A DNA stretch of 47,508 bases, taken from the NCBI GenBank assembly GCA_012522345.1, contig JAAYKO010000035.1, positions 1 through 47,508 on the forward strand, written 5' to 3'. Under the pieces are notes generated by a model. It had not been told where the DNA came from, did no database searches, and saw only the letters and a list, made by a program, of their open reading frames with translations. A program made the translations under genes and the position numbers. Positions 1 through 47,508 of the stretch are shown here, in pieces. Within the stretch, counting starts at the first letter, position 1, and every line of letters begins with the position of its first letter. This DNA comes from Acholeplasmataceae bacterium. GTDB lineage: Bacteria > Bacillota_I > Bacilli_A > Acholeplasmatales > UBA5453.

Positions 1-48
1 AAAATAATATTGGTTATTTATTGTATTTGTCATACTATAATTATACCA

Positions 49-78
49 AAAAGCCGCCCTGGACTCCAGAGCGGCTTT
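49..78 (-). terminator. Rho-independent terminator after the chromate transporter pair
   Basis: Arms AAGCCGC (51-57) and GCGGCTT (71-77) enclose a second short stem CTGG/CCAG, giving a strong GC-rich hairpin. Read on the minus strand it is followed by a T run (46-51). It lies about 50 bases after the stop of the last minus-strand gene. T-rich sequence on the plus side too (79-86) means it may work in both directions. Confidence 0.85.
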
Positions 79-128
79 CTTGTTTTTGAGGGCTATTCAA
101 ATTTTTATTTCGTTACAGCCCCTTTTTA

Positions 129-716
129 TTATAAAAAACCATACAATACTATTCCTAAAATAGCACTGATCAAGATTAAGACTATTGGCGGGATTTTCTT
201 AAAAAATAATCCTAGAGTTAAAATAATTCCAAAAATAATAAGAGCATAGAGATCAAAAGTTATTTTTTGGAAAAAATGCCCAAAAATAACTGTTCCAGTA
301 ATTGTGAGAAATGCCGCAAAAATAAAGCCTAAAACCATTGGTTGAATTGTTAAAAAAGCATCCTTGTATGGCTTAGTTTTAATAATTTTATAAGAAAAAA
401 TTGAAAATAATAAAATTATAATAAATGATGGTAAAACAACCCCTATTGTCGCAATCAAGCTACCTAACAATTGAATTATATAAGTTTCCTTTTCAAAAGC
501 GAAAAAGCCAACAAGGCCTGCCATATTTACGGCAAAAGGGCCTGGAGTTGCTTCGCCAATTCCGATTAAATAAGTAATTTGTTCACTAGTAAAATAGCCG
601 CCATTTATCATTTCTTCTCTAATCATTGGAATCATTGCGTAGCCACCACCGAAGGTAAATAGGCCAATTTTAAAGAAAACAAAAAAGAGCGTTAATAGTT
701 CAATTAGAAGTTCCAT
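129..716 (-). CDS. Chromate transporter family protein, second half of a split pair
   Basis: A 195-residue, very hydrophobic membrane protein of the CHR (ChrA) family. The family signatures are visible: FGGGYAMIP near residue 23 and GEATPGPFAVNMA near residue 53, followed by several membrane helices. At about half the length of a fused ChrA it is a short-chain form that normally pairs with a second one. The pair partner is the gene just upstream, whose TGA stop at 700-702 lies inside this gene, overlapping by 17 bases, so the two are translationally coupled. The family exports chromate or related oxyanions in exchange across the membrane, but many members have no proven substrate. It has no visible link to the peptidoglycan genes upstream. 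Confidence 0.88.
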   Translation of the reverse strand: MELLIELLTLFFVFFKIGLFTFGGGYAMIPMIREEMINGGYFTSEQITYLIGIGEATPGPFAVNMAGLVGFFAFEKETYIIQLLGSLIATIGVVLPSFIIILLFSIFSYKIIKTKPYKDAFLTIQPMVLGFIFAAFLTITGTVIFGHFFQKITFDLYALIIFGIILTLGLFFKKIPPIVLILISAILGIVLYGFL

Positions 717-1263
717 TTTTTCTCTCCTTTAATTGCTTAACGAAACCAACGATAATTCCAAAAGCGGCACCTAAAATAATAATGTAAATAATTGAAATAA
801 CATTAAAGAAAACTAGTGCTGTTGAAATTAGAAAAATGATTAAATTATAGATGCTAAATTCTGATTTTCGACCTAAACTTAAAAAGGCAAGTAAAATAAT
901 AACGCTGACACCTGAGCTAATTCCTTTTAAAGCTGATTGAAAAATTACATTTTCACCTGCGGTTCTCATTAAAATAGCGATTAAAATACTAATTAATAAT
1001 GATGGCAAAACTACTCCTAATGTCGCAAAAAAAGAGCCCCAAAACTTAGCTCTCTTATAGCCGATAAAGATAGCTGCGTTAATTGCAAAAGGTCCAGGGC
1101 TTGCTTCACTGATTGCAAGCAGTTCTAACATCTCTTCAGCTTCAAGCCAATTTTTCTTGCTGACAAGCTTATGTTGCATTACCGCAAGCATCCCATAACC
1201 GCCACCAAATGTAGTTAAACCGATAATAAAAAATGTTGAAAATATATTCCATTTTTCTTTCAT
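700..1263 (-). CDS. Chromate transporter family protein, first half of a split pair
   Basis: A 187-residue membrane protein with the same CHR signatures as its neighbour: TTFGGGYGMLAV near residue 17 and SEASPGPFAINAA near residue 52. It and the following gene form a two-gene operon with overlapping ends, the usual layout of short-chain chromate transporters. The ATG at 1261-1263 is preceded by GGTGAG. The promoter (-10 at 1279-1284) is so close that the leader is predicted to be only about 10 bases. The substrate is not readable from sequence. Confidence 0.88.
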   Translation of the reverse strand: MKEKWNIFSTFFIIGLTTFGGGYGMLAVMQHKLVSKKNWLEAEEMLELLAISEASPGPFAINAAIFIGYKRAKFWGSFFATLGVVLPSLLISILIAILMRTAGENVIFQSALKGISSGVSVIILLAFLSLGRKSEFSIYNLIIFLISTALVFFNVISIIYIIILGAAFGIIVGFVKQLKERKNGTSN

Positions 1264-1278
1264 ACGCTCACCGCTTTA

Positions 1279-1287
1279 ATTATAACA
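1279..1287 (-). promoter_or_regulatory. Extended -10 promoter of the chromate transporter pair
   Basis: Minus-strand TGTTATAAT is a perfect extended -10 element (TG, one base, TATAAT). No good -35 is seen at 16-18 bases. The predicted start of transcription, about 1272, falls on or beside the GGTGAG ribosome site, leaving a very short leader. Confidence 0.65.
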
Positions 1288-1296
1288 CAAGATAAC

Positions 1297-1330
1297 AAAA
1301 TAACGAACACAATGCCGTGTTCGTTATTTT
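1297..1330 (-). terminator. Terminator of the aminopeptidase gene
   Basis: A perfect 14-bp inverted repeat (1297-1310 and 1317-1330, core AACGAACAC / GTGTTCGTT) with a six-base loop lies just after the stop of the M29 peptidase gene. Its lower stem ends in T-rich sequence in the minus direction. The chromate transporter promoter starts immediately beyond it. Confidence 0.85.
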
Positions 1331-1344
1331 TTGTTTATTTTTAA

Positions 1345-2580
1345 TTAAATTATAAAATTACCGTTTTCAAAAACCTTTATTTCCTCGTCATCTTGAGTGA
1401 TACCGCTGATTTCCATATCACTTGAACCAAACATAAAATCGACATGAACCATTGAGTCATTATACCCTTTTTCAACTAGACTTGCGATTGGTGCTCCGAT
1501 TCCATCTTTAATGTTCATTGGATATGCTCTTCCTAAAGCCATATGACAACTAGCATTTTCATCAAATAAAGTATTATAAAATAAAATATTTGTGTTACTG
1601 ATTGGTGAATCATGAGAAATTAATGCAATCTCGCCAATATATGAGGCATTATCATCAAAACTTAAAATGTTGGCCAATGTTTCTTTTTCTTTTTCAGCGT
1701 CAAACTCAACAACTTTTCCCCCTTCAAAACGGAGCCAGAAATCTTCTATCAATTTTCCGCCATAATGAAGTGGTTTTGTCGCGACCACTTTTCCCTCAGT
1801 CATCATTTTATGAGGCATTGTAAATGCTTCTTCTGTTGGAATATTGGGATTAAAATAAATTCCGTTTGCAGCCTTTTCGCCACCTGCAACCCAAATATGA
1901 TTTTCAACTAGTCCAACTGTTAAATCTGTTCCAAGACTGTTTTTAAAATGGAGTTTTTTAAAGTTAAGTTCATTGAGTTTATCAGCGTGTTGTTTGAGTT
2001 CTTTATTATGATTATTCCATTCTTCAACTGGATCTGTTTCAACTATTACTCTAGAAGCTTTAAAAATTGCATCCCAAAGCGCATTAATTGCTTCTCTTGG
2101 TCGAAGTTCTGGAAAGACTTTTCGAGCCCAAACTTTGTTTGCTGCAGAAATAATTGTCCATTGACTTTGATTGCCCATTGTATACTCTCTTAAAAATGCA
2201 AGTTTCTCTTGAGCAGCCCTTGCTGCAATTTGCACCTTTTTAGGATCTAAATCTTTGTTTAATCCTGGCATCGGTGAACTGATGGAAATAAAGCAGGCCT
2301 CTTCAGCAACATAATAGCGGCTTCTTTCAACAACATGTTGGGGGATATCTTTTAACGTTTCTTCAGCCATATTCAAAAAGCCAGCTCGCGAAACATATTC
2401 ATCTGACCAATCAACAATAACTCTTTTCGCTCCTGCTGCATATGCTCTTTCTACAATTTTACGAGCGAGAATTCTCGATTCGGTATTGCTTCTTAAAACT
2501 AAAGTTTGCCCAGGTTGAAGATTAACACCTACCTTAACTGCCAAATCAGCTAGTTTATCTAATAGTTTAAAAAATTGCAT
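1345..2580 (-). CDS. M29-family (AmpS/PepS-like) metallo-aminopeptidase
   Basis: A 411-residue cytosolic protein recognisable as a peptidase family M29 (thermophilic aminopeptidase, AmpS/PepS/AmpT) member. The N-terminal domain has the VGVNLQPGQTLVLRSN stretch (residues 17-32). The C-terminal catalytic half carries conserved stretches around FTMPHKMMTEGKV, GEIALIS and HMALGRAYP. It cleaves N-terminal residues from peptides using two metal ions. The ATG follows a strong GAGGGTGG site. The gene has its own promoter and terminator and sits just after the peptidoglycan operon. It could trim peptides freed from muropeptides, but it is also a common housekeeping peptidase. Confidence 0.93.
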   Translation of the reverse strand: MQFFKLLDKLADLAVKVGVNLQPGQTLVLRSNTESRILARKIVERAYAAGAKRVIVDWSDEYVSRAGFLNMAEETLKDIPQHVVERSRYYVAEEACFISISSPMPGLNKDLDPKKVQIAARAAQEKLAFLREYTMGNQSQWTIISAANKVWARKVFPELRPREAINALWDAIFKASRVIVETDPVEEWNNHNKELKQHADKLNELNFKKLHFKNSLGTDLTVGLVENHIWVAGGEKAANGIYFNPNIPTEEAFTMPHKMMTEGKVVATKPLHYGGKLIEDFWLRFEGGKVVEFDAEKEKETLANILSFDDNASYIGEIALISHDSPISNTNILFYNTLFDENASCHMALGRAYPMNIKDGIGAPIASLVEKGYNDSMVHVDFMFGSSDMEISGITQDDEEIKVFENGNFII

Positions 2581-2626
2581 ATTACCACCCTCTTTTTCAT
2601 TTTTTAACTAACTTGATGTGTCTCTC

Positions 2627-2635
2627 ATTATAACA
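2627..2635 (-). promoter_or_regulatory. Extended -10 promoter of the M29 aminopeptidase gene
   Basis: Minus-strand TGTTATAAT, the same nonamer found before the chromate transporter pair and the RpiR gene. No convincing -35 is seen. The predicted leader is about 40 bases. Confidence 0.6.
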
Positions 2636-2640
2636 AAGTT

Positions 2641-2678
2641 TTTCAATTAAAAAAAGCAGTTTTTTAAAAAAACCGCTT
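2641..2678 (-). terminator. Terminator closing the long import/recycling operon
   Basis: Arms AAGCAGTTTTTT (2654-2665) and AAAAAACCGCTT (2667-2678) pair as RNA with one G-U wobble. On the minus strand the hairpin is followed by a long T run and lies 28 bases after the murQ stop. It marks the end of the transcript that starts before 23.3 kb. Confidence 0.8.
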
Positions 2679-2705
2679 AACTTAACAATCTTAAAATAAT
2701 TTAAT

Positions 2706-3620
2706 TCACTTTTTATAAGTGTTAACTTCTTGCAATGATTCTCTGATGTTTCCGTGGTGCTCATCTAAGATCTCTTTAATTGTAGTTTTATTTTCAATTT
2801 TAGACATAATTGCGAAAATCGCATATTTAACTGAATTATATTTTGCTAAATATTCGCGGGCTAGTTTAGGTTCACAACCAGTTATTTCAGTTACAATCTT
2901 TACTGCTCTGCTAATTAATTTTTCATTTGACATTTGAACGTCAACCATTAGGTTTTCGTAGACTTTACCTAACTTTACCATCGAAACGGTTGTAATCATG
3001 TTTAAAATTAACTTTTGGGCAGTACCAGACTTCATCCTTGTTGAACCTGTAAGTGGTTCTGCCCCTGTAATTGCTTCAATTTTATATTTGGCCACTTTGG
3101 CTATTTCGGAGTTAGTTGATGTCGTAATACAACCAGTATTACAACCGATACTGTTTGCATATTCAATAGCGCCAATTGGATAAGGTGTTCGGCCACTAGC
3201 AGTTATGCCAATTACGAAATCTTTACTTGTTAAATTGTATGATTTTAAGTCTTTAATAGCTTCTTCTTTTGAATCTTCTACTTTTTCTAAAGCGAGTCTT
3301 AAAGCGATATCGCCACCAGCGATAACACCAATGACCATATCTTCACTTACCCCAAAAGTAGGTGGGCATTCGCTGGCATCTAAAACGCCAAGCCTTCCGC
3401 TTGTTCCAGCTCCGACATAAAACAATCGTCCGTCATTTCTGAAAGCTTCAGTAACTTTATCAACAACTATCGCTATTTGATCGAGCGCTTTACCAACTGC
3501 ATAAGGGACAGTTTTATCCTCTTCATTAAATAATACTAAAATTTCTTTTGTTGAGAGTAGATCAATATTAGTTGTCTTTGGATTTCTCTGTTCAGTAGTT
3601 ATTTTACTTATGTCTACCAT
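2706..3620 (-). CDS. murQ: N-acetylmuramic acid 6-phosphate etherase
   Basis: A 304-residue cytosolic enzyme of normal length for MurQ. The hallmark GAGTSGRLGVLDASECPPTF lies around residues 70-90 in the SIS-type sugar-phosphate domain, and EPLTGSTRMKSGTAQK is near residue 188. MurQ breaks the lactyl ether of MurNAc-6-phosphate, giving GlcNAc-6-phosphate and D-lactate. The gene starts one base after the stop of the kinase that would make its substrate, with AGGGAG as ribosome site, and it is the last gene of the operon. The D-lactate product links it to the Etf/dehydrogenase operon at 42.4-45.8 kb. Confidence 0.96.
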   Translation of the reverse strand: MVDISKITTEQRNPKTTNIDLLSTKEILVLFNEEDKTVPYAVGKALDQIAIVVDKVTEAFRNDGRLFYVGAGTSGRLGVLDASECPPTFGVSEDMVIGVIAGGDIALRLALEKVEDSKEEAIKDLKSYNLTSKDFVIGITASGRTPYPIGAIEYANSIGCNTGCITTSTNSEIAKVAKYKIEAITGAEPLTGSTRMKSGTAQKLILNMITTVSMVKLGKVYENLMVDVQMSNEKLISRAVKIVTEITGCEPKLAREYLAKYNSVKYAIFAIMSKIENKTTIKEILDEHHGNIRESLQEVNTYKK

Positions 3621-3621
3621 T

Positions 3622-4536
3622 TCATATCTCCCTTAATAAATATTTTTTCGCTTGGATGTAAGCCCCATACACTGGCTCAGGTCCATCGATGTCAAAATGA
3701 ACATCTTTTATGTTTTCGTTTACTTTTTCAATAATTGTCTCTTTCACGTAAAGAGCTTTTAAGGCAAATGAGCCTCGGAGTGCCACTAGTACTGGTCCTT
3801 TTTTAATATAGAGTTTGTAAGCATTGATAATTTGTTCCGCTAACCAATTACCTTCTTTAATTAACAGCGATTTTGCATAAGAATCATCAATTGCAATTTC
3901 TTGAATCTCTTTTGATAGTTTTGCCAAACTACTTTTATCTTTGTTGTAAACATACTCGGTAATTTTATAACGATTACTCTCAATATTCATTATTTTAAGT
4001 AAATGTTTTGATAAAAGAGATAATTTTTTTTGATTTTCAAATTCAGAAATAATATTTTTAATCGCTTCTATCACCAAATGATAAGCAGAACCATAATCGC
4101 CTAAAATATGTCCCCAACCACCAATCATATTGATTTTTTCTCCATAGTCAGTCATGATGACCGATCCTGTTCCACCAATCGCTAAAATTACTGGTAAAGC
4201 TTCTTTTCGCTTTACTGCCTGAAGCGCAATATAAGCGTCAGTTTTGAGATCTGCTCGACAATTAAATTTGGTTTCAATTTGATTTAAAAATTGTTGAGGA
4301 TTTGACAATTTAGAGGTGCCTGCAATTCCTAATTGGACAAATGCTTTGCTAGATTTTTTTAATTTAGCTGTTAAATGTTTAAGTAAATTAATAATATTTT
4401 CTTTAGCTTTTTCTTCATCAATGCTAAAATTCGAAAACCCAACTTGATGCCTTTTAATTTCATTGCCTGCTAAATCGAACAATACACCTAAAGTCTTAGT
4501 GCCACCGCCATCGATGCCGATAATATAGTTAGACAT
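3622..4536 (-). CDS. murK: BadF/BadG-family sugar kinase, probable MurNAc/GlcNAc kinase (MurK-like)
   Basis: A 304-residue cytosolic kinase of the ASKHA fold. The phosphate-1 motif IGIDGGGTKT is at residues 5-14, ILAIGGTGSV lies in the middle, and GGWGHILGDYGSAY is the typical BadF/BcrAD (N-acetylglucosamine kinase) signature. Family members phosphorylate GlcNAc or, like MurK of Clostridium acetobutylicum, both GlcNAc and MurNAc at O6. The ATG at 4534-4536 was chosen because it places the IGIDGGGTKT motif at the terminus as in the family and is preceded by AAAGGA; an upstream in-frame extension would run through the previous gene. It overlaps nagZ by 8 bases and abuts murQ. The exact substrate is inferred from context. 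Confidence 0.85.
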   Translation of the reverse strand: MSNYIIGIDGGGTKTLGVLFDLAGNEIKRHQVGFSNFSIDEEKAKENIINLLKHLTAKLKKSSKAFVQLGIAGTSKLSNPQQFLNQIETKFNCRADLKTDAYIALQAVKRKEALPVILAIGGTGSVIMTDYGEKINMIGGWGHILGDYGSAYHLVIEAIKNIISEFENQKKLSLLSKHLLKIMNIESNRYKITEYVYNKDKSSLAKLSKEIQEIAIDDSYAKSLLIKEGNWLAEQIINAYKLYIKKGPVLVALRGSFALKALYVKETIIEKVNENIKDVHFDIDGPEPVYGAYIQAKKYLLREI

Positions 4537-6094
4537 TGATAGGTAATTTTCCTTTCGGTTTAATTTTCCCAAGCAAATAGTCTTTAAGAGTGTTGACCGA
4601 ATTTGCGGTATATTCATATAAACAAACATAATTTTCTATTTCAGGAACCAAATAATGATCATAAGGATTTCGCAAAGAAATGACATGGAGTTCTTTTTTT
4701 GTCTGAACTAATTCTTTTAACAATTTAATTTGATTTTTAAAGACATTCGAATTATAACTTGTTAAAACGATTTGATCATATTTCAAAGCCATGTCCTTTA
4801 ATTTATTAATTTCATCAGCGGTTGGATTGATTTGAGCTTGGTAATAGTCAAATTGTGGTAAAACATCTTTTAGGATTTCAATGGTATTGCTTTTTCCATC
4901 AGTTAAATCAGCAAATGTTGTCGCTTGAGGAGATTGACTAATAAAGAGTGTTTTTCCTTGAGCTTTAAATGGTTTTCCTTTCACCAAGGTTAATGCTTGA
5001 TTTAAGATGTTTTGAGCAAATTCTCGGTGAATTTTATTGCCAACTCTTGGTTTAACGTCTTGATAATCTTGTTTGACAATATCGAGATTCAATTCTGCTT
5101 TATATTTTAAAATTCTCGCTACTCGTTCATTTAAAACTTCTAAAGGTAGAGTCCCATCTAAAACGGCTTCTTTAATCACTTTTGCCGCAGCAATTTGCTG
5201 ATCCTCGTGATGACAATAAAGCAGTAAGTTAGCCCCAGCTAAAATTGCTGGAACCGCTGATTCAACAGCTCCATATCGATTTAAAATCGCCTTCATTTCC
5301 ATTCCATCTGTAAAGACTAAACCTGTAAAACCCAACTCCCCCCGCAACAAATCTGTCAACGCTTCTTTGGAAAGGGTTGCCGGCATTCCATTGGTAATAT
5401 CTTGATAGACTATATGAGCCCCCATAACCGCTTTGAGATTATTTTTGATTGCTTTTTTAAAAGGATAAAGTTCCATTTCATGAAGCCTTTGTTTCCCAAA
5501 ATCAACATGTGGCAAATCTAAATGCGAATCCACATGAGTATCTCCATGTCCGGGGAAATGCTTTGCTGTAGCGATTACTTTGCTTTGGAGTCCAGAGATA
5601 TACTGATTTGCATATTCGCTGACAACCTCAGGTCGATCTGAGTAGCTTCTAACTCCAATCACCGGATTTAAAGGATTATTGTTGACATCTAAAACTGGAG
5701 CAAAGTTAACGTTTATTCCTAGGGCATCCATTTCATCAGCCATATACAAGCCAGAAAGATAAGCATTGTGAGGATTATTGGCTGCGCTAATCGCCATTGC
5801 CCCTGGAAAGATAGTTGCATCGCCAAATAATCTAGTAACCATTCCGCCTTCTTGATCCGCTGTAATAAATGCTGGTATTTGAAGATATTTTAACATCGCT
5901 TTTTGAATATTTTTATTTAGTATAAATAGTTTTTCACTGGAACTTACATTGCGTGAAAAAAGTAAAATATTACCCAATTTATGGTTTTTAATTAAGTTTT
6001 CAATATTGCTCGCATAATGATCTTCGTGAAAGCCAAAAACTATTAATTGGCCAATTTTTTCTTCTAACGTAAGTTGTTCTAATTTTTTTAGCAT
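4529..6094 (-). CDS. nagZ: GH3 beta-N-acetylglucosaminidase NagZ, copy 1
   Basis: A 521-residue, two-domain family GH3 enzyme without a signal peptide, so cytosolic. The NagZ substrate loop KHFPGHGDTHVDSH (about residues 178-191) contains the Asp-Ser-His catalytic dyad, and the nucleophile aspartate lies in VFTDGMEM (about residue 263). The C-terminal domain of about 180 residues is typical of Firmicutes NagZ. It removes non-reducing GlcNAc from GlcNAc-MurNAc or its peptides. Unlike the secreted Bacillus enzyme this one acts after import. It sits between its paralogue and the MurK-like kinase, as expected for stepwise breakdown of the imported disaccharide. Confidence 0.93.
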   Translation of the reverse strand: MLKKLEQLTLEEKIGQLIVFGFHEDHYASNIENLIKNHKLGNILLFSRNVSSSEKLFILNKNIQKAMLKYLQIPAFITADQEGGMVTRLFGDATIFPGAMAISAANNPHNAYLSGLYMADEMDALGINVNFAPVLDVNNNPLNPVIGVRSYSDRPEVVSEYANQYISGLQSKVIATAKHFPGHGDTHVDSHLDLPHVDFGKQRLHEMELYPFKKAIKNNLKAVMGAHIVYQDITNGMPATLSKEALTDLLRGELGFTGLVFTDGMEMKAILNRYGAVESAVPAILAGANLLLYCHHEDQQIAAAKVIKEAVLDGTLPLEVLNERVARILKYKAELNLDIVKQDYQDVKPRVGNKIHREFAQNILNQALTLVKGKPFKAQGKTLFISQSPQATTFADLTDGKSNTIEILKDVLPQFDYYQAQINPTADEINKLKDMALKYDQIVLTSYNSNVFKNQIKLLKELVQTKKELHVISLRNPYDHYLVPEIENYVCLYEYTANSVNTLKDYLLGKIKPKGKLPINV

Positions 6095-6121
6095 CTAATG
6101 TTGTACTCCTTAAATATTTTC

Positions 6122-7693
6122 TTAATTGTTTAATTTTACTGGTAGTTTACCTTGGGGAATTAAATTACCTAAAAGATAGTTTTTTAACGTGTTTATTGAG
6201 TTTTTTGTATACTCATATAGACAGACATAATTTTTTATTTCTGGCAAAAGATGTAAATCAAAAGGATTTCTTAAACTAATGACATGAACCTCCAGGTTTT
6301 GGTTTAAAAGTTCTTTGATTAATGTTATTTGCTTTGAATACATATTTGCATTATAAGTTGTGATGATAGTTTGTTCATAATTTTTAGCTGTTTTTACAAA
6401 CTCAGCTATTTCTTCATCACTAGGATTTAGCTTTGCTGTTCGATAATCGAAGTCAGGAATTTCTTGTTGTAAAACTTTAGTTAAATTTTGCTTTTCTCCT
6501 TTTGATTCAACTAACGTAATCGCTTCTGGAAATTGGGCAATAAAAAGAGTTTTGTTATCTTTTTTAAATACTTCTCCCTTAACAAGTGTTAAGGCATTAT
6601 CAACAACATTTTGAGCAAATCTTTGGTGTTCAATTTTACCAACATTTTTCTTAACATCTAAATATTGTTTAGCTAAATTGGCTAGATTTAACTCGTTTTT
6701 ATATTTTAAAATTCGCTCAACTCGTTCATTTAAGACTTCTTCTCTTATTCTACCGCTTAAAACTGCTTCTTTAAGTACTTTAACCGCTGCTATTTGTTGT
6801 TCAGGATAATGACAATATAAAATTAAATTCGCTCCTGCAAGCAAGGCATCAACGGCTGCATCAACAGCTCCAAAATGATTATCAATAGCTTGCATTTCCA
6901 TCCCATCTGTCACAATTAAACCTACAAAGTTAAGTTCTGTTCTTAATAAATCAGTTAAAATTGGTTTTGACAAAGTTGCCGGAAATTTATTGTCCAATTC
7001 GGGATAAATTGCATGTGCTGTCATCACAGCTTTAATGCCATTTTCAATTGCCGTTTTAAACGGTTGTAGTTCAACTTCTTTAATCCTTTTTAAGTCTAAA
7101 TCAACTTTTGGCAAATCCAAATGTGAATCAACGCTTGCCTCGCCTTTTCCTGGAAAATGTTTAGCGGTTGCGAAAAGTTTTGTTTGAATTCCTTTTAAAT
7201 ATGCTTTTCCATACTCGCTTACCAAACTTGGATTATCACCATAACTTCTTACGCCAATCCCTGGATTAAGTGGATTGGTATTTACATCAAGAACTGGAGC
7301 AAAATTTAAATTAATGCCCAAAGCTGCCATTTCAATTGCCATATACTGACCTATTTGATAAGCATTTTTTAGATTATCGCTGGCACTAGTTGTCATCGCC
7401 CCTGGAAAGACTGTTGTCTGGTTAAACAATCTTGTAACCATTCCGCCTTCTTGATCAATCGCAATAAAAGCTGGTAGTTTAAGATGCTCCAACATTTTTT
7501 GTTGGATAGTTTTATTTAAATTGAAAAGTTTTTCTGGCGAACTAATATTTCTGGCAAATAAAATCACGTTTCCGAGTTTATAATCTTTAATCATTTTTTC
7601 AATTTCACTTGAATATTCATCGCCATAGAAGCCAAATACAATCAGTTGACCAAGTTTTTCTTCAAGTGTTAAATCGGCAATACTTTTAATCAT
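6122..7693 (-). CDS. GH3 beta-N-acetylglucosaminidase NagZ-like, copy 2 with altered loop
   Basis: A 523-residue paralogue of the next gene, aligning with it end to end and also lacking a signal peptide. The nucleophile motif VTDGMEM and the DSH dyad are kept, but the loop reads KHFPGKGEASVDSH instead of KHFPGHGDTHVDSH. The His and Asp-Thr of the usual GHGDT are thus replaced by Lys and Glu-Ala next to the sugar-binding site. This suggests a divided specificity, for example peptide-bearing versus naked, or anhydro versus reducing-end disaccharide. Its start overlaps the end of namZ by 8 bases. Function beyond GH3 glucosaminidase is inference. Confidence 0.9.
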   Translation of the reverse strand: MIKSIADLTLEEKLGQLIVFGFYGDEYSSEIEKMIKDYKLGNVILFARNISSPEKLFNLNKTIQQKMLEHLKLPAFIAIDQEGGMVTRLFNQTTVFPGAMTTSASDNLKNAYQIGQYMAIEMAALGINLNFAPVLDVNTNPLNPGIGVRSYGDNPSLVSEYGKAYLKGIQTKLFATAKHFPGKGEASVDSHLDLPKVDLDLKRIKEVELQPFKTAIENGIKAVMTAHAIYPELDNKFPATLSKPILTDLLRTELNFVGLIVTDGMEMQAIDNHFGAVDAAVDALLAGANLILYCHYPEQQIAAVKVLKEAVLSGRIREEVLNERVERILKYKNELNLANLAKQYLDVKKNVGKIEHQRFAQNVVDNALTLVKGEVFKKDNKTLFIAQFPEAITLVESKGEKQNLTKVLQQEIPDFDYRTAKLNPSDEEIAEFVKTAKNYEQTIITTYNANMYSKQITLIKELLNQNLEVHVISLRNPFDLHLLPEIKNYVCLYEYTKNSINTLKNYLLGNLIPQGKLPVKLNN

Positions 7694-8822
7694 AAATTTG
7701 ATACCGTTGTTTGATTTTTATAAACTTTGCTTGATCTTTTGCAAACTTTGCTTTTATTTGTTCAACTGACAGGAGACCTTCTGAAATAAAATTGTCGCCA
7801 ACATTTAAGTCAATCATCTTATTGCCGCCTGGACTATAAGGTGGATTGTATTTAAACTCTGGATGTAATTTTTCAATTTCTTTTAAAATTACCATCCCAG
7901 CATAAACTGGATCAAACTTACGAAAATCAGTTACATAAAACTCTAATCCTGCACAAAGTTCGTTGGCATATTTAAACATAATCGGGGTAAAATATAAACT
8001 TCGATATTTAAGATGAGGAATTTGATGTTTATTTAAATTTTCAATTAACTCCTGTGTCTTTAGCCAAGGAGCACCAATCATTGAAAATGGTTTAGTCGTT
8101 CCTCTTCCCTCGCTAACATTTGTCCCTTCAAAAATACAAGTTGCCAAATAGATAAATACTGATTCAGCAGTTGGTAAATTTGGTGAAGGAAGAACAAAAG
8201 GAAGATTATAATCAAACCAAATCGAATCGCTTTTATAGCCACTCATCTTAATCACTGCAAGGTCACAATTTATTTCAAATTGTTCGTTAAATAAAGTCGC
8301 AAGTTCTCCGACCGTAAGACCGTAACGCTGCGGGATTGAATAATAGCCGATAAATGAACGGAATTTCAAATCTAAAATATTGCCTTCAACTTTATTTCCG
8401 ACCGGATTAGGTCGATCAAAGACAACCACTTTTTTATTATGTTCTTTGGCTGCTTCCATCGCGTGAGCTAGTGTATAAATATAAGTATAAAATCGCGCTC
8501 CGACATCTTGAATGTCATAACAAATAATATCAATATCTTCTAACATTTCTTTAGTTGGTTTGCGGTGTTTACCATAAAGAGAATGAACAATCAAACCCGT
8601 TTTTTCATCATGATATTCGCCAAGTTTTATTGCATCTTGCAAGTCGCCTCTAAGTCCATGTTCAGGCGAAAAAAGCGCAACCAAATTAACCTTTTCAAAT
8701 AAAATATCAATTGTTGAGCGAAAGTTTTGGTCAATTCCGGTTGGGTTTGTGATTAGACCTACTCTTTTTCCTTTAAAAATTGCAAGATTTTCTTCTAAGT
8801 TTTCAATACCATATTTAAACAT
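7686..8822 (-). CDS. namZ: Exo-beta-N-acetylmuramidase NamZ (DUF1343/GH171)
   Basis: A 378-residue protein with the DUF1343 signatures GLITNPTGID (residues 22-31), FSPEHGLRG (about 52-60), DIQDVGARFYTYIYTL, VFDRPNPVG and FEGTNVSEGRGTT. The family was defined by Bacillus subtilis NamZ (YbbC), which removes MurNAc from the non-reducing end of glycan fragments. No signal peptide is present, in contrast to the secreted Bacillus enzyme, so it must act on imported fragments. Directly followed by two NagZ genes, it would alternate with them to dismantle MurNAc-GlcNAc chains. An AAGGAG site precedes the ATG. Confidence 0.93.
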   Translation of the reverse strand: MFKYGIENLEENLAIFKGKRVGLITNPTGIDQNFRSTIDILFEKVNLVALFSPEHGLRGDLQDAIKLGEYHDEKTGLIVHSLYGKHRKPTKEMLEDIDIICYDIQDVGARFYTYIYTLAHAMEAAKEHNKKVVVFDRPNPVGNKVEGNILDLKFRSFIGYYSIPQRYGLTVGELATLFNEQFEINCDLAVIKMSGYKSDSIWFDYNLPFVLPSPNLPTAESVFIYLATCIFEGTNVSEGRGTTKPFSMIGAPWLKTQELIENLNKHQIPHLKYRSLYFTPIMFKYANELCAGLEFYVTDFRKFDPVYAGMVILKEIEKLHPEFKYNPPYSPGGNKMIDLNVGDNFISEGLLSVEQIKAKFAKDQAKFIKIKQRYQIYD

Positions 8823-9450
8823 TTCTTTCTTCTCCTTTTAAAAAATTTAGCGGCTTTCTCGTCAATAGAACATTTAATACTGCGGGAACAGACAAGCCAC
8901 ACAAGACAAAAAACGGTGCTGTATAAGGGTTAAACAATAATAGAAAGGGAATTACATTAATCATTAACAATAACAAGGTTCGAAATAAATATTTACCTGC
9001 TAAATAAAATGATAATTTAAAGCCATTTTTAATTGAGATTTCTGCAAAGAGATGAAACACAGAAACACTATAAATCGCAATTAAATAAACACCTACTGTA
9101 AACATAAATGTTACGAAAAAACCCATGTAATAAAACCAGGAAGCATCGGCCTTAATATTATTGTTGTAGTAATACATATTAAGAATTCCAAAAGCGATTA
9201 GAAAAGCGAGGAGTGCCCCAAGACCAAGATTTTTTAGAAAATCTTTTTTTGTCAATTCCCAAATGCCTTTAAAAAGCGGAGTTTCTTTTCCTTCTGTATA
9301 ATCTTTAAATAACTCATAAGCCACTTTAAAGCCAATATAAAGAGTAACGATACCGATACTAAAAACAACTAAAACTATATTTAAAATAACAATTCTAATT
9401 ATCCAATCAGCGATTTTGTTGAGCTTTTGAAACCACGGCTTTTCAAACAT
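8815..9450 (-). CDS. DUF624 (YesL-like) membrane protein
   Basis: A 211-residue protein with about five membrane helices. The layout matches DUF624/YesL: an N-terminal amphipathic stretch, a helix around residues 17-40, a charged loop containing FKDYTEGKETPLFKG, then paired helices. YesL proteins are found beside CUT1 sugar ABC permeases and binding proteins in Firmicutes; their role is unproven but thought to assist the transporter. Here it follows two such permeases and overlaps namZ by 8 bases. Confidence 0.8.
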   Translation of the reverse strand: MFEKPWFQKLNKIADWIIRIVILNIVLVVFSIGIVTLYIGFKVAYELFKDYTEGKETPLFKGIWELTKKDFLKNLGLGALLAFLIAFGILNMYYYNNNIKADASWFYYMGFFVTFMFTVGVYLIAIYSVSVFHLFAEISIKNGFKLSFYLAGKYLFRTLLLLMINVIPFLLLFNPYTAPFFVLCGLSVPAVLNVLLTRKPLNFLKGEERNV

Positions 9451-9452
9451 CG

Positions 9453-10469
9453 CTAACCAACAATTCCTGTTCTTTCAATTGATTCAACAAAGCCTTTTTG
9501 AACAAACAGATAACCGATTAAAAGTGGCAACATCATCAATAAAGCCGCAACATTACTAATCAATGATAAAAACATTGGGTTAGTCCAAATATCTTGGCCA
9601 ATTAAAGTTAACCCTCCAGTATAAAACAAGGCAGCATACATTCCTTCAGCAGCATTTACTAACCTCATCGTTAAAACTGGGAAATTGGCGGTTGAAACTT
9701 CAAAGATACTGACATAATAAGCATCGTTCCACGCCCAAACAAAACTAAATAATGAAACCGTAACTAAAGCTCCTCTAGCATTGGGAAGCATAACTGACCA
9801 AAATGTTCTAAAAACTCCAGCACCATCAATTTGAGCTGACTCTTCTAATTCATGAGGCAAGCCTCTGAAAAACTGTCTAAAGATAAAGATAAAGATTCCA
9901 CTTCTAATTCCCATTCCAAGACCATTCATTAAATAAATCGAATACTCTTTACCCACAAGTTTCAATTGTCTAAAATATAAATATTGAGTTAAAGAGAGAG
10001 CTTGGGGAGGAATAATAATCGTTAAAATGACACCAAAAAATAAAATATTAGAGCCTTTAAAGCGAAGTCTGCTAAATGCATAGCCTGCAAGCGATGTTGA
10101 AACGAGTTGTAAAATCATTGAAATCGCACTCAATTTAGTAGTATTTAAAAGAGCTTTCCAATAATCTAAAACAATTATCGCGATTTTAATATTTTTAACA
10201 CTCCAAACTTCCGGAATCCAAATAACTGATGGTTTATTGACATCTTCTGGCGCTCTTAGCGCTTGTAAGATTTGTTGAATTGTTGGAAATAAAATAACAA
10301 AACAAAGCCCCAATAAAAATAGATATCTAAAAAATGAACCGAAAAACTTGCTGTATTTTCGCTTTCGTCTAAATACTTTTGCAGGTTCCATAAACTCATC
10401 ATATTTTTTCTGGATAAATCCTTTTCTTTTAATTGTCGGTTCAACTACATTTTGATCAATCTTTTTCAT
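9453..10469 (-). CDS. CUT1 sugar ABC transporter permease, MalG/UgpE type (pair 2)
   Basis: A 338-residue inner-membrane permease with six predicted helices and the ATPase-docking EAA loop LPHELEESAQIDGAGVFRTF in the second half, as in MalG-type subunits. An N-terminal cytosolic extension of about 45 charged residues makes it longer than the other MalG-type permease in the operon. It overlaps the MalF-type partner upstream by 14 bases. No ATP-binding subunit lies in the window, so a shared MsmX/UgpC-like ATPase from elsewhere is likely. Confidence 0.92.
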   Translation of the reverse strand: MKKIDQNVVEPTIKRKGFIQKKYDEFMEPAKVFRRKRKYSKFFGSFFRYLFLLGLCFVILFPTIQQILQALRAPEDVNKPSVIWIPEVWSVKNIKIAIIVLDYWKALLNTTKLSAISMILQLVSTSLAGYAFSRLRFKGSNILFFGVILTIIIPPQALSLTQYLYFRQLKLVGKEYSIYLMNGLGMGIRSGIFIFIFRQFFRGLPHELEESAQIDGAGVFRTFWSVMLPNARGALVTVSLFSFVWAWNDAYYVSIFEVSTANFPVLTMRLVNAAEGMYAALFYTGGLTLIGQDIWTNPMFLSLISNVAALLMMLPLLIGYLFVQKGFVESIERTGIVG

Positions 10470-11385
10470 AGTGCGATTCTCCTATCTTGAAGACTTTAGC
10501 AAGTAAAAATAAGACCAACAACAAAGTCAGAATGGTTCCGACATAAATCCAAGCCATTGCTGAAGATAGTCCCCATTTTTGTTTACTGAACTCTGATGAG
10601 ATAATATTTGAAATGCTTGATGTTAAAAATGAATCAACTATTGCATAAATTGTTACCGTTACAATGTGAACTGAAACATTGGGAAGCGTAATTAACCAAA
10701 ACATTTCATAACCTGTTGCGCCTTCAATTGTCGCTGCTTCATAGAGATGTTTAGGTACACTTTGAATTGCCGCTAAAAATAATAATATCGGTACCCCTGC
10801 TAGGGTTAAAATATTATAAATTCGGTCGATTAAGCCAACCACCAGCAAGACTAAATCTGTGCCGATTCCCATGTTAAGTAAGTATTGATCTAAGGCGAAT
10901 AGTTGGATTGCGCTTTCTTCTAAAAGTAAATCGGTAATAACGCCTCCACTGCCAAGGGCAATCGTTACAGCAGCAGAGTTTAAGATTACAGGAATAAAGA
11001 AGATCGCTCTTACGATTGCTCTGCCGCGAAACTCGTGGTTTAGTAAAACAGCAATAAACAAACTAAAAATTAACAAGACTAGTAAATTAATTAACGAATC
11101 TTGAACAGTTTCATATAATTCCAGTTTAAAGCTAGTATTACCATAGACATGCTCTCTAAAAGCGAATATATAGTTATCAAATCCAACGAACTCTTTTAAA
11201 ATAGCTCCAAACTCTGGTTTTAAAGTAAAGAAACTATAGTAAAATGATTGCACAAATGGATATAAAAACAGTGTCACAAAGCCAATAAACCATGGTAATA
11301 AAAACACTATTCCCCAGAGAACTTTACGGTGTTTGTATTTTAGTTTTGAGACTTTGGGTGCTTTTATTGCTTTATTTTGCTCCAT
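10456..11385 (-). CDS. CUT1 sugar ABC transporter permease, MalF/UgpA type (pair 2)
   Basis: A 309-residue permease: short basic N-terminus, first helix around residues 25-45, extracellular loop, then the core of five helices with the EAA loop VPKHLYEAATIEGATGYEMF. It forms a heterodimer with the MalG-type protein encoded next, whose gene it overlaps. AAGGAGG precedes the ATG. This is the second permease pair of the operon; the first lies at 16.1-17.9 kb. Confidence 0.92.
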   Translation of the reverse strand: MEQNKAIKAPKVSKLKYKHRKVLWGIVFLLPWFIGFVTLFLYPFVQSFYYSFFTLKPEFGAILKEFVGFDNYIFAFREHVYGNTSFKLELYETVQDSLINLLVLLIFSLFIAVLLNHEFRGRAIVRAIFFIPVILNSAAVTIALGSGGVITDLLLEESAIQLFALDQYLLNMGIGTDLVLLVVGLIDRIYNILTLAGVPILLFLAAIQSVPKHLYEAATIEGATGYEMFWLITLPNVSVHIVTVTIYAIVDSFLTSSISNIISSEFSKQKWGLSSAMAWIYVGTILTLLLVLFLLAKVFKIGESHYEKD

Positions 11386-11387
11386 AT

Positions 11388-13988
11388 TTATGCCTCCTTA
11401 ATCACTTTATAATCAACACTCTTAACTAAAAGTCCAGCAACTGTAACATCATTTAAGCCGTAATTGATATAAAGTTCTAAACCATTTGAATAAGTAACTT
11501 TATAAACATCTTTACTTACTCTCTCATGATTTATTAATCTACCCTCGTGAAGTTTTAGCGTTTTTAATTGATCGACATGCGATTCAATTGTCTCAAGCCA
11601 ATCCTCATAAAATGTCGCTAAAAACACATTATAATCTGTATTAATTAATTTTTTCGGATTATCATAAGTTAAAGTATATTTTAAATTGGAACCTGTTTCT
11701 AAAACACGCAAGAAATTGTGTTTAACACTTCTTGTCGTACTTAAGTTAATACTATTTGCTGAATAATCTACATAACCAGACAAAACCAGTTGGATTAAAG
11801 GAATATGTCCATCAATAATTGAATAAAGTGTTGTGTCGGTAGGTAAATCAACGATATAATCTGCATAACTTATTGCTACCCCTAAAGGATTAGATAAAAG
11901 AATTTTTCGTTCAATCTTGCTGAGCAAGTTATGTTGAATTCTTAACGCATCATCTTTGTAAATTTGTTTGCCTTTTTTATAATTGCCCGCTAAATATGAG
12001 CCCAAGTTATTAGGTGCGATATTTTTACCCGGCAATTTCTGATCAAGTTTATTATAAATAGCTTCATAATAAAGCGGATTAATTACGAAGTTATCATCAG
12101 AATGCGGATACATCGTCTCACTATAAGGTAAACCAGTTGGTAGATGATACTCAAAAGCTTTTGCATGCGAGCCATTGAGCCGTGACGCAGTATAACTATA
12201 TTGATCAAAAAATCTGCGATAAGAGTTTGCTAAAGTAACATCGATCTGCAAGTAAAGCGGAACATTTAGCTCTTCGAGATATTTTTCTAACCTTTGATAG
12301 CCCTTTTTACCGCCAAGAACTCTTTCAACTTTAGCTTGAGTTTGAATTGAACTCTTCAAGCCGCCATTTAAAACTCCGCGGTAAACAACATTTAAAGCGA
12401 TATCTTTTTCTCTTAAAATATCAACTATTTCTTCTGCTTGTTTAAAAGTAGTCAACGATTTAACTTGATTGTATGGCACCCCAAGGAAAAACGAACGTTG
12501 ATCATAAGCACCTAAAAACTCCGCCGTAACAACCGGCTCTGTTGTTTGATCAATTTGCTTAAAGCCAAATTCTTCGGTTAAATAATCCCGGTAAGCATTA
12601 GCGATTCCTACATAGTTATTATCAGCGCCAGTAAGAAGTCTATAACTAACTGTTAAATCTGTATTAATAATATTTTGAGTCCAAAGGTTTAACGAATACG
12701 TTGTATAACCTGTTCCCAAAGTAATCAGTTCATTTTCACGAATTTGAAAGACTGGATAAATTTTATTATAAGAGTCAGTTCTCCCAGAGGTGTCAGCGAC
12801 AATATAACTTTGGGCGTCGCCTTCTTTAATAATTGCTGCGTAACCTCCATCTTCTTTAACCATCCCATAGAGTGGAATTGTAATTCGTTCTTGATCTTCT
12901 GGTTGTTTGTAACTCAAAAGAGCTAAATCTTCACCATAAACTCGTTTTCGATATGGGTTTTGAGCTTCTTTTCCATTATTAAACTCTAAAATTGCTCCAC
13001 TACCATCAGGTATTACTAAATAGCCATTGGTTGGGTTATCACCGATATCTGATACTGCTGTACCTAAATGAGGAAGTAGAGTTATTTCAGCAATTTTATG
13101 ACCTCTCCCCTCTTTAATTGATTCTCTGATCACTGAAACATCAAAGCCCTTTTCAGTTAAGATAACTTGCATTCCAACTTGAAATGAAACTTTTTCAAAA
13201 GAATCAAAATAACCATATTTAGCATTTTCTTCAATTGAAATATCACGGGTATAACCTAATTTTGGACTGCCATCCGGATGATAAAAGATACTAAACAAGC
13301 GCTCTTTTACTAAATAGCTCATCGTTTCATAAGCATTGATATAATAGAGCTCTTTATCGCGGTCATATTGATAGATTAAAGATTCCAAAATACTCGCTGC
13401 AGAAAAATATTCAAAGACATCAGCAGGAATATATTTAGGAAAATATAAGTGGTCAATCTCTTGGTCTTCAATTTGATATAAAACTTGAAAGCCTTGGGTT
13501 AAATATTTAATTTGAAATGTCCGCGCTCCCTCTTCATGGAGAAGTGTTTTTGGATGGTAAATACTATAACGATAATTAGTTAGACTAGCGAGCGAACCCT
13601 CTTTGCTGAAATATTTTAATTCAAGTGTCGCTTTTTGTCTTTCTTTAGCGTTGTTGGTAATAAACTTATCGGCATATTTACCTTCAGTAGCTTCCCACGG
13701 ATCCGGTTCAGTTGGATTTGAGTTCCAAACATATCCGCTTCTTAAATCAACAACTTTAAAATACGATGTTGTCTCATCGACATAAAGTTCATAAGTATTA
13801 TTTTTAGAAACTAATTTGTTTGTATCACTTAAAGTTTGAGCATCAACAAAACCTGCCTCGCTAAAAGGAATCAAATCGGGGTTTGCGCTGACTTTGATTG
13901 GTTTTAATTTGAATAAAAACAAATATAAAACAACTCCAACTATTAAAACAGGAATAATTAATAATTTAAAGTTAAACTTTCTTTTCAT
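11388..13988 (-). CDS. Membrane-anchored DUF5696 family protein
   Basis: An 866-residue protein with one N-terminal membrane helix (about residues 6-25) and a large extracellular part. The segment NGYLVIPDGSGAILEFNNGK, in the first half, is the mark by which I recognise DUF5696, a family found with CUT1 transporters, YIP1 and NHL/TPR proteins in Paenibacillus and Clostridia. The second half alternates strands and helices in a way that resembles a TIM barrel, so it may be a glycoside hydrolase-like protein, but no function is established. The ATG at 13986-13988 was chosen for its AGGTGG site; a GTG four codons upstream is less well placed. Confidence 0.8.
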   Translation of the reverse strand: MKRKFNFKLLIIPVLIVGVVLYLFLFKLKPIKVSANPDLIPFSEAGFVDAQTLSDTNKLVSKNNTYELYVDETTSYFKVVDLRSGYVWNSNPTEPDPWEATEGKYADKFITNNAKERQKATLELKYFSKEGSLASLTNYRYSIYHPKTLLHEEGARTFQIKYLTQGFQVLYQIEDQEIDHLYFPKYIPADVFEYFSAASILESLIYQYDRDKELYYINAYETMSYLVKERLFSIFYHPDGSPKLGYTRDISIEENAKYGYFDSFEKVSFQVGMQVILTEKGFDVSVIRESIKEGRGHKIAEITLLPHLGTAVSDIGDNPTNGYLVIPDGSGAILEFNNGKEAQNPYRKRVYGEDLALLSYKQPEDQERITIPLYGMVKEDGGYAAIIKEGDAQSYIVADTSGRTDSYNKIYPVFQIRENELITLGTGYTTYSLNLWTQNIINTDLTVSYRLLTGADNNYVGIANAYRDYLTEEFGFKQIDQTTEPVVTAEFLGAYDQRSFFLGVPYNQVKSLTTFKQAEEIVDILREKDIALNVVYRGVLNGGLKSSIQTQAKVERVLGGKKGYQRLEKYLEELNVPLYLQIDVTLANSYRRFFDQYSYTASRLNGSHAKAFEYHLPTGLPYSETMYPHSDDNFVINPLYYEAIYNKLDQKLPGKNIAPNNLGSYLAGNYKKGKQIYKDDALRIQHNLLSKIERKILLSNPLGVAISYADYIVDLPTDTTLYSIIDGHIPLIQLVLSGYVDYSANSINLSTTRSVKHNFLRVLETGSNLKYTLTYDNPKKLINTDYNVFLATFYEDWLETIESHVDQLKTLKLHEGRLINHERVSKDVYKVTYSNGLELYINYGLNDVTVAGLLVKSVDYKVIKEA

Positions 13989-14000
13989 TATTATCACCAC

Positions 14001-14642
14001 CTAATAACGCAAACGCAATTCTTGGTAAATCGATGCAATAAACGCGATAAATTGCTGTATCAAGTCAAAAAACAACAATCCTAAAAAGGCCATGAATGCC
14101 ATCGCCACAATAGTTAAAATAAAGGTGAGGATTGTTTTTAAGAGGCCATACTCGTGGATATTTAAAATTCCCATAAAAAGCATCCAACCGGTTAAAAAGT
14201 ATGCTGTTCCCATTAATAAAGTATAAATTCCCATCTCTTCGAGAGTTAGAAAATTAGAAAGAAAAACTGCTGGAAAACCGATAAAAATAAGTGGGAATAA
14301 AGAATAGCCTGTCACGATTAAAATCTCTTTATATTTACCTTTTCCTTCTAACAGAGTTGTCATACTCCAATTACCAACGGTAAATAAAAAGATTAATAGA
14401 ATAACTGAAAACAGTTCAGTTACCGTATTTAAAGCCAGAGGATCTCTTTGGTTAATAATTACACTCTCGCCTAAATAAATATAGATTCTCAGTAAGACAA
14501 AAAGAATAATAAAGATAATGGCAACATATAATTTACCCTTTTTATATCTCTTTAATTCTTCATAACCATCGAAGGGATGAAAAAGAACATAAAAAGGAAA
14601 TTTGACAAAATTTGTCCAAAAAGTTTTTAGTTTAGTCTTCAT
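14001..14642 (-). CDS. YIP1-domain membrane protein
   Basis: A 213-residue protein with about five hydrophobic helices after a short positively charged N-terminus that contains FPFYVLFHPFDGYEELKRYKKG. Such a 'HPF.G.E..K' lead-in followed by a five-helix bundle is typical of bacterial YIP1 (PF04893) proteins. It overlaps the NHL/TPR gene upstream by 11 bases and precedes the DUF5696 gene, a trio repeatedly placed inside CUT1 transporter operons. A role in assembling or energising the surface complex is conceivable but unproven. Confidence 0.75.
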   Translation of the reverse strand: MKTKLKTFWTNFVKFPFYVLFHPFDGYEELKRYKKGKLYVAIIFIILFVLLRIYIYLGESVIINQRDPLALNTVTELFSVILLIFLFTVGNWSMTTLLEGKGKYKEILIVTGYSLFPLIFIGFPAVFLSNFLTLEEMGIYTLLMGTAYFLTGWMLFMGILNIHEYGLLKTILTFILTIVAMAFMAFLGLLFFDLIQQFIAFIASIYQELRLRY

Positions 14643-16125
14643 ACAATAACGACTCTCCTTTTTTATGTTTTTTATAAATTATTCTCGTAATTATGAGGCC
14701 CGCCAAGACAACAATTCCTAAAAAGATATAACCAAAGTTATCCCTTAAAATTTGGTTGCGATATTCTTTATAAGCTTTTGAGTAATAATAAGAATCATGT
14801 CCTAATTTAAAGTTTTCAATCGCTTCTTTATAGCGTCCTTCTCTAAGTAAATACTTACCAATTCCATTATAAGCAATTTCATAGTTAGCGTTTTTAGTTA
14901 ACAATTCTTCCCAAATCTCTGCCGCTTCATCAAATTTACCGACATCATGGAGTTTAATCGCTTGATTAACAAGTTCACCAAACTCACTTAAGCGGTAAAC
15001 AATGAAAGTTTTACTGCTTCGATCTAAAACTATTAAATCATCGCCGAGATATTTGACTGCTACTCCTTGCGCAAACTTATCTGATTGCCGACCTGCACTA
15101 CCATTAATATAGAGGAGATTTCCTTCCGAATCATAAGTAAAGATGCGTGATCTTCTTTGGTCTAAAACACTATAAATGCCACCTTCAGTATAATCGATAT
15201 CGACAAGTTGACTCGGTCCAGTTATAACGTAATTGTTTCTTCCCTCAAGATAATGAATATCTCCCATCGGTGGGAAATAACCTGTTCGGTTTATTACATC
15301 GACACCTTTAGGGTTGATCAATTGGATTGTGTTTGTCGCACTAGTACCACTCGGTTTACTAGTAGCGTAAATAAATGAGTTTTCATTAATTGTCACACTA
15401 GTATATTCAGTAGGCAAATATCTTCTTAGTTTTGCGAGTTGAGCTTCAGTCATAAAAGAACGTCTAAAAATTTCAATCGCGGTTAAGCGGATTGGGTTAA
15501 CACCTGTAAAACGGTTAAATGTTCCATCACTTGAGAGTTCCACAATTCCTTCAAAAATCTCTCTTACAACAACATACATCCGTTCTGAAACATCAACTGT
15601 AATTTTTGAAGGTTTAAAAGGCATCTCTTCAAACACTGGATCTTGAGGATCGGAAAAGACATCAACAACTTCAAAATTATGATTTAATTTAAGAATTCTT
15701 TCATTATCTGTATCAGCAATATAAATTCCTGATGGTTTCACATCGATACCTAAGGGCTTCTTCAATGTTAAAGCGATTATGTTATCATTCTCATCAACAA
15801 CATATGAATCGGCAATAAATTCTAAGTTAGGATCCATCTCAGCAGCAAAACTAAACTCTGAATAAGCTGCTTTAACATTAAAGTTGCTATCGATAATCGT
15901 GAGTTCATTAGTTCCGGAATCAACTAAATAAATATCATCTTCATAAACAACAAAATATTCAGGTGTTGACATTTTTGTCCCTAAAGCTGCATTGTCAAAA
16001 TAACCAACAAATGTCATCCCAGGCGAAGAATGAATTACATTCCCATAAAAGGAATAGTTATAAGTTGAACCAATTAACATTGGCACTAACAAAAGAATTA
16101 AAATAAATAATAATAACTTTTTCAT
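14632..16125 (-). CDS. Extracytoplasmic NHL-type beta-propeller with TPR and C-terminal membrane helix
   Basis: A 497-residue protein with a signal peptide or anchor at residues 1-20. Repeats of the NHL kind follow, for example VDSGTNELTIIDSNFNVKAA and IADTDNERILKLNHNFEVVD, forming a probable beta-propeller to about residue 380. Two TPR-like units (AAEIWEELLTKNANYEIAYN, YKEAIENFKLG) span about 400-445, and a C-terminal helix (about 462-482) is followed by a basic tail. The large domain should lie outside with the tail in the cytoplasm. It is co-transcribed with the YIP1 and DUF5696 genes. No enzyme motif was recognised; it may be a scaffold. Confidence 0.8.
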   Translation of the reverse strand: MKKLLLFILILLLVPMLIGSTYNYSFYGNVIHSSPGMTFVGYFDNAALGTKMSTPEYFVVYEDDIYLVDSGTNELTIIDSNFNVKAAYSEFSFAAEMDPNLEFIADSYVVDENDNIIALTLKKPLGIDVKPSGIYIADTDNERILKLNHNFEVVDVFSDPQDPVFEEMPFKPSKITVDVSERMYVVVREIFEGIVELSSDGTFNRFTGVNPIRLTAIEIFRRSFMTEAQLAKLRRYLPTEYTSVTINENSFIYATSKPSGTSATNTIQLINPKGVDVINRTGYFPPMGDIHYLEGRNNYVITGPSQLVDIDYTEGGIYSVLDQRRSRIFTYDSEGNLLYINGSAGRQSDKFAQGVAVKYLGDDLIVLDRSSKTFIVYRLSEFGELVNQAIKLHDVGKFDEAAEIWEELLTKNANYEIAYNGIGKYLLREGRYKEAIENFKLGHDSYYYSKAYKEYRNQILRDNFGYIFLGIVVLAGLIITRIIYKKHKKGESLLYED

Positions 16126-16134
16126 ATAACCCTC

Positions 16135-17016
16135 CTATTTCATTCCAGATGTTTGGAATGTCTCAAGGACTCGTGATTGTGAAATAATAAACATCGTTAC
16201 GGGAACAATCATCATCACAAAACTCACCGCAGCAATTGTTCCAGCCCGCTCCACAGAACCTTGAGCAATCTGGCTTAAAGCATAGGAAACTGGTTTGAAT
16301 TCTTCACTAAAGATAAACGAGCCACCTGTATGAGTCCAAAGCCTTTGGAAAAGCAAAATAATCAATGTTATCCAGGCAGGTTTAACAAGGGGCATTGCGA
16401 TTTGCGCATAAATCCGGTATTCGCTTGCTCCATCTATTTTTGCTGATTCAATTAATTCATGAGGAATTTGTTCCATAAACTGCTTCATCAAATAGAGACC
16501 TAAACTTGAAGCTATTGCTGGCAAAATAATTGCTAAAGGTGTATCAATTAATCTAATTCGGGAGACAATAATATAGTTTGGTGTTGCCGTAACTTGCGGG
16601 GCAAACATTAAAGAATAAATAACAATTGTGAAAAAGAGATTTCTGCCGGGAAACCTATACTTAGCAATCGGATAAGCACACATCGATGCCAATATAACAT
16701 GACCAACTGTGCCTCCCAAGGTGATAATTATTGTGTTGAAGAAATATCTTGTAAAAGGAATCCATGATTGGCTCATCAATTCAGATAGATCTCTAAAATT
16801 ATCAGTAGTTAAGTTTCTCGGTAATAATCTTGGTGGGAATAAAAATAGTTCATCTAAAGGTTTAAAGGCATTGGAGACTGTCATCACTAATGGATAAGCA
16901 CTAAATAGCCCAAATAAGAGCATCAGTAAAAACATCATAATATCGCCAAATAAGCTTCGATTTAATTTGCGTTTTCTAGTAAAAAATCTTTTAAATTTGG
17001 ATGGTGTTTTTTTCAT
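16135..17016 (-). CDS. CUT1 sugar ABC transporter permease, MalG/UgpE type (pair 1)
   Basis: A 293-residue permease with six predicted helices and the EAA loop IPHELIESAKIDGASEYRIY. The C-terminus RVLETFQTSGMK fits the MalG-type ending. The ATG at 17014-17016 was chosen because GGTGA precedes it at good distance; an upstream GTG overlapping the previous gene is possible. It lies next to its MalF-type partner with a one-base gap. Confidence 0.92.
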   Translation of the reverse strand: MKKTPSKFKRFFTRKRKLNRSLFGDIMMFLLMLLFGLFSAYPLVMTVSNAFKPLDELFLFPPRLLPRNLTTDNFRDLSELMSQSWIPFTRYFFNTIIITLGGTVGHVILASMCAYPIAKYRFPGRNLFFTIVIYSLMFAPQVTATPNYIIVSRIRLIDTPLAIILPAIASSLGLYLMKQFMEQIPHELIESAKIDGASEYRIYAQIAMPLVKPAWITLIILLFQRLWTHTGGSFIFSEEFKPVSYALSQIAQGSVERAGTIAAVSFVMMIVPVTMFIISQSRVLETFQTSGMK

Positions 17017-17017
17017 C

Positions 17018-17944
17018 TTATTCACCGATCCTTCTTAAAACTTTTCTAACAAGTAAGTTAGTTCCAACCATCAACAAAAACAGCAAGGTCGCGATTGCGC
17101 TAGCATAGCCCAAATCAAATTGGTTGGACCCAAAGTCCATTAAATGGGTGACAATTGTATGTCCTGCATATTGAACAGAAGGGAATCCCACTAGTTGAAT
17201 CGAGACTTCTGCGATTGCTAAACTTGTTGTGATTTGCATAACAGCGCCAAATAATAATTGTGGTTTCATCGATGGTAAAGTTATATACCATAATTCTTGC
17301 CACCGGTTTCTAACTCCATCAATCGCTGCAGCTTCATAGAGTGTTTTATCAACATTTTTAAGTCCCGCAATAAACGCTAAGAAACTAACTCCTAAGCTAA
17401 GCCACAATTGCACAATAATAATAACTGGCAAAATATATTGTTCACTTCTTAACCAAATAATTGGATTATCAATCAAATCATATTTAAGTAAAAAAGCATT
17501 TAAGTAGCCGTGAGCATCACCAGAGAAAATAATTAGCCACATTAAAAAGGCATTACCGCTGATTGATGGTGCATAAAAGATTAAAGTCATAAACGAACGG
17601 AGTCGGTTAGGAAGTTCATTGATCAACCAAGCGAAAAAGAACGCCAAAATATAACTAACAGGTCCCGTGACAACAGCTAAAATTAAAGTGTTTTTTAAGG
17701 AAATGATAAAAATATCGTCCTCTAACAATAATTTAATATAATTGTCTAAACCAATAAATTTGGGTGTTTCTAAAAGGTTGTAATAAGTAAAGGAAATTCC
17801 TAAACTCATAAAGACCGGGACAACAGTAAACAAAATAAACAACAAGGCAAATGGTGCCATCAACACATAAAGGTGTCTACTTTGTTTTACTTGGTGAATA
17901 AAGTTTTGCCAACGTGTCTTTTGTAAAGTAGCTGTTTTTTCCAT
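17018..17944 (-). CDS. CUT1 sugar ABC transporter permease, MalF/UgpA type (pair 1)
   Basis: A 308-residue permease: cytosolic N-terminus, first helix about residues 29-51 (YVLMAPFALLFILFTVVPVF), then the transport core with EAA loop VDKTLYEAAAIDGVRNRWQE. It is encoded directly after the two binding proteins, in the standard order binding protein, MalF-type, MalG-type. It resembles the LplB/YtcP-like branch of oligosaccharide permeases. The substrate is inferred from the operon to be peptidoglycan fragments. Confidence 0.92.
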   Translation of the reverse strand: MEKTATLQKTRWQNFIHQVKQSRHLYVLMAPFALLFILFTVVPVFMSLGISFTYYNLLETPKFIGLDNYIKLLLEDDIFIISLKNTLILAVVTGPVSYILAFFFAWLINELPNRLRSFMTLIFYAPSISGNAFLMWLIIFSGDAHGYLNAFLLKYDLIDNPIIWLRSEQYILPVIIIVQLWLSLGVSFLAFIAGLKNVDKTLYEAAAIDGVRNRWQELWYITLPSMKPQLLFGAVMQITTSLAIAEVSIQLVGFPSVQYAGHTIVTHLMDFGSNQFDLGYASAIATLLFLLMVGTNLLVRKVLRRIGE

Positions 17945-17954
17945 ACGATAACCT

Positions 17955-20864
17955 CTATTCTAAGCCAAACTCACGCCGTTTCTTCTCTAACTCTTTATTA
18001 ATTACTTGTACATAATCATAAATTGTTTCGCGTGGGTTTGTACTATCTGCAATTACTTTTCTAAATGCATTATCTAAGTGTCTTCCTGTCATATATGCAC
18101 CAGGCACTTCTGGAATCCCTCTCGTCCACTGCCATTGTTCAGAAAGAATGGTCGCTTCTTTGACTGTCCATGGTAAACTTTCCATTGCCGCAACATTTGC
18201 AGTAGGATACCTCGCTGCAGCACCTAAAATACCTTCCATTTCTCGACCAAAGCGAGTTTGAATTTCCGTTGAAAGCCACCATTTTAAAAATTCCCAGGAA
18301 GCTTCAGGATTTTTACTCTGTTGTAAAATCATCGAACCGCTAACTGCAGAAACAGTTTCTCTTCTAATTGTCTCATTCCCGTTAGAATCAACTACTTTAG
18401 TGCCGGGAACTAAAGAAAAGTCCCATTTACCTCTAATCTCTGGCGCAAAAACTGCTAGAGTATTGTAAGTATTATAGTAAGTCAACCCAATCGGCATTTG
18501 ACCACTGCGAAAGCGGTTAATAAAGTTAGCATCTAAAACAAATGAATAATCTGTATAAAATCGCGTCCAAGTTTCAAATACTTTTGGTCCCATTCCTTCA
18601 CTAAAACCAGATGCTTTTCCAGCTTCTAAGTAAAACTCGCCATCATTTTGATAAAACATTGTCGCAAACACAGGATTTGGTGGAACCATCATTGCACCAA
18701 CACTAGCTGGAAGTGGCAAGTAAAATTCCAAATTATGTTTTTGTAAGTCAGGGATTAATCCAATCATTTCTTCCCAAGTGCTAGGAACCTTTAAATCAAG
18801 CTCTTCAAAAATATCTGTGCGATAGAACATTACTAAAAAGGTCTGTGTCTCTGGAAGTGCATATGTCTTATCTAAATATCTAAATGGCACCATCGCACTT
18901 TCATGAAACTGGGTACTAATAGCGTTAAAATCTGTAAATTGTGATAAATCATAAGCGGCATTTCGCATTGCATAATTAACCGGAACATTCGAACCAACAC
19001 CTAAAGCAACATCAGGTCCTTCTCCTGCTAGAGTGGCAGGTAATAATGCTGCACCACTTACGTGTTTTAAGTTAACTTGAATATTTTGGTTTGGCGTAAA
19101 TTGTTCATCAATTAGTCGTCTTAAAATATTTGTTTGGTCACGACCAACAGAAATCCAAACATCAATTGATTCCCCACTTTCAGTTGTTGTTGTTCCAACT
19201 GCTGAGTAATCGATTGTAAACGAAGCAACAAATGATTTTAACCCAAACCAAAGTGTCTCAAATAAACTTTCACTGCCTTTTGGCATCTTTTCTTTGCTGG
19301 AATGAATTATAAAATAATCAATCTCAAGCGGTTGTTGGTCTAAAAGAACTAACAGCGTTCCAAGTGATGCAATATTGTTTTCGTAATGAGTGAGTTTCTT
19401 ATGAATTTCACTAGGTTTTTTCAAGAAATTATCCAATTGAAGTAATACTGTATCTAAAATTCCAGTTTTCTCACTTTTTGAGCCGGAAATTTGAATGATT
19501 CCTTGCCGTACACGCTTTAAAGCATCTCTTTCTGCTTCAAATCTAGCTAATAAATCAGGAATTCGTTCATGAAGACGATAGTCTCGATATTCATCAGGTT
19601 TTGTCCCTGTAAAGATTAAAATCTCACGATAAATTCTATTTAAATTGTTAATTGAATGGTTAACTTCTGAAATTAAAAGACCATACTGACCTAAAGAAGT
19701 TTCCATTTTTAAAGTATGCTTTCCCTTTTCTAAATAGAATAAAAAGGCCTCTTTTTTTGTCCCAAGAGTTTGAATTCGCCACTTATTGGAATGAACAAAC
19801 TCATAGTTTTGAAGTTCTTTAAAAGGAATTTCATCATCGAGATAAATATTTCTAAAAACTGTCATCCCAGTGGCAAGTTTTTGTTTAACTCGCAGACTTA
19901 TCTCATATAAACCAGTTTCTGGAACATCAAGTTCCCACTCAATCATACTACCAGCAACTCGCCAATTAATTCCCCCTATTGAATTAAGTTTAATTTTTGA
20001 TGGGTCACTTGGGATTGTAAGTGGACTCGAACGATCATTTAATGGATAAAGCGTTGGTGCTGTTGTCATTGAGGCCTGTTCAGCTTGAACAAGTTGGAAT
20101 TCATTTGCAACTTTTTGATATCCCTTTTGGAGATAACTAGCCTTAACATTTTCATAACTTGGAAGTTCTTTGACACTTTTTAGTTCGATTTTACCGATTA
20201 CCATCGGCTCTCGCAAAGATTCTAATTTTAAATGATTAACACCTTTTTCAAAATAAAACTCATAAGGTTCAGCAACATATCCTGCGGGATCTTTAAGATA
20301 GGCATTAATCCAACGTGGTTTTTCGATCTGTCGTGGTCTAATATCATTGCCGAAAATATCTTGTTTGATTTCACCTTCATTACCCCAAGTTCTTAAAAAG
20401 ATAATATTGGAAGCTGAATCAAAAGGAATTTCATCATTGAGATAAAAGGCTCTTTCGATATCAGAACTTTTTCCTTCAGTTGGAAAATATGTCAGTAAAA
20501 CACGATAAAAACCTGCTTCACTTACTTCTACTGCATAAGTAACTGAACCAGATTCCTCTGTTAAAAGCGTGTTTGACAATCCTTGATATGTTTGAATAAT
20601 TTCATGGTTTCCATCAATTTCTAAATAATTAGAACCTAAAATTGGATTTGGTTCTTGTTCTGGATAATTTTTTGGAAACTTATTTTTATAAATATAGTAA
20701 TCCGAATTTGTTTCAAAAATAGTTGAATCAAAATCTGTACTTTTAGTATTATGGACTAAATAATCTTTTTTTACTAAAGTAATTGTCAAATTAATAAACC
20801 CATATAAAATAAAAATGCCCACTAATGAAATTAGTGCAATCCAAAATTTTTTAATATAAATCAC
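17955..20864 (-). CDS. Membrane-anchored fusion of carbohydrate-binding-like domains and ABC solute-binding protein
   Basis: A 969-residue protein. An N-terminal membrane helix spans about residues 8-30. Two beta-sandwich modules follow (about 80-235 and 255-400), each with the repeated elements 'GFYRVLLTYFP ... IERAFYLNDEIPFD' and 'GLYEISLRVKQ ... VFRNIYLDDEIPFK', resembling CBM35-type or hexosaminidase-linked binding domains. After a helical linker comes an extracellular solute-binding domain of CUT1 type (about 570-969: GEGPDVALGVGSNVP, YALPETQTFLVMFYRTDIFEELDL). It sits between the lipoprotein binding protein and the permeases. The start is uncertain: GTG at 20862-20864 is fused to the AAGGAG site with no spacing, while an ATT three codons on has ideal spacing. 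Confidence 0.82.
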   Translation of the reverse strand: MIYIKKFWIALISLVGIFILYGFINLTITLVKKDYLVHNTKSTDFDSTIFETNSDYYIYKNKFPKNYPEQEPNPILGSNYLEIDGNHEIIQTYQGLSNTLLTEESGSVTYAVEVSEAGFYRVLLTYFPTEGKSSDIERAFYLNDEIPFDSASNIIFLRTWGNEGEIKQDIFGNDIRPRQIEKPRWINAYLKDPAGYVAEPYEFYFEKGVNHLKLESLREPMVIGKIELKSVKELPSYENVKASYLQKGYQKVANEFQLVQAEQASMTTAPTLYPLNDRSSPLTIPSDPSKIKLNSIGGINWRVAGSMIEWELDVPETGLYEISLRVKQKLATGMTVFRNIYLDDEIPFKELQNYEFVHSNKWRIQTLGTKKEAFLFYLEKGKHTLKMETSLGQYGLLISEVNHSINNLNRIYREILIFTGTKPDEYRDYRLHERIPDLLARFEAERDALKRVRQGIIQISGSKSEKTGILDTVLLQLDNFLKKPSEIHKKLTHYENNIASLGTLLVLLDQQPLEIDYFIIHSSKEKMPKGSESLFETLWFGLKSFVASFTIDYSAVGTTTTESGESIDVWISVGRDQTNILRRLIDEQFTPNQNIQVNLKHVSGAALLPATLAGEGPDVALGVGSNVPVNYAMRNAAYDLSQFTDFNAISTQFHESAMVPFRYLDKTYALPETQTFLVMFYRTDIFEELDLKVPSTWEEMIGLIPDLQKHNLEFYLPLPASVGAMMVPPNPVFATMFYQNDGEFYLEAGKASGFSEGMGPKVFETWTRFYTDYSFVLDANFINRFRSGQMPIGLTYYNTYNTLAVFAPEIRGKWDFSLVPGTKVVDSNGNETIRRETVSAVSGSMILQQSKNPEASWEFLKWWLSTEIQTRFGREMEGILGAAARYPTANVAAMESLPWTVKEATILSEQWQWTRGIPEVPGAYMTGRHLDNAFRKVIADSTNPRETIYDYVQVINKELEKKRREFGLE

Positions 20865-20876
20865 TCCTTTTAATAG

Positions 20877-20906
20877 TTCCCCCCTTTTTCAATTTAAAGG
20901 GGGGAA
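20877..20906 (-). other. Strong intergenic stem-loop between the two binding-protein genes
   Basis: Arms TTCCCCCCTTT (20877-20887) and AAAGGGGGGAA (20896-20906) form an 11-bp stem with six G-C pairs and an eight-base loop. It has no T run on the minus side, so it is not a normal terminator. It lies right after the binding-protein gene and just before the fused second one. Such elements often protect upstream mRNA or reduce read-through, giving more binding protein than permease. Confidence 0.8.
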
Positions 20907-20925
20907 TACTATTATTTAAGCTTTA

Positions 20926-23259
20926 TTATTCTGAGTAATATTCATCAATTCGATTTTGATAAATTGGGGCTATCGATTCTAATCTTGAACGATAATCTCC
21001 ATTTACGATACCGGAGTTAACGTTGACTCTAAACGCATCTGCTCCATATGATGAAACCATCGCGTTAAGAACCTCAGCATAAACTTTATCTGAAATCGAC
21101 AAATATGCATCTACATAACGTTGATCATCAAACTTAGTCAAAAGATAAGTTTCAAAGTCAGTTCCTTCATCCCAAATTTGCAAGTCAATCCAAACATCTA
21201 AAACCAATTTAGCACGTGCAGCTGACATTCCGCTTGATAACATCGCCATTGAAACACCATAAATTGGTGATTTATATTCTCCTCTGTAATCATCGCCCAT
21301 TGGATAAGGAACAAAACCTAATTCAAAGCTAACTGGTCCCCATCTATTTTCAGCAGTAATAAACCAAAGATCTCCCGGATGCATTACTACTCTTCCACCG
21401 CGCCATTCTGCAGAACCAGCATCATAACCTCGGTTTGGCTCAAATAAGTCATCTTTGTACAAACCTTCAATAAAGGCAATCGTGTCGACAGCAGGTCTGG
21501 CAGTAAAGGCTACTTTTTTAGTTCTTTCATTGATGAATTCGCCACCATTTAAAGGAATCATATTTTCAGCATAATAAGAGAAATGCCCTCCTAAGGTGTA
21601 ATAAGGATTCTCTTCACTTGAGACCGCTTTTAAAGCTGCTTGAGTTTGAAGAGCCCAAGCTTCAAATGTTGACCATGTCCACTCGCCAGCTAAATAGAGG
21701 TCCGTTGGATTAGGAACACCTAACTCATCGACTAAATCAGCATTGAAATACAGGCCTGATTCTAAGGAAAGTGAACCCGGATTAAAGCCGTAATACTTAC
21801 GGTTAAATAAGCCTGCCGCTAACATTGTGGGTTCTAACTTTTGTCCACCTGGAGTTGATAGATAGAAATCAATTGGAGCAATTCCGCCCCCACTTGCCAT
21901 CTGAGGAATCCAGTCGGTTGTAACGTGATAGAAAATATCAGCCATTCGGGAACCAGAAACACTCGCTTGAATAATCGCATCTATTCTTGATGGTCCCCAT
22001 GCTGCATTATCCGGATAAGGTGGATATTTAACTTCAACATCATGTTTAGCCTCAGCTGCCCGCTGGATATCTTGGCGTTTTCTTTGATCTGTTCCTGTAT
22101 AATCACTGCGGAATGGGTCAAGCTCTCTTGGGTCACCTGACATAATTATTATTGTTTGTTTACCTGCTGTTTTTGGAATAACTGCGACTATTCTTTCTTT
22201 AGTATCAGTATTTCCTTCAGAACCAACAACTGTATAAACAAGTGTGTAACTTCCAACAGTGCTAACATCTACTGTTCCCTCGACTTCGATATCTGCAGTA
22301 ATATCACCTAGTAATGAATCTCTAGCTTCTATACCTGCTTTTGGATCAAATTCTCCACCCACTTCAATTTCAACAGCTGCAACATTTAAAATTTCAACTC
22401 GGATATAAACCGTTACAATCCGCTCAACCTCAACTATTTCTCCTTGGGCATCTTTTAAGTATTCAAACTCATCTTCTTCGCCATCTTCAACTGGAACTTT
22501 AATTCGGTAAGTTAAAGTGTACTCACCAGTCTTAGTAAGATCTAAATCTTCTGTTCCAGTCACTTCAAGATACTCGGTTCGAGTTATTGTAGTTGGATTA
22601 CCTTCTTCATCTAAAATAGATTCAGATGCTGTAACATTAAGTTTCGGATTAAATTCTTTGTTAATTTCAACATTAACATCATTAGCGCCATAAATCATCG
22701 GTTGACTAACAACAGTTATTGTTCTGGTGTGGGTAATTGTAACATTTTCAACAGTCGCTTTATAAACAATTTCATAAACACCTTCTGTTTTAGTATCTAC
22801 TTCACCAGTAATCTCAAAGTGAGCATCGTATTCTGCTTCTACGTAGGCATTTTTTCTCCCAATTTGTGGATCCATTAGATAAACACCTGACTTAGTATTA
22901 AACGATGCTACCCCTAGCGCAACATTGCGGTCAGAAACCCCATTTAAGGTAAAGTTTTCAACAATAACCTTGCGCACTAATTCATCTTTTGAACCATCAC
23001 TACCAATGATTGTGTAAGTGATAATATACTCACCCTCTACATCGGTGTCAACCGTTCCTTCATAAGTGATTTTATTACTGACATCACCTTTGACAGAATC
23101 TTTTGCACTAATACCTGCAAGAGGATCAAAGTCACTCTTATAACGAATAGTCGTTTCTCGTGGTCCGCTTAAAATAGCTGGCCCTTTTTCATCATCTCCA
23201 CAGCCGAAAAGTAAGACTGAAGAAACTAATAAAATTGCCAATAAAAATATTCTTTTCAT
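20926..23259 (-). CDS. Lipoprotein solute-binding protein with four Ig-like domains
   Basis: A 777-residue lipoprotein: signal peptide with lipobox LLFGC (Cys20). Four bacterial Ig-like/DUF5011-type modules follow (about 30-105, 106-190, 190-295, 296-365), each ending in the 'GTVDT..EGEYIITYTI.GS.G' pattern. A CUT1-type extracellular solute-binding domain fills about 370-777 (TIIIMSGDPRELDPF, ADIFYHVTTDWIPQMASGGGI, LYFNADLVDELGVP). The Ig modules probably act as a stalk holding the binding domain away from the membrane or as glycan-binding modules. It is first in the long import operon, with its own promoter and a strong GGAGAGG site. Peptidoglycan-fragment binding is inferred from neighbours. 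Confidence 0.9.
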   Translation of the reverse strand: MKRIFLLAILLVSSVLLFGCGDDEKGPAILSGPRETTIRYKSDFDPLAGISAKDSVKGDVSNKITYEGTVDTDVEGEYIITYTIIGSDGSKDELVRKVIVENFTLNGVSDRNVALGVASFNTKSGVYLMDPQIGRKNAYVEAEYDAHFEITGEVDTKTEGVYEIVYKATVENVTITHTRTITVVSQPMIYGANDVNVEINKEFNPKLNVTASESILDEEGNPTTITRTEYLEVTGTEDLDLTKTGEYTLTYRIKVPVEDGEEDEFEYLKDAQGEIVEVERIVTVYIRVEILNVAAVEIEVGGEFDPKAGIEARDSLLGDITADIEVEGTVDVSTVGSYTLVYTVVGSEGNTDTKERIVAVIPKTAGKQTIIIMSGDPRELDPFRSDYTGTDQRKRQDIQRAAEAKHDVEVKYPPYPDNAAWGPSRIDAIIQASVSGSRMADIFYHVTTDWIPQMASGGGIAPIDFYLSTPGGQKLEPTMLAAGLFNRKYYGFNPGSLSLESGLYFNADLVDELGVPNPTDLYLAGEWTWSTFEAWALQTQAALKAVSSEENPYYTLGGHFSYYAENMIPLNGGEFINERTKKVAFTARPAVDTIAFIEGLYKDDLFEPNRGYDAGSAEWRGGRVVMHPGDLWFITAENRWGPVSFELGFVPYPMGDDYRGEYKSPIYGVSMAMLSSGMSAARAKLVLDVWIDLQIWDEGTDFETYLLTKFDDQRYVDAYLSISDKVYAEVLNAMVSSYGADAFRVNVNSGIVNGDYRSRLESIAPIYQNRIDEYYSE

Positions 23260-23300
23260 TAAAATACCTCTCCTCTCTATTACTATGTAATTTTAAGAAT

Positions 23301-23318
23301 ATATTTATTAATAAATAT
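23301..23318. repeat. Perfect 18-bp AT-only palindrome in the leader of the import operon
   Basis: ATATTTATTAATAAATAT reads the same on both strands. It lies next to the cre-like palindrome 23319-23338 and within the predicted leader of the binding-protein operon. It may be a second operator or an mRNA hairpin; being pure A/T it could also be chance. Confidence 0.5.
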
Positions 23319-23338
23319 AAATGAAACCCCTTTCATTT
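23319..23338. promoter_or_regulatory. Operator-like palindrome at the start point of the import operon
   Basis: AAATGAAACCCCTTTCATTT has perfect 8-bp arms around CCCC. Its core (23322-23335) fits the cre consensus TGWAANCGNTNWCA at every position except the central G, which is C. It begins about two bases downstream of the -10 hexamer, where a bound repressor would block initiation. It may be a degenerate CcpA site or a site for the RpiR-family regulator encoded at 41.2-42.1 kb, since TGAAA/TTTCA half sites are common among such regulators. Confidence 0.55.
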
Positions 23339-23340
23339 CC

Positions 23341-23346
23341 ATTATA
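23341..23346 (-). promoter_or_regulatory. -10 element of the import/recycling operon
   Basis: Minus-strand TATAAT, preceded by GTG and overlapped upstream by a second AT-rich possibility (TGTTATAGT). No clear -35 is seen. The predicted leader to the binding-protein ATG is about 75 bases and contains two palindromes. Confidence 0.55.
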
Positions 23347-23420
23347 CACTATAACAACTCAAAAAAAGCTATTTGTTTGTTTTTTTTCAAAGTTGTAAAA
23401 TTATTTTCAAAAAATTGTTT

Positions 23421-23457
23421 TAAGAAAAATGAAAGTTTCCGAAATCGGAAACTTTCA
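23421..23457 (-). terminator. Terminator of the surface-protein gene
   Basis: A perfect 12-bp stem TGAAAGTTTCCG (23430-23441) / CGGAAACTTTCA (23446-23457) with an ATTT loop on the minus strand is followed by TTTTTCTT. It lies 25 bases after the stop of the 845-residue surface protein and isolates it from the next operon. Confidence 0.93.
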
Positions 23458-23481
23458 CTTTATTTTAAGTTTTAAAACTTA

Positions 23482-26019
23482 TTATCCTTTTTTACCAAAT
23501 AGTAAGAAAGCTCCACCTAGTGCCGCTCCTGCAGATACAATTGCGACAATTGTAGAAATGGTTAATCCAATTCCAAATCTATCTGGCTTTTCATCTGTGT
23601 GTTCTTTAGCTTCTTCTAGCTTTTCATCAGCGTATTCTTTTGCTGCAGCTTCTCTTGCGTCAGCATAATCTTTAGCTGCTTGTTCTCTTTCATCAGCATA
23701 ATCTTTAGCTGCTTGTTCTCTTGCATCGGCATAATCTTTAGCTGCTTGTTCTCTCGCGTCAGCATAATCTTTAGCTGCTTGTTCTCTTGCATCAGCATAA
23801 TCTTTAGCTTCGTTTAGTGCTTCTTCGACTTCTGCCTCAACAATTACATCAACCTCTTCTTGACTTAGAAGCGGCTCTTCAACTGTTACTTGGAAAGCGG
23901 CATCAGAGTAATTGCCCGCTCTATCTTCAGCACTTACCACAACATTGTATGTTCCAGCTACTGCTAAATCAAGTCCACCATCATCAGAAACATAAAGATC
24001 AATGTCATCTCTTGCATCAAAATCATCGACTGCAATAACATTCGCTAAAATTGCCTCATCAGCGTTTTCAAACATCTTAGAATTGACTTTGTAGTTAGAA
24101 TTAACAATATAGATTTTTGGTGCTTCAACATCTTCAATTACAATATTAAAGGTTTCGCGATCGTACAATGTAAATTTAATTTCCTCTACTGGATCTAAGA
24201 AATCTACAGTGTCGCCTAGATTTAAGTCAACGATATATTCTCTACTACCGCCATAAACTACTGCACCATGTCCAAAGATGAAGACTTCCCCTGCTTCAAA
24301 AGTAATCGCTTGAACGTAGTCTTTTAAGTCATCTCCTGATATATCTAGATCGCCATCTGGTTTATAGACTTTTCCAGCATTCCAATCAAATTTAAGTTTA
24401 ATTTTGCCGTCAGCTCCAACTAAAATTCCTGCGCTTCCCCAGGCTGGCGTTGCTTCTGCCATATATTGGTCATCAGTAATTAAGTGAAGTTTATTGACTG
24501 TTTTAAAGACAATATCGATGTGCTCATCTAAAATTGGATAAGTTTCTTCAGTTGCTTCGCCTTCATTAAAGACAACTCTAAGCGGAATTGCTTCATATAC
24601 ATATTCAACACCAATTTCTAAATCAACTTTATAAGTTCCTGGTTTTGGATTATAAGGGTTAAGATTTTTTGGTCTAATATCGACAGCTAAATCTGCAAAA
24701 ATGTCGTTTCCATAACCATCATCAACCTCAATACCAGCTAAAACTTCTAATGGCAAGCCTGCATCATAATATTTGTCACCTTTAACTCCAGAAATAATCG
24801 GCGAAAGTTTGCCAACAACAATCTCAGCATGAGCGGTTGTGCTAATCGCTTTTGCTGTTGGAGTTTCGGCAAAGAATTCAATTTTGTATTTCGCTCCAAT
24901 TTCATGAGAATCAACAGCACTAACTGCCTTATTTGGTGTATATTTTTTCGTTCCAGCATCATAGGCGAAACTAATCGTTTCTAAAAACGTATCTTCTACA
25001 TCATAAATATCAATGTCAAAATCAATTATTTCCGTTTCTTTGATTACATTGTCGTTATCATCAAACATTTTAATCCAAGATGCGGTAACACCATCTAAAT
25101 CAAATTCAAAGTCTTGATAAGGTTCTGCGATAATTTGAACACCTTCATTTAAGGCGTCGCCATCTAAAGCTGCGATTCCAGCAAATACTGGTGCTTGCTC
25201 TTCATAAAACATCTTCATTGGAGCTACATCATCTAATAATGCTTGTGGCAATGACTTTGTAAACGCAAGCGCAGGCGCAAAAGCACCGCGATCATGTGTT
25301 CCTAAAGAAATTGCTGTCCAACCAGCTGGAACATGAACTTGAATTGGATTATAGTCAAGAAGGTCTGACCATGTACTTTCATCTGCTGGATCTGATTCAA
25401 GTCGACGCCATGTAATCCATGCTAATGGTTCAACAACATAGCCATCTGGATCATTGTCATCAATCATAATTCGGATCGCTTGACGCTCCTCTTCAGGAAC
25501 ATCTTCTTCATCAAGAAAACGCCAATACTCAGGTTCTCCTTCAGCTGCCACATTCGCAACTGGGAAGTAGTGAACTTGGTCTTCAACCATCCGAAGTTTA
25601 CCAGTTTCATCAAAATATGCCCAAATTCGATGAATTTCTGAAGTTAGCTCTTTTCTTGTCTCGCCAGCTTCTAAAATTATGGTTTCGTCGGTATTGTTAA
25701 TTAAAGCTGCACCAAAGGCATTCCAACTTAAACCAGGCAAGTCCTCTTCGCCGATATAGCCTTTTCCACCCTCATCTTCTAATTCGCTGCCATAACGAAC
25801 AGCACTTCTAACGTAGTGATAACGGTAACCGTTGAACTCCAGCGTCCAGTGGTCGCTGCCGACAAGTGTCTGTGTACAACTGCCTACCCCTGTTAAACAT
25901 GCTTCTTGATCATAAGGATAAACATCAATTAGATTATTATCCCCTGCGGCATAAGTACTAAGACCGATGCCAAGCGTTAGGAACATTCCTAACAACAAAG
26001 CTGAAAAAAATTTTTTCAA
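23482..26019 (-). CDS. Abundant-type surface protein with hendecad stalk and C-terminal membrane anchor
   Basis: An 845-residue protein of unrecognised family. It has a signal peptide (about 1-24), a large acidic ectodomain with an Ig-like module near the end (about 640-715, ending SAEDRAGNYSDAAFQVTVEE), then a stalk of 11-residue repeats close to AKDYADAREQA (about 735-800), and a C-terminal membrane helix (about 815-842) ending FGKKG with no LPXTG motif. The start is TTG at 26017-26019, supported by AGGAGG nine bases upstream and by the signal peptide beginning MKKFF. A near-consensus promoter, a perfect cre site and its own terminator suggest high, sugar-controlled expression. It may be a coat protein or a docking protein for peptidoglycan. 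Confidence 0.85.
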   Translation of the reverse strand: MKKFFSALLLGMFLTLGIGLSTYAAGDNNLIDVYPYDQEACLTGVGSCTQTLVGSDHWTLEFNGYRYHYVRSAVRYGSELEDEGGKGYIGEEDLPGLSWNAFGAALINNTDETIILEAGETRKELTSEIHRIWAYFDETGKLRMVEDQVHYFPVANVAAEGEPEYWRFLDEEDVPEEERQAIRIMIDDNDPDGYVVEPLAWITWRRLESDPADESTWSDLLDYNPIQVHVPAGWTAISLGTHDRGAFAPALAFTKSLPQALLDDVAPMKMFYEEQAPVFAGIAALDGDALNEGVQIIAEPYQDFEFDLDGVTASWIKMFDDNDNVIKETEIIDFDIDIYDVEDTFLETISFAYDAGTKKYTPNKAVSAVDSHEIGAKYKIEFFAETPTAKAISTTAHAEIVVGKLSPIISGVKGDKYYDAGLPLEVLAGIEVDDGYGNDIFADLAVDIRPKNLNPYNPKPGTYKVDLEIGVEYVYEAIPLRVVFNEGEATEETYPILDEHIDIVFKTVNKLHLITDDQYMAEATPAWGSAGILVGADGKIKLKFDWNAGKVYKPDGDLDISGDDLKDYVQAITFEAGEVFIFGHGAVVYGGSREYIVDLNLGDTVDFLDPVEEIKFTLYDRETFNIVIEDVEAPKIYIVNSNYKVNSKMFENADEAILANVIAVDDFDARDDIDLYVSDDGGLDLAVAGTYNVVVSAEDRAGNYSDAAFQVTVEEPLLSQEEVDVIVEAEVEEALNEAKDYADAREQAAKDYADAREQAAKDYADAREQAAKDYADEREQAAKDYADAREAAAKEYADEKLEEAKEHTDEKPDRFGIGLTISTIVAIVSAGAALGGAFLLFGKKG
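23661..23812 (-). repeat. 33-bp tandem repeat (five units) encoding the hendecad stalk
   Basis: Units start at 23661, 23694, 23727, 23760 and 23793; the last is partial. Each encodes 11 residues of the type DYADAREQAAK. Units differ by only a few bases, so the tract may gain or lose whole units without a frameshift. Spacer-free repetition inside a reading frame excludes CRISPR. Confidence 0.9.
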
Positions 26020-26041
26020 TTTATTCTCCTCCTATTTTCTT

Positions 26042-26057
26042 CAAAGATAAATCTTTG
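26042..26057. repeat. Inverted repeat in the leader of the surface-protein gene
   Basis: CAAAGATAAATCTTTG has 7-bp arms around AA. It lies near the start of the predicted transcript, between the -10 element and the AGGAGG site. It may be an operator or a stabilising 5' hairpin. Confidence 0.45.
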
Positions 26058-26071
26058 TCTTTGCAAGTATT

Positions 26072-26100
26072 ATTCTACCTCATTATGAAAGCGCTGTCAA
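26072..26100 (-). promoter_or_regulatory. Near-consensus housekeeping promoter of the surface-protein gene
   Basis: On the minus strand TTGACA (26095-26100), a 17-base spacer and TAGAAT (26072-26077): a perfect -35 and a five-of-six -10 at ideal spacing. It is the strongest promoter seen in the window. The cre site overlaps the -35 and spacer. Confidence 0.92.
26086..26099. promoter_or_regulatory. Catabolite-responsive element (cre) over the -35 box
   Basis: TGAAAGCGCTGTCA matches the cre consensus TGWAANCGNTNWCA at all fixed positions. It covers most of the -35 hexamer and the start of the spacer, the position at which CcpA represses. CcpA itself is not encoded in the window. Confidence 0.85.
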
Positions 26101-26360
26101 GATATCGAAAAGATTTCTTTTATTGCATTATGATGTGTTTATCTTTATTTTTACTACAGTTAAATCAACTTTCTAAACAATTATATTTTAACCTTTAGAT
26201 AATAGTTTTAAATTTCTTTATATTAAACTACTAACTACTTTGTTCACCTCCTCAACAGCCTTTAAATTTGGCCTTTTTGTTAATTGTTTAAAAACACATT
26301 TTTGCAAAAAAGACAGCTTTCTTACTTGCGCGCTTTAATAAAAGATAACACTTCTATACT

Positions 26361-29300
26361 TTATCTATCTGTTCCCGGCAAATAAACATAAAATGTTTTT
26401 GTCGGGTAAGTAGTTCCGGCAAAGGAAACACTTAAATCATAACTCGCAGTAAATGCTTTTTGTGGTTGTTTAATGACGCGACCACTATTGTCAATATATT
26501 CAGGATCATTTGAAGTTAAAGTAATTCTTGCTCTTGGAAATTCATATTCGAGCCGATAAGCATATTCGACCAATTCATAAAAGTAATCAACATAGCCACC
26601 TTTAATCATCGACTGTGGACAAATCTTACCGCTAAAATCATTGTGGAATTTCACATTTTCTCGCGGTTGATTAGCTGGCAAATTAAAATCTTTTGAGAGG
26701 CTTGCCGCAATTTTAGCTACTCGTTGCCACACTTTGTAAATATCATCACCGTAAGCGACACTGGTCTCAATTCCAATTCCATTCATATTGCCGCCGCCAA
26801 TTCCTTTATCCCAAGTTGTACCTGCAACCCGGGAACCATCACCAGCATGCCAAGCTACCTCATCGAGTGGGATATGTTGATAGATTTCTTTATCATCAAC
26901 AGTAAAATGCCAGGATGCAATTCTAGAATCTTGATTCAAATACTGATTCATTAAATAATTTGCATGCGCTAGGGCGCCCGCGCCCGCGTTAGCATTTCCT
27001 GTCTCATGAACTACAACATACTGAACATTATCTGTATTGTATGCCGGAATACCAACTGGACTTGGTCTTTTTATTCCGGGTCTAACATTATAAAATATTT
27101 CTGGAATCATTTTTGTTCGATTGATATCAAGATCTTGGAATAATAATTTTGAAACACTTTCATAAAAACTAGCTTTATATTGAAATCCTTCGCCATAAAC
27201 GGTCCATTCCAAGAGTTCGGTATAAGTTAGCGTAGAACTAATAATGAAATCAAAAATATCATTAGAATCAAGTGATTCAAAAACCTCAAATGTAAACTCC
27301 TGTTCAACTTCATTATCTTTAAGTAAATAAGCTCTAATCGTAACTACTCCTGGACTTAAAGTTGTTACTTTACCTGTCTCATCGATTGTGGCAATTGTTT
27401 CATCGCTTGATTCAAATTTTACCGCTTCATCTTGAATTGAAATTGGAAAGACAAGCGCTTCAATCATAAAAGTATCACCGACTAAATTATTATTGCTAGT
27501 CTTTGCTGGTTTGAGTTCAATTCCTGGAAGTGAAGTTACAGTAATATTAACTGAATCAACTATTTTCAAATCTCTTTTAGCTCGTAAGGTAATTGTGTAT
27601 TCGCCCGTTCTAAGAGGAGTAACAACACCATCTTTAATTGCTAAACCCAAATGATCGGAAGTTATCCAATTAACGGAATCCATCCCAAGTTCTTTTGGTA
27701 AAACAAAACCTTCTAAAACAAGTGTTTCATCAAGAAATATTTCTGGGACTGCGTTGATAATATAAACTTTAACTGGGTTAATTGGATTATAATTTTCCTC
27801 ACTCACTATTTCCTCGGGATCTTCATAATACCCATCCAAATCAAAATAGGTTAGATTGACAAAGTTATCAGTATCAGGCCCTTCTTCTCCCCAGTAGTTT
27901 AAGTTATAATCAACTTTATGATTAGCTGAGGCAATTACACCTGTTTGATAATTATCAACTTCATTGAATCTAACAATTGAGCGAATTGTCCTTGACCATG
28001 CACCATATTCTAAATCAATATCAAAAGCAACTTCAACATCGCTGATTTTATTCCAAACAACTTCAAAAATTGTTTCTTTATCATATTCGGTATTAGCTCT
28101 GACATAAACCGCTGTTGTAGCACCTTTTATAGTATTACCATTTACAATAATATTGCCTTCTGTAAAGTCAATAATTTCGATTGCTTTTTGATTTTCAAGA
28201 TTAATATTATTTCCTTTTATTAAAAGCTTATTAACGCCTTCAAGCTTAATAAATGAATCGGTTAAGGTTTTACTTGTTGTAACATTATTTATTATTTGTA
28301 CATCTTCTAACGGAACAGAATTATAAATCTTCGCATCATCAACAAAGACAAGCCCATCAACAACAATACCATCAGATTTTAACTCAATTCCTGCAGCTAA
28401 CTTAGCCTTACCGTCACCAGCAATAATAAGCGGTTTTTCAAGGATGATTAATTCATTATATGTTCCCTCAAGTAAAATTATTTTACTATCTTTCACTGCT
28501 TCATCAATGGCATCTTCAATGTTGCCAAAAAGGGTGAGACCATAAATATATTCAATTTCGTTGTAAGTAACTATATCACCTTCTTGAGCGCCTTGAACTA
28601 CAACCATCTCGCGAGTTACATTTATTGTTGTTGTTGCGGTTACTGAAGGTTTGCGTTTAGAGGTTGCTTTAATTGTCGCTGTTCCCACTTGATGAGCAGT
28701 TATTGTTCCATCTTCTGTCACTGTTACAATACTCTCATTAAGCGATTGATAAGTCGCTTCGACACTGCCGTAAGCTGGTCTTGCCGTTACCGAAAGTTCG
28801 GCAGTTTGGTGGACTATCATTCCTTTTGGAGCAACAATTGTTATACTAGTTGGCTCACCAACAACAACTACTCGAACTTCTTTGTAAAAACTTGGCTTTT
28901 CAACCGCAGCAATTCTAATATTTACAACTCCACTTTTTTTAGCTTTAATGACTCCCTCGCTATCGACTTCCGCTATTGTTGAATCATCAGATGTAAAAAT
29001 AACATCAACATTAGATTCATAATCAATCGCTTCTTCTTCAGTTACTTCTAGTCTAATTTCGGACTCAACTGTCATTTCTATTTCAACCATTACTGTTATT
29101 TCTAATGTTAGTTTTATTTCAGGGTAATTTTCTAACGTAATTGTTAATTCTGTTTTGCCAATTTTTAAACCGGTAAGTTTATTTGGCATTGAAAAATCTA
29201 TAATTGTTTGATCTTCAATTTGATAAACAAAATCTTCACTACTCACTATTTCAAGTTCATAGATTTCATTTTTTTCAATTGTAATTGCTCCCTCTGTTGT

Positions 29301-30542
29301 AGTCAATTCAACTACAATTACTTCAATTTCCTGATAAACATCAGGTTTTTCTTTTGCCGCAACCCGAACGTTCAGACTTCCCAAAGCATTAGCTTCAAGA
29401 CTATCTTCTGCTTTAACAGCTACAACTAAGGCATTTGGTGAAGAAATAATAACTGGAACTGTTGAATCATAAACTAATTTAAATGTTTCGCCTAAATTTA
29501 AGACAATTTTTTCGGGAACTGTTATTTGGATTTCTGGAATTACTTTAACATTAACATTTTCTCTTATTTCAGGGAAATCTTTTAAAAAGACAACTAGTTC
29601 ACTTTGACCTGGAGAAAGTCCTCTAATTATACCCTCCTCATCTACTTCTAAAATATTTTCATCAGCAATTTGAAAACCAAACTCTTCATTAGTTCTAATT
29701 GAAAGCGGAAACTCTTCATTTACTTCAATTATTAGTTGATTCTCCTCCACTAAAAGCGAGACAACTTTAACAATTAATTCTTTAACAATGTTTTCATCAT
29801 TTTTCGCAATCACTTTGACTGTTGTTTGGCCATCAAGAAGTGGTGTAATTTTCCCATTAGAATCAATTGTTAAAACACTCTCATCTAAAACCTCAAATAA
29901 GACTCCACCTCTAATGTTAGCCTCAATTTCAAGTAAAAACTCTTCGCCTTTAATTAAAACTAACGGTTCTTCAACATCAACGATAAAAGCAGCTTCTAAT
30001 ATTACTTCTATGTATTGAAAAACAAGGGGATCAGTTTTGGATTTTAGCGTAATCAATGTAGTTCCCGCCTTCAAACCAAAAACATTGCCTTCTTGATCAA
30101 TAGAAATTAGAGTTTCATCTTCAATTTCAAAAGTTAACCCCTCAAGATCGTTTGTTTGATATTGCAGTTTAACAGTTTGACCGACATATAACTCAAGCGT
30201 CGCTTCAGCTTCAATCGTAATAACAACTTCAGGTTCAACAACGTTCACTGTTAGTGTTTTTTTAACTTTAGGATTGCTCTCTAAATGTAATTCAACGACA
30301 GCAGTCCCCACTGCCAAGCCTTCAACAAGACCAGTCCCGCTAACTGTTAAAACTTCTTCATTTAATGTCGTAAAAATGACTTTTTCAGCATCAGCTACTG
30401 TATACTCAATTTGCTCTTTAGCACCAACTTCAACTGTTAGCTCTGTTGTCGCAAGTTCGATAGTTGCCTTTTCCTTATCGTTACAGCCAACTAAGAAAAG
30501 CGCCATCGTAAAAAGAACAATTAGTCTTAATTTTCTTTTCAT
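26361..30542 (-). CDS. Giant lipoprotein N-acetylmuramoyl-L-alanine amidase (Amidase_2) with Big2 and beta-helix modules
   Basis: A 1,393-residue lipoprotein with lipobox LVGC (Cys20). About seven Big2-type Ig-like repeats (roughly 25-640, each with a 'VDSEGVIKAKKSGVVNIRI'-like strand) are followed by a right-handed beta-helix-like section (about 660-905) and two further Big2-like repeats. The Amidase_2 domain spans about 1170-1330. His1179 (HETG), His1300 and Cys1308 match the three zinc ligands of T7 lysozyme (His17, His122, Cys130), and Lys1306 matches its catalytic Lys128. The enzyme should cut the MurNAc-L-Ala bond of peptidoglycan at the cell surface. It is last in the operon that begins with anmK. 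The long repeat region may reach or bind the substrate. Confidence 0.92.
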   Translation of the reverse strand: MKRKLRLIVLFTMALFLVGCNDKEKATIELATTELTVEVGAKEQIEYTVADAEKVIFTTLNEEVLTVSGTGLVEGLAVGTAVVELHLESNPKVKKTLTVNVVEPEVVITIEAEATLELYVGQTVKLQYQTNDLEGLTFEIEDETLISIDQEGNVFGLKAGTTLITLKSKTDPLVFQYIEVILEAAFIVDVEEPLVLIKGEEFLLEIEANIRGGVLFEVLDESVLTIDSNGKITPLLDGQTTVKVIAKNDENIVKELIVKVVSLLVEENQLIIEVNEEFPLSIRTNEEFGFQIADENILEVDEEGIIRGLSPGQSELVVFLKDFPEIRENVNVKVIPEIQITVPEKIVLNLGETFKLVYDSTVPVIISSPNALVVAVKAEDSLEANALGSLNVRVAAKEKPDVYQEIEVIVVELTTTEGAITIEKNEIYELEIVSSEDFVYQIEDQTIIDFSMPNKLTGLKIGKTELTITLENYPEIKLTLEITVMVEIEMTVESEIRLEVTEEEAIDYESNVDVIFTSDDSTIAEVDSEGVIKAKKSGVVNIRIAAVEKPSFYKEVRVVVVGEPTSITIVAPKGMIVHQTAELSVTARPAYGSVEATYQSLNESIVTVTEDGTITAHQVGTATIKATSKRKPSVTATTTINVTREMVVVQGAQEGDIVTYNEIEYIYGLTLFGNIEDAIDEAVKDSKIILLEGTYNELIILEKPLIIAGDGKAKLAAGIELKSDGIVVDGLVFVDDAKIYNSVPLEDVQIINNVTTSKTLTDSFIKLEGVNKLLIKGNNINLENQKAIEIIDFTEGNIIVNGNTIKGATTAVYVRANTEYDKETIFEVVWNKISDVEVAFDIDLEYGAWSRTIRSIVRFNEVDNYQTGVIASANHKVDYNLNYWGEEGPDTDNFVNLTYFDLDGYYEDPEEIVSEENYNPINPVKVYIINAVPEIFLDETLVLEGFVLPKELGMDSVNWITSDHLGLAIKDGVVTPLRTGEYTITLRAKRDLKIVDSVNITVTSLPGIELKPAKTSNNNLVGDTFMIEALVFPISIQDEAVKFESSDETIATIDETGKVTTLSPGVVTIRAYLLKDNEVEQEFTFEVFESLDSNDIFDFIISSTLTYTELLEWTVYGEGFQYKASFYESVSKLLFQDLDINRTKMIPEIFYNVRPGIKRPSPVGIPAYNTDNVQYVVVHETGNANAGAGALAHANYLMNQYLNQDSRIASWHFTVDDKEIYQHIPLDEVAWHAGDGSRVAGTTWDKGIGGGNMNGIGIETSVAYGDDIYKVWQRVAKIAASLSKDFNLPANQPRENVKFHNDFSGKICPQSMIKGGYVDYFYELVEYAYRLEYEFPRARITLTSNDPEYIDNSGRVIKQPQKAFTASYDLSVSFAGTTYPTKTFYVYLPGTDR

Positions 30543-30545
30543 CTT

Positions 30546-32147
30546 CTATTCTCCTTCTGCTTTTTGTTGATTCGCTTTTTGGCCATAATTTTTCATCCCC
30601 TCAATTAATTTAAGCATTCCGTTTGAGTAAAAAGATACTCTCATTGTCGGAGTGTAAGCTGATTGCTTAAACTCTTCGTGATTACCAAAAGCTTTTATTT
30701 GAATTTCATATTCACCTAAATCTAAATCTAAAAATAGGCTAGGTGTTTTTGTCGTAATTTTTTGTTTTCCATCAATTAACACTTGGTAGTATTCGGCATT
30801 TTCTACCGATTCAAAAACGAGATTTCCTTCATCTGTAAAAAAGATATTTTCAGGGATACTTAAAACTGGTCTAAGATCAGGAAATGCAACTGGCGGCAAC
30901 GGTTCTTCTAACTCGCCAACCGCTAAAAATATCGCATTAGCATTTTCTCTTAAACTGCCATCTGAAGGGCTATTTACAATATCATATTCTTCAGTCTGTT
31001 CATTAAAGATGGCCATTGTCGATGAGCCACCTCCATCAATGTTTATTGCATAATCAGCCCCGAAATAAGCCATTATTTCACCAAGTTCAGAAAGATTAAC
31101 ACCTTCCATCCCTAAAGGTTTTTGGCGGCCATCAACTGTTACAAAGAAAACTGTTCCATCTTTTTTTATTCCAATTGATGAACAAGGTTTTTTAGTACGA
31201 TGATAAGATGGTTCGCTTAAAAAGGTTGTTTGAGGCTCTCCATCTACTACGACATAATCGAAGCCCCCAACAGCAAATCTAACATCGGCGAATTCTCCAC
31301 CTAAAACATTTTGAATAACTACTGTATCTGTCTCTGTAATTAAACCTTCTTCAAAGATACTTTCTCCCACTAAAACAAAACCATTATTTGGGATTGCAGC
31401 ATCACCTGTCGTAATAAAATCAAGTTTCCCTTTAGCAAAATAGCGGCTTCCTGAACCATCACTTTTTACATCAATTCCGCTGAAAACCATTTTTTTACCA
31501 CCACTAGTTACATCCTTTTTATATTCGCCAAAATATGCAATAACCTCATTTTCATTACGTGGTGCCCGGTTAAAAGCCGATACTTTTATTTGGTTTAGTT
31601 TTAAGGCACCATCTTCATCGTAGACTAAAACTTCATAACCAGTAAATGTCGGTTTTCCATGAACTACCTCGCCATTAGACTTAAAACCAATTAATGTTCT
31701 AGCATGAGTAGTTCCCGGAAAAACAACCTCATAGTCTCTAACGTGAGCCATTACTGATGTTCCAGTAGAACCAATGTGAAAAAAATCACCATTAATTCCT
31801 GAAATAATTTGAACTGCTCCACTATAACGTAAATTAGTGTTATAAATTTGGCCTCTTAGATTTCCGCGTTCTAAACCATGATTTTGATTGTTGTCGCCGA
31901 CAATAACTCTAACATTTTTGTTAACCTTGAGGTTGGCACCTGTGTAATTAATAATATTCGGAGAACGAACACCGTTATATTCAATTTCGCCAATTATTTT
32001 TGTATGCCTAACTCCTCGGATAAATTTGGTTTCTGTAGATGTCGCATTAATTTTAAACACCGCCCTACTATATACATTAGTTGGAATAATAAAAAGCGTT
32101 CCAACAATTCCCAAGAAAATTATTCGTTTTATCGCTCTTTTAAGCAT
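30546..32147 (-). CDS. Secreted NAGPA-type phosphodiester glycosidase, copy 2
   Basis: A 533-residue secreted protein: signal peptide or anchor (about 1-30), then the NAGPA domain (PF09992; about 60-390) with the hallmark YAINIDGGGSSTMA, and a C-terminal fibronectin-like module containing VENAEYYQVLIDGKQKI. Relatives of the domain remove alpha-GlcNAc from phosphodiesters; in bacteria the substrates may be teichoic-acid or glycan phosphodiesters. The ATG at 32145-32147 was chosen because GAGGTG precedes it and it aligns with the start of the paralogue (MLKR...); a GTG nine codons upstream is possible. It has no C-terminal anchor, so release or N-terminal retention is unclear. Confidence 0.87.
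   Translation of the reverse strand: MLKRAIKRIIFLGIVGTLFIIPTNVYSRAVFKINATSTETKFIRGVRHTKIIGEIEYNGVRSPNIINYTGANLKVNKNVRVIVGDNNQNHGLERGNLRGQIYNTNLRYSGAVQIISGINGDFFHIGSTGTSVMAHVRDYEVVFPGTTHARTLIGFKSNGEVVHGKPTFTGYEVLVYDEDGALKLNQIKVSAFNRAPRNENEVIAYFGEYKKDVTSGGKKMVFSGIDVKSDGSGSRYFAKGKLDFITTGDAAIPNNGFVLVGESIFEEGLITETDTVVIQNVLGGEFADVRFAVGGFDYVVVDGEPQTTFLSEPSYHRTKKPCSSIGIKKDGTVFFVTVDGRQKPLGMEGVNLSELGEIMAYFGADYAINIDGGGSSTMAIFNEQTEEYDIVNSPSDGSLRENANAIFLAVGELEEPLPPVAFPDLRPVLSIPENIFFTDEGNLVFESVENAEYYQVLIDGKQKITTKTPSLFLDLDLGEYEIQIKAFGNHEEFKQSAYTPTMRVSFYSNGMLKLIEGMKNYGQKANQQKAEGE
31291..31527 (-). repeat. Near-identical segment shared with the tandem NAGPA paralogue (copy at 32945-33181)
   Basis: By eye these 237 bases differ from 32945-33181 at about nine positions, including at silent sites, whereas flanking parts of the two genes differ far more. 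The pattern suggests recent gene conversion. Confidence 0.7.
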
Positions 32148-32202
32148 CTTAAACACCTCTTTTAACTTCGACACTAACTTAATAAAATCTAAAAAATTGT
32201 TT

Positions 32203-33801
32203 CTAGTTTTCAGTTAATTGTTTATTCGCATTTTTTCCGTACTGTTTCATTCCTTCAATTAATTTCAGCATTCCACTTGAATAAAAAGAAATATTTATTG
32301 CTGAAGTATAAGCCGATTGCCTAAACTCTTCATGATTGCCGAAAGCTTTCACTTGGACTTCATATTCACCTAAATCTAAATCTAGAGCCACATTAGGCAA
32401 TTCACTAGTAATCTTTTTCTTGCCATCAATTAATATTTGGTAATATAACGCATTTTCAACAGGCTCAAAAACAAGATTTCCTTCAGCAGTAAAATAGATA
32501 TTTTCTGGCATACTTAAAACCGGTCTAAGATCAGGAAACGCAACTGGCGGTAATGGCTCTTCTAATTCGCCAACAACAAAGAACATCCCATTCGCATTTG
32601 AACGTAAATTACCATCTGAGGGAGAATTAAGAATATCATAATTATCGGTTTCTTCATTATAAAGAGCGATAGTTGATGAACCTCCTCCATCAACATTTAC
32701 CGCAACATCTGCGCCAAAATAAGCCATTATCTCTCCAAGTTCCATTAAGCTTACGCCTTCCATTCCAAGTGGTTTTTGTCTGCCATCAACTACAACAAAA
32801 AATATCGTGCCATCGTTTTTAACACCAATAGCAGTTCTAGGAGCTCTTGTTCGATAAAATGCTTCATCAGTAAAGAAACTTGTCTGCGGTTCACCATCAA
32901 TAACTAAATAATCATAGCCACCCATTGCATAGCGAATATCGGCAAATTCTCCACCTAAAACATTTTGAATAACTACTGTATCAGTCTCTGTAATTAAACC
33001 TTCTTCAAAGATACTTTCTCCCACTAAAACAAAACCATTATTTGGGATTGCAGCATCGCCTGTCGTAATGAAATCAAGTTTCCCTTTGGCAAAATAGCGG
33101 CTTCCAGAACCATCACTTTTCACATCAATTCCGGTAAAAACCATTTTTTTACCACTACTAGTTACATCCTTTTTATATTCGTTAAAATAAGCGATAACTT
33201 CATTCTCATTTCGTGGTGCCCGGTTAAAAGCCGGCACTTTAATCTGTTTTAGTTTTAAGGCGCCATCTTCATCATAGACTAAAACTTCATAACCAGTAAA
33301 TATTGGTTTTCCATGAACTACATCGCCATTAGGTTTAAAGCCAACTAAAGTTCTCGCATAAGTAGTTCCCGGAAATATAACTTCATAATCTCTAACGTGA
33401 GCCGTTACCGAAGTTCCAGTAGTATTAATGTGAAAGAAATCCCCATTGACTCCTGAAATAATCTTTATTGCACCACCGTAGCGTAAATTGGTACTATAAA
33501 TTTGACCCCTGAGATTGTCTCGCCCTAAACCGTGTTCTTGATAAGAGTCACCGACAACAACTTTAACATTTTTATTAACTTTAACGTTAGCTCCCGTATA
33601 ATTAATAATTTGAGGTGAGCGAACACCATTATATTCGATTTCTCCTTTAATAACGGTATGTCTAACTCCGCGGACAAACTTCGTTTCTGTTGATGTAGCA
33701 ATTATTTTAAAAGCTGCCTGACTAGAGATCTTAGTCGGTAAAAACAACGCCACAACAACAATAAACAAGAAGATGAATCGTTTTGTCAATCGTTTAAGCA
33801 T
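32203..33801 (-). CDS. Secreted NAGPA-type phosphodiester glycosidase, copy 1
   Basis: A 532-residue tandem paralogue of the next gene, with the same architecture: signal peptide (about 1-28, KRFIFLFIVVVALFLPTKIS), NAGPA domain with VAVNVDGGGSSTIA, and a C-terminal Ig/fibronectin-like module with VENALYYQILIDGKKKI. The DGGGSST motif is intact, so both copies are probably active. Its start overlaps the Big2 lipoprotein gene by eight bases. Sequence differences are concentrated in the N-terminal third and around the region after residue 320, which may reflect different substrates. Confidence 0.88.
   Translation of the reverse strand: MLKRLTKRFIFLFIVVVALFLPTKISSQAAFKIIATSTETKFVRGVRHTVIKGEIEYNGVRSPQIINYTGANVKVNKNVKVVVGDSYQEHGLGRDNLRGQIYSTNLRYGGAIKIISGVNGDFFHINTTGTSVTAHVRDYEVIFPGTTYARTLVGFKPNGDVVHGKPIFTGYEVLVYDEDGALKLKQIKVPAFNRAPRNENEVIAYFNEYKKDVTSSGKKMVFTGIDVKSDGSGSRYFAKGKLDFITTGDAAIPNNGFVLVGESIFEEGLITETDTVVIQNVLGGEFADIRYAMGGYDYLVIDGEPQTSFFTDEAFYRTRAPRTAIGVKNDGTIFFVVVDGRQKPLGMEGVSLMELGEIMAYFGADVAVNVDGGGSSTIALYNEETDNYDILNSPSDGNLRSNANGMFFVVGELEEPLPPVAFPDLRPVLSMPENIYFTAEGNLVFEPVENALYYQILIDGKKKITSELPNVALDLDLGEYEVQVKAFGNHEEFRQSAYTSAINISFYSSGMLKLIEGMKQYGKNANKQLTEN
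32945..33181 (-). repeat. Partner segment of the near-identical NAGPA block
   Basis: Counterpart of 31291-31527, with about nine differences in 237 bases. It encodes the stretch around GKLDFITTGDAAIPNNGF and the following VLVGESIFEEGLITET. Confidence 0.7.
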
Positions 33802-35092
33802 CGTTAGGAACCTCCACTACAGTAGAATCGATATCAATATATTCAACTAAAACTGGATATCTAACTTCATCAATTACAATTTCAAAATTGATTGTTTCAA
33901 TTAAATTATTTGCAATTGTTAAACTAAAATTAATTACCATCGCATCATCATTAAATAGATCAGCAAATGGTTGAAGAAGATTATTATAATTGAGTTTTAA
34001 AAGATGTTTTTCATTTTCTTCATCAAAAGTAAATTGCTGGAAACTAAAACCTTCAGTTAAAATGAATCCTGCTAAAAGCTCGTCTGCAACTTCTTCTTTA
34101 ACGAAACCTTGTTCGGTTTTGTAATAACGGTATTGAATTCCACTTTCAAAAACGAAATACTCTTCAATATGACCAGCTAAAAACTGAGTTTTATAATTAT
34201 CAAAAGCAATTACTATATTGTATTCATGAATATCAGTTTCAGCAACTTCATTGACTTGCATTTTTAAAGTATAATTTTTAAGTTTATTTGTCAGTTCAAT
34301 CGCTTGATTAAATTCAAAATCAGTTTCATCACCGACATAAACAGCAATTGTTTTTTTAACTTGACTATCAATCATTGAAGTTAAGGTGATATTAGCAACA
34401 CCAAGCCCATGAGCCTTTATTTCACCTTGATTATCAACTGTGACTATTTCATTATCGCTCGAGTTAAACCTTAATCCTAAAAAATCGTTAGTAGTATAAA
34501 CTAATTGTTGGGTTTCACCTTTTTGAATCGCAATTTCATCTTTAGTTTCAATAACTACATTTTCAACAACTGTAACCGTAACATTATAAACTAGATTTTC
34601 ATCAGTTTTTGATTTAATTACTATATTTGTTTCGCCTTCCTTAATTGCTGTAACTAAACCAACCAAATCTACTGTTGCAATACTTTCATCTAATGATTCA
34701 AAAATTAAGCCCTGAGGATCAGTCGTAGTTACTTCAATAGTTTGGCTACCCTCTTTTTTAAGTGTTAAGCTCTCTGTCTCCAAAGTAATTGAAATCGGCA
34801 CACCTTCAACTTCTAATGAAAACAACCATCCCTTTGAGCCCTTTTTAACCTCAACAATTGTCTTTCCTGGACCAATTGCTTGAATTATGCCATCATCACT
34901 AACTGTCGCAATAGTTAAATCTTCAATTTCAAAGGTAACTTCATCATAAGTTAAACCGATAAGTTCAATAGTATAGGTTTCACCAACACTAATAACTGTT
35001 TTGTTGTCTTTTAAGCCTTGATTTGTCTGCTCACAGCCAGCAAGAAATAAACTTATGACAACAAGAAAAAACAAACTAAATAATCTTTTCAT
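33794..35092 (-). CDS. Lipoprotein with three Big2 domains and a unique C-terminal domain
   Basis: A 432-residue lipoprotein: lipobox LAGC (Cys19), then three Big2-type Ig-like modules (about 28-97, 98-178, 179-252) with the usual 'ESIATVDLVGLVTAIKEGETNIVIKS' pattern. A C-terminal domain of about 175 residues (255-432) matches no family I recognise; it is rich in beta-type sequence such as EYFVFESGIQYRYYKTEQ. No catalytic motif was seen. It lies between the AmiE-like hydrolase gene (adjacent) and the first NAGPA gene (8-base overlap). A wall- or glycan-binding role is inference. Confidence 0.78.
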   Translation of the reverse strand: MKRLFSLFFLVVISLFLAGCEQTNQGLKDNKTVISVGETYTIELIGLTYDEVTFEIEDLTIATVSDDGIIQAIGPGKTIVEVKKGSKGWLFSLEVEGVPISITLETESLTLKKEGSQTIEVTTTDPQGLIFESLDESIATVDLVGLVTAIKEGETNIVIKSKTDENLVYNVTVTVVENVVIETKDEIAIQKGETQQLVYTTNDFLGLRFNSSDNEIVTVDNQGEIKAHGLGVANITLTSMIDSQVKKTIAVYVGDETDFEFNQAIELTNKLKNYTLKMQVNEVAETDIHEYNIVIAFDNYKTQFLAGHIEEYFVFESGIQYRYYKTEQGFVKEEVADELLAGFILTEGFSFQQFTFDEENEKHLLKLNYNNLLQPFADLFNDDAMVINFSLTIANNLIETINFEIVIDEVRYPVLVEYIDIDSTVVEVPNDA

Positions 35093-36115
35093 CTATAGTT
35101 TCACCTCACTATAATATTTTGTTAAAAGTTCTCTAATTTTTACCTGATATGGGAATATTTTATTGAGTTCTCTTTTGGGATGCACTGCATTGGTTAAAAG
35201 AACATAGCCAAATTTTAAGTTGCGATCAATCCACATATTACAACCTGTAAAACCTGTATGAGTTATTATTTGGTCATAATCAGCAACAGGCTTATCCCAG
35301 CCATAACTGCGATTAGTAAGACCATACCGACCTTCAGCAACAATTCTTGAAATAAATAATTCATTTAAAGTCGTTTTTGATAAGACAAAATCTTCCTTTA
35401 AAATACTTTGAATGAACTTAGCGATATCTTTTGCTGTTGAAAAAAGTCCAGCATGACCAGAAAGTCCCTGCATCGCAAAAGATTTTTCATCATGAACTAA
35501 ACCTTTCAAATAGCCATGATAAACTTCATCTTCTCGCAGTTCTGTCGGAGCAGTCCGGTTTTTATTTGGCCGATAACTTGTATCGTTCATCCCTAATTTA
35601 GCAAAGATAACTCGATCAGCTACCTGGTTTATTGGCGTTCCAAATAGTTTTTCTACAATTAAACCTAACAAGATATAACCAATATCAGAGTAAATAACTT
35701 TACTCCCTTTTTCGTAAACTATTTCTGCACTATAAGCCGCTTTTAAAACATCTTCTTTCGTCTTTAAAGTATAAGCTCTTTTAATATCTGCAGGAATCCC
35801 CGAGCTATGAATTAAAAGATCTGAAATAGTAATCTCTTGATGTTTAAAGTCCGGCAAAATATCACTAACTTTTGTAGCGAGTGAGAGTTTGCCTTTTTCG
35901 ATTAAATGGAAAACTAAAGTTGTAGTTGAAATCACTTTAGTTAAAGATGCGACATCATAAATTTCAGTGCCATCACATTCAATAAGCGGATCATATGACT
36001 TATAGCCAACATGACCACATACTATTTTGTTTTTTTCGACGATACAAAATTGTCCGCCTGGGAAAGCCTTGTTAGAAACTCCCTCTTTTAATAATTCTAT
36101 TATTTGTGTTTTCAT
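35093..36115 (-). CDS. Cytosolic serine hydrolase of the class C beta-lactamase fold, AmiE (YbbE)-like
   Basis: A 340-residue enzyme of the beta-lactamase/penicillin-binding fold. The nucleophile motif is Ser57-Leu-Thr-Lys60, the second motif is Tyr142-Ser-Asp144 in place of Y-x-N, and a late HTGFTG (about residue 275) stands for the KTG box. No signal peptide, so it should act in the cytoplasm. In Bacillus subtilis a protein of this family, AmiE (YbbE), sits in the murQRP-amiE-nagZ-namZ cluster and removes stem peptides from MurNAc; the same role is likely here. It overlaps the upstream glycosidase gene by four bases (ATGA). D-Ala-D-Ala carboxypeptidase or esterase activity is the alternative. 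Confidence 0.82.
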   Translation of the reverse strand: MKTQIIELLKEGVSNKAFPGGQFCIVEKNKIVCGHVGYKSYDPLIECDGTEIYDVASLTKVISTTTLVFHLIEKGKLSLATKVSDILPDFKHQEITISDLLIHSSGIPADIKRAYTLKTKEDVLKAAYSAEIVYEKGSKVIYSDIGYILLGLIVEKLFGTPINQVADRVIFAKLGMNDTSYRPNKNRTAPTELREDEVYHGYLKGLVHDEKSFAMQGLSGHAGLFSTAKDIAKFIQSILKEDFVLSKTTLNELFISRIVAEGRYGLTNRSYGWDKPVADYDQIITHTGFTGCNMWIDRNLKFGYVLLTNAVHPKRELNKIFPYQVKIRELLTKYYSEVKL

Positions 36116-38691
36116 TTCTTTTTAAAGAGCAATAACACTCCTCCAACTCCTGCCGCTAAAGCAGCACTACCAACAATAGAAGATATCACTATTGTCACAA
36201 TCTTAGCTGTAGAACTTCCTTTTTTAGAACCAATTATTGTTTCATTTAAAAGATTCATCTCTTTTTCTTCAATTAAATTTAAAGCAGTTGAAAGCTCAGC
36301 AAAATTACTATCTTCCTTTAATAGTTCTTTAGCATCATTAACAGCTAAAGCTAAATCATCGAGTTCTTTTTTAGGCGCATACTTCTTCCCTTTTGGAAGT
36401 TTGATTGCTTCTTGTCCTTTGCTATCTTGAGTGTTTTTTAATAAGTCTTCAGCTACACTCAACTTATCTGTAAGCCTAACTTTGAGTTGTTCAAGAGTAA
36501 ATTCTCCTAAAAGTGCCCCTTGTTGAAGCTCTGTTTCTTTTAATAATAGCTCAGCGAGTTGAGCTGTTAAATCAACCGATAATACATATTCACTATCTAA
36601 TAAGTCTTGAGCCATATCCATTGCTTGGTCAAGCGCAGTTAATAAATGTAGGCTCGCAAAATATTTGCCGCTTTCCAGTTCAGTAGCTAGTTTATTTTCT
36701 GCATCGGCAACACTATTTCGATATAAGATAATTCGGTCTAATTCAGCTGCTAAATTAGCTTTTAATTGTTGTTTCTCGGGGCTATCCGGTTCATAATCAC
36801 CAGAGAAAATAGCCATTTGGAAAATTTGGATTTCTAAAAGTAAATTATTTTTTTCTGTTATTAAAACATCTTCATAAACAATTCCTGATAAAAGTTCCTC
36901 TAAGTTAACCAAATAATTATCAAGCCTTGTTAAATCAGCTAAATAAACATACTGTTTGTCGAACAAAAGGTTTTCATAATCTTCAGCTACCAAAACTTCA
37001 TTACGACTAACTTTTGTTTGTTCAATTAAAGTAAAAAGCTCTTCTTTTAGTAATATTTCAGTCATGTTTTCAGGTCTAACAGCTTTGGTCTCCCAAGGTG
37101 GTGCAACCGGCCTTGTCCAATAGCTATCGTTTAATCGCTCCAATGAACTCTCGACCTTAACACTTGGATTTGTCATTGTTCGATAGCTAAAGAAAACACT
37201 ACCTTTTACTACTGGATGAGTAGTCGCATAACGGACTTGTTCAACCAATTCAGCAGTATCTTGCCAATCAGTGTTACTCTCTAAGATGCGGTAAAACCCA
37301 TGACCAATAATTAAATCTACTCCGCCTTGTTCGGCGATATCAGCCCACCAATCAACAATATCAGCAAATGGGGCAACATCGCGATTAAAACCCCAATAAA
37401 CTTGTGGCATTATATAGTGCAACCAACCTTCTAGGACCCATTTTCTTGAATCTGCATATTGCGGCTGATAGTATGACTGACCACCGCGTGTAGGTGAGCC
37501 TAGTGGGTTTGTTTGTTTGTTCGCCCAAATTCCAAAGGGGCTGATTCCAAACTTAATCGAATCGTTTTTATTTTGATTGTGATTTTCAATATACTGAAAA
37601 ACATCTTTTACCATTAAATCGACATTATTCCGACGCCAATCATCACGCGACAAATTATCTGGATTATATTTATCAAAAGCTGACTGGTCTTGACTATTGG
37701 CAGTTCCACCGTAACTATAAAAATAATCATCAAAATGAATCCCATCAATATCATAATTATTCATTAACTCGCCAATAACACTCTTTAAATAAGCTCTTAC
37801 TCGCGGTTCACCTGGATTTAAAATTAAAGCTCCTTCATTATCTTCAATAACTAAATTAGGGTTTTTCTTGGCGAAGTTCTTATCATCTAACAATGCCAAT
37901 TGAACCGCTTTGTCAACCCCTTTTGTATTAGAAACCCGGTAAGGGTTAAGCCAAGCATGCAATTCAATTCCTCTTTCGTGAGCTTCAGTTACCATAAATT
38001 CTAAAATATCCCAATCTAAGCCCTGTCCTTCAGTTCCTCTAATATATCTTGAATATGGGGCATAACTAGATTCATAAAAAGCATCATTCATCGGCCTTAC
38101 TTGGAAAAATATCGCATTCATATTATGAGCCTGAACATTATCAAGAATGTTGAGTAGTTGCCTTTTATATTGGGCATCTGACTCATAGATTTTAACATCA
38201 ATATAACTAACTGTAGCGACCCAAACTCCGCGCATTTCCTCTTTTTCAACATATTCAGGTAATACAATCGGTGTATTTGTCTCGATGTGATTAACTATCG
38301 TTCCATCTCTAATAACATTAGGATATGATTCATCAGTTTTTTTCTCAATTGTTAAATCCTGAATCTTTTCCTCACTTCGCTTGTTTGCAGGATTAACGCT
38401 TCTAACAATAATTCTATATTCACCCTTTACTGTAAGCGTAACTGGATTATCATAAGTACTCCAATCTCGTGGCATATTACCGCTAAAAAGTTTATATTGA
38501 ATAGTTAACGTCTCATCATTTGTCGACAAAGTTATAATGACATTCGAAGTATAAACATCACCTCTCTTTTCGCCACTTAAAGTAATGGTTGGAACTTCTA
38601 CCTCCTCAGCAGCAAAAGTCGCATTTGATCTAAGTCCGACAACTAATGTTAAACTAAAGATTAATATTAATATTTTTTTAATAATTTTCAT
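36112..38691 (-). CDS. Surface-anchored GHL10 (DUF187, DigH-like) glycosidase
   Basis: An 859-residue protein: signal peptide (about 1-28), a beta-sandwich module like the C-terminal domain of hexosaminidases (about 35-115), the GHL10 TIM-barrel domain (about 155-520; MRGVWVATVSYID, DGIHFDDYFYSY, FGISPFGIW), a helical region of about 270 residues, and a C-terminal membrane helix ending LLLFKKK. GHL10 includes Escherichia coli DigH (YddW), which cuts glycan strands lacking peptides, so this enzyme would work after the surface amidase. There is no sortase motif. ATG 38689-38691 was preferred over a TTG one codon upstream. Confidence 0.9.
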   Translation of the reverse strand: MKIIKKILILIFSLTLVVGLRSNATFAAEEVEVPTITLSGEKRGDVYTSNVIITLSTNDETLTIQYKLFSGNMPRDWSTYDNPVTLTVKGEYRIIVRSVNPANKRSEEKIQDLTIEKKTDESYPNVIRDGTIVNHIETNTPIVLPEYVEKEEMRGVWVATVSYIDVKIYESDAQYKRQLLNILDNVQAHNMNAIFFQVRPMNDAFYESSYAPYSRYIRGTEGQGLDWDILEFMVTEAHERGIELHAWLNPYRVSNTKGVDKAVQLALLDDKNFAKKNPNLVIEDNEGALILNPGEPRVRAYLKSVIGELMNNYDIDGIHFDDYFYSYGGTANSQDQSAFDKYNPDNLSRDDWRRNNVDLMVKDVFQYIENHNQNKNDSIKFGISPFGIWANKQTNPLGSPTRGGQSYYQPQYADSRKWVLEGWLHYIMPQVYWGFNRDVAPFADIVDWWADIAEQGGVDLIIGHGFYRILESNTDWQDTAELVEQVRYATTHPVVKGSVFFSYRTMTNPSVKVESSLERLNDSYWTRPVAPPWETKAVRPENMTEILLKEELFTLIEQTKVSRNEVLVAEDYENLLFDKQYVYLADLTRLDNYLVNLEELLSGIVYEDVLITEKNNLLLEIQIFQMAIFSGDYEPDSPEKQQLKANLAAELDRIILYRNSVADAENKLATELESGKYFASLHLLTALDQAMDMAQDLLDSEYVLSVDLTAQLAELLLKETELQQGALLGEFTLEQLKVRLTDKLSVAEDLLKNTQDSKGQEAIKLPKGKKYAPKKELDDLALAVNDAKELLKEDSNFAELSTALNLIEEKEMNLLNETIIGSKKGSSTAKIVTIVISSIVGSAALAAGVGGVLLLFKKK

Positions 38692-38694
38692 CAA

Positions 38695-39906
38695 TTATTC
38701 TCTCCTTAATAATTTTTTTAATTGTTGCATTCCGGCTTCTGAGTTTCCTTTAGAAATAAATGTATTATAAGTGAAAAACACATTGCCTTTAACTTCATCA
38801 TATTGATTCGCGTATTTTAATTGATTAACAATTTCTAGCGGATTTTCAAACTCACCTTCTCTTCCAAGGCGGTAAGCTGCATGCCCGATATAAAGTTCTA
38901 CATTAGTCCCCTTACAAAGCTCAACCCACCACTTAGTCATATCGGCAAATGGCGCTAGTCGATTAGCAAACTCCCAATAAAGTTGAGGGACTATATAATC
39001 AACAAAACCCTCTTTAACCCAACGATAAGAATTCGCGTGCTGGCCAATTCCTGACTCATAAACCCCTGAAGGGTTGTTAGAACCTTTCGGATCACTAGCT
39101 TTAGTCTTCCAAATTCCAAAAGGACTAACTCCAAACTTTAAATTGTTGTTAATTTTTTTAACAGCGTCATAAACCCCTTTTATCACATCATCAACTTGCT
39201 GCTCGCGAAATTCTTCTAAACTTAAACTTTTATCTTTTCTCGCTTCATAACAGGCCAAATCATTATATTTTTCAGCTAATGGGCGATAAGGATAAAAATA
39301 ATCATCAAAATGAATCCCATCAACATCATAGTTTTCAATAATTTCAATCATTGAATCAATAATGTGGTTTTTTACTTCCTCTTTGGCAGGATTTAAAATT
39401 ATTTGTCCTTCAGTATCCAAAACGATTAAATCTGGCCTTCTTTTAGCTAAATTTAAGTCACTACAACTAGCTAACCATTCTGCTTTAGGTATTTTTCCAC
39501 TTTGGGAAACTCGATAGGGATTACACCAAGCATGGAGTTCAATTTTATTTTTATGTGCCTCTTTGATAATCCATTTTAAGGCATCAAACTTTAGCGGATT
39601 ACCTTCCTTACCAACAAAATATCTACTAGTTGGATTTAGCTTTGAGTGATAAAAAGCATCATTGTTAGTTCGCACTTGAAAATAAATAGTATTTAAATTG
39701 TAATCTTTTACGATTTGAATTATTTCCTTTAATTTTTCTTGATACTGCTTTAAGTCTTCAGTTGTAGGTAAATCAATATTAACAACATTAGAAACCCAAA
39801 GTGCTCGCACTGGCTTTTGATTATATTGTAAAGGTATTCGCACCTGTTTATCTGTTTCTAAATATTTAACTGGAACGGTTGGCTCTTTAAATTTGTATAA
39901 TAACAT
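38695..39906 (-). CDS. Cytosolic GHL10 (DUF187, DigH-like) glycosidase
   Basis: A 403-residue protein comprising only the GHL10 barrel: VRALWVSNVVNIDLP, TIYFQVRTNNDAFY, DVDGIHFDDYFYPY, LKFGVSPFGIW and YIVPQLYWEF mirror the secreted enzyme encoded next. It has no signal peptide or membrane helix, so it should act in the cytoplasm on imported glycan fragments. AGGAGGG precedes the ATG. That one operon encodes an outside and an inside version of the same enzyme suggests that oligomers longer than disaccharides are imported. Confidence 0.9.
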   Translation of the reverse strand: MLLYKFKEPTVPVKYLETDKQVRIPLQYNQKPVRALWVSNVVNIDLPTTEDLKQYQEKLKEIIQIVKDYNLNTIYFQVRTNNDAFYHSKLNPTSRYFVGKEGNPLKFDALKWIIKEAHKNKIELHAWCNPYRVSQSGKIPKAEWLASCSDLNLAKRRPDLIVLDTEGQIILNPAKEEVKNHIIDSMIEIIENYDVDGIHFDDYFYPYRPLAEKYNDLACYEARKDKSLSLEEFREQQVDDVIKGVYDAVKKINNNLKFGVSPFGIWKTKASDPKGSNNPSGVYESGIGQHANSYRWVKEGFVDYIVPQLYWEFANRLAPFADMTKWWVELCKGTNVELYIGHAAYRLGREGEFENPLEIVNQLKYANQYDEVKGNVFFTYNTFISKGNSEAGMQQLKKLLRRE

Positions 39907-39973
39907 TTATTTCCCTCCTGTTTATATGTTATCTGACTCTTATTAATAGCTTATTATGATGTTTTTATCATTT

Positions 39974-41113
39974 TTATTTAACAAATGAAATTTGACCCAA
40001 AATTACTGGTTCTCTTGCACCTGTAGCGCTTTTAACATTACTCGGTTTCCCTCGCAAAGTTTCATTTCCTAAAATTGTAAAGGCAATCGCTTCTTTAGCA
40101 TCAACATCCATCTTAAAGTCTGCTGTTGTTAAAACTTTTAATTCTGGCATTAACTTTTGAATTATTTCTAACAAGTACAGATTGTGTGCGCCGCCACCTG
40201 AAGCAATAAGTTCAAAATCGGTTAAGTCTGATGCAACCAGCTTACAGCCAGTTTTGATGGCTTCAGCTGTAAAATGCGTAACTGTCGCAACTAAATCTTC
40301 TTTTGGACAATTTTGGTATTTATTTAATAATTGTTCAGCATAGAAATCACCATAACGTTCCCTACCGGTTGTTTTAGGTGGTAGTTGTTGTAAATAAGAA
40401 TCAGCTAATAATTCTTTTAACAACGGCTCTACGATTTTACCACTTCTTGCAATCAAACCTTGATTATCATAAGGTATTTGATAAAGTTTTTCTACAAAAT
40501 AATTAATTATCATATTTCCTGGGCCAGTGTCAAAAGCAATTACATCATCCAACTTTGCGCCTTTTTTTAAATAAGTAATATTACTAATTCCACCGATATT
40601 TAACATTATCCGATTAGTCTTATCACTTTTAAACAAGCAAAAATCAGCATAGGGGACAAGTGGCGCTCCTTGACCACCTAATGCAATGTCTGCTGTGCGG
40701 AAATTTGAAATTGTATTGATTTTTAAAATATTAGCGAGAACAGAACCATCACCAAGTTGTAGCGTTGAGGCCACTTCAGTTGTTGTTTTTACTGGAATAT
40801 GATAAATCGTTTGTCCATGTGAAGCAACGAAACTAACATCATTAGCTTCAATATTGTTAGCTCTTAAAATCGTTTTAACATATTTTGCATAGAGTTGTGA
40901 GATTTCAAAATTAAGACTTGTCAATGATTTTATATCACTTGTTGCAGGCAAAAATTGAGCTTTTATTCTAGCTTTCATTTCTCGATTGATTGGAAATGTT
41001 TTAAAGTCAATAACTTCTATTTGGCTATCTGTAAATGTGCCTTTAATTTTAACTACCACTACATCTACACCATCTAAAGATGTGCCGCTCATTATCCCAA
41101 TTGCTATTTTCAT
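39974..41113 (-). CDS. anmK: Anhydro-N-acetylmuramic acid kinase
   Basis: A 379-residue cytosolic kinase with the AnmK signatures GIMSGTSLDGVDVV (residues 6-19), SHGQTIYHIP, LGGQGAPLVPYAD, NIGGISNITYL, AFDTGPGNMIIN and ASGGGAHN. AnmK opens the 1,6-anhydro ring and phosphorylates, giving MurNAc-6-phosphate for MurQ. Its presence shows that products of lytic transglycosylases are also used. ATG 41111-41113 was chosen because GGAG lies six bases upstream. It is the first gene of the operon of surface and cytosolic hydrolases, with its own cre-controlled promoter. Confidence 0.96.
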   Translation of the reverse strand: MKIAIGIMSGTSLDGVDVVVVKIKGTFTDSQIEVIDFKTFPINREMKARIKAQFLPATSDIKSLTSLNFEISQLYAKYVKTILRANNIEANDVSFVASHGQTIYHIPVKTTTEVASTLQLGDGSVLANILKINTISNFRTADIALGGQGAPLVPYADFCLFKSDKTNRIMLNIGGISNITYLKKGAKLDDVIAFDTGPGNMIINYFVEKLYQIPYDNQGLIARSGKIVEPLLKELLADSYLQQLPPKTTGRERYGDFYAEQLLNKYQNCPKEDLVATVTHFTAEAIKTGCKLVASDLTDFELIASGGGAHNLYLLEIIQKLMPELKVLTTADFKMDVDAKEAIAFTILGNETLRGKPSNVKSATGAREPVILGQISFVK

Positions 41114-41129
41114 TTTTTTCTCCAATACT

Positions 41130-41135
41130 ATTATA
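41130..41135 (-). promoter_or_regulatory. -10 element of the anmK operon
   Basis: Minus-strand TATAAT, with TTGTAA (four of six matches to -35) at a 16-base spacing. Its predicted leader to the anmK ATG is short, about 10 bases. Confidence 0.6.
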
Positions 41136-41137
41136 AA

Positions 41138-41151
41138 CGGTAACGCTTACA
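41138..41151. promoter_or_regulatory. cre-like site in the anmK promoter
   Basis: Minus-strand TGTAAGCGTTACCG keeps the central AAGCGTT of cre and matches 12 of 14 consensus positions. It sits between the -35 and -10 elements, a position expected to give repression by CcpA. Confidence 0.65.
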
Positions 41152-41195
41152 TTACAAACGAATTTTCCAGTTTTTGATTAAGTTTTTCAATATTG

Positions 41196-41227
41196 GGAAA
41201 ATAAAAAGGGTAAAACAATCACCCTTT
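41196..41227 (-). terminator. Terminator of the RpiR regulator gene
   Basis: Arms AAAGGGT (41205-41211) and ACCCTTT (41221-41227) with a nine-base loop, followed on the minus strand by a T-rich tail TTTTATTTTC. The hairpin overlaps the stop codon of the regulator gene and separates it from the anmK promoter. Confidence 0.85.
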
Positions 41228-42071
41228 AACGTTTAGTCTTTTTAAATGTTTCATAAGTTTTTTCAAGCATTTTTACTGAACGGTCAATATCGACATATGC
41301 ACAATGAGTATAAAGCGCATCAACCATTGATAGTTGTGAAATTCTTGAACTCATCGCTGCCGATCTAAATTCTCCTTCAATTGATGAGGTATATAATACA
41401 ATGTCTGATAAATTCGCCAATGTTGAAGTACCAAACTTAGTAATACTTACTATTTTAGCTTTATTGTCTTTAGCCAATAATGCTGAATTAATTATTTCTT
41501 TTGTCTTCCCAGAATTGGAAATAAATATTGCCACATCTTCTTCATTTAGGAATGAAGCATCGATTAACTGGTCATGAGACTCCCCTTGCGCAATGGCTAA
41601 TTTATTAATTCTTCTGAGCTTCATCTCTAAATCTCGACAAACCAAATATGATGAACCTTTACCATAGATTAGAATTTTTCTCGCACCCATAATAATTTTA
41701 GCGGCATCTTCAACACTTTTTTCATCAAATATTTTTAATGTTTCTTCTAAAATCCTAATATTGTTTTTGATTGCTGTTTTACCGTCTTGATATTTTTTTG
41801 TCAAAATAATATCGTGTTGATAATCACTTTCAGCAATAGTTACATTGGCATTTGATAAAATAAAATCTATTTTAAAATCTTTAAATCCTTTATAGCCCAG
41901 TTTTTGACACATCCTAACAACCGATGCTGGAGAGGTATAAGCTGCTTCTGCAATTTTTTCCACTCCCAAATCGATTACTTCATCTTTGTTTTCAATTAAA
42001 TAGTCTAAAACAGCACGTTCTGATGTGCTTAGACTCTCTTTATTTTTTAACATGCTAAGTAGAACGCTCAT
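41226..42071 (-). CDS. RpiR-family transcriptional regulator, MurR-like
   Basis: A 281-residue regulator: N-terminal helix-turn-helix of the RpiR type (about 1-75, with YTSPASVVRMCQKLGYKGFKDFK) and a C-terminal SIS sugar-phosphate-binding domain (about 110-260: ILIYGKGSSYLVCRDLEMKL and ISNSGKTKEIINSA). MurR of Escherichia coli and Bacillus belongs to this family and senses MurNAc-6-phosphate. Location between the anmK and lct-like operons makes a similar effector likely. ATG 42069-42071 was chosen because GGTGAG lies just upstream; an in-frame extension of ten codons lacks a site. The gene is monocistronic. Confidence 0.92.
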   Translation of the reverse strand: MSVLLSMLKNKESLSTSERAVLDYLIENKDEVIDLGVEKIAEAAYTSPASVVRMCQKLGYKGFKDFKIDFILSNANVTIAESDYQHDIILTKKYQDGKTAIKNNIRILEETLKIFDEKSVEDAAKIIMGARKILIYGKGSSYLVCRDLEMKLRRINKLAIAQGESHDQLIDASFLNEEDVAIFISNSGKTKEIINSALLAKDNKAKIVSITKFGTSTLANLSDIVLYTSSIEGEFRSAAMSSRISQLSMVDALYTHCAYVDIDRSVKMLEKTYETFKKTKR

Positions 42072-42081
42072 ACTCTCACCC

Positions 42082-42095
42082 CTAAAACGTTTCCA
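42082..42095. promoter_or_regulatory. Weak cre-like site at the start of the regulator transcript
   Basis: Minus-strand TGGAAACGTTTTAG has the AAACGTTT core and fits 11 of 14 cre consensus positions. It lies at the predicted transcription start of the RpiR gene. Confidence 0.35.
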
Positions 42096-42100
42096 CTCCA

Positions 42101-42109
42101 ATTATAACA
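42101..42109 (-). promoter_or_regulatory. Extended -10 promoter of the RpiR regulator
   Basis: Minus-strand TGTTATAAT, identical to the elements before the chromate transporter pair and the M29 peptidase. No good -35 is seen. The predicted leader is about 25 bases. Confidence 0.65.
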
Positions 42110-42170
42110 CGTTACATCTAAATATTCATACAATAATGAAGTATTTAATTATTCAAAGGTCTAATTATGG

Positions 42171-42188
42171 TGTAAGTTTTAACTTACA
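42171..42188. repeat. 18-bp palindrome upstream of the regulator
   Basis: TGTAAGTTTTAACTTACA has 8-bp arms around TT. It lies about 65 bases upstream of the -10 element of the regulator gene and has no T tail on the minus side, so an operator is more likely than a terminator. The TGTAA/TTACA ends resemble half sites of some RpiR-family proteins. Confidence 0.5.
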
Positions 42189-42225
42189 AAAAATAAATTC
42201 AGACAATCTATCCTAACTTTAAGAC

Positions 42226-42251
42226 TTAAAAAATCTTTGAAATATTCAAAG
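42226..42251 (-). terminator. Candidate terminator of the lactate dehydrogenase operon
   Basis: CTTTGAA (42235-42241) and TTCAAAG (42245-42251) form a 7-bp, three-base-loop hairpin followed on the minus strand by ATTTTTT. The stem is AT-rich and weak and lies about 155 bases after the dehydrogenase stop, so it may instead be an operator. Confidence 0.4.
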
Positions 42252-42407
42252 TCTATTTAGAAATTTATTCAGTTCTATTTTTGAAAATTTTTTATTTATT
42301 TTATCTTATAACACCTTCAGATAAAAAAAGAAACTAATCTTATAAATTGACACTTTTATAGTATCATTTTCATTATTAGTATCTTCTTTTTTAGTTTTGT
42401 CTATCCG

Positions 42408-43799
42408 CTAGACAATCTTATCTGGATTTAAAATATTGTTAGGGTCAAATATTTTTTTAATCTCGCGCATAAGTTTGATTTGGGTTGCGCCGATTTGTTT
42501 TTCTAAATATGCTTTTTTTGCATAACCGATTCCATGTTCTCCTGAAACAAGACCGCCATTGGCAAATGCTCTATCGTACATAACATCAAAGGCTTCTTTT
42601 AATTTTTGTTGCCAAACATCTTCTTTTAAATCATCTCGACAAAAATAAATATGTAAATTTCCATCACCTACGTGACCAAAATAAGGCATTCTTAAATTAA
42701 GTTTTTTACTAATATCTTGAGTAAATTCCAAATACGAAGCTATTTTTGAGCGTGGTAAGACAACGTCGATTTCATCCATTTCAGTCGTTGAAGCTTTGAT
42801 TGCTTCTAAAAACGCACCTCTAATTGTCCAGACACTATCTTTCCTTTCCTCGGTATCAATTAAATAAACATCAATCGCTCCAAGTTCTAAGCATAATTGG
42901 CTAGCAAGTGTAATATCAGCATCGAGTGCTTCTTTACTAGTTCCATCATAGCTTAGCAATAAATAAGCGTCGTAGTTATCATGAGGCATATGTTTTCCTA
43001 AAAACTCATTGCTATATTTTAAGGAAGTTTGATCAACATATTCAACTGCTGTCGGTGTAACATGTCTTTTTATTAATTCAGGTGCAGCCTCAATCGCTTT
43101 AATACTTGTCTCAAAAGGAGCAAGTAGCGATGTCGAAAACTTTGGTAGTGATGTCAATTTCAAAGTCGCTTCGACAATAATTCCTAATGTTCCTTCGGTG
43201 CCAATAAATAATTCTTTTAAGGGATAGCCGCTTGAGTTTTTAACTACTTTTCCTCCAGTTTTAATAATCTCACCGCTTGGAAGAACAACTTCAAGCCCTC
43301 TAATCCATTCTCTTGTAGTGCCATATTTAATCGCCCTCATTCCGCCAGCGTTTGTAGCAATGGTTCCACCAATCGTCGCTGTTTTCTCACCAGGATCGGG
43401 TCCATAAAATAAATTTTCTTTTTCAACAAAATCATAAATATCTAACATTAAAACGCCCGGTTGAGCCCTTAAAGTCATATTAATTTGATCGAGTTCAATA
43501 ATCTGATTCATCTCTGTTAAATCTAATAAAACTCCGCCTCTAGTTGCGACACAGCCTCCAACAAGACCAGTTCCAGCACCTCTTACAGTTACTGGGATTC
43601 TTTTTTGATTAGCATATTGCATTAATTCTGAGATTTGATATTTATTATCAGCAATTACTCTAATTTCAGGATAAGAAATAATTGTTCCCATTTCATCTTT
43701 TGCGTATTCGCTTTCAATCTCGGTTCCGCTAAAACATTTTTCTTTACCAAATATTGTTTCAAATACTTTAATATCTTCTTGCCCAATTTTATTAAACAT
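42408..43799 (-). CDS. GlcD-type FAD-linked dehydrogenase, probable Etf-dependent (D-)lactate dehydrogenase LctD
   Basis: A 463-residue member of the FAD-linked oxidase (GlcD/LctD) family. The PCMH FAD-binding domain (about 40-220) shows PVTVRGAGTGLVGGCVA and GPDPGEKTATIGGTIATNAGG. The C-terminal cap carries GHVGDGNLHIYF and the ending VSGEHGIGYAKK. Family members oxidise D-lactate, glycolate or similar 2-hydroxyacids. Here it is encoded directly after etfB and etfA, the exact order of lctB-lctC-lctD in Acetobacterium woodii, whose complex drives lactate oxidation with NAD by electron confurcation. D-lactate from MurQ would be the natural substrate. Glycolate or 2-hydroxyglutarate are alternatives. 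Confidence 0.9.
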   Translation of the reverse strand: MFNKIGQEDIKVFETIFGKEKCFSGTEIESEYAKDEMGTIISYPEIRVIADNKYQISELMQYANQKRIPVTVRGAGTGLVGGCVATRGGVLLDLTEMNQIIELDQINMTLRAQPGVLMLDIYDFVEKENLFYGPDPGEKTATIGGTIATNAGGMRAIKYGTTREWIRGLEVVLPSGEIIKTGGKVVKNSSGYPLKELFIGTEGTLGIIVEATLKLTSLPKFSTSLLAPFETSIKAIEAAPELIKRHVTPTAVEYVDQTSLKYSNEFLGKHMPHDNYDAYLLLSYDGTSKEALDADITLASQLCLELGAIDVYLIDTEERKDSVWTIRGAFLEAIKASTTEMDEIDVVLPRSKIASYLEFTQDISKKLNLRMPYFGHVGDGNLHIYFCRDDLKEDVWQQKLKEAFDVMYDRAFANGGLVSGEHGIGYAKKAYLEKQIGATQIKLMREIKKIFDPNNILNPDKIV

Positions 43800-44990
43800 C
43801 TAATTCACCTCTTCAAGCATTTTATTTAATGCTGGTAAAATTTCATATAAATCACCAACGAGTGAATAATGACTGACATCAAACAATTTTGAATTAGGAT
43901 CTTTATTGATACTAATAATTGTTTCTGCCCCCTTTATTCCTTCAATAAAATGAACTGCTCCACTAATTCCGATATTGATTAATAATTTAGGCTTAACTGT
44001 TCTCCCACTTAAACCAACTTGTAATCTAGGGTCAAACCAACCATTTTCAATCAGTGGCCTCGTACAAGCGACATCCGCATTTAAGTGTTTGCGAAGTGGT
44101 TCAATTAACTCCAAATCTTTTTCCAGTTTAAAGCCTCGGCCAACACAAATCAAAATTTCAGAATCACAAATATCTTTCGCTTGAGGCTGATCGATTCTTT
44201 CAACCAGTTCAATAAAACTATGCTTGTCAATTTTATCCGTTTCTTTAATAATGAGCTTTCCTTGAGATTTAACAAGTGCTGGTTTTTTAAACATTTTATA
44301 GCGGACTGTCGCCATTTGTGGTCGATGATTTTCAGTTTTAATTTTAGCCATAATATTGCCACCAAAAGCAGGCCTAATTTGGAGAAGGTCTCCATCATCA
44401 GTAATCTCTAATCTCGTACAATCAGCAGTCATTCCTGTCTTTAATCTAGCTGCAACTCGTGGGGCAAAACTTCTGCCTAAAGGTGTTGCTCCAACCAACA
44501 AAATATTATATTTTTCTGTTTGGAATAAATCCTCTAAAACATTTGTATAAATTTGTGTGTCAAAGTTTTTAAATGCTTCATCATCATATAAAAACGCTTT
44601 ATCTGCACCATATTCCAGAGCTTTTAAAGCGAGGTGTTTTACCTTGTGGCCAACGACAACTGCATAAACAGGTTCTTTTGTTTGTCGCGCCAACTCTAAA
44701 GCTTTACCGATCAATTCAAAAGAGACCGGATGAGCAATATTGTTGTGGTGTTCTACATAAACTAAAATCCCGCGATAATCTTTTTTAACGATTTCTTTTC
44801 GTTTATCTTCTTCTACAAAAATACATACTCCTTCAGGACCTTTTCGCACACAGAGTTTGCAAATTCTGCAATTCTCATTAATCGACAAGATTCCATCTTG
44901 GTAATCAAAAGCGTTAAAAGGACAAATTTTAATTAATTGTTCAGCAATCTCTTTAGTTACTTTTTTATTGTCTACTTTAATATATGCCAT
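43800..44990 (-). CDS. etfA: Electron transfer flavoprotein alpha subunit with N-terminal [4Fe-4S] domain (LctC-like)
   Basis: A 396-residue EtfA. The first 60 residues form a ferredoxin-like domain with Cys23 (in ICPFNAF) and Cys41, Cys44, Cys47 and Cys56, enough for one [4Fe-4S] cluster. The alpha/beta domain follows (about 70-250), then the C-terminal FAD-binding domain (about 270-396: VGRGFKLEKDL, VGLSGRTVKPKL, NIGISGAVHFIEG). The iron-sulfur extension is a feature of Etf proteins in confurcating lactate and related dehydrogenases. ATG 44988-44990 was chosen for its AGGTGA site; a GTG at 44997-44999 overlapping etfB's stop is the alternative. It abuts the dehydrogenase gene. Confidence 0.94.
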   Translation of the reverse strand: MAYIKVDNKKVTKEIAEQLIKICPFNAFDYQDGILSINENCRICKLCVRKGPEGVCIFVEEDKRKEIVKKDYRGILVYVEHHNNIAHPVSFELIGKALELARQTKEPVYAVVVGHKVKHLALKALEYGADKAFLYDDEAFKNFDTQIYTNVLEDLFQTEKYNILLVGATPLGRSFAPRVAARLKTGMTADCTRLEITDDGDLLQIRPAFGGNIMAKIKTENHRPQMATVRYKMFKKPALVKSQGKLIIKETDKIDKHSFIELVERIDQPQAKDICDSEILICVGRGFKLEKDLELIEPLRKHLNADVACTRPLIENGWFDPRLQVGLSGRTVKPKLLINIGISGAVHFIEGIKGAETIISINKDPNSKLFDVSHYSLVGDLYEILPALNKMLEEVN

Positions 44991-44995
44991 TGTTT

Positions 44996-45787
44996 TCACC
45001 TAATAAATTGATTGTCTTTCAAAACTTTATAAAGCGATTCACTTAGCTTTTCGCCATTGCCAACAAACTTTTGAGTCACCATACTTTTATCTGGCGAAAA
45101 CATTTCTTCAACTTGAGTTGGCGATCCTTTAAGTCCATAATTGTTTTCATTTTGATCTTTTAAATCATTGAATCTAACAACTCTAATCAACTCTTTGGCA
45201 AAATTTTGTTGGCGCTTAAACGAAGGTAAACGAGGCACATTGGCATCCTTTTCAATTGTAACTAAAGCTGGCAATTTGACTTTCACTATTTCATCATATT
45301 GATCATAAACACTTCTTATTACAAGTGACTTCTCATCTGCCTTAATAAATTCTTTAACATAGGGAACATGAGGAACAATCAAATTCTCTGCTATTTCTGG
45401 CCCCACTTGGGCAGTATCCCCGTCCGTTGTTTGTTTACCACAAATAATTAAATCAAAATCTCCAATCAATTCGATTAATTGACTTAAAGTATATGCTGTT
45501 GCCAGCACATCAGCTCCTGCAAATTTTCGATCAGAAATAATGGTGCCACGATCTGCTCCCATAAATATTGCTTCTTTTAAAACACTAATTGCGCTATCTG
45601 GTCCCATTGTAATAGCGTGAACATCAGCATTAAGCTTTTCCTTTAGTTCAAAAGCTGCTTCTAAGGCAAACAAATCATATGGGTTCATTTTAACATTATC
45701 GCCATCACGAATTAAAACTCCAGTTACTGGATCAATTTTAACATTTGATGAAGCTGGCACTTGTTTAATACAAACAATAATTTTCAT
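44996..45787 (-). CDS. etfB: Electron transfer flavoprotein beta subunit (LctB-like)
   Basis: A 263-residue EtfB of normal length with CIKQVPASSNVKIDP (residues 5-19), NPYDLFALEAAFELKEK, TMGPDSAISVLKEAIFMGAD and the nucleotide-loop CGKQTTDGDTAQVGPEIAE (about 115-134). It forms a heterodimer with the EtfA encoded next and, in confurcating systems, binds NAD and the bifurcating FAD. AGGGAG precedes the ATG. No promoter was seen in the 33 bases after the deacetylase gene, so it is part of that operon. Confidence 0.95.
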   Translation of the reverse strand: MKIIVCIKQVPASSNVKIDPVTGVLIRDGDNVKMNPYDLFALEAAFELKEKLNADVHAITMGPDSAISVLKEAIFMGADRGTIISDRKFAGADVLATAYTLSQLIELIGDFDLIICGKQTTDGDTAQVGPEIAENLIVPHVPYVKEFIKADEKSLVIRSVYDQYDEIVKVKLPALVTIEKDANVPRLPSFKRQQNFAKELIRVVRFNDLKDQNENNYGLKGSPTQVEEMFSPDKSMVTQKFVGNGEKLSESLYKVLKDNQFIR

Positions 45788-45820
45788 TGTCTACTCCCTA
45801 ATTTTATTTTTTTCTTATCT

Positions 45821-46516
45821 TTAAAACGAGTCACGGATTATTTTTTTACTAGTATATTCAATGTCAAAAGCTTCAGCATATAATGCCCGTGCTTCTTTTC
45901 CCCTCACAATCATCAAGGCTTCATAATACTCCTTATATTTAAATGATTTACTTTGAGTAGCAAACCAATGAGTATCAATAGCTTTTTGCCAAAGTTTATA
46001 GCCTTCTTCAGAAACCTTTACATATAAATAAGGATGAAAACCTTCAGGATCTTCCCAATTCTCAGCATAATAAGGTCCTGCAGCAAAGTGAGGTTCATTT
46101 TCTCTTTTAAAGCCTGGTATTCCAGCATAAAACTGAGCATCTTTAACTATTTTAGATGTTGTTTCATGATCTTTATGCATCGAATGCTTCCAGTGAGTAA
46201 TCAAAATATTAGGCTTGTATTTTCTAATTAAATCACAAACTTCAAAGCGAACTTTATCATCGTTTGGCAACTCTCCATCTTGATAAGGCAACACAACACT
46301 AATTCCACCTAACATCTCAGCAAAAGTTTTCGCTTCATCTTCTTTTTGCTTCCGATAAGTTGCAACATCGAGATGCGGTGGATTTCCTTTCTCGCCGCCA
46401 GTTAAAGCAACAGTAATTATTTGATGCCCCGCTAAACTCATTGTCGCCAATACACCACCACAAGTAAGTTCCATATCTCCTATATGACCACCGATGGCCA
46501 TTATTGTTTTTTTCAT
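45821..46516 (-). CDS. PIG-L (LmbE)-family deacetylase with altered zinc-site motif
   Basis: A 231-residue cytosolic protein of the PIG-L/LmbE family, which removes acetyl groups from GlcNAc and related amino sugars. The first motif reads GGHIGDMEL (about residues 8-16) where most members have AHPDDE: the zinc-binding His and second Asp are kept, but the Asp acting as general base in MshB-type enzymes is replaced by Gly. The later THWKHSMHKDHETT supplies the third zinc ligand region. ATG 46514-46516 was chosen: it overlaps the GNAT stop as ATGA and AAAGGA precedes it. Next to peptidoglycan genes it may process MurNAc or GlcNAc derivatives; the substrate is unknown. Confidence 0.85.
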   Translation of the reverse strand: MKKTIMAIGGHIGDMELTCGGVLATMSLAGHQIITVALTGGEKGNPPHLDVATYRKQKEDEAKTFAEMLGGISVVLPYQDGELPNDDKVRFEVCDLIRKYKPNILITHWKHSMHKDHETTSKIVKDAQFYAGIPGFKRENEPHFAAGPYYAENWEDPEGFHPYLYVKVSEEGYKLWQKAIDTHWFATQSKSFKYKEYYEALMIVRGKEARALYAEAFDIEYTSKKIIRDSF

Positions 46517-47490
46517 CTTCGTATTTCCTTTCTCATATTTGCCCATGATTTGACAACTTTAAAATCTTCACGCTCATAAATTCTTCTTGCCGGATTATTT
46601 TTTGCAGTAAAGAGACTCATATATGTCGCCCCCAAATTTTTAAGTTCATAACAGAGCCCAGCAAATAAAATCTTACCAATTCCCTTACCGCGGTAATCAC
46701 TATGAACTCCTATTCCAGCAAAGTATCCTCTACCAGAAACCTCAACTCTCAATGGTCCAGTAAAACCTATTGCTTTATTGCCTTCTAAAGCAACCAAAAG
46801 TGTATTGTTAACACCATATTCATCGACATGACTCAAAATTTCTTTTTCCCAAGCTTCATTTTTTAAGTCAAGCATTAATTCTTTTAAGCCATAATGTTTA
46901 TCTACATCAAAAAAACCAACTGTTATCGCTTCAGTTTTTAATTTTACAAACAAAGATTTAATTTCGGCGTTATAATCATAGTTTTGAATATTTCGATAAT
47001 AAGAATTTTGATAAATATAATCACGAAATCCGTGGTTGATAAAAAATAAGTAAGCAAAACTACTTAAATCAACCCCAGGCGAATTTGGGTGTTCGTGAGT
47101 CTCAGTTTTAGGAATAATCCAACGTAAATTAATTGGATTTAAAAAAATAATCTCAACTTTATTAACTAATTCATTATTTAAATAAACATTTTCAAGCGCC
47201 TCAAAGAGTTTTGTTCCATAACCTTGCGAGCGTTTTCGTTGATCAACCAAAATCATAGTCAGATAAAAAGTGTTTCTTTCTAGATATAAAACACCGCTAA
47301 CAAAACCGACAATCTTTTTTCCTTCAACAGCTTTAAAAGAAAAAACTTGATAGTTGTCTGCTTGCTTTATAAAATACTTATTAAAACTTTGTTCATCCAA
47401 AGCTTTATAGACAAAACTTTCAGTTCTATTATTATCCCAAAGAGATTTTATCTCTTGATAATCTTTTTTTTCTAATTTTTTTATTACCAT
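46513..47490 (-). CDS. Protein with two GNAT acetyltransferase domains
   Basis: A 325-residue protein with two GNAT folds. The N-terminal one (about 1-145) has the acetyl-CoA loop VDQRKRSQGYGTKLF; the C-terminal one (about 190-320) has VHSDYRGKGIGKILF and NPARRIYEREDFK. Double-GNAT proteins acetylate small amines, amino sugars or thiol precursors; the substrate cannot be read. Its stop overlaps the deacetylase start, suggesting linked acetylation and deacetylation of one compound. ATG 47488-47490 follows GGTGA; a GTG five codons upstream is possible. The promoter would lie beyond the window edge. Confidence 0.85.
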   Translation of the reverse strand: MVIKKLEKKDYQEIKSLWDNNRTESFVYKALDEQSFNKYFIKQADNYQVFSFKAVEGKKIVGFVSGVLYLERNTFYLTMILVDQRKRSQGYGTKLFEALENVYLNNELVNKVEIIFLNPINLRWIIPKTETHEHPNSPGVDLSSFAYLFFINHGFRDYIYQNSYYRNIQNYDYNAEIKSLFVKLKTEAITVGFFDVDKHYGLKELMLDLKNEAWEKEILSHVDEYGVNNTLLVALEGNKAIGFTGPLRVEVSGRGYFAGIGVHSDYRGKGIGKILFAGLCYELKNLGATYMSLFTAKNNPARRIYEREDFKVVKSWANMRKEIRR

Positions 47491-47508
47491 CTTTTCACCA
47501 TCCACTAT

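Follow-up and report, generated by a model that had tools for sequence, protein, structure and literature searches.

The trio and the importer around it

Three membrane-protein genes lie together in the window, as we call the whole stretch of 47,508 nucleotides analysed here. They are real open reading frames, all in the same direction and transcribed in the order NHL/TPR, YIP1, DUF5696. The span that an earlier note had assigned to them, 11388-16125, coincides exactly with three minus-strand reading frames. The YIP1 frame shares 11 nt with that of NHL/TPR, while the DUF5696 frame abuts YIP1 and is followed, after a gap of 2 nt, by permease B1. As the same note had it, the trio stands between two permease pairs, at 16135-17944 and 9453-11385. 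In the order of transcription, this part of the window contains:

20926-23259, minus strand: Ig-like-repeat lipoprotein with a C-terminal solute-binding region, second solute-binding protein (SBP)
17955-20864, minus strand: large SBP, 969 aa, with N-terminal transmembrane segment, CBM35-like region, helical stretch and C-terminal SBP domain (SBP_bac_8/1)
17018-17944, minus strand: permease A1, MalF/UgpA type (PF00528), EAA loop
16135-17025, minus strand: permease A2, MalG/UgpE type (PF00528), EAA loop
14632-16125, minus strand: NHL/TPR protein, 497 aa, with NHL beta-propeller, TPR-like helices and C-terminal transmembrane segment
14001-14642, minus strand: YIP1-domain membrane protein, 213 aa (PF04893)
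11388-14000, minus strand: DUF5696 protein, 870 aa, with N-terminal transmembrane anchor, beta-supersandwich and GH129/GH101-type barrel
10456-11385, minus strand: permease B1, UgpA type (24.3 bits, slightly under the Pfam cut-off of 26.4), EAA loop
9453-10469, minus strand: permease B2, UgpE/MalG type (PF00528), EAA loop
8815-9450, minus strand: MusI/YesL-like membrane protein, optional accessory (44 bits against NF052431, under its cut-off of 160)

With MalF/MalG-type permeases that carry an EAA loop and a sugar SBP, the locus has the marks of a CUT1 importer; the loop is present in each of the four permeases at 45 to 49 of 49 loci. By profile, the large SBP matches the SBP Lin1841 (1e-30), and its N-terminal half matches 5x7g (2e-9), the carbohydrate-binding part of a cycloisomaltooligosaccharide glucanotransferase, a region which we take to be a CBM35. 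The Ig-like lipoprotein reaches 320 bits against an SBP HMM seeded with relatives, and SBP_bac_1 is matched in 13 of the 16 members of its family; because these relatives carry an SBP domain, we count two SBPs in the window. The organism's own genome codes for one strong OB_MalK match (contig C26) and one weak one, neither of them within a cassette. The strong MalK-type ATPase is the presumed partner of this importer.

Within the trio, YIP1 belongs to the Yip1 family (PF04893, 46 bits against a Pfam cut-off of 28.6) and finds no match in the PDB by phmmer. In the NHL/TPR protein the TPR match falls below the Pfam cut-off and Pfam calls no NHL repeats; these become visible by structure. Its AF2 model (pLDDT 81.7) displays a propeller, TPR-like helices and a C-terminal transmembrane segment, and Foldseek places the propeller closest to the NHL domains of TRIM71, TRIM2 and Brat. 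Large ectodomains had been attributed to all three proteins: NHL/TPR and DUF5696 do have them, YIP1 does not, hydropathy giving it about five transmembrane segments and no large ectodomain. At many loci NHL/TPR and YIP1 are fused into one protein, which in two of the four cassettes of the own genome is 666-685 aa long. In the preferred reading they act as one unit, being a single polypeptide in many relatives.

The full arrangement has eight parts (SBP, A1, A2, NHL/TPR, YIP1, DUF5696, B1, B2), with the trio at its centre. All four DUF5696 genes of the own genome, a draft of 1.34 Mb that is 88.8% complete, lie in this identical order. Among relatives and named genomes, the order was found automatically in 51 of 64 loci; the other 13 read as contig ends, N-runs, reading frames masked by an antisense frame in the filter, or fusions. 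The 64 loci include Acholeplasma laidlawii, A. oculi, A. equifetale, a Ruminococcus and a Lachnospiraceae bacterium, and they are not all independent since some named loci share genomes with other loci of the set. In the Clostridia the arrangement is identical and the cargo genes differ. Within the phylum, 41 of 295 sampled genomes carry DUF5696; in a sample of the Clostridial class it is 42 of 148, a count that includes short relatives without a cassette. Because the loci were collected through DUF5696, conservation of the cassette is conditional on its presence, and the link runs from the long type of DUF5696 to the cassette, not conversely. Trees of seven of the parts, built from 49 distinct loci, agree with Spearman rank correlations of 0.83-0.93, against 0.21 for the best of 300 permutations. 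The trio had been said to recur near CUT1 transporters in Firmicutes; what is seen is stronger, an essentially invariant eight-part order that makes up a conserved neighbourhood across genomes. The trio forms one invariant unit with the large SBP and the two permease pairs. This fixed order across genomes also bears out the earlier placing of the trio with a glycan importer, of which it is probably a part. As the neighbouring enzymes vary while the core stays constant, the trio would be its cargo-independent part.

As in the CUT1 importers MalEFGK2 and UgpABCE, there are MalF/MalG-type permeases with EAA loops, SBPs of family 1/8 and a separate ATPase. Unlike these, the cassette has two permease pairs, a further three membrane proteins whose order is fixed, and an SBP with a transmembrane anchor and a CBM35-like region. 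Another CUT1 system, the Corynebacterium maltose importer MusEFGK2I, also has an accessory membrane protein. The window operon for its part has the MusI-like reading frame, whose score is far under the family cut-off, and DUF5696, YIP1 and NHL/TPR are without counterpart in the Mus system. AlgM1M2SS of Sphingomonas is an ABC system that takes up alginate, a long polysaccharide, to be digested in the cytoplasm. Compared by description, it shares with the cassette the idea of such import, with a single permease pair and without DUF5696, YIP1 or NHL/TPR.

Fold and residues of DUF5696

DUF5696 is a secure member of its Pfam family (PF18952, 499 bits against a cut-off of 25.6, 2e-149). A search of the PDB with its single sequence by phmmer gave no match, and a search for the GH129 family in the phylum gave none either, a result that carries no weight because the search had no positive control. 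The AF2 model (pLDDT 82.4, pTM 0.84) has 5opq as its first Foldseek match (1.6e-27, TM 0.65 by target), followed among others by NagBb (7e-21) and by EngBF and SpGH101 (both about 1e-14). Family profiles set against solved structures point the same way, with ZgGH129 (5opq, 8rzg) at about 2e-7, NagBb at 0.014 and EngBF at 0.046. The protein thus has the supersandwich and barrel that make up the GH129/GH101 fold. A barrel in the ectodomain had been proposed earlier as something to look for; the model and its Foldseek matches give one, of the GH129/GH101 kind. Weak DUF5696 matches in relatives were set aside, the one inspected being a GH13 amylase that has the barrel alone in common with it.

Short relatives from Clostridia (561-668 aa) align with cassette DUF5696 over almost their full length (hhalign probability 100, 1e-47). 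Flanks were inspected at three loci (L158-L160), and there these stand-alone relatives have no permease cassette beside them. They carry an Asp and a Glu, each invariant (12 of 12) and 43 residues apart in L158. Because of this invariance, and from the fold, the two are taken as the catalytic pair; in the known enzymes, PDB titles list mutants at D486 in ZgGH129 and at D764 and E796 in SpGH101. Four sites of the window protein bear on the comparison:

12993-13013, minus strand: IPDGSGA motif, residues 330-336, near-invariant in cassette DUF5696
12927-12938, minus strand: YGxD motif, residues 355-358, conserved in cassette proteins and a gap in the aligned stand-alone relative
12006-12008, minus strand: codon of Asn665, in the column of the putative nucleophile Asp (hhalign mapping)
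11892-11894, minus strand: codon of Ser703, in the column of the putative acid/base Glu (hhalign mapping)

With Asn665 and Ser703, the window protein lacks the presumed catalytic Asp and Glu of the GH129/GH101 type. Across cassette proteins, column 665 is Asp in 12 of 74, and column 703 is Glu in eight and Asp in six of the 74. Those 12 Asp residues might be read as retained activity, a reading that we rejected: both columns are acidic in only two of 74 proteins, near the 2.5 or so expected by chance. Since the pair is kept in stand-alone relatives and lost in cassette proteins, DUF5696 is very probably a pseudo-glycosidase, predicted to be a catalytically dead protein of GH129/GH101 type; the call depends on a profile alignment in a weakly conserved stretch, with low model confidence at residues 600-640 and 675-677. 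The suggestion that DUF5696 might be an enzyme is accordingly not upheld, the loss extending to the window itself. Cassette DUF5696 hence shares the overall supersandwich and barrel with ZgGH129, NagBb, EngBF and SpGH101, while differing from these glycosidases in having no Asp/Glu pair, in being anchored to the membrane and in being part of a transporter cassette. Asp332 of IPDGSGA is found in 71 of 74 cassette proteins and is replaced by Arg in the aligned stand-alone relative; this motif and YGxD may be cassette-specific contact sites.

Cargo genes and probable peptidoglycan salvage

Around the cassette, the window contains genes of amino-sugar and cell-wall metabolism:

41226-42101, minus strand: RpiR/MurR-type regulator (family match)
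39974-41125, minus strand: AnmK (family match)
26361-30542, minus strand: secreted lipoprotein with Amidase_2 (PF01510, 1.3e-18) and a lipobox-like N-terminus
7686-8822, minus strand: NamZ exo-beta-N-acetylmuramidase (PF07075/PF20732), no signal peptide
6122-7693 and 4529-6094, minus strand: two NagZ-type GH3 beta-N-acetylglucosaminidases, no signal peptide
3622-4629, minus strand: BadF/NagK-type sugar kinase (family match)
2706-3620, minus strand: MurQ-type SIS protein (family match)

In terms of gene content, a MurNAc salvage set is present: NamZ, NagZ, kinase and MurQ. The Amidase_2 lipoprotein is a probable remover of peptides from glycan strands. By hydropathy, NamZ and both NagZ proteins have neither signal peptide nor transmembrane segment. 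Bacillus subtilis salvages MurNAc with murQ-murR-murP-amiE-nagZ-namZ, its NamZ and NagZ being secreted. The window has in common with it NamZ, NagZ, MurQ, a MurR-type regulator and an amidase, and differs in that an ABC importer replaces the MurP PTS and that NamZ and NagZ lack signal peptides. From these genes, the cargo here is best explained as glycan strands from the peptidoglycan of other bacteria. NamZ occurs in 25 of 290 genomes, all 25 of them DUF5696-positive (hypergeometric 1e-25, shared ancestry being ignored). No transpeptidase was found in the own genome, within a draft that is 88.8% complete, and this fits with wall-less relatives.

Elsewhere the cargo changes. In the own genome, the neighbours of other cassettes include a lipoprotein of family PF10091 on contig C54 and GH130 on contig C60, and cassettes of other organisms adjoin GH16 together with a GH94-like protein, GH35, GH5 or GH31.

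A proposed machine for glycan import

We lean, with somewhat better than even confidence, towards a single machine for glycan import that has two pairs of CUT1 permeases and, as its unchanging accessory core, the trio; here it would be fed with peptidoglycan. The secreted amidase would remove the peptides, and the strand, or longer pieces of it, would enter the cell. At the surface, the trio and the CBM-bearing SBP would capture chains and pass them to the permease pairs. The propeller and TPR-like arm of NHL/TPR would lie outside, joined to the membrane domain of YIP1. DUF5696, anchored in the membrane, would hold or guide the chain, or dock the SBPs, without cutting. Import would be driven by the shared MalK-type ATPase. 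In the cytoplasm NagZ and NamZ would degrade the strand from its end, the products passing to the kinase, MurQ and AnmK. As NamZ and NagZ are exo-acting and cytoplasmic, imported glycans must exceed a monosaccharide; the same enzymes would fit uptake of disaccharides or short oligosaccharides as well. Capture and guiding are proposed because a CBM-bearing SBP, a propeller and a glycosidase fold that might grip sugar without cutting all suit the handling of chains. Complex formation, the guiding or threading of chains and the size of the imported chain are nonetheless what we infer, and guiding of long chains by the trio has, in our estimate, slightly less than an even chance. More speculative, and rather doubtful, is a single complex in which four permeases and two SBPs are joined by an NHL-YIP1 subunit, with a pseudo-glycosidase to guide long chains into the cytoplasm; it would form a separate class of ABC importer, serving many different polymers in wall-less bacteria and Clostridia.

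Two complete permease pairs, all with EAA loops, are present, and the window and many other loci add a further SBP that is a lipoprotein. This could also mean a pair of separate importers that are transcribed together, have one SBP apiece and take up different products of the same glycan, the trio simply helping SBP assembly or anchoring. Independent transporters would have no need of an order that is invariant across cargoes with the trio always between the pairs, and 30 of the 84 stretches searched gave no second SBP (many of the stretches being cut, and the HMM narrow); we hold this account to be unlikely, if the strongest of the competitors. A more improbable one has DUF5696 still active as a glycosidase, through different residues such as Asp730 and Glu768, and trimming chains at the membrane before import. 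Its fold is indeed that of genuine glycosidases, and column 768 is acidic in 71 of 74 cassette proteins and column 730 in 59. However, stand-alone relatives have Glu768 in addition to the usual Asp/Glu pair, so that its role seems to be a structural one; cassette proteins have lost the canonical pair, and an active enzyme would need to fit cargoes as unlike as peptidoglycan and glucans.

NHL and TPR modules serve as scaffolds for binding, and we know of no transport role for YIP1, two points that would suit a surface sensor signalling glycan occupancy from outside the transport path. Yet Pfam reveals in the trio no output domain, whether kinase, receiver, anti-sigma or of another kind, and an RpiR/MurR regulator is already in the cluster; a sensor is the least probable of these alternatives, and very improbable.

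No open-access paper was found that names DUF5696, or that combines any three of YIP1, NHL repeat, SBP and carbohydrate ABC permease. Three protein families that had no role gain one that can be tested, and a carbohydrate-enzyme fold has apparently been reused as a transporter part. The cassette points to a route by which bacteria that have no outer membrane could import long glycans, and wall-less bacteria probably feed on the cell walls of other bacteria, digesting the glycan inside the cell.

Genes in and beside the cassette

8815-9450, MusI/YesL-like membrane protein, with a score far under the family cut-off
23482-26019, secreted protein of 845 aa with a C-terminal TM segment
30546-33801, a tandem pair of NAGPA (phosphodiester glycosidase) proteins, within the peptidoglycan-salvage cluster
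36112-39906, a tandem pair of GHL10 proteins

The MusI/YesL-like protein follows permease B2, the last permease of the cassette, in those peptidoglycan loci that were seen. The 845-aa protein had no match in Pfam; weak relatives of it stand at the equivalent position in several Acholeplasma-type loci. One of the GHL10 proteins has a signal and a C-terminal TM segment, and the other is without a signal peptide. In the large solute-binding protein (17955-20864), the binding domain is preceded by a TM anchor, a CBM35-like region and a helical stretch.

Short DUF5696 relatives in Clostridia

The invariant Asp and Glu are retained in the short, stand-alone DUF5696 relatives of Clostridial loci (L158-L169; 12 sequences). 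These uncharacterised proteins look like active glycosidases.

Peptidoglycan salvage

A full salvage set for peptidoglycan glycan spans 2706-42101, its NamZ and NagZ are devoid of signal peptides, and the host genome has no transpeptidases. Taken together, these three features point to the walls of other bacteria as food for this organism.
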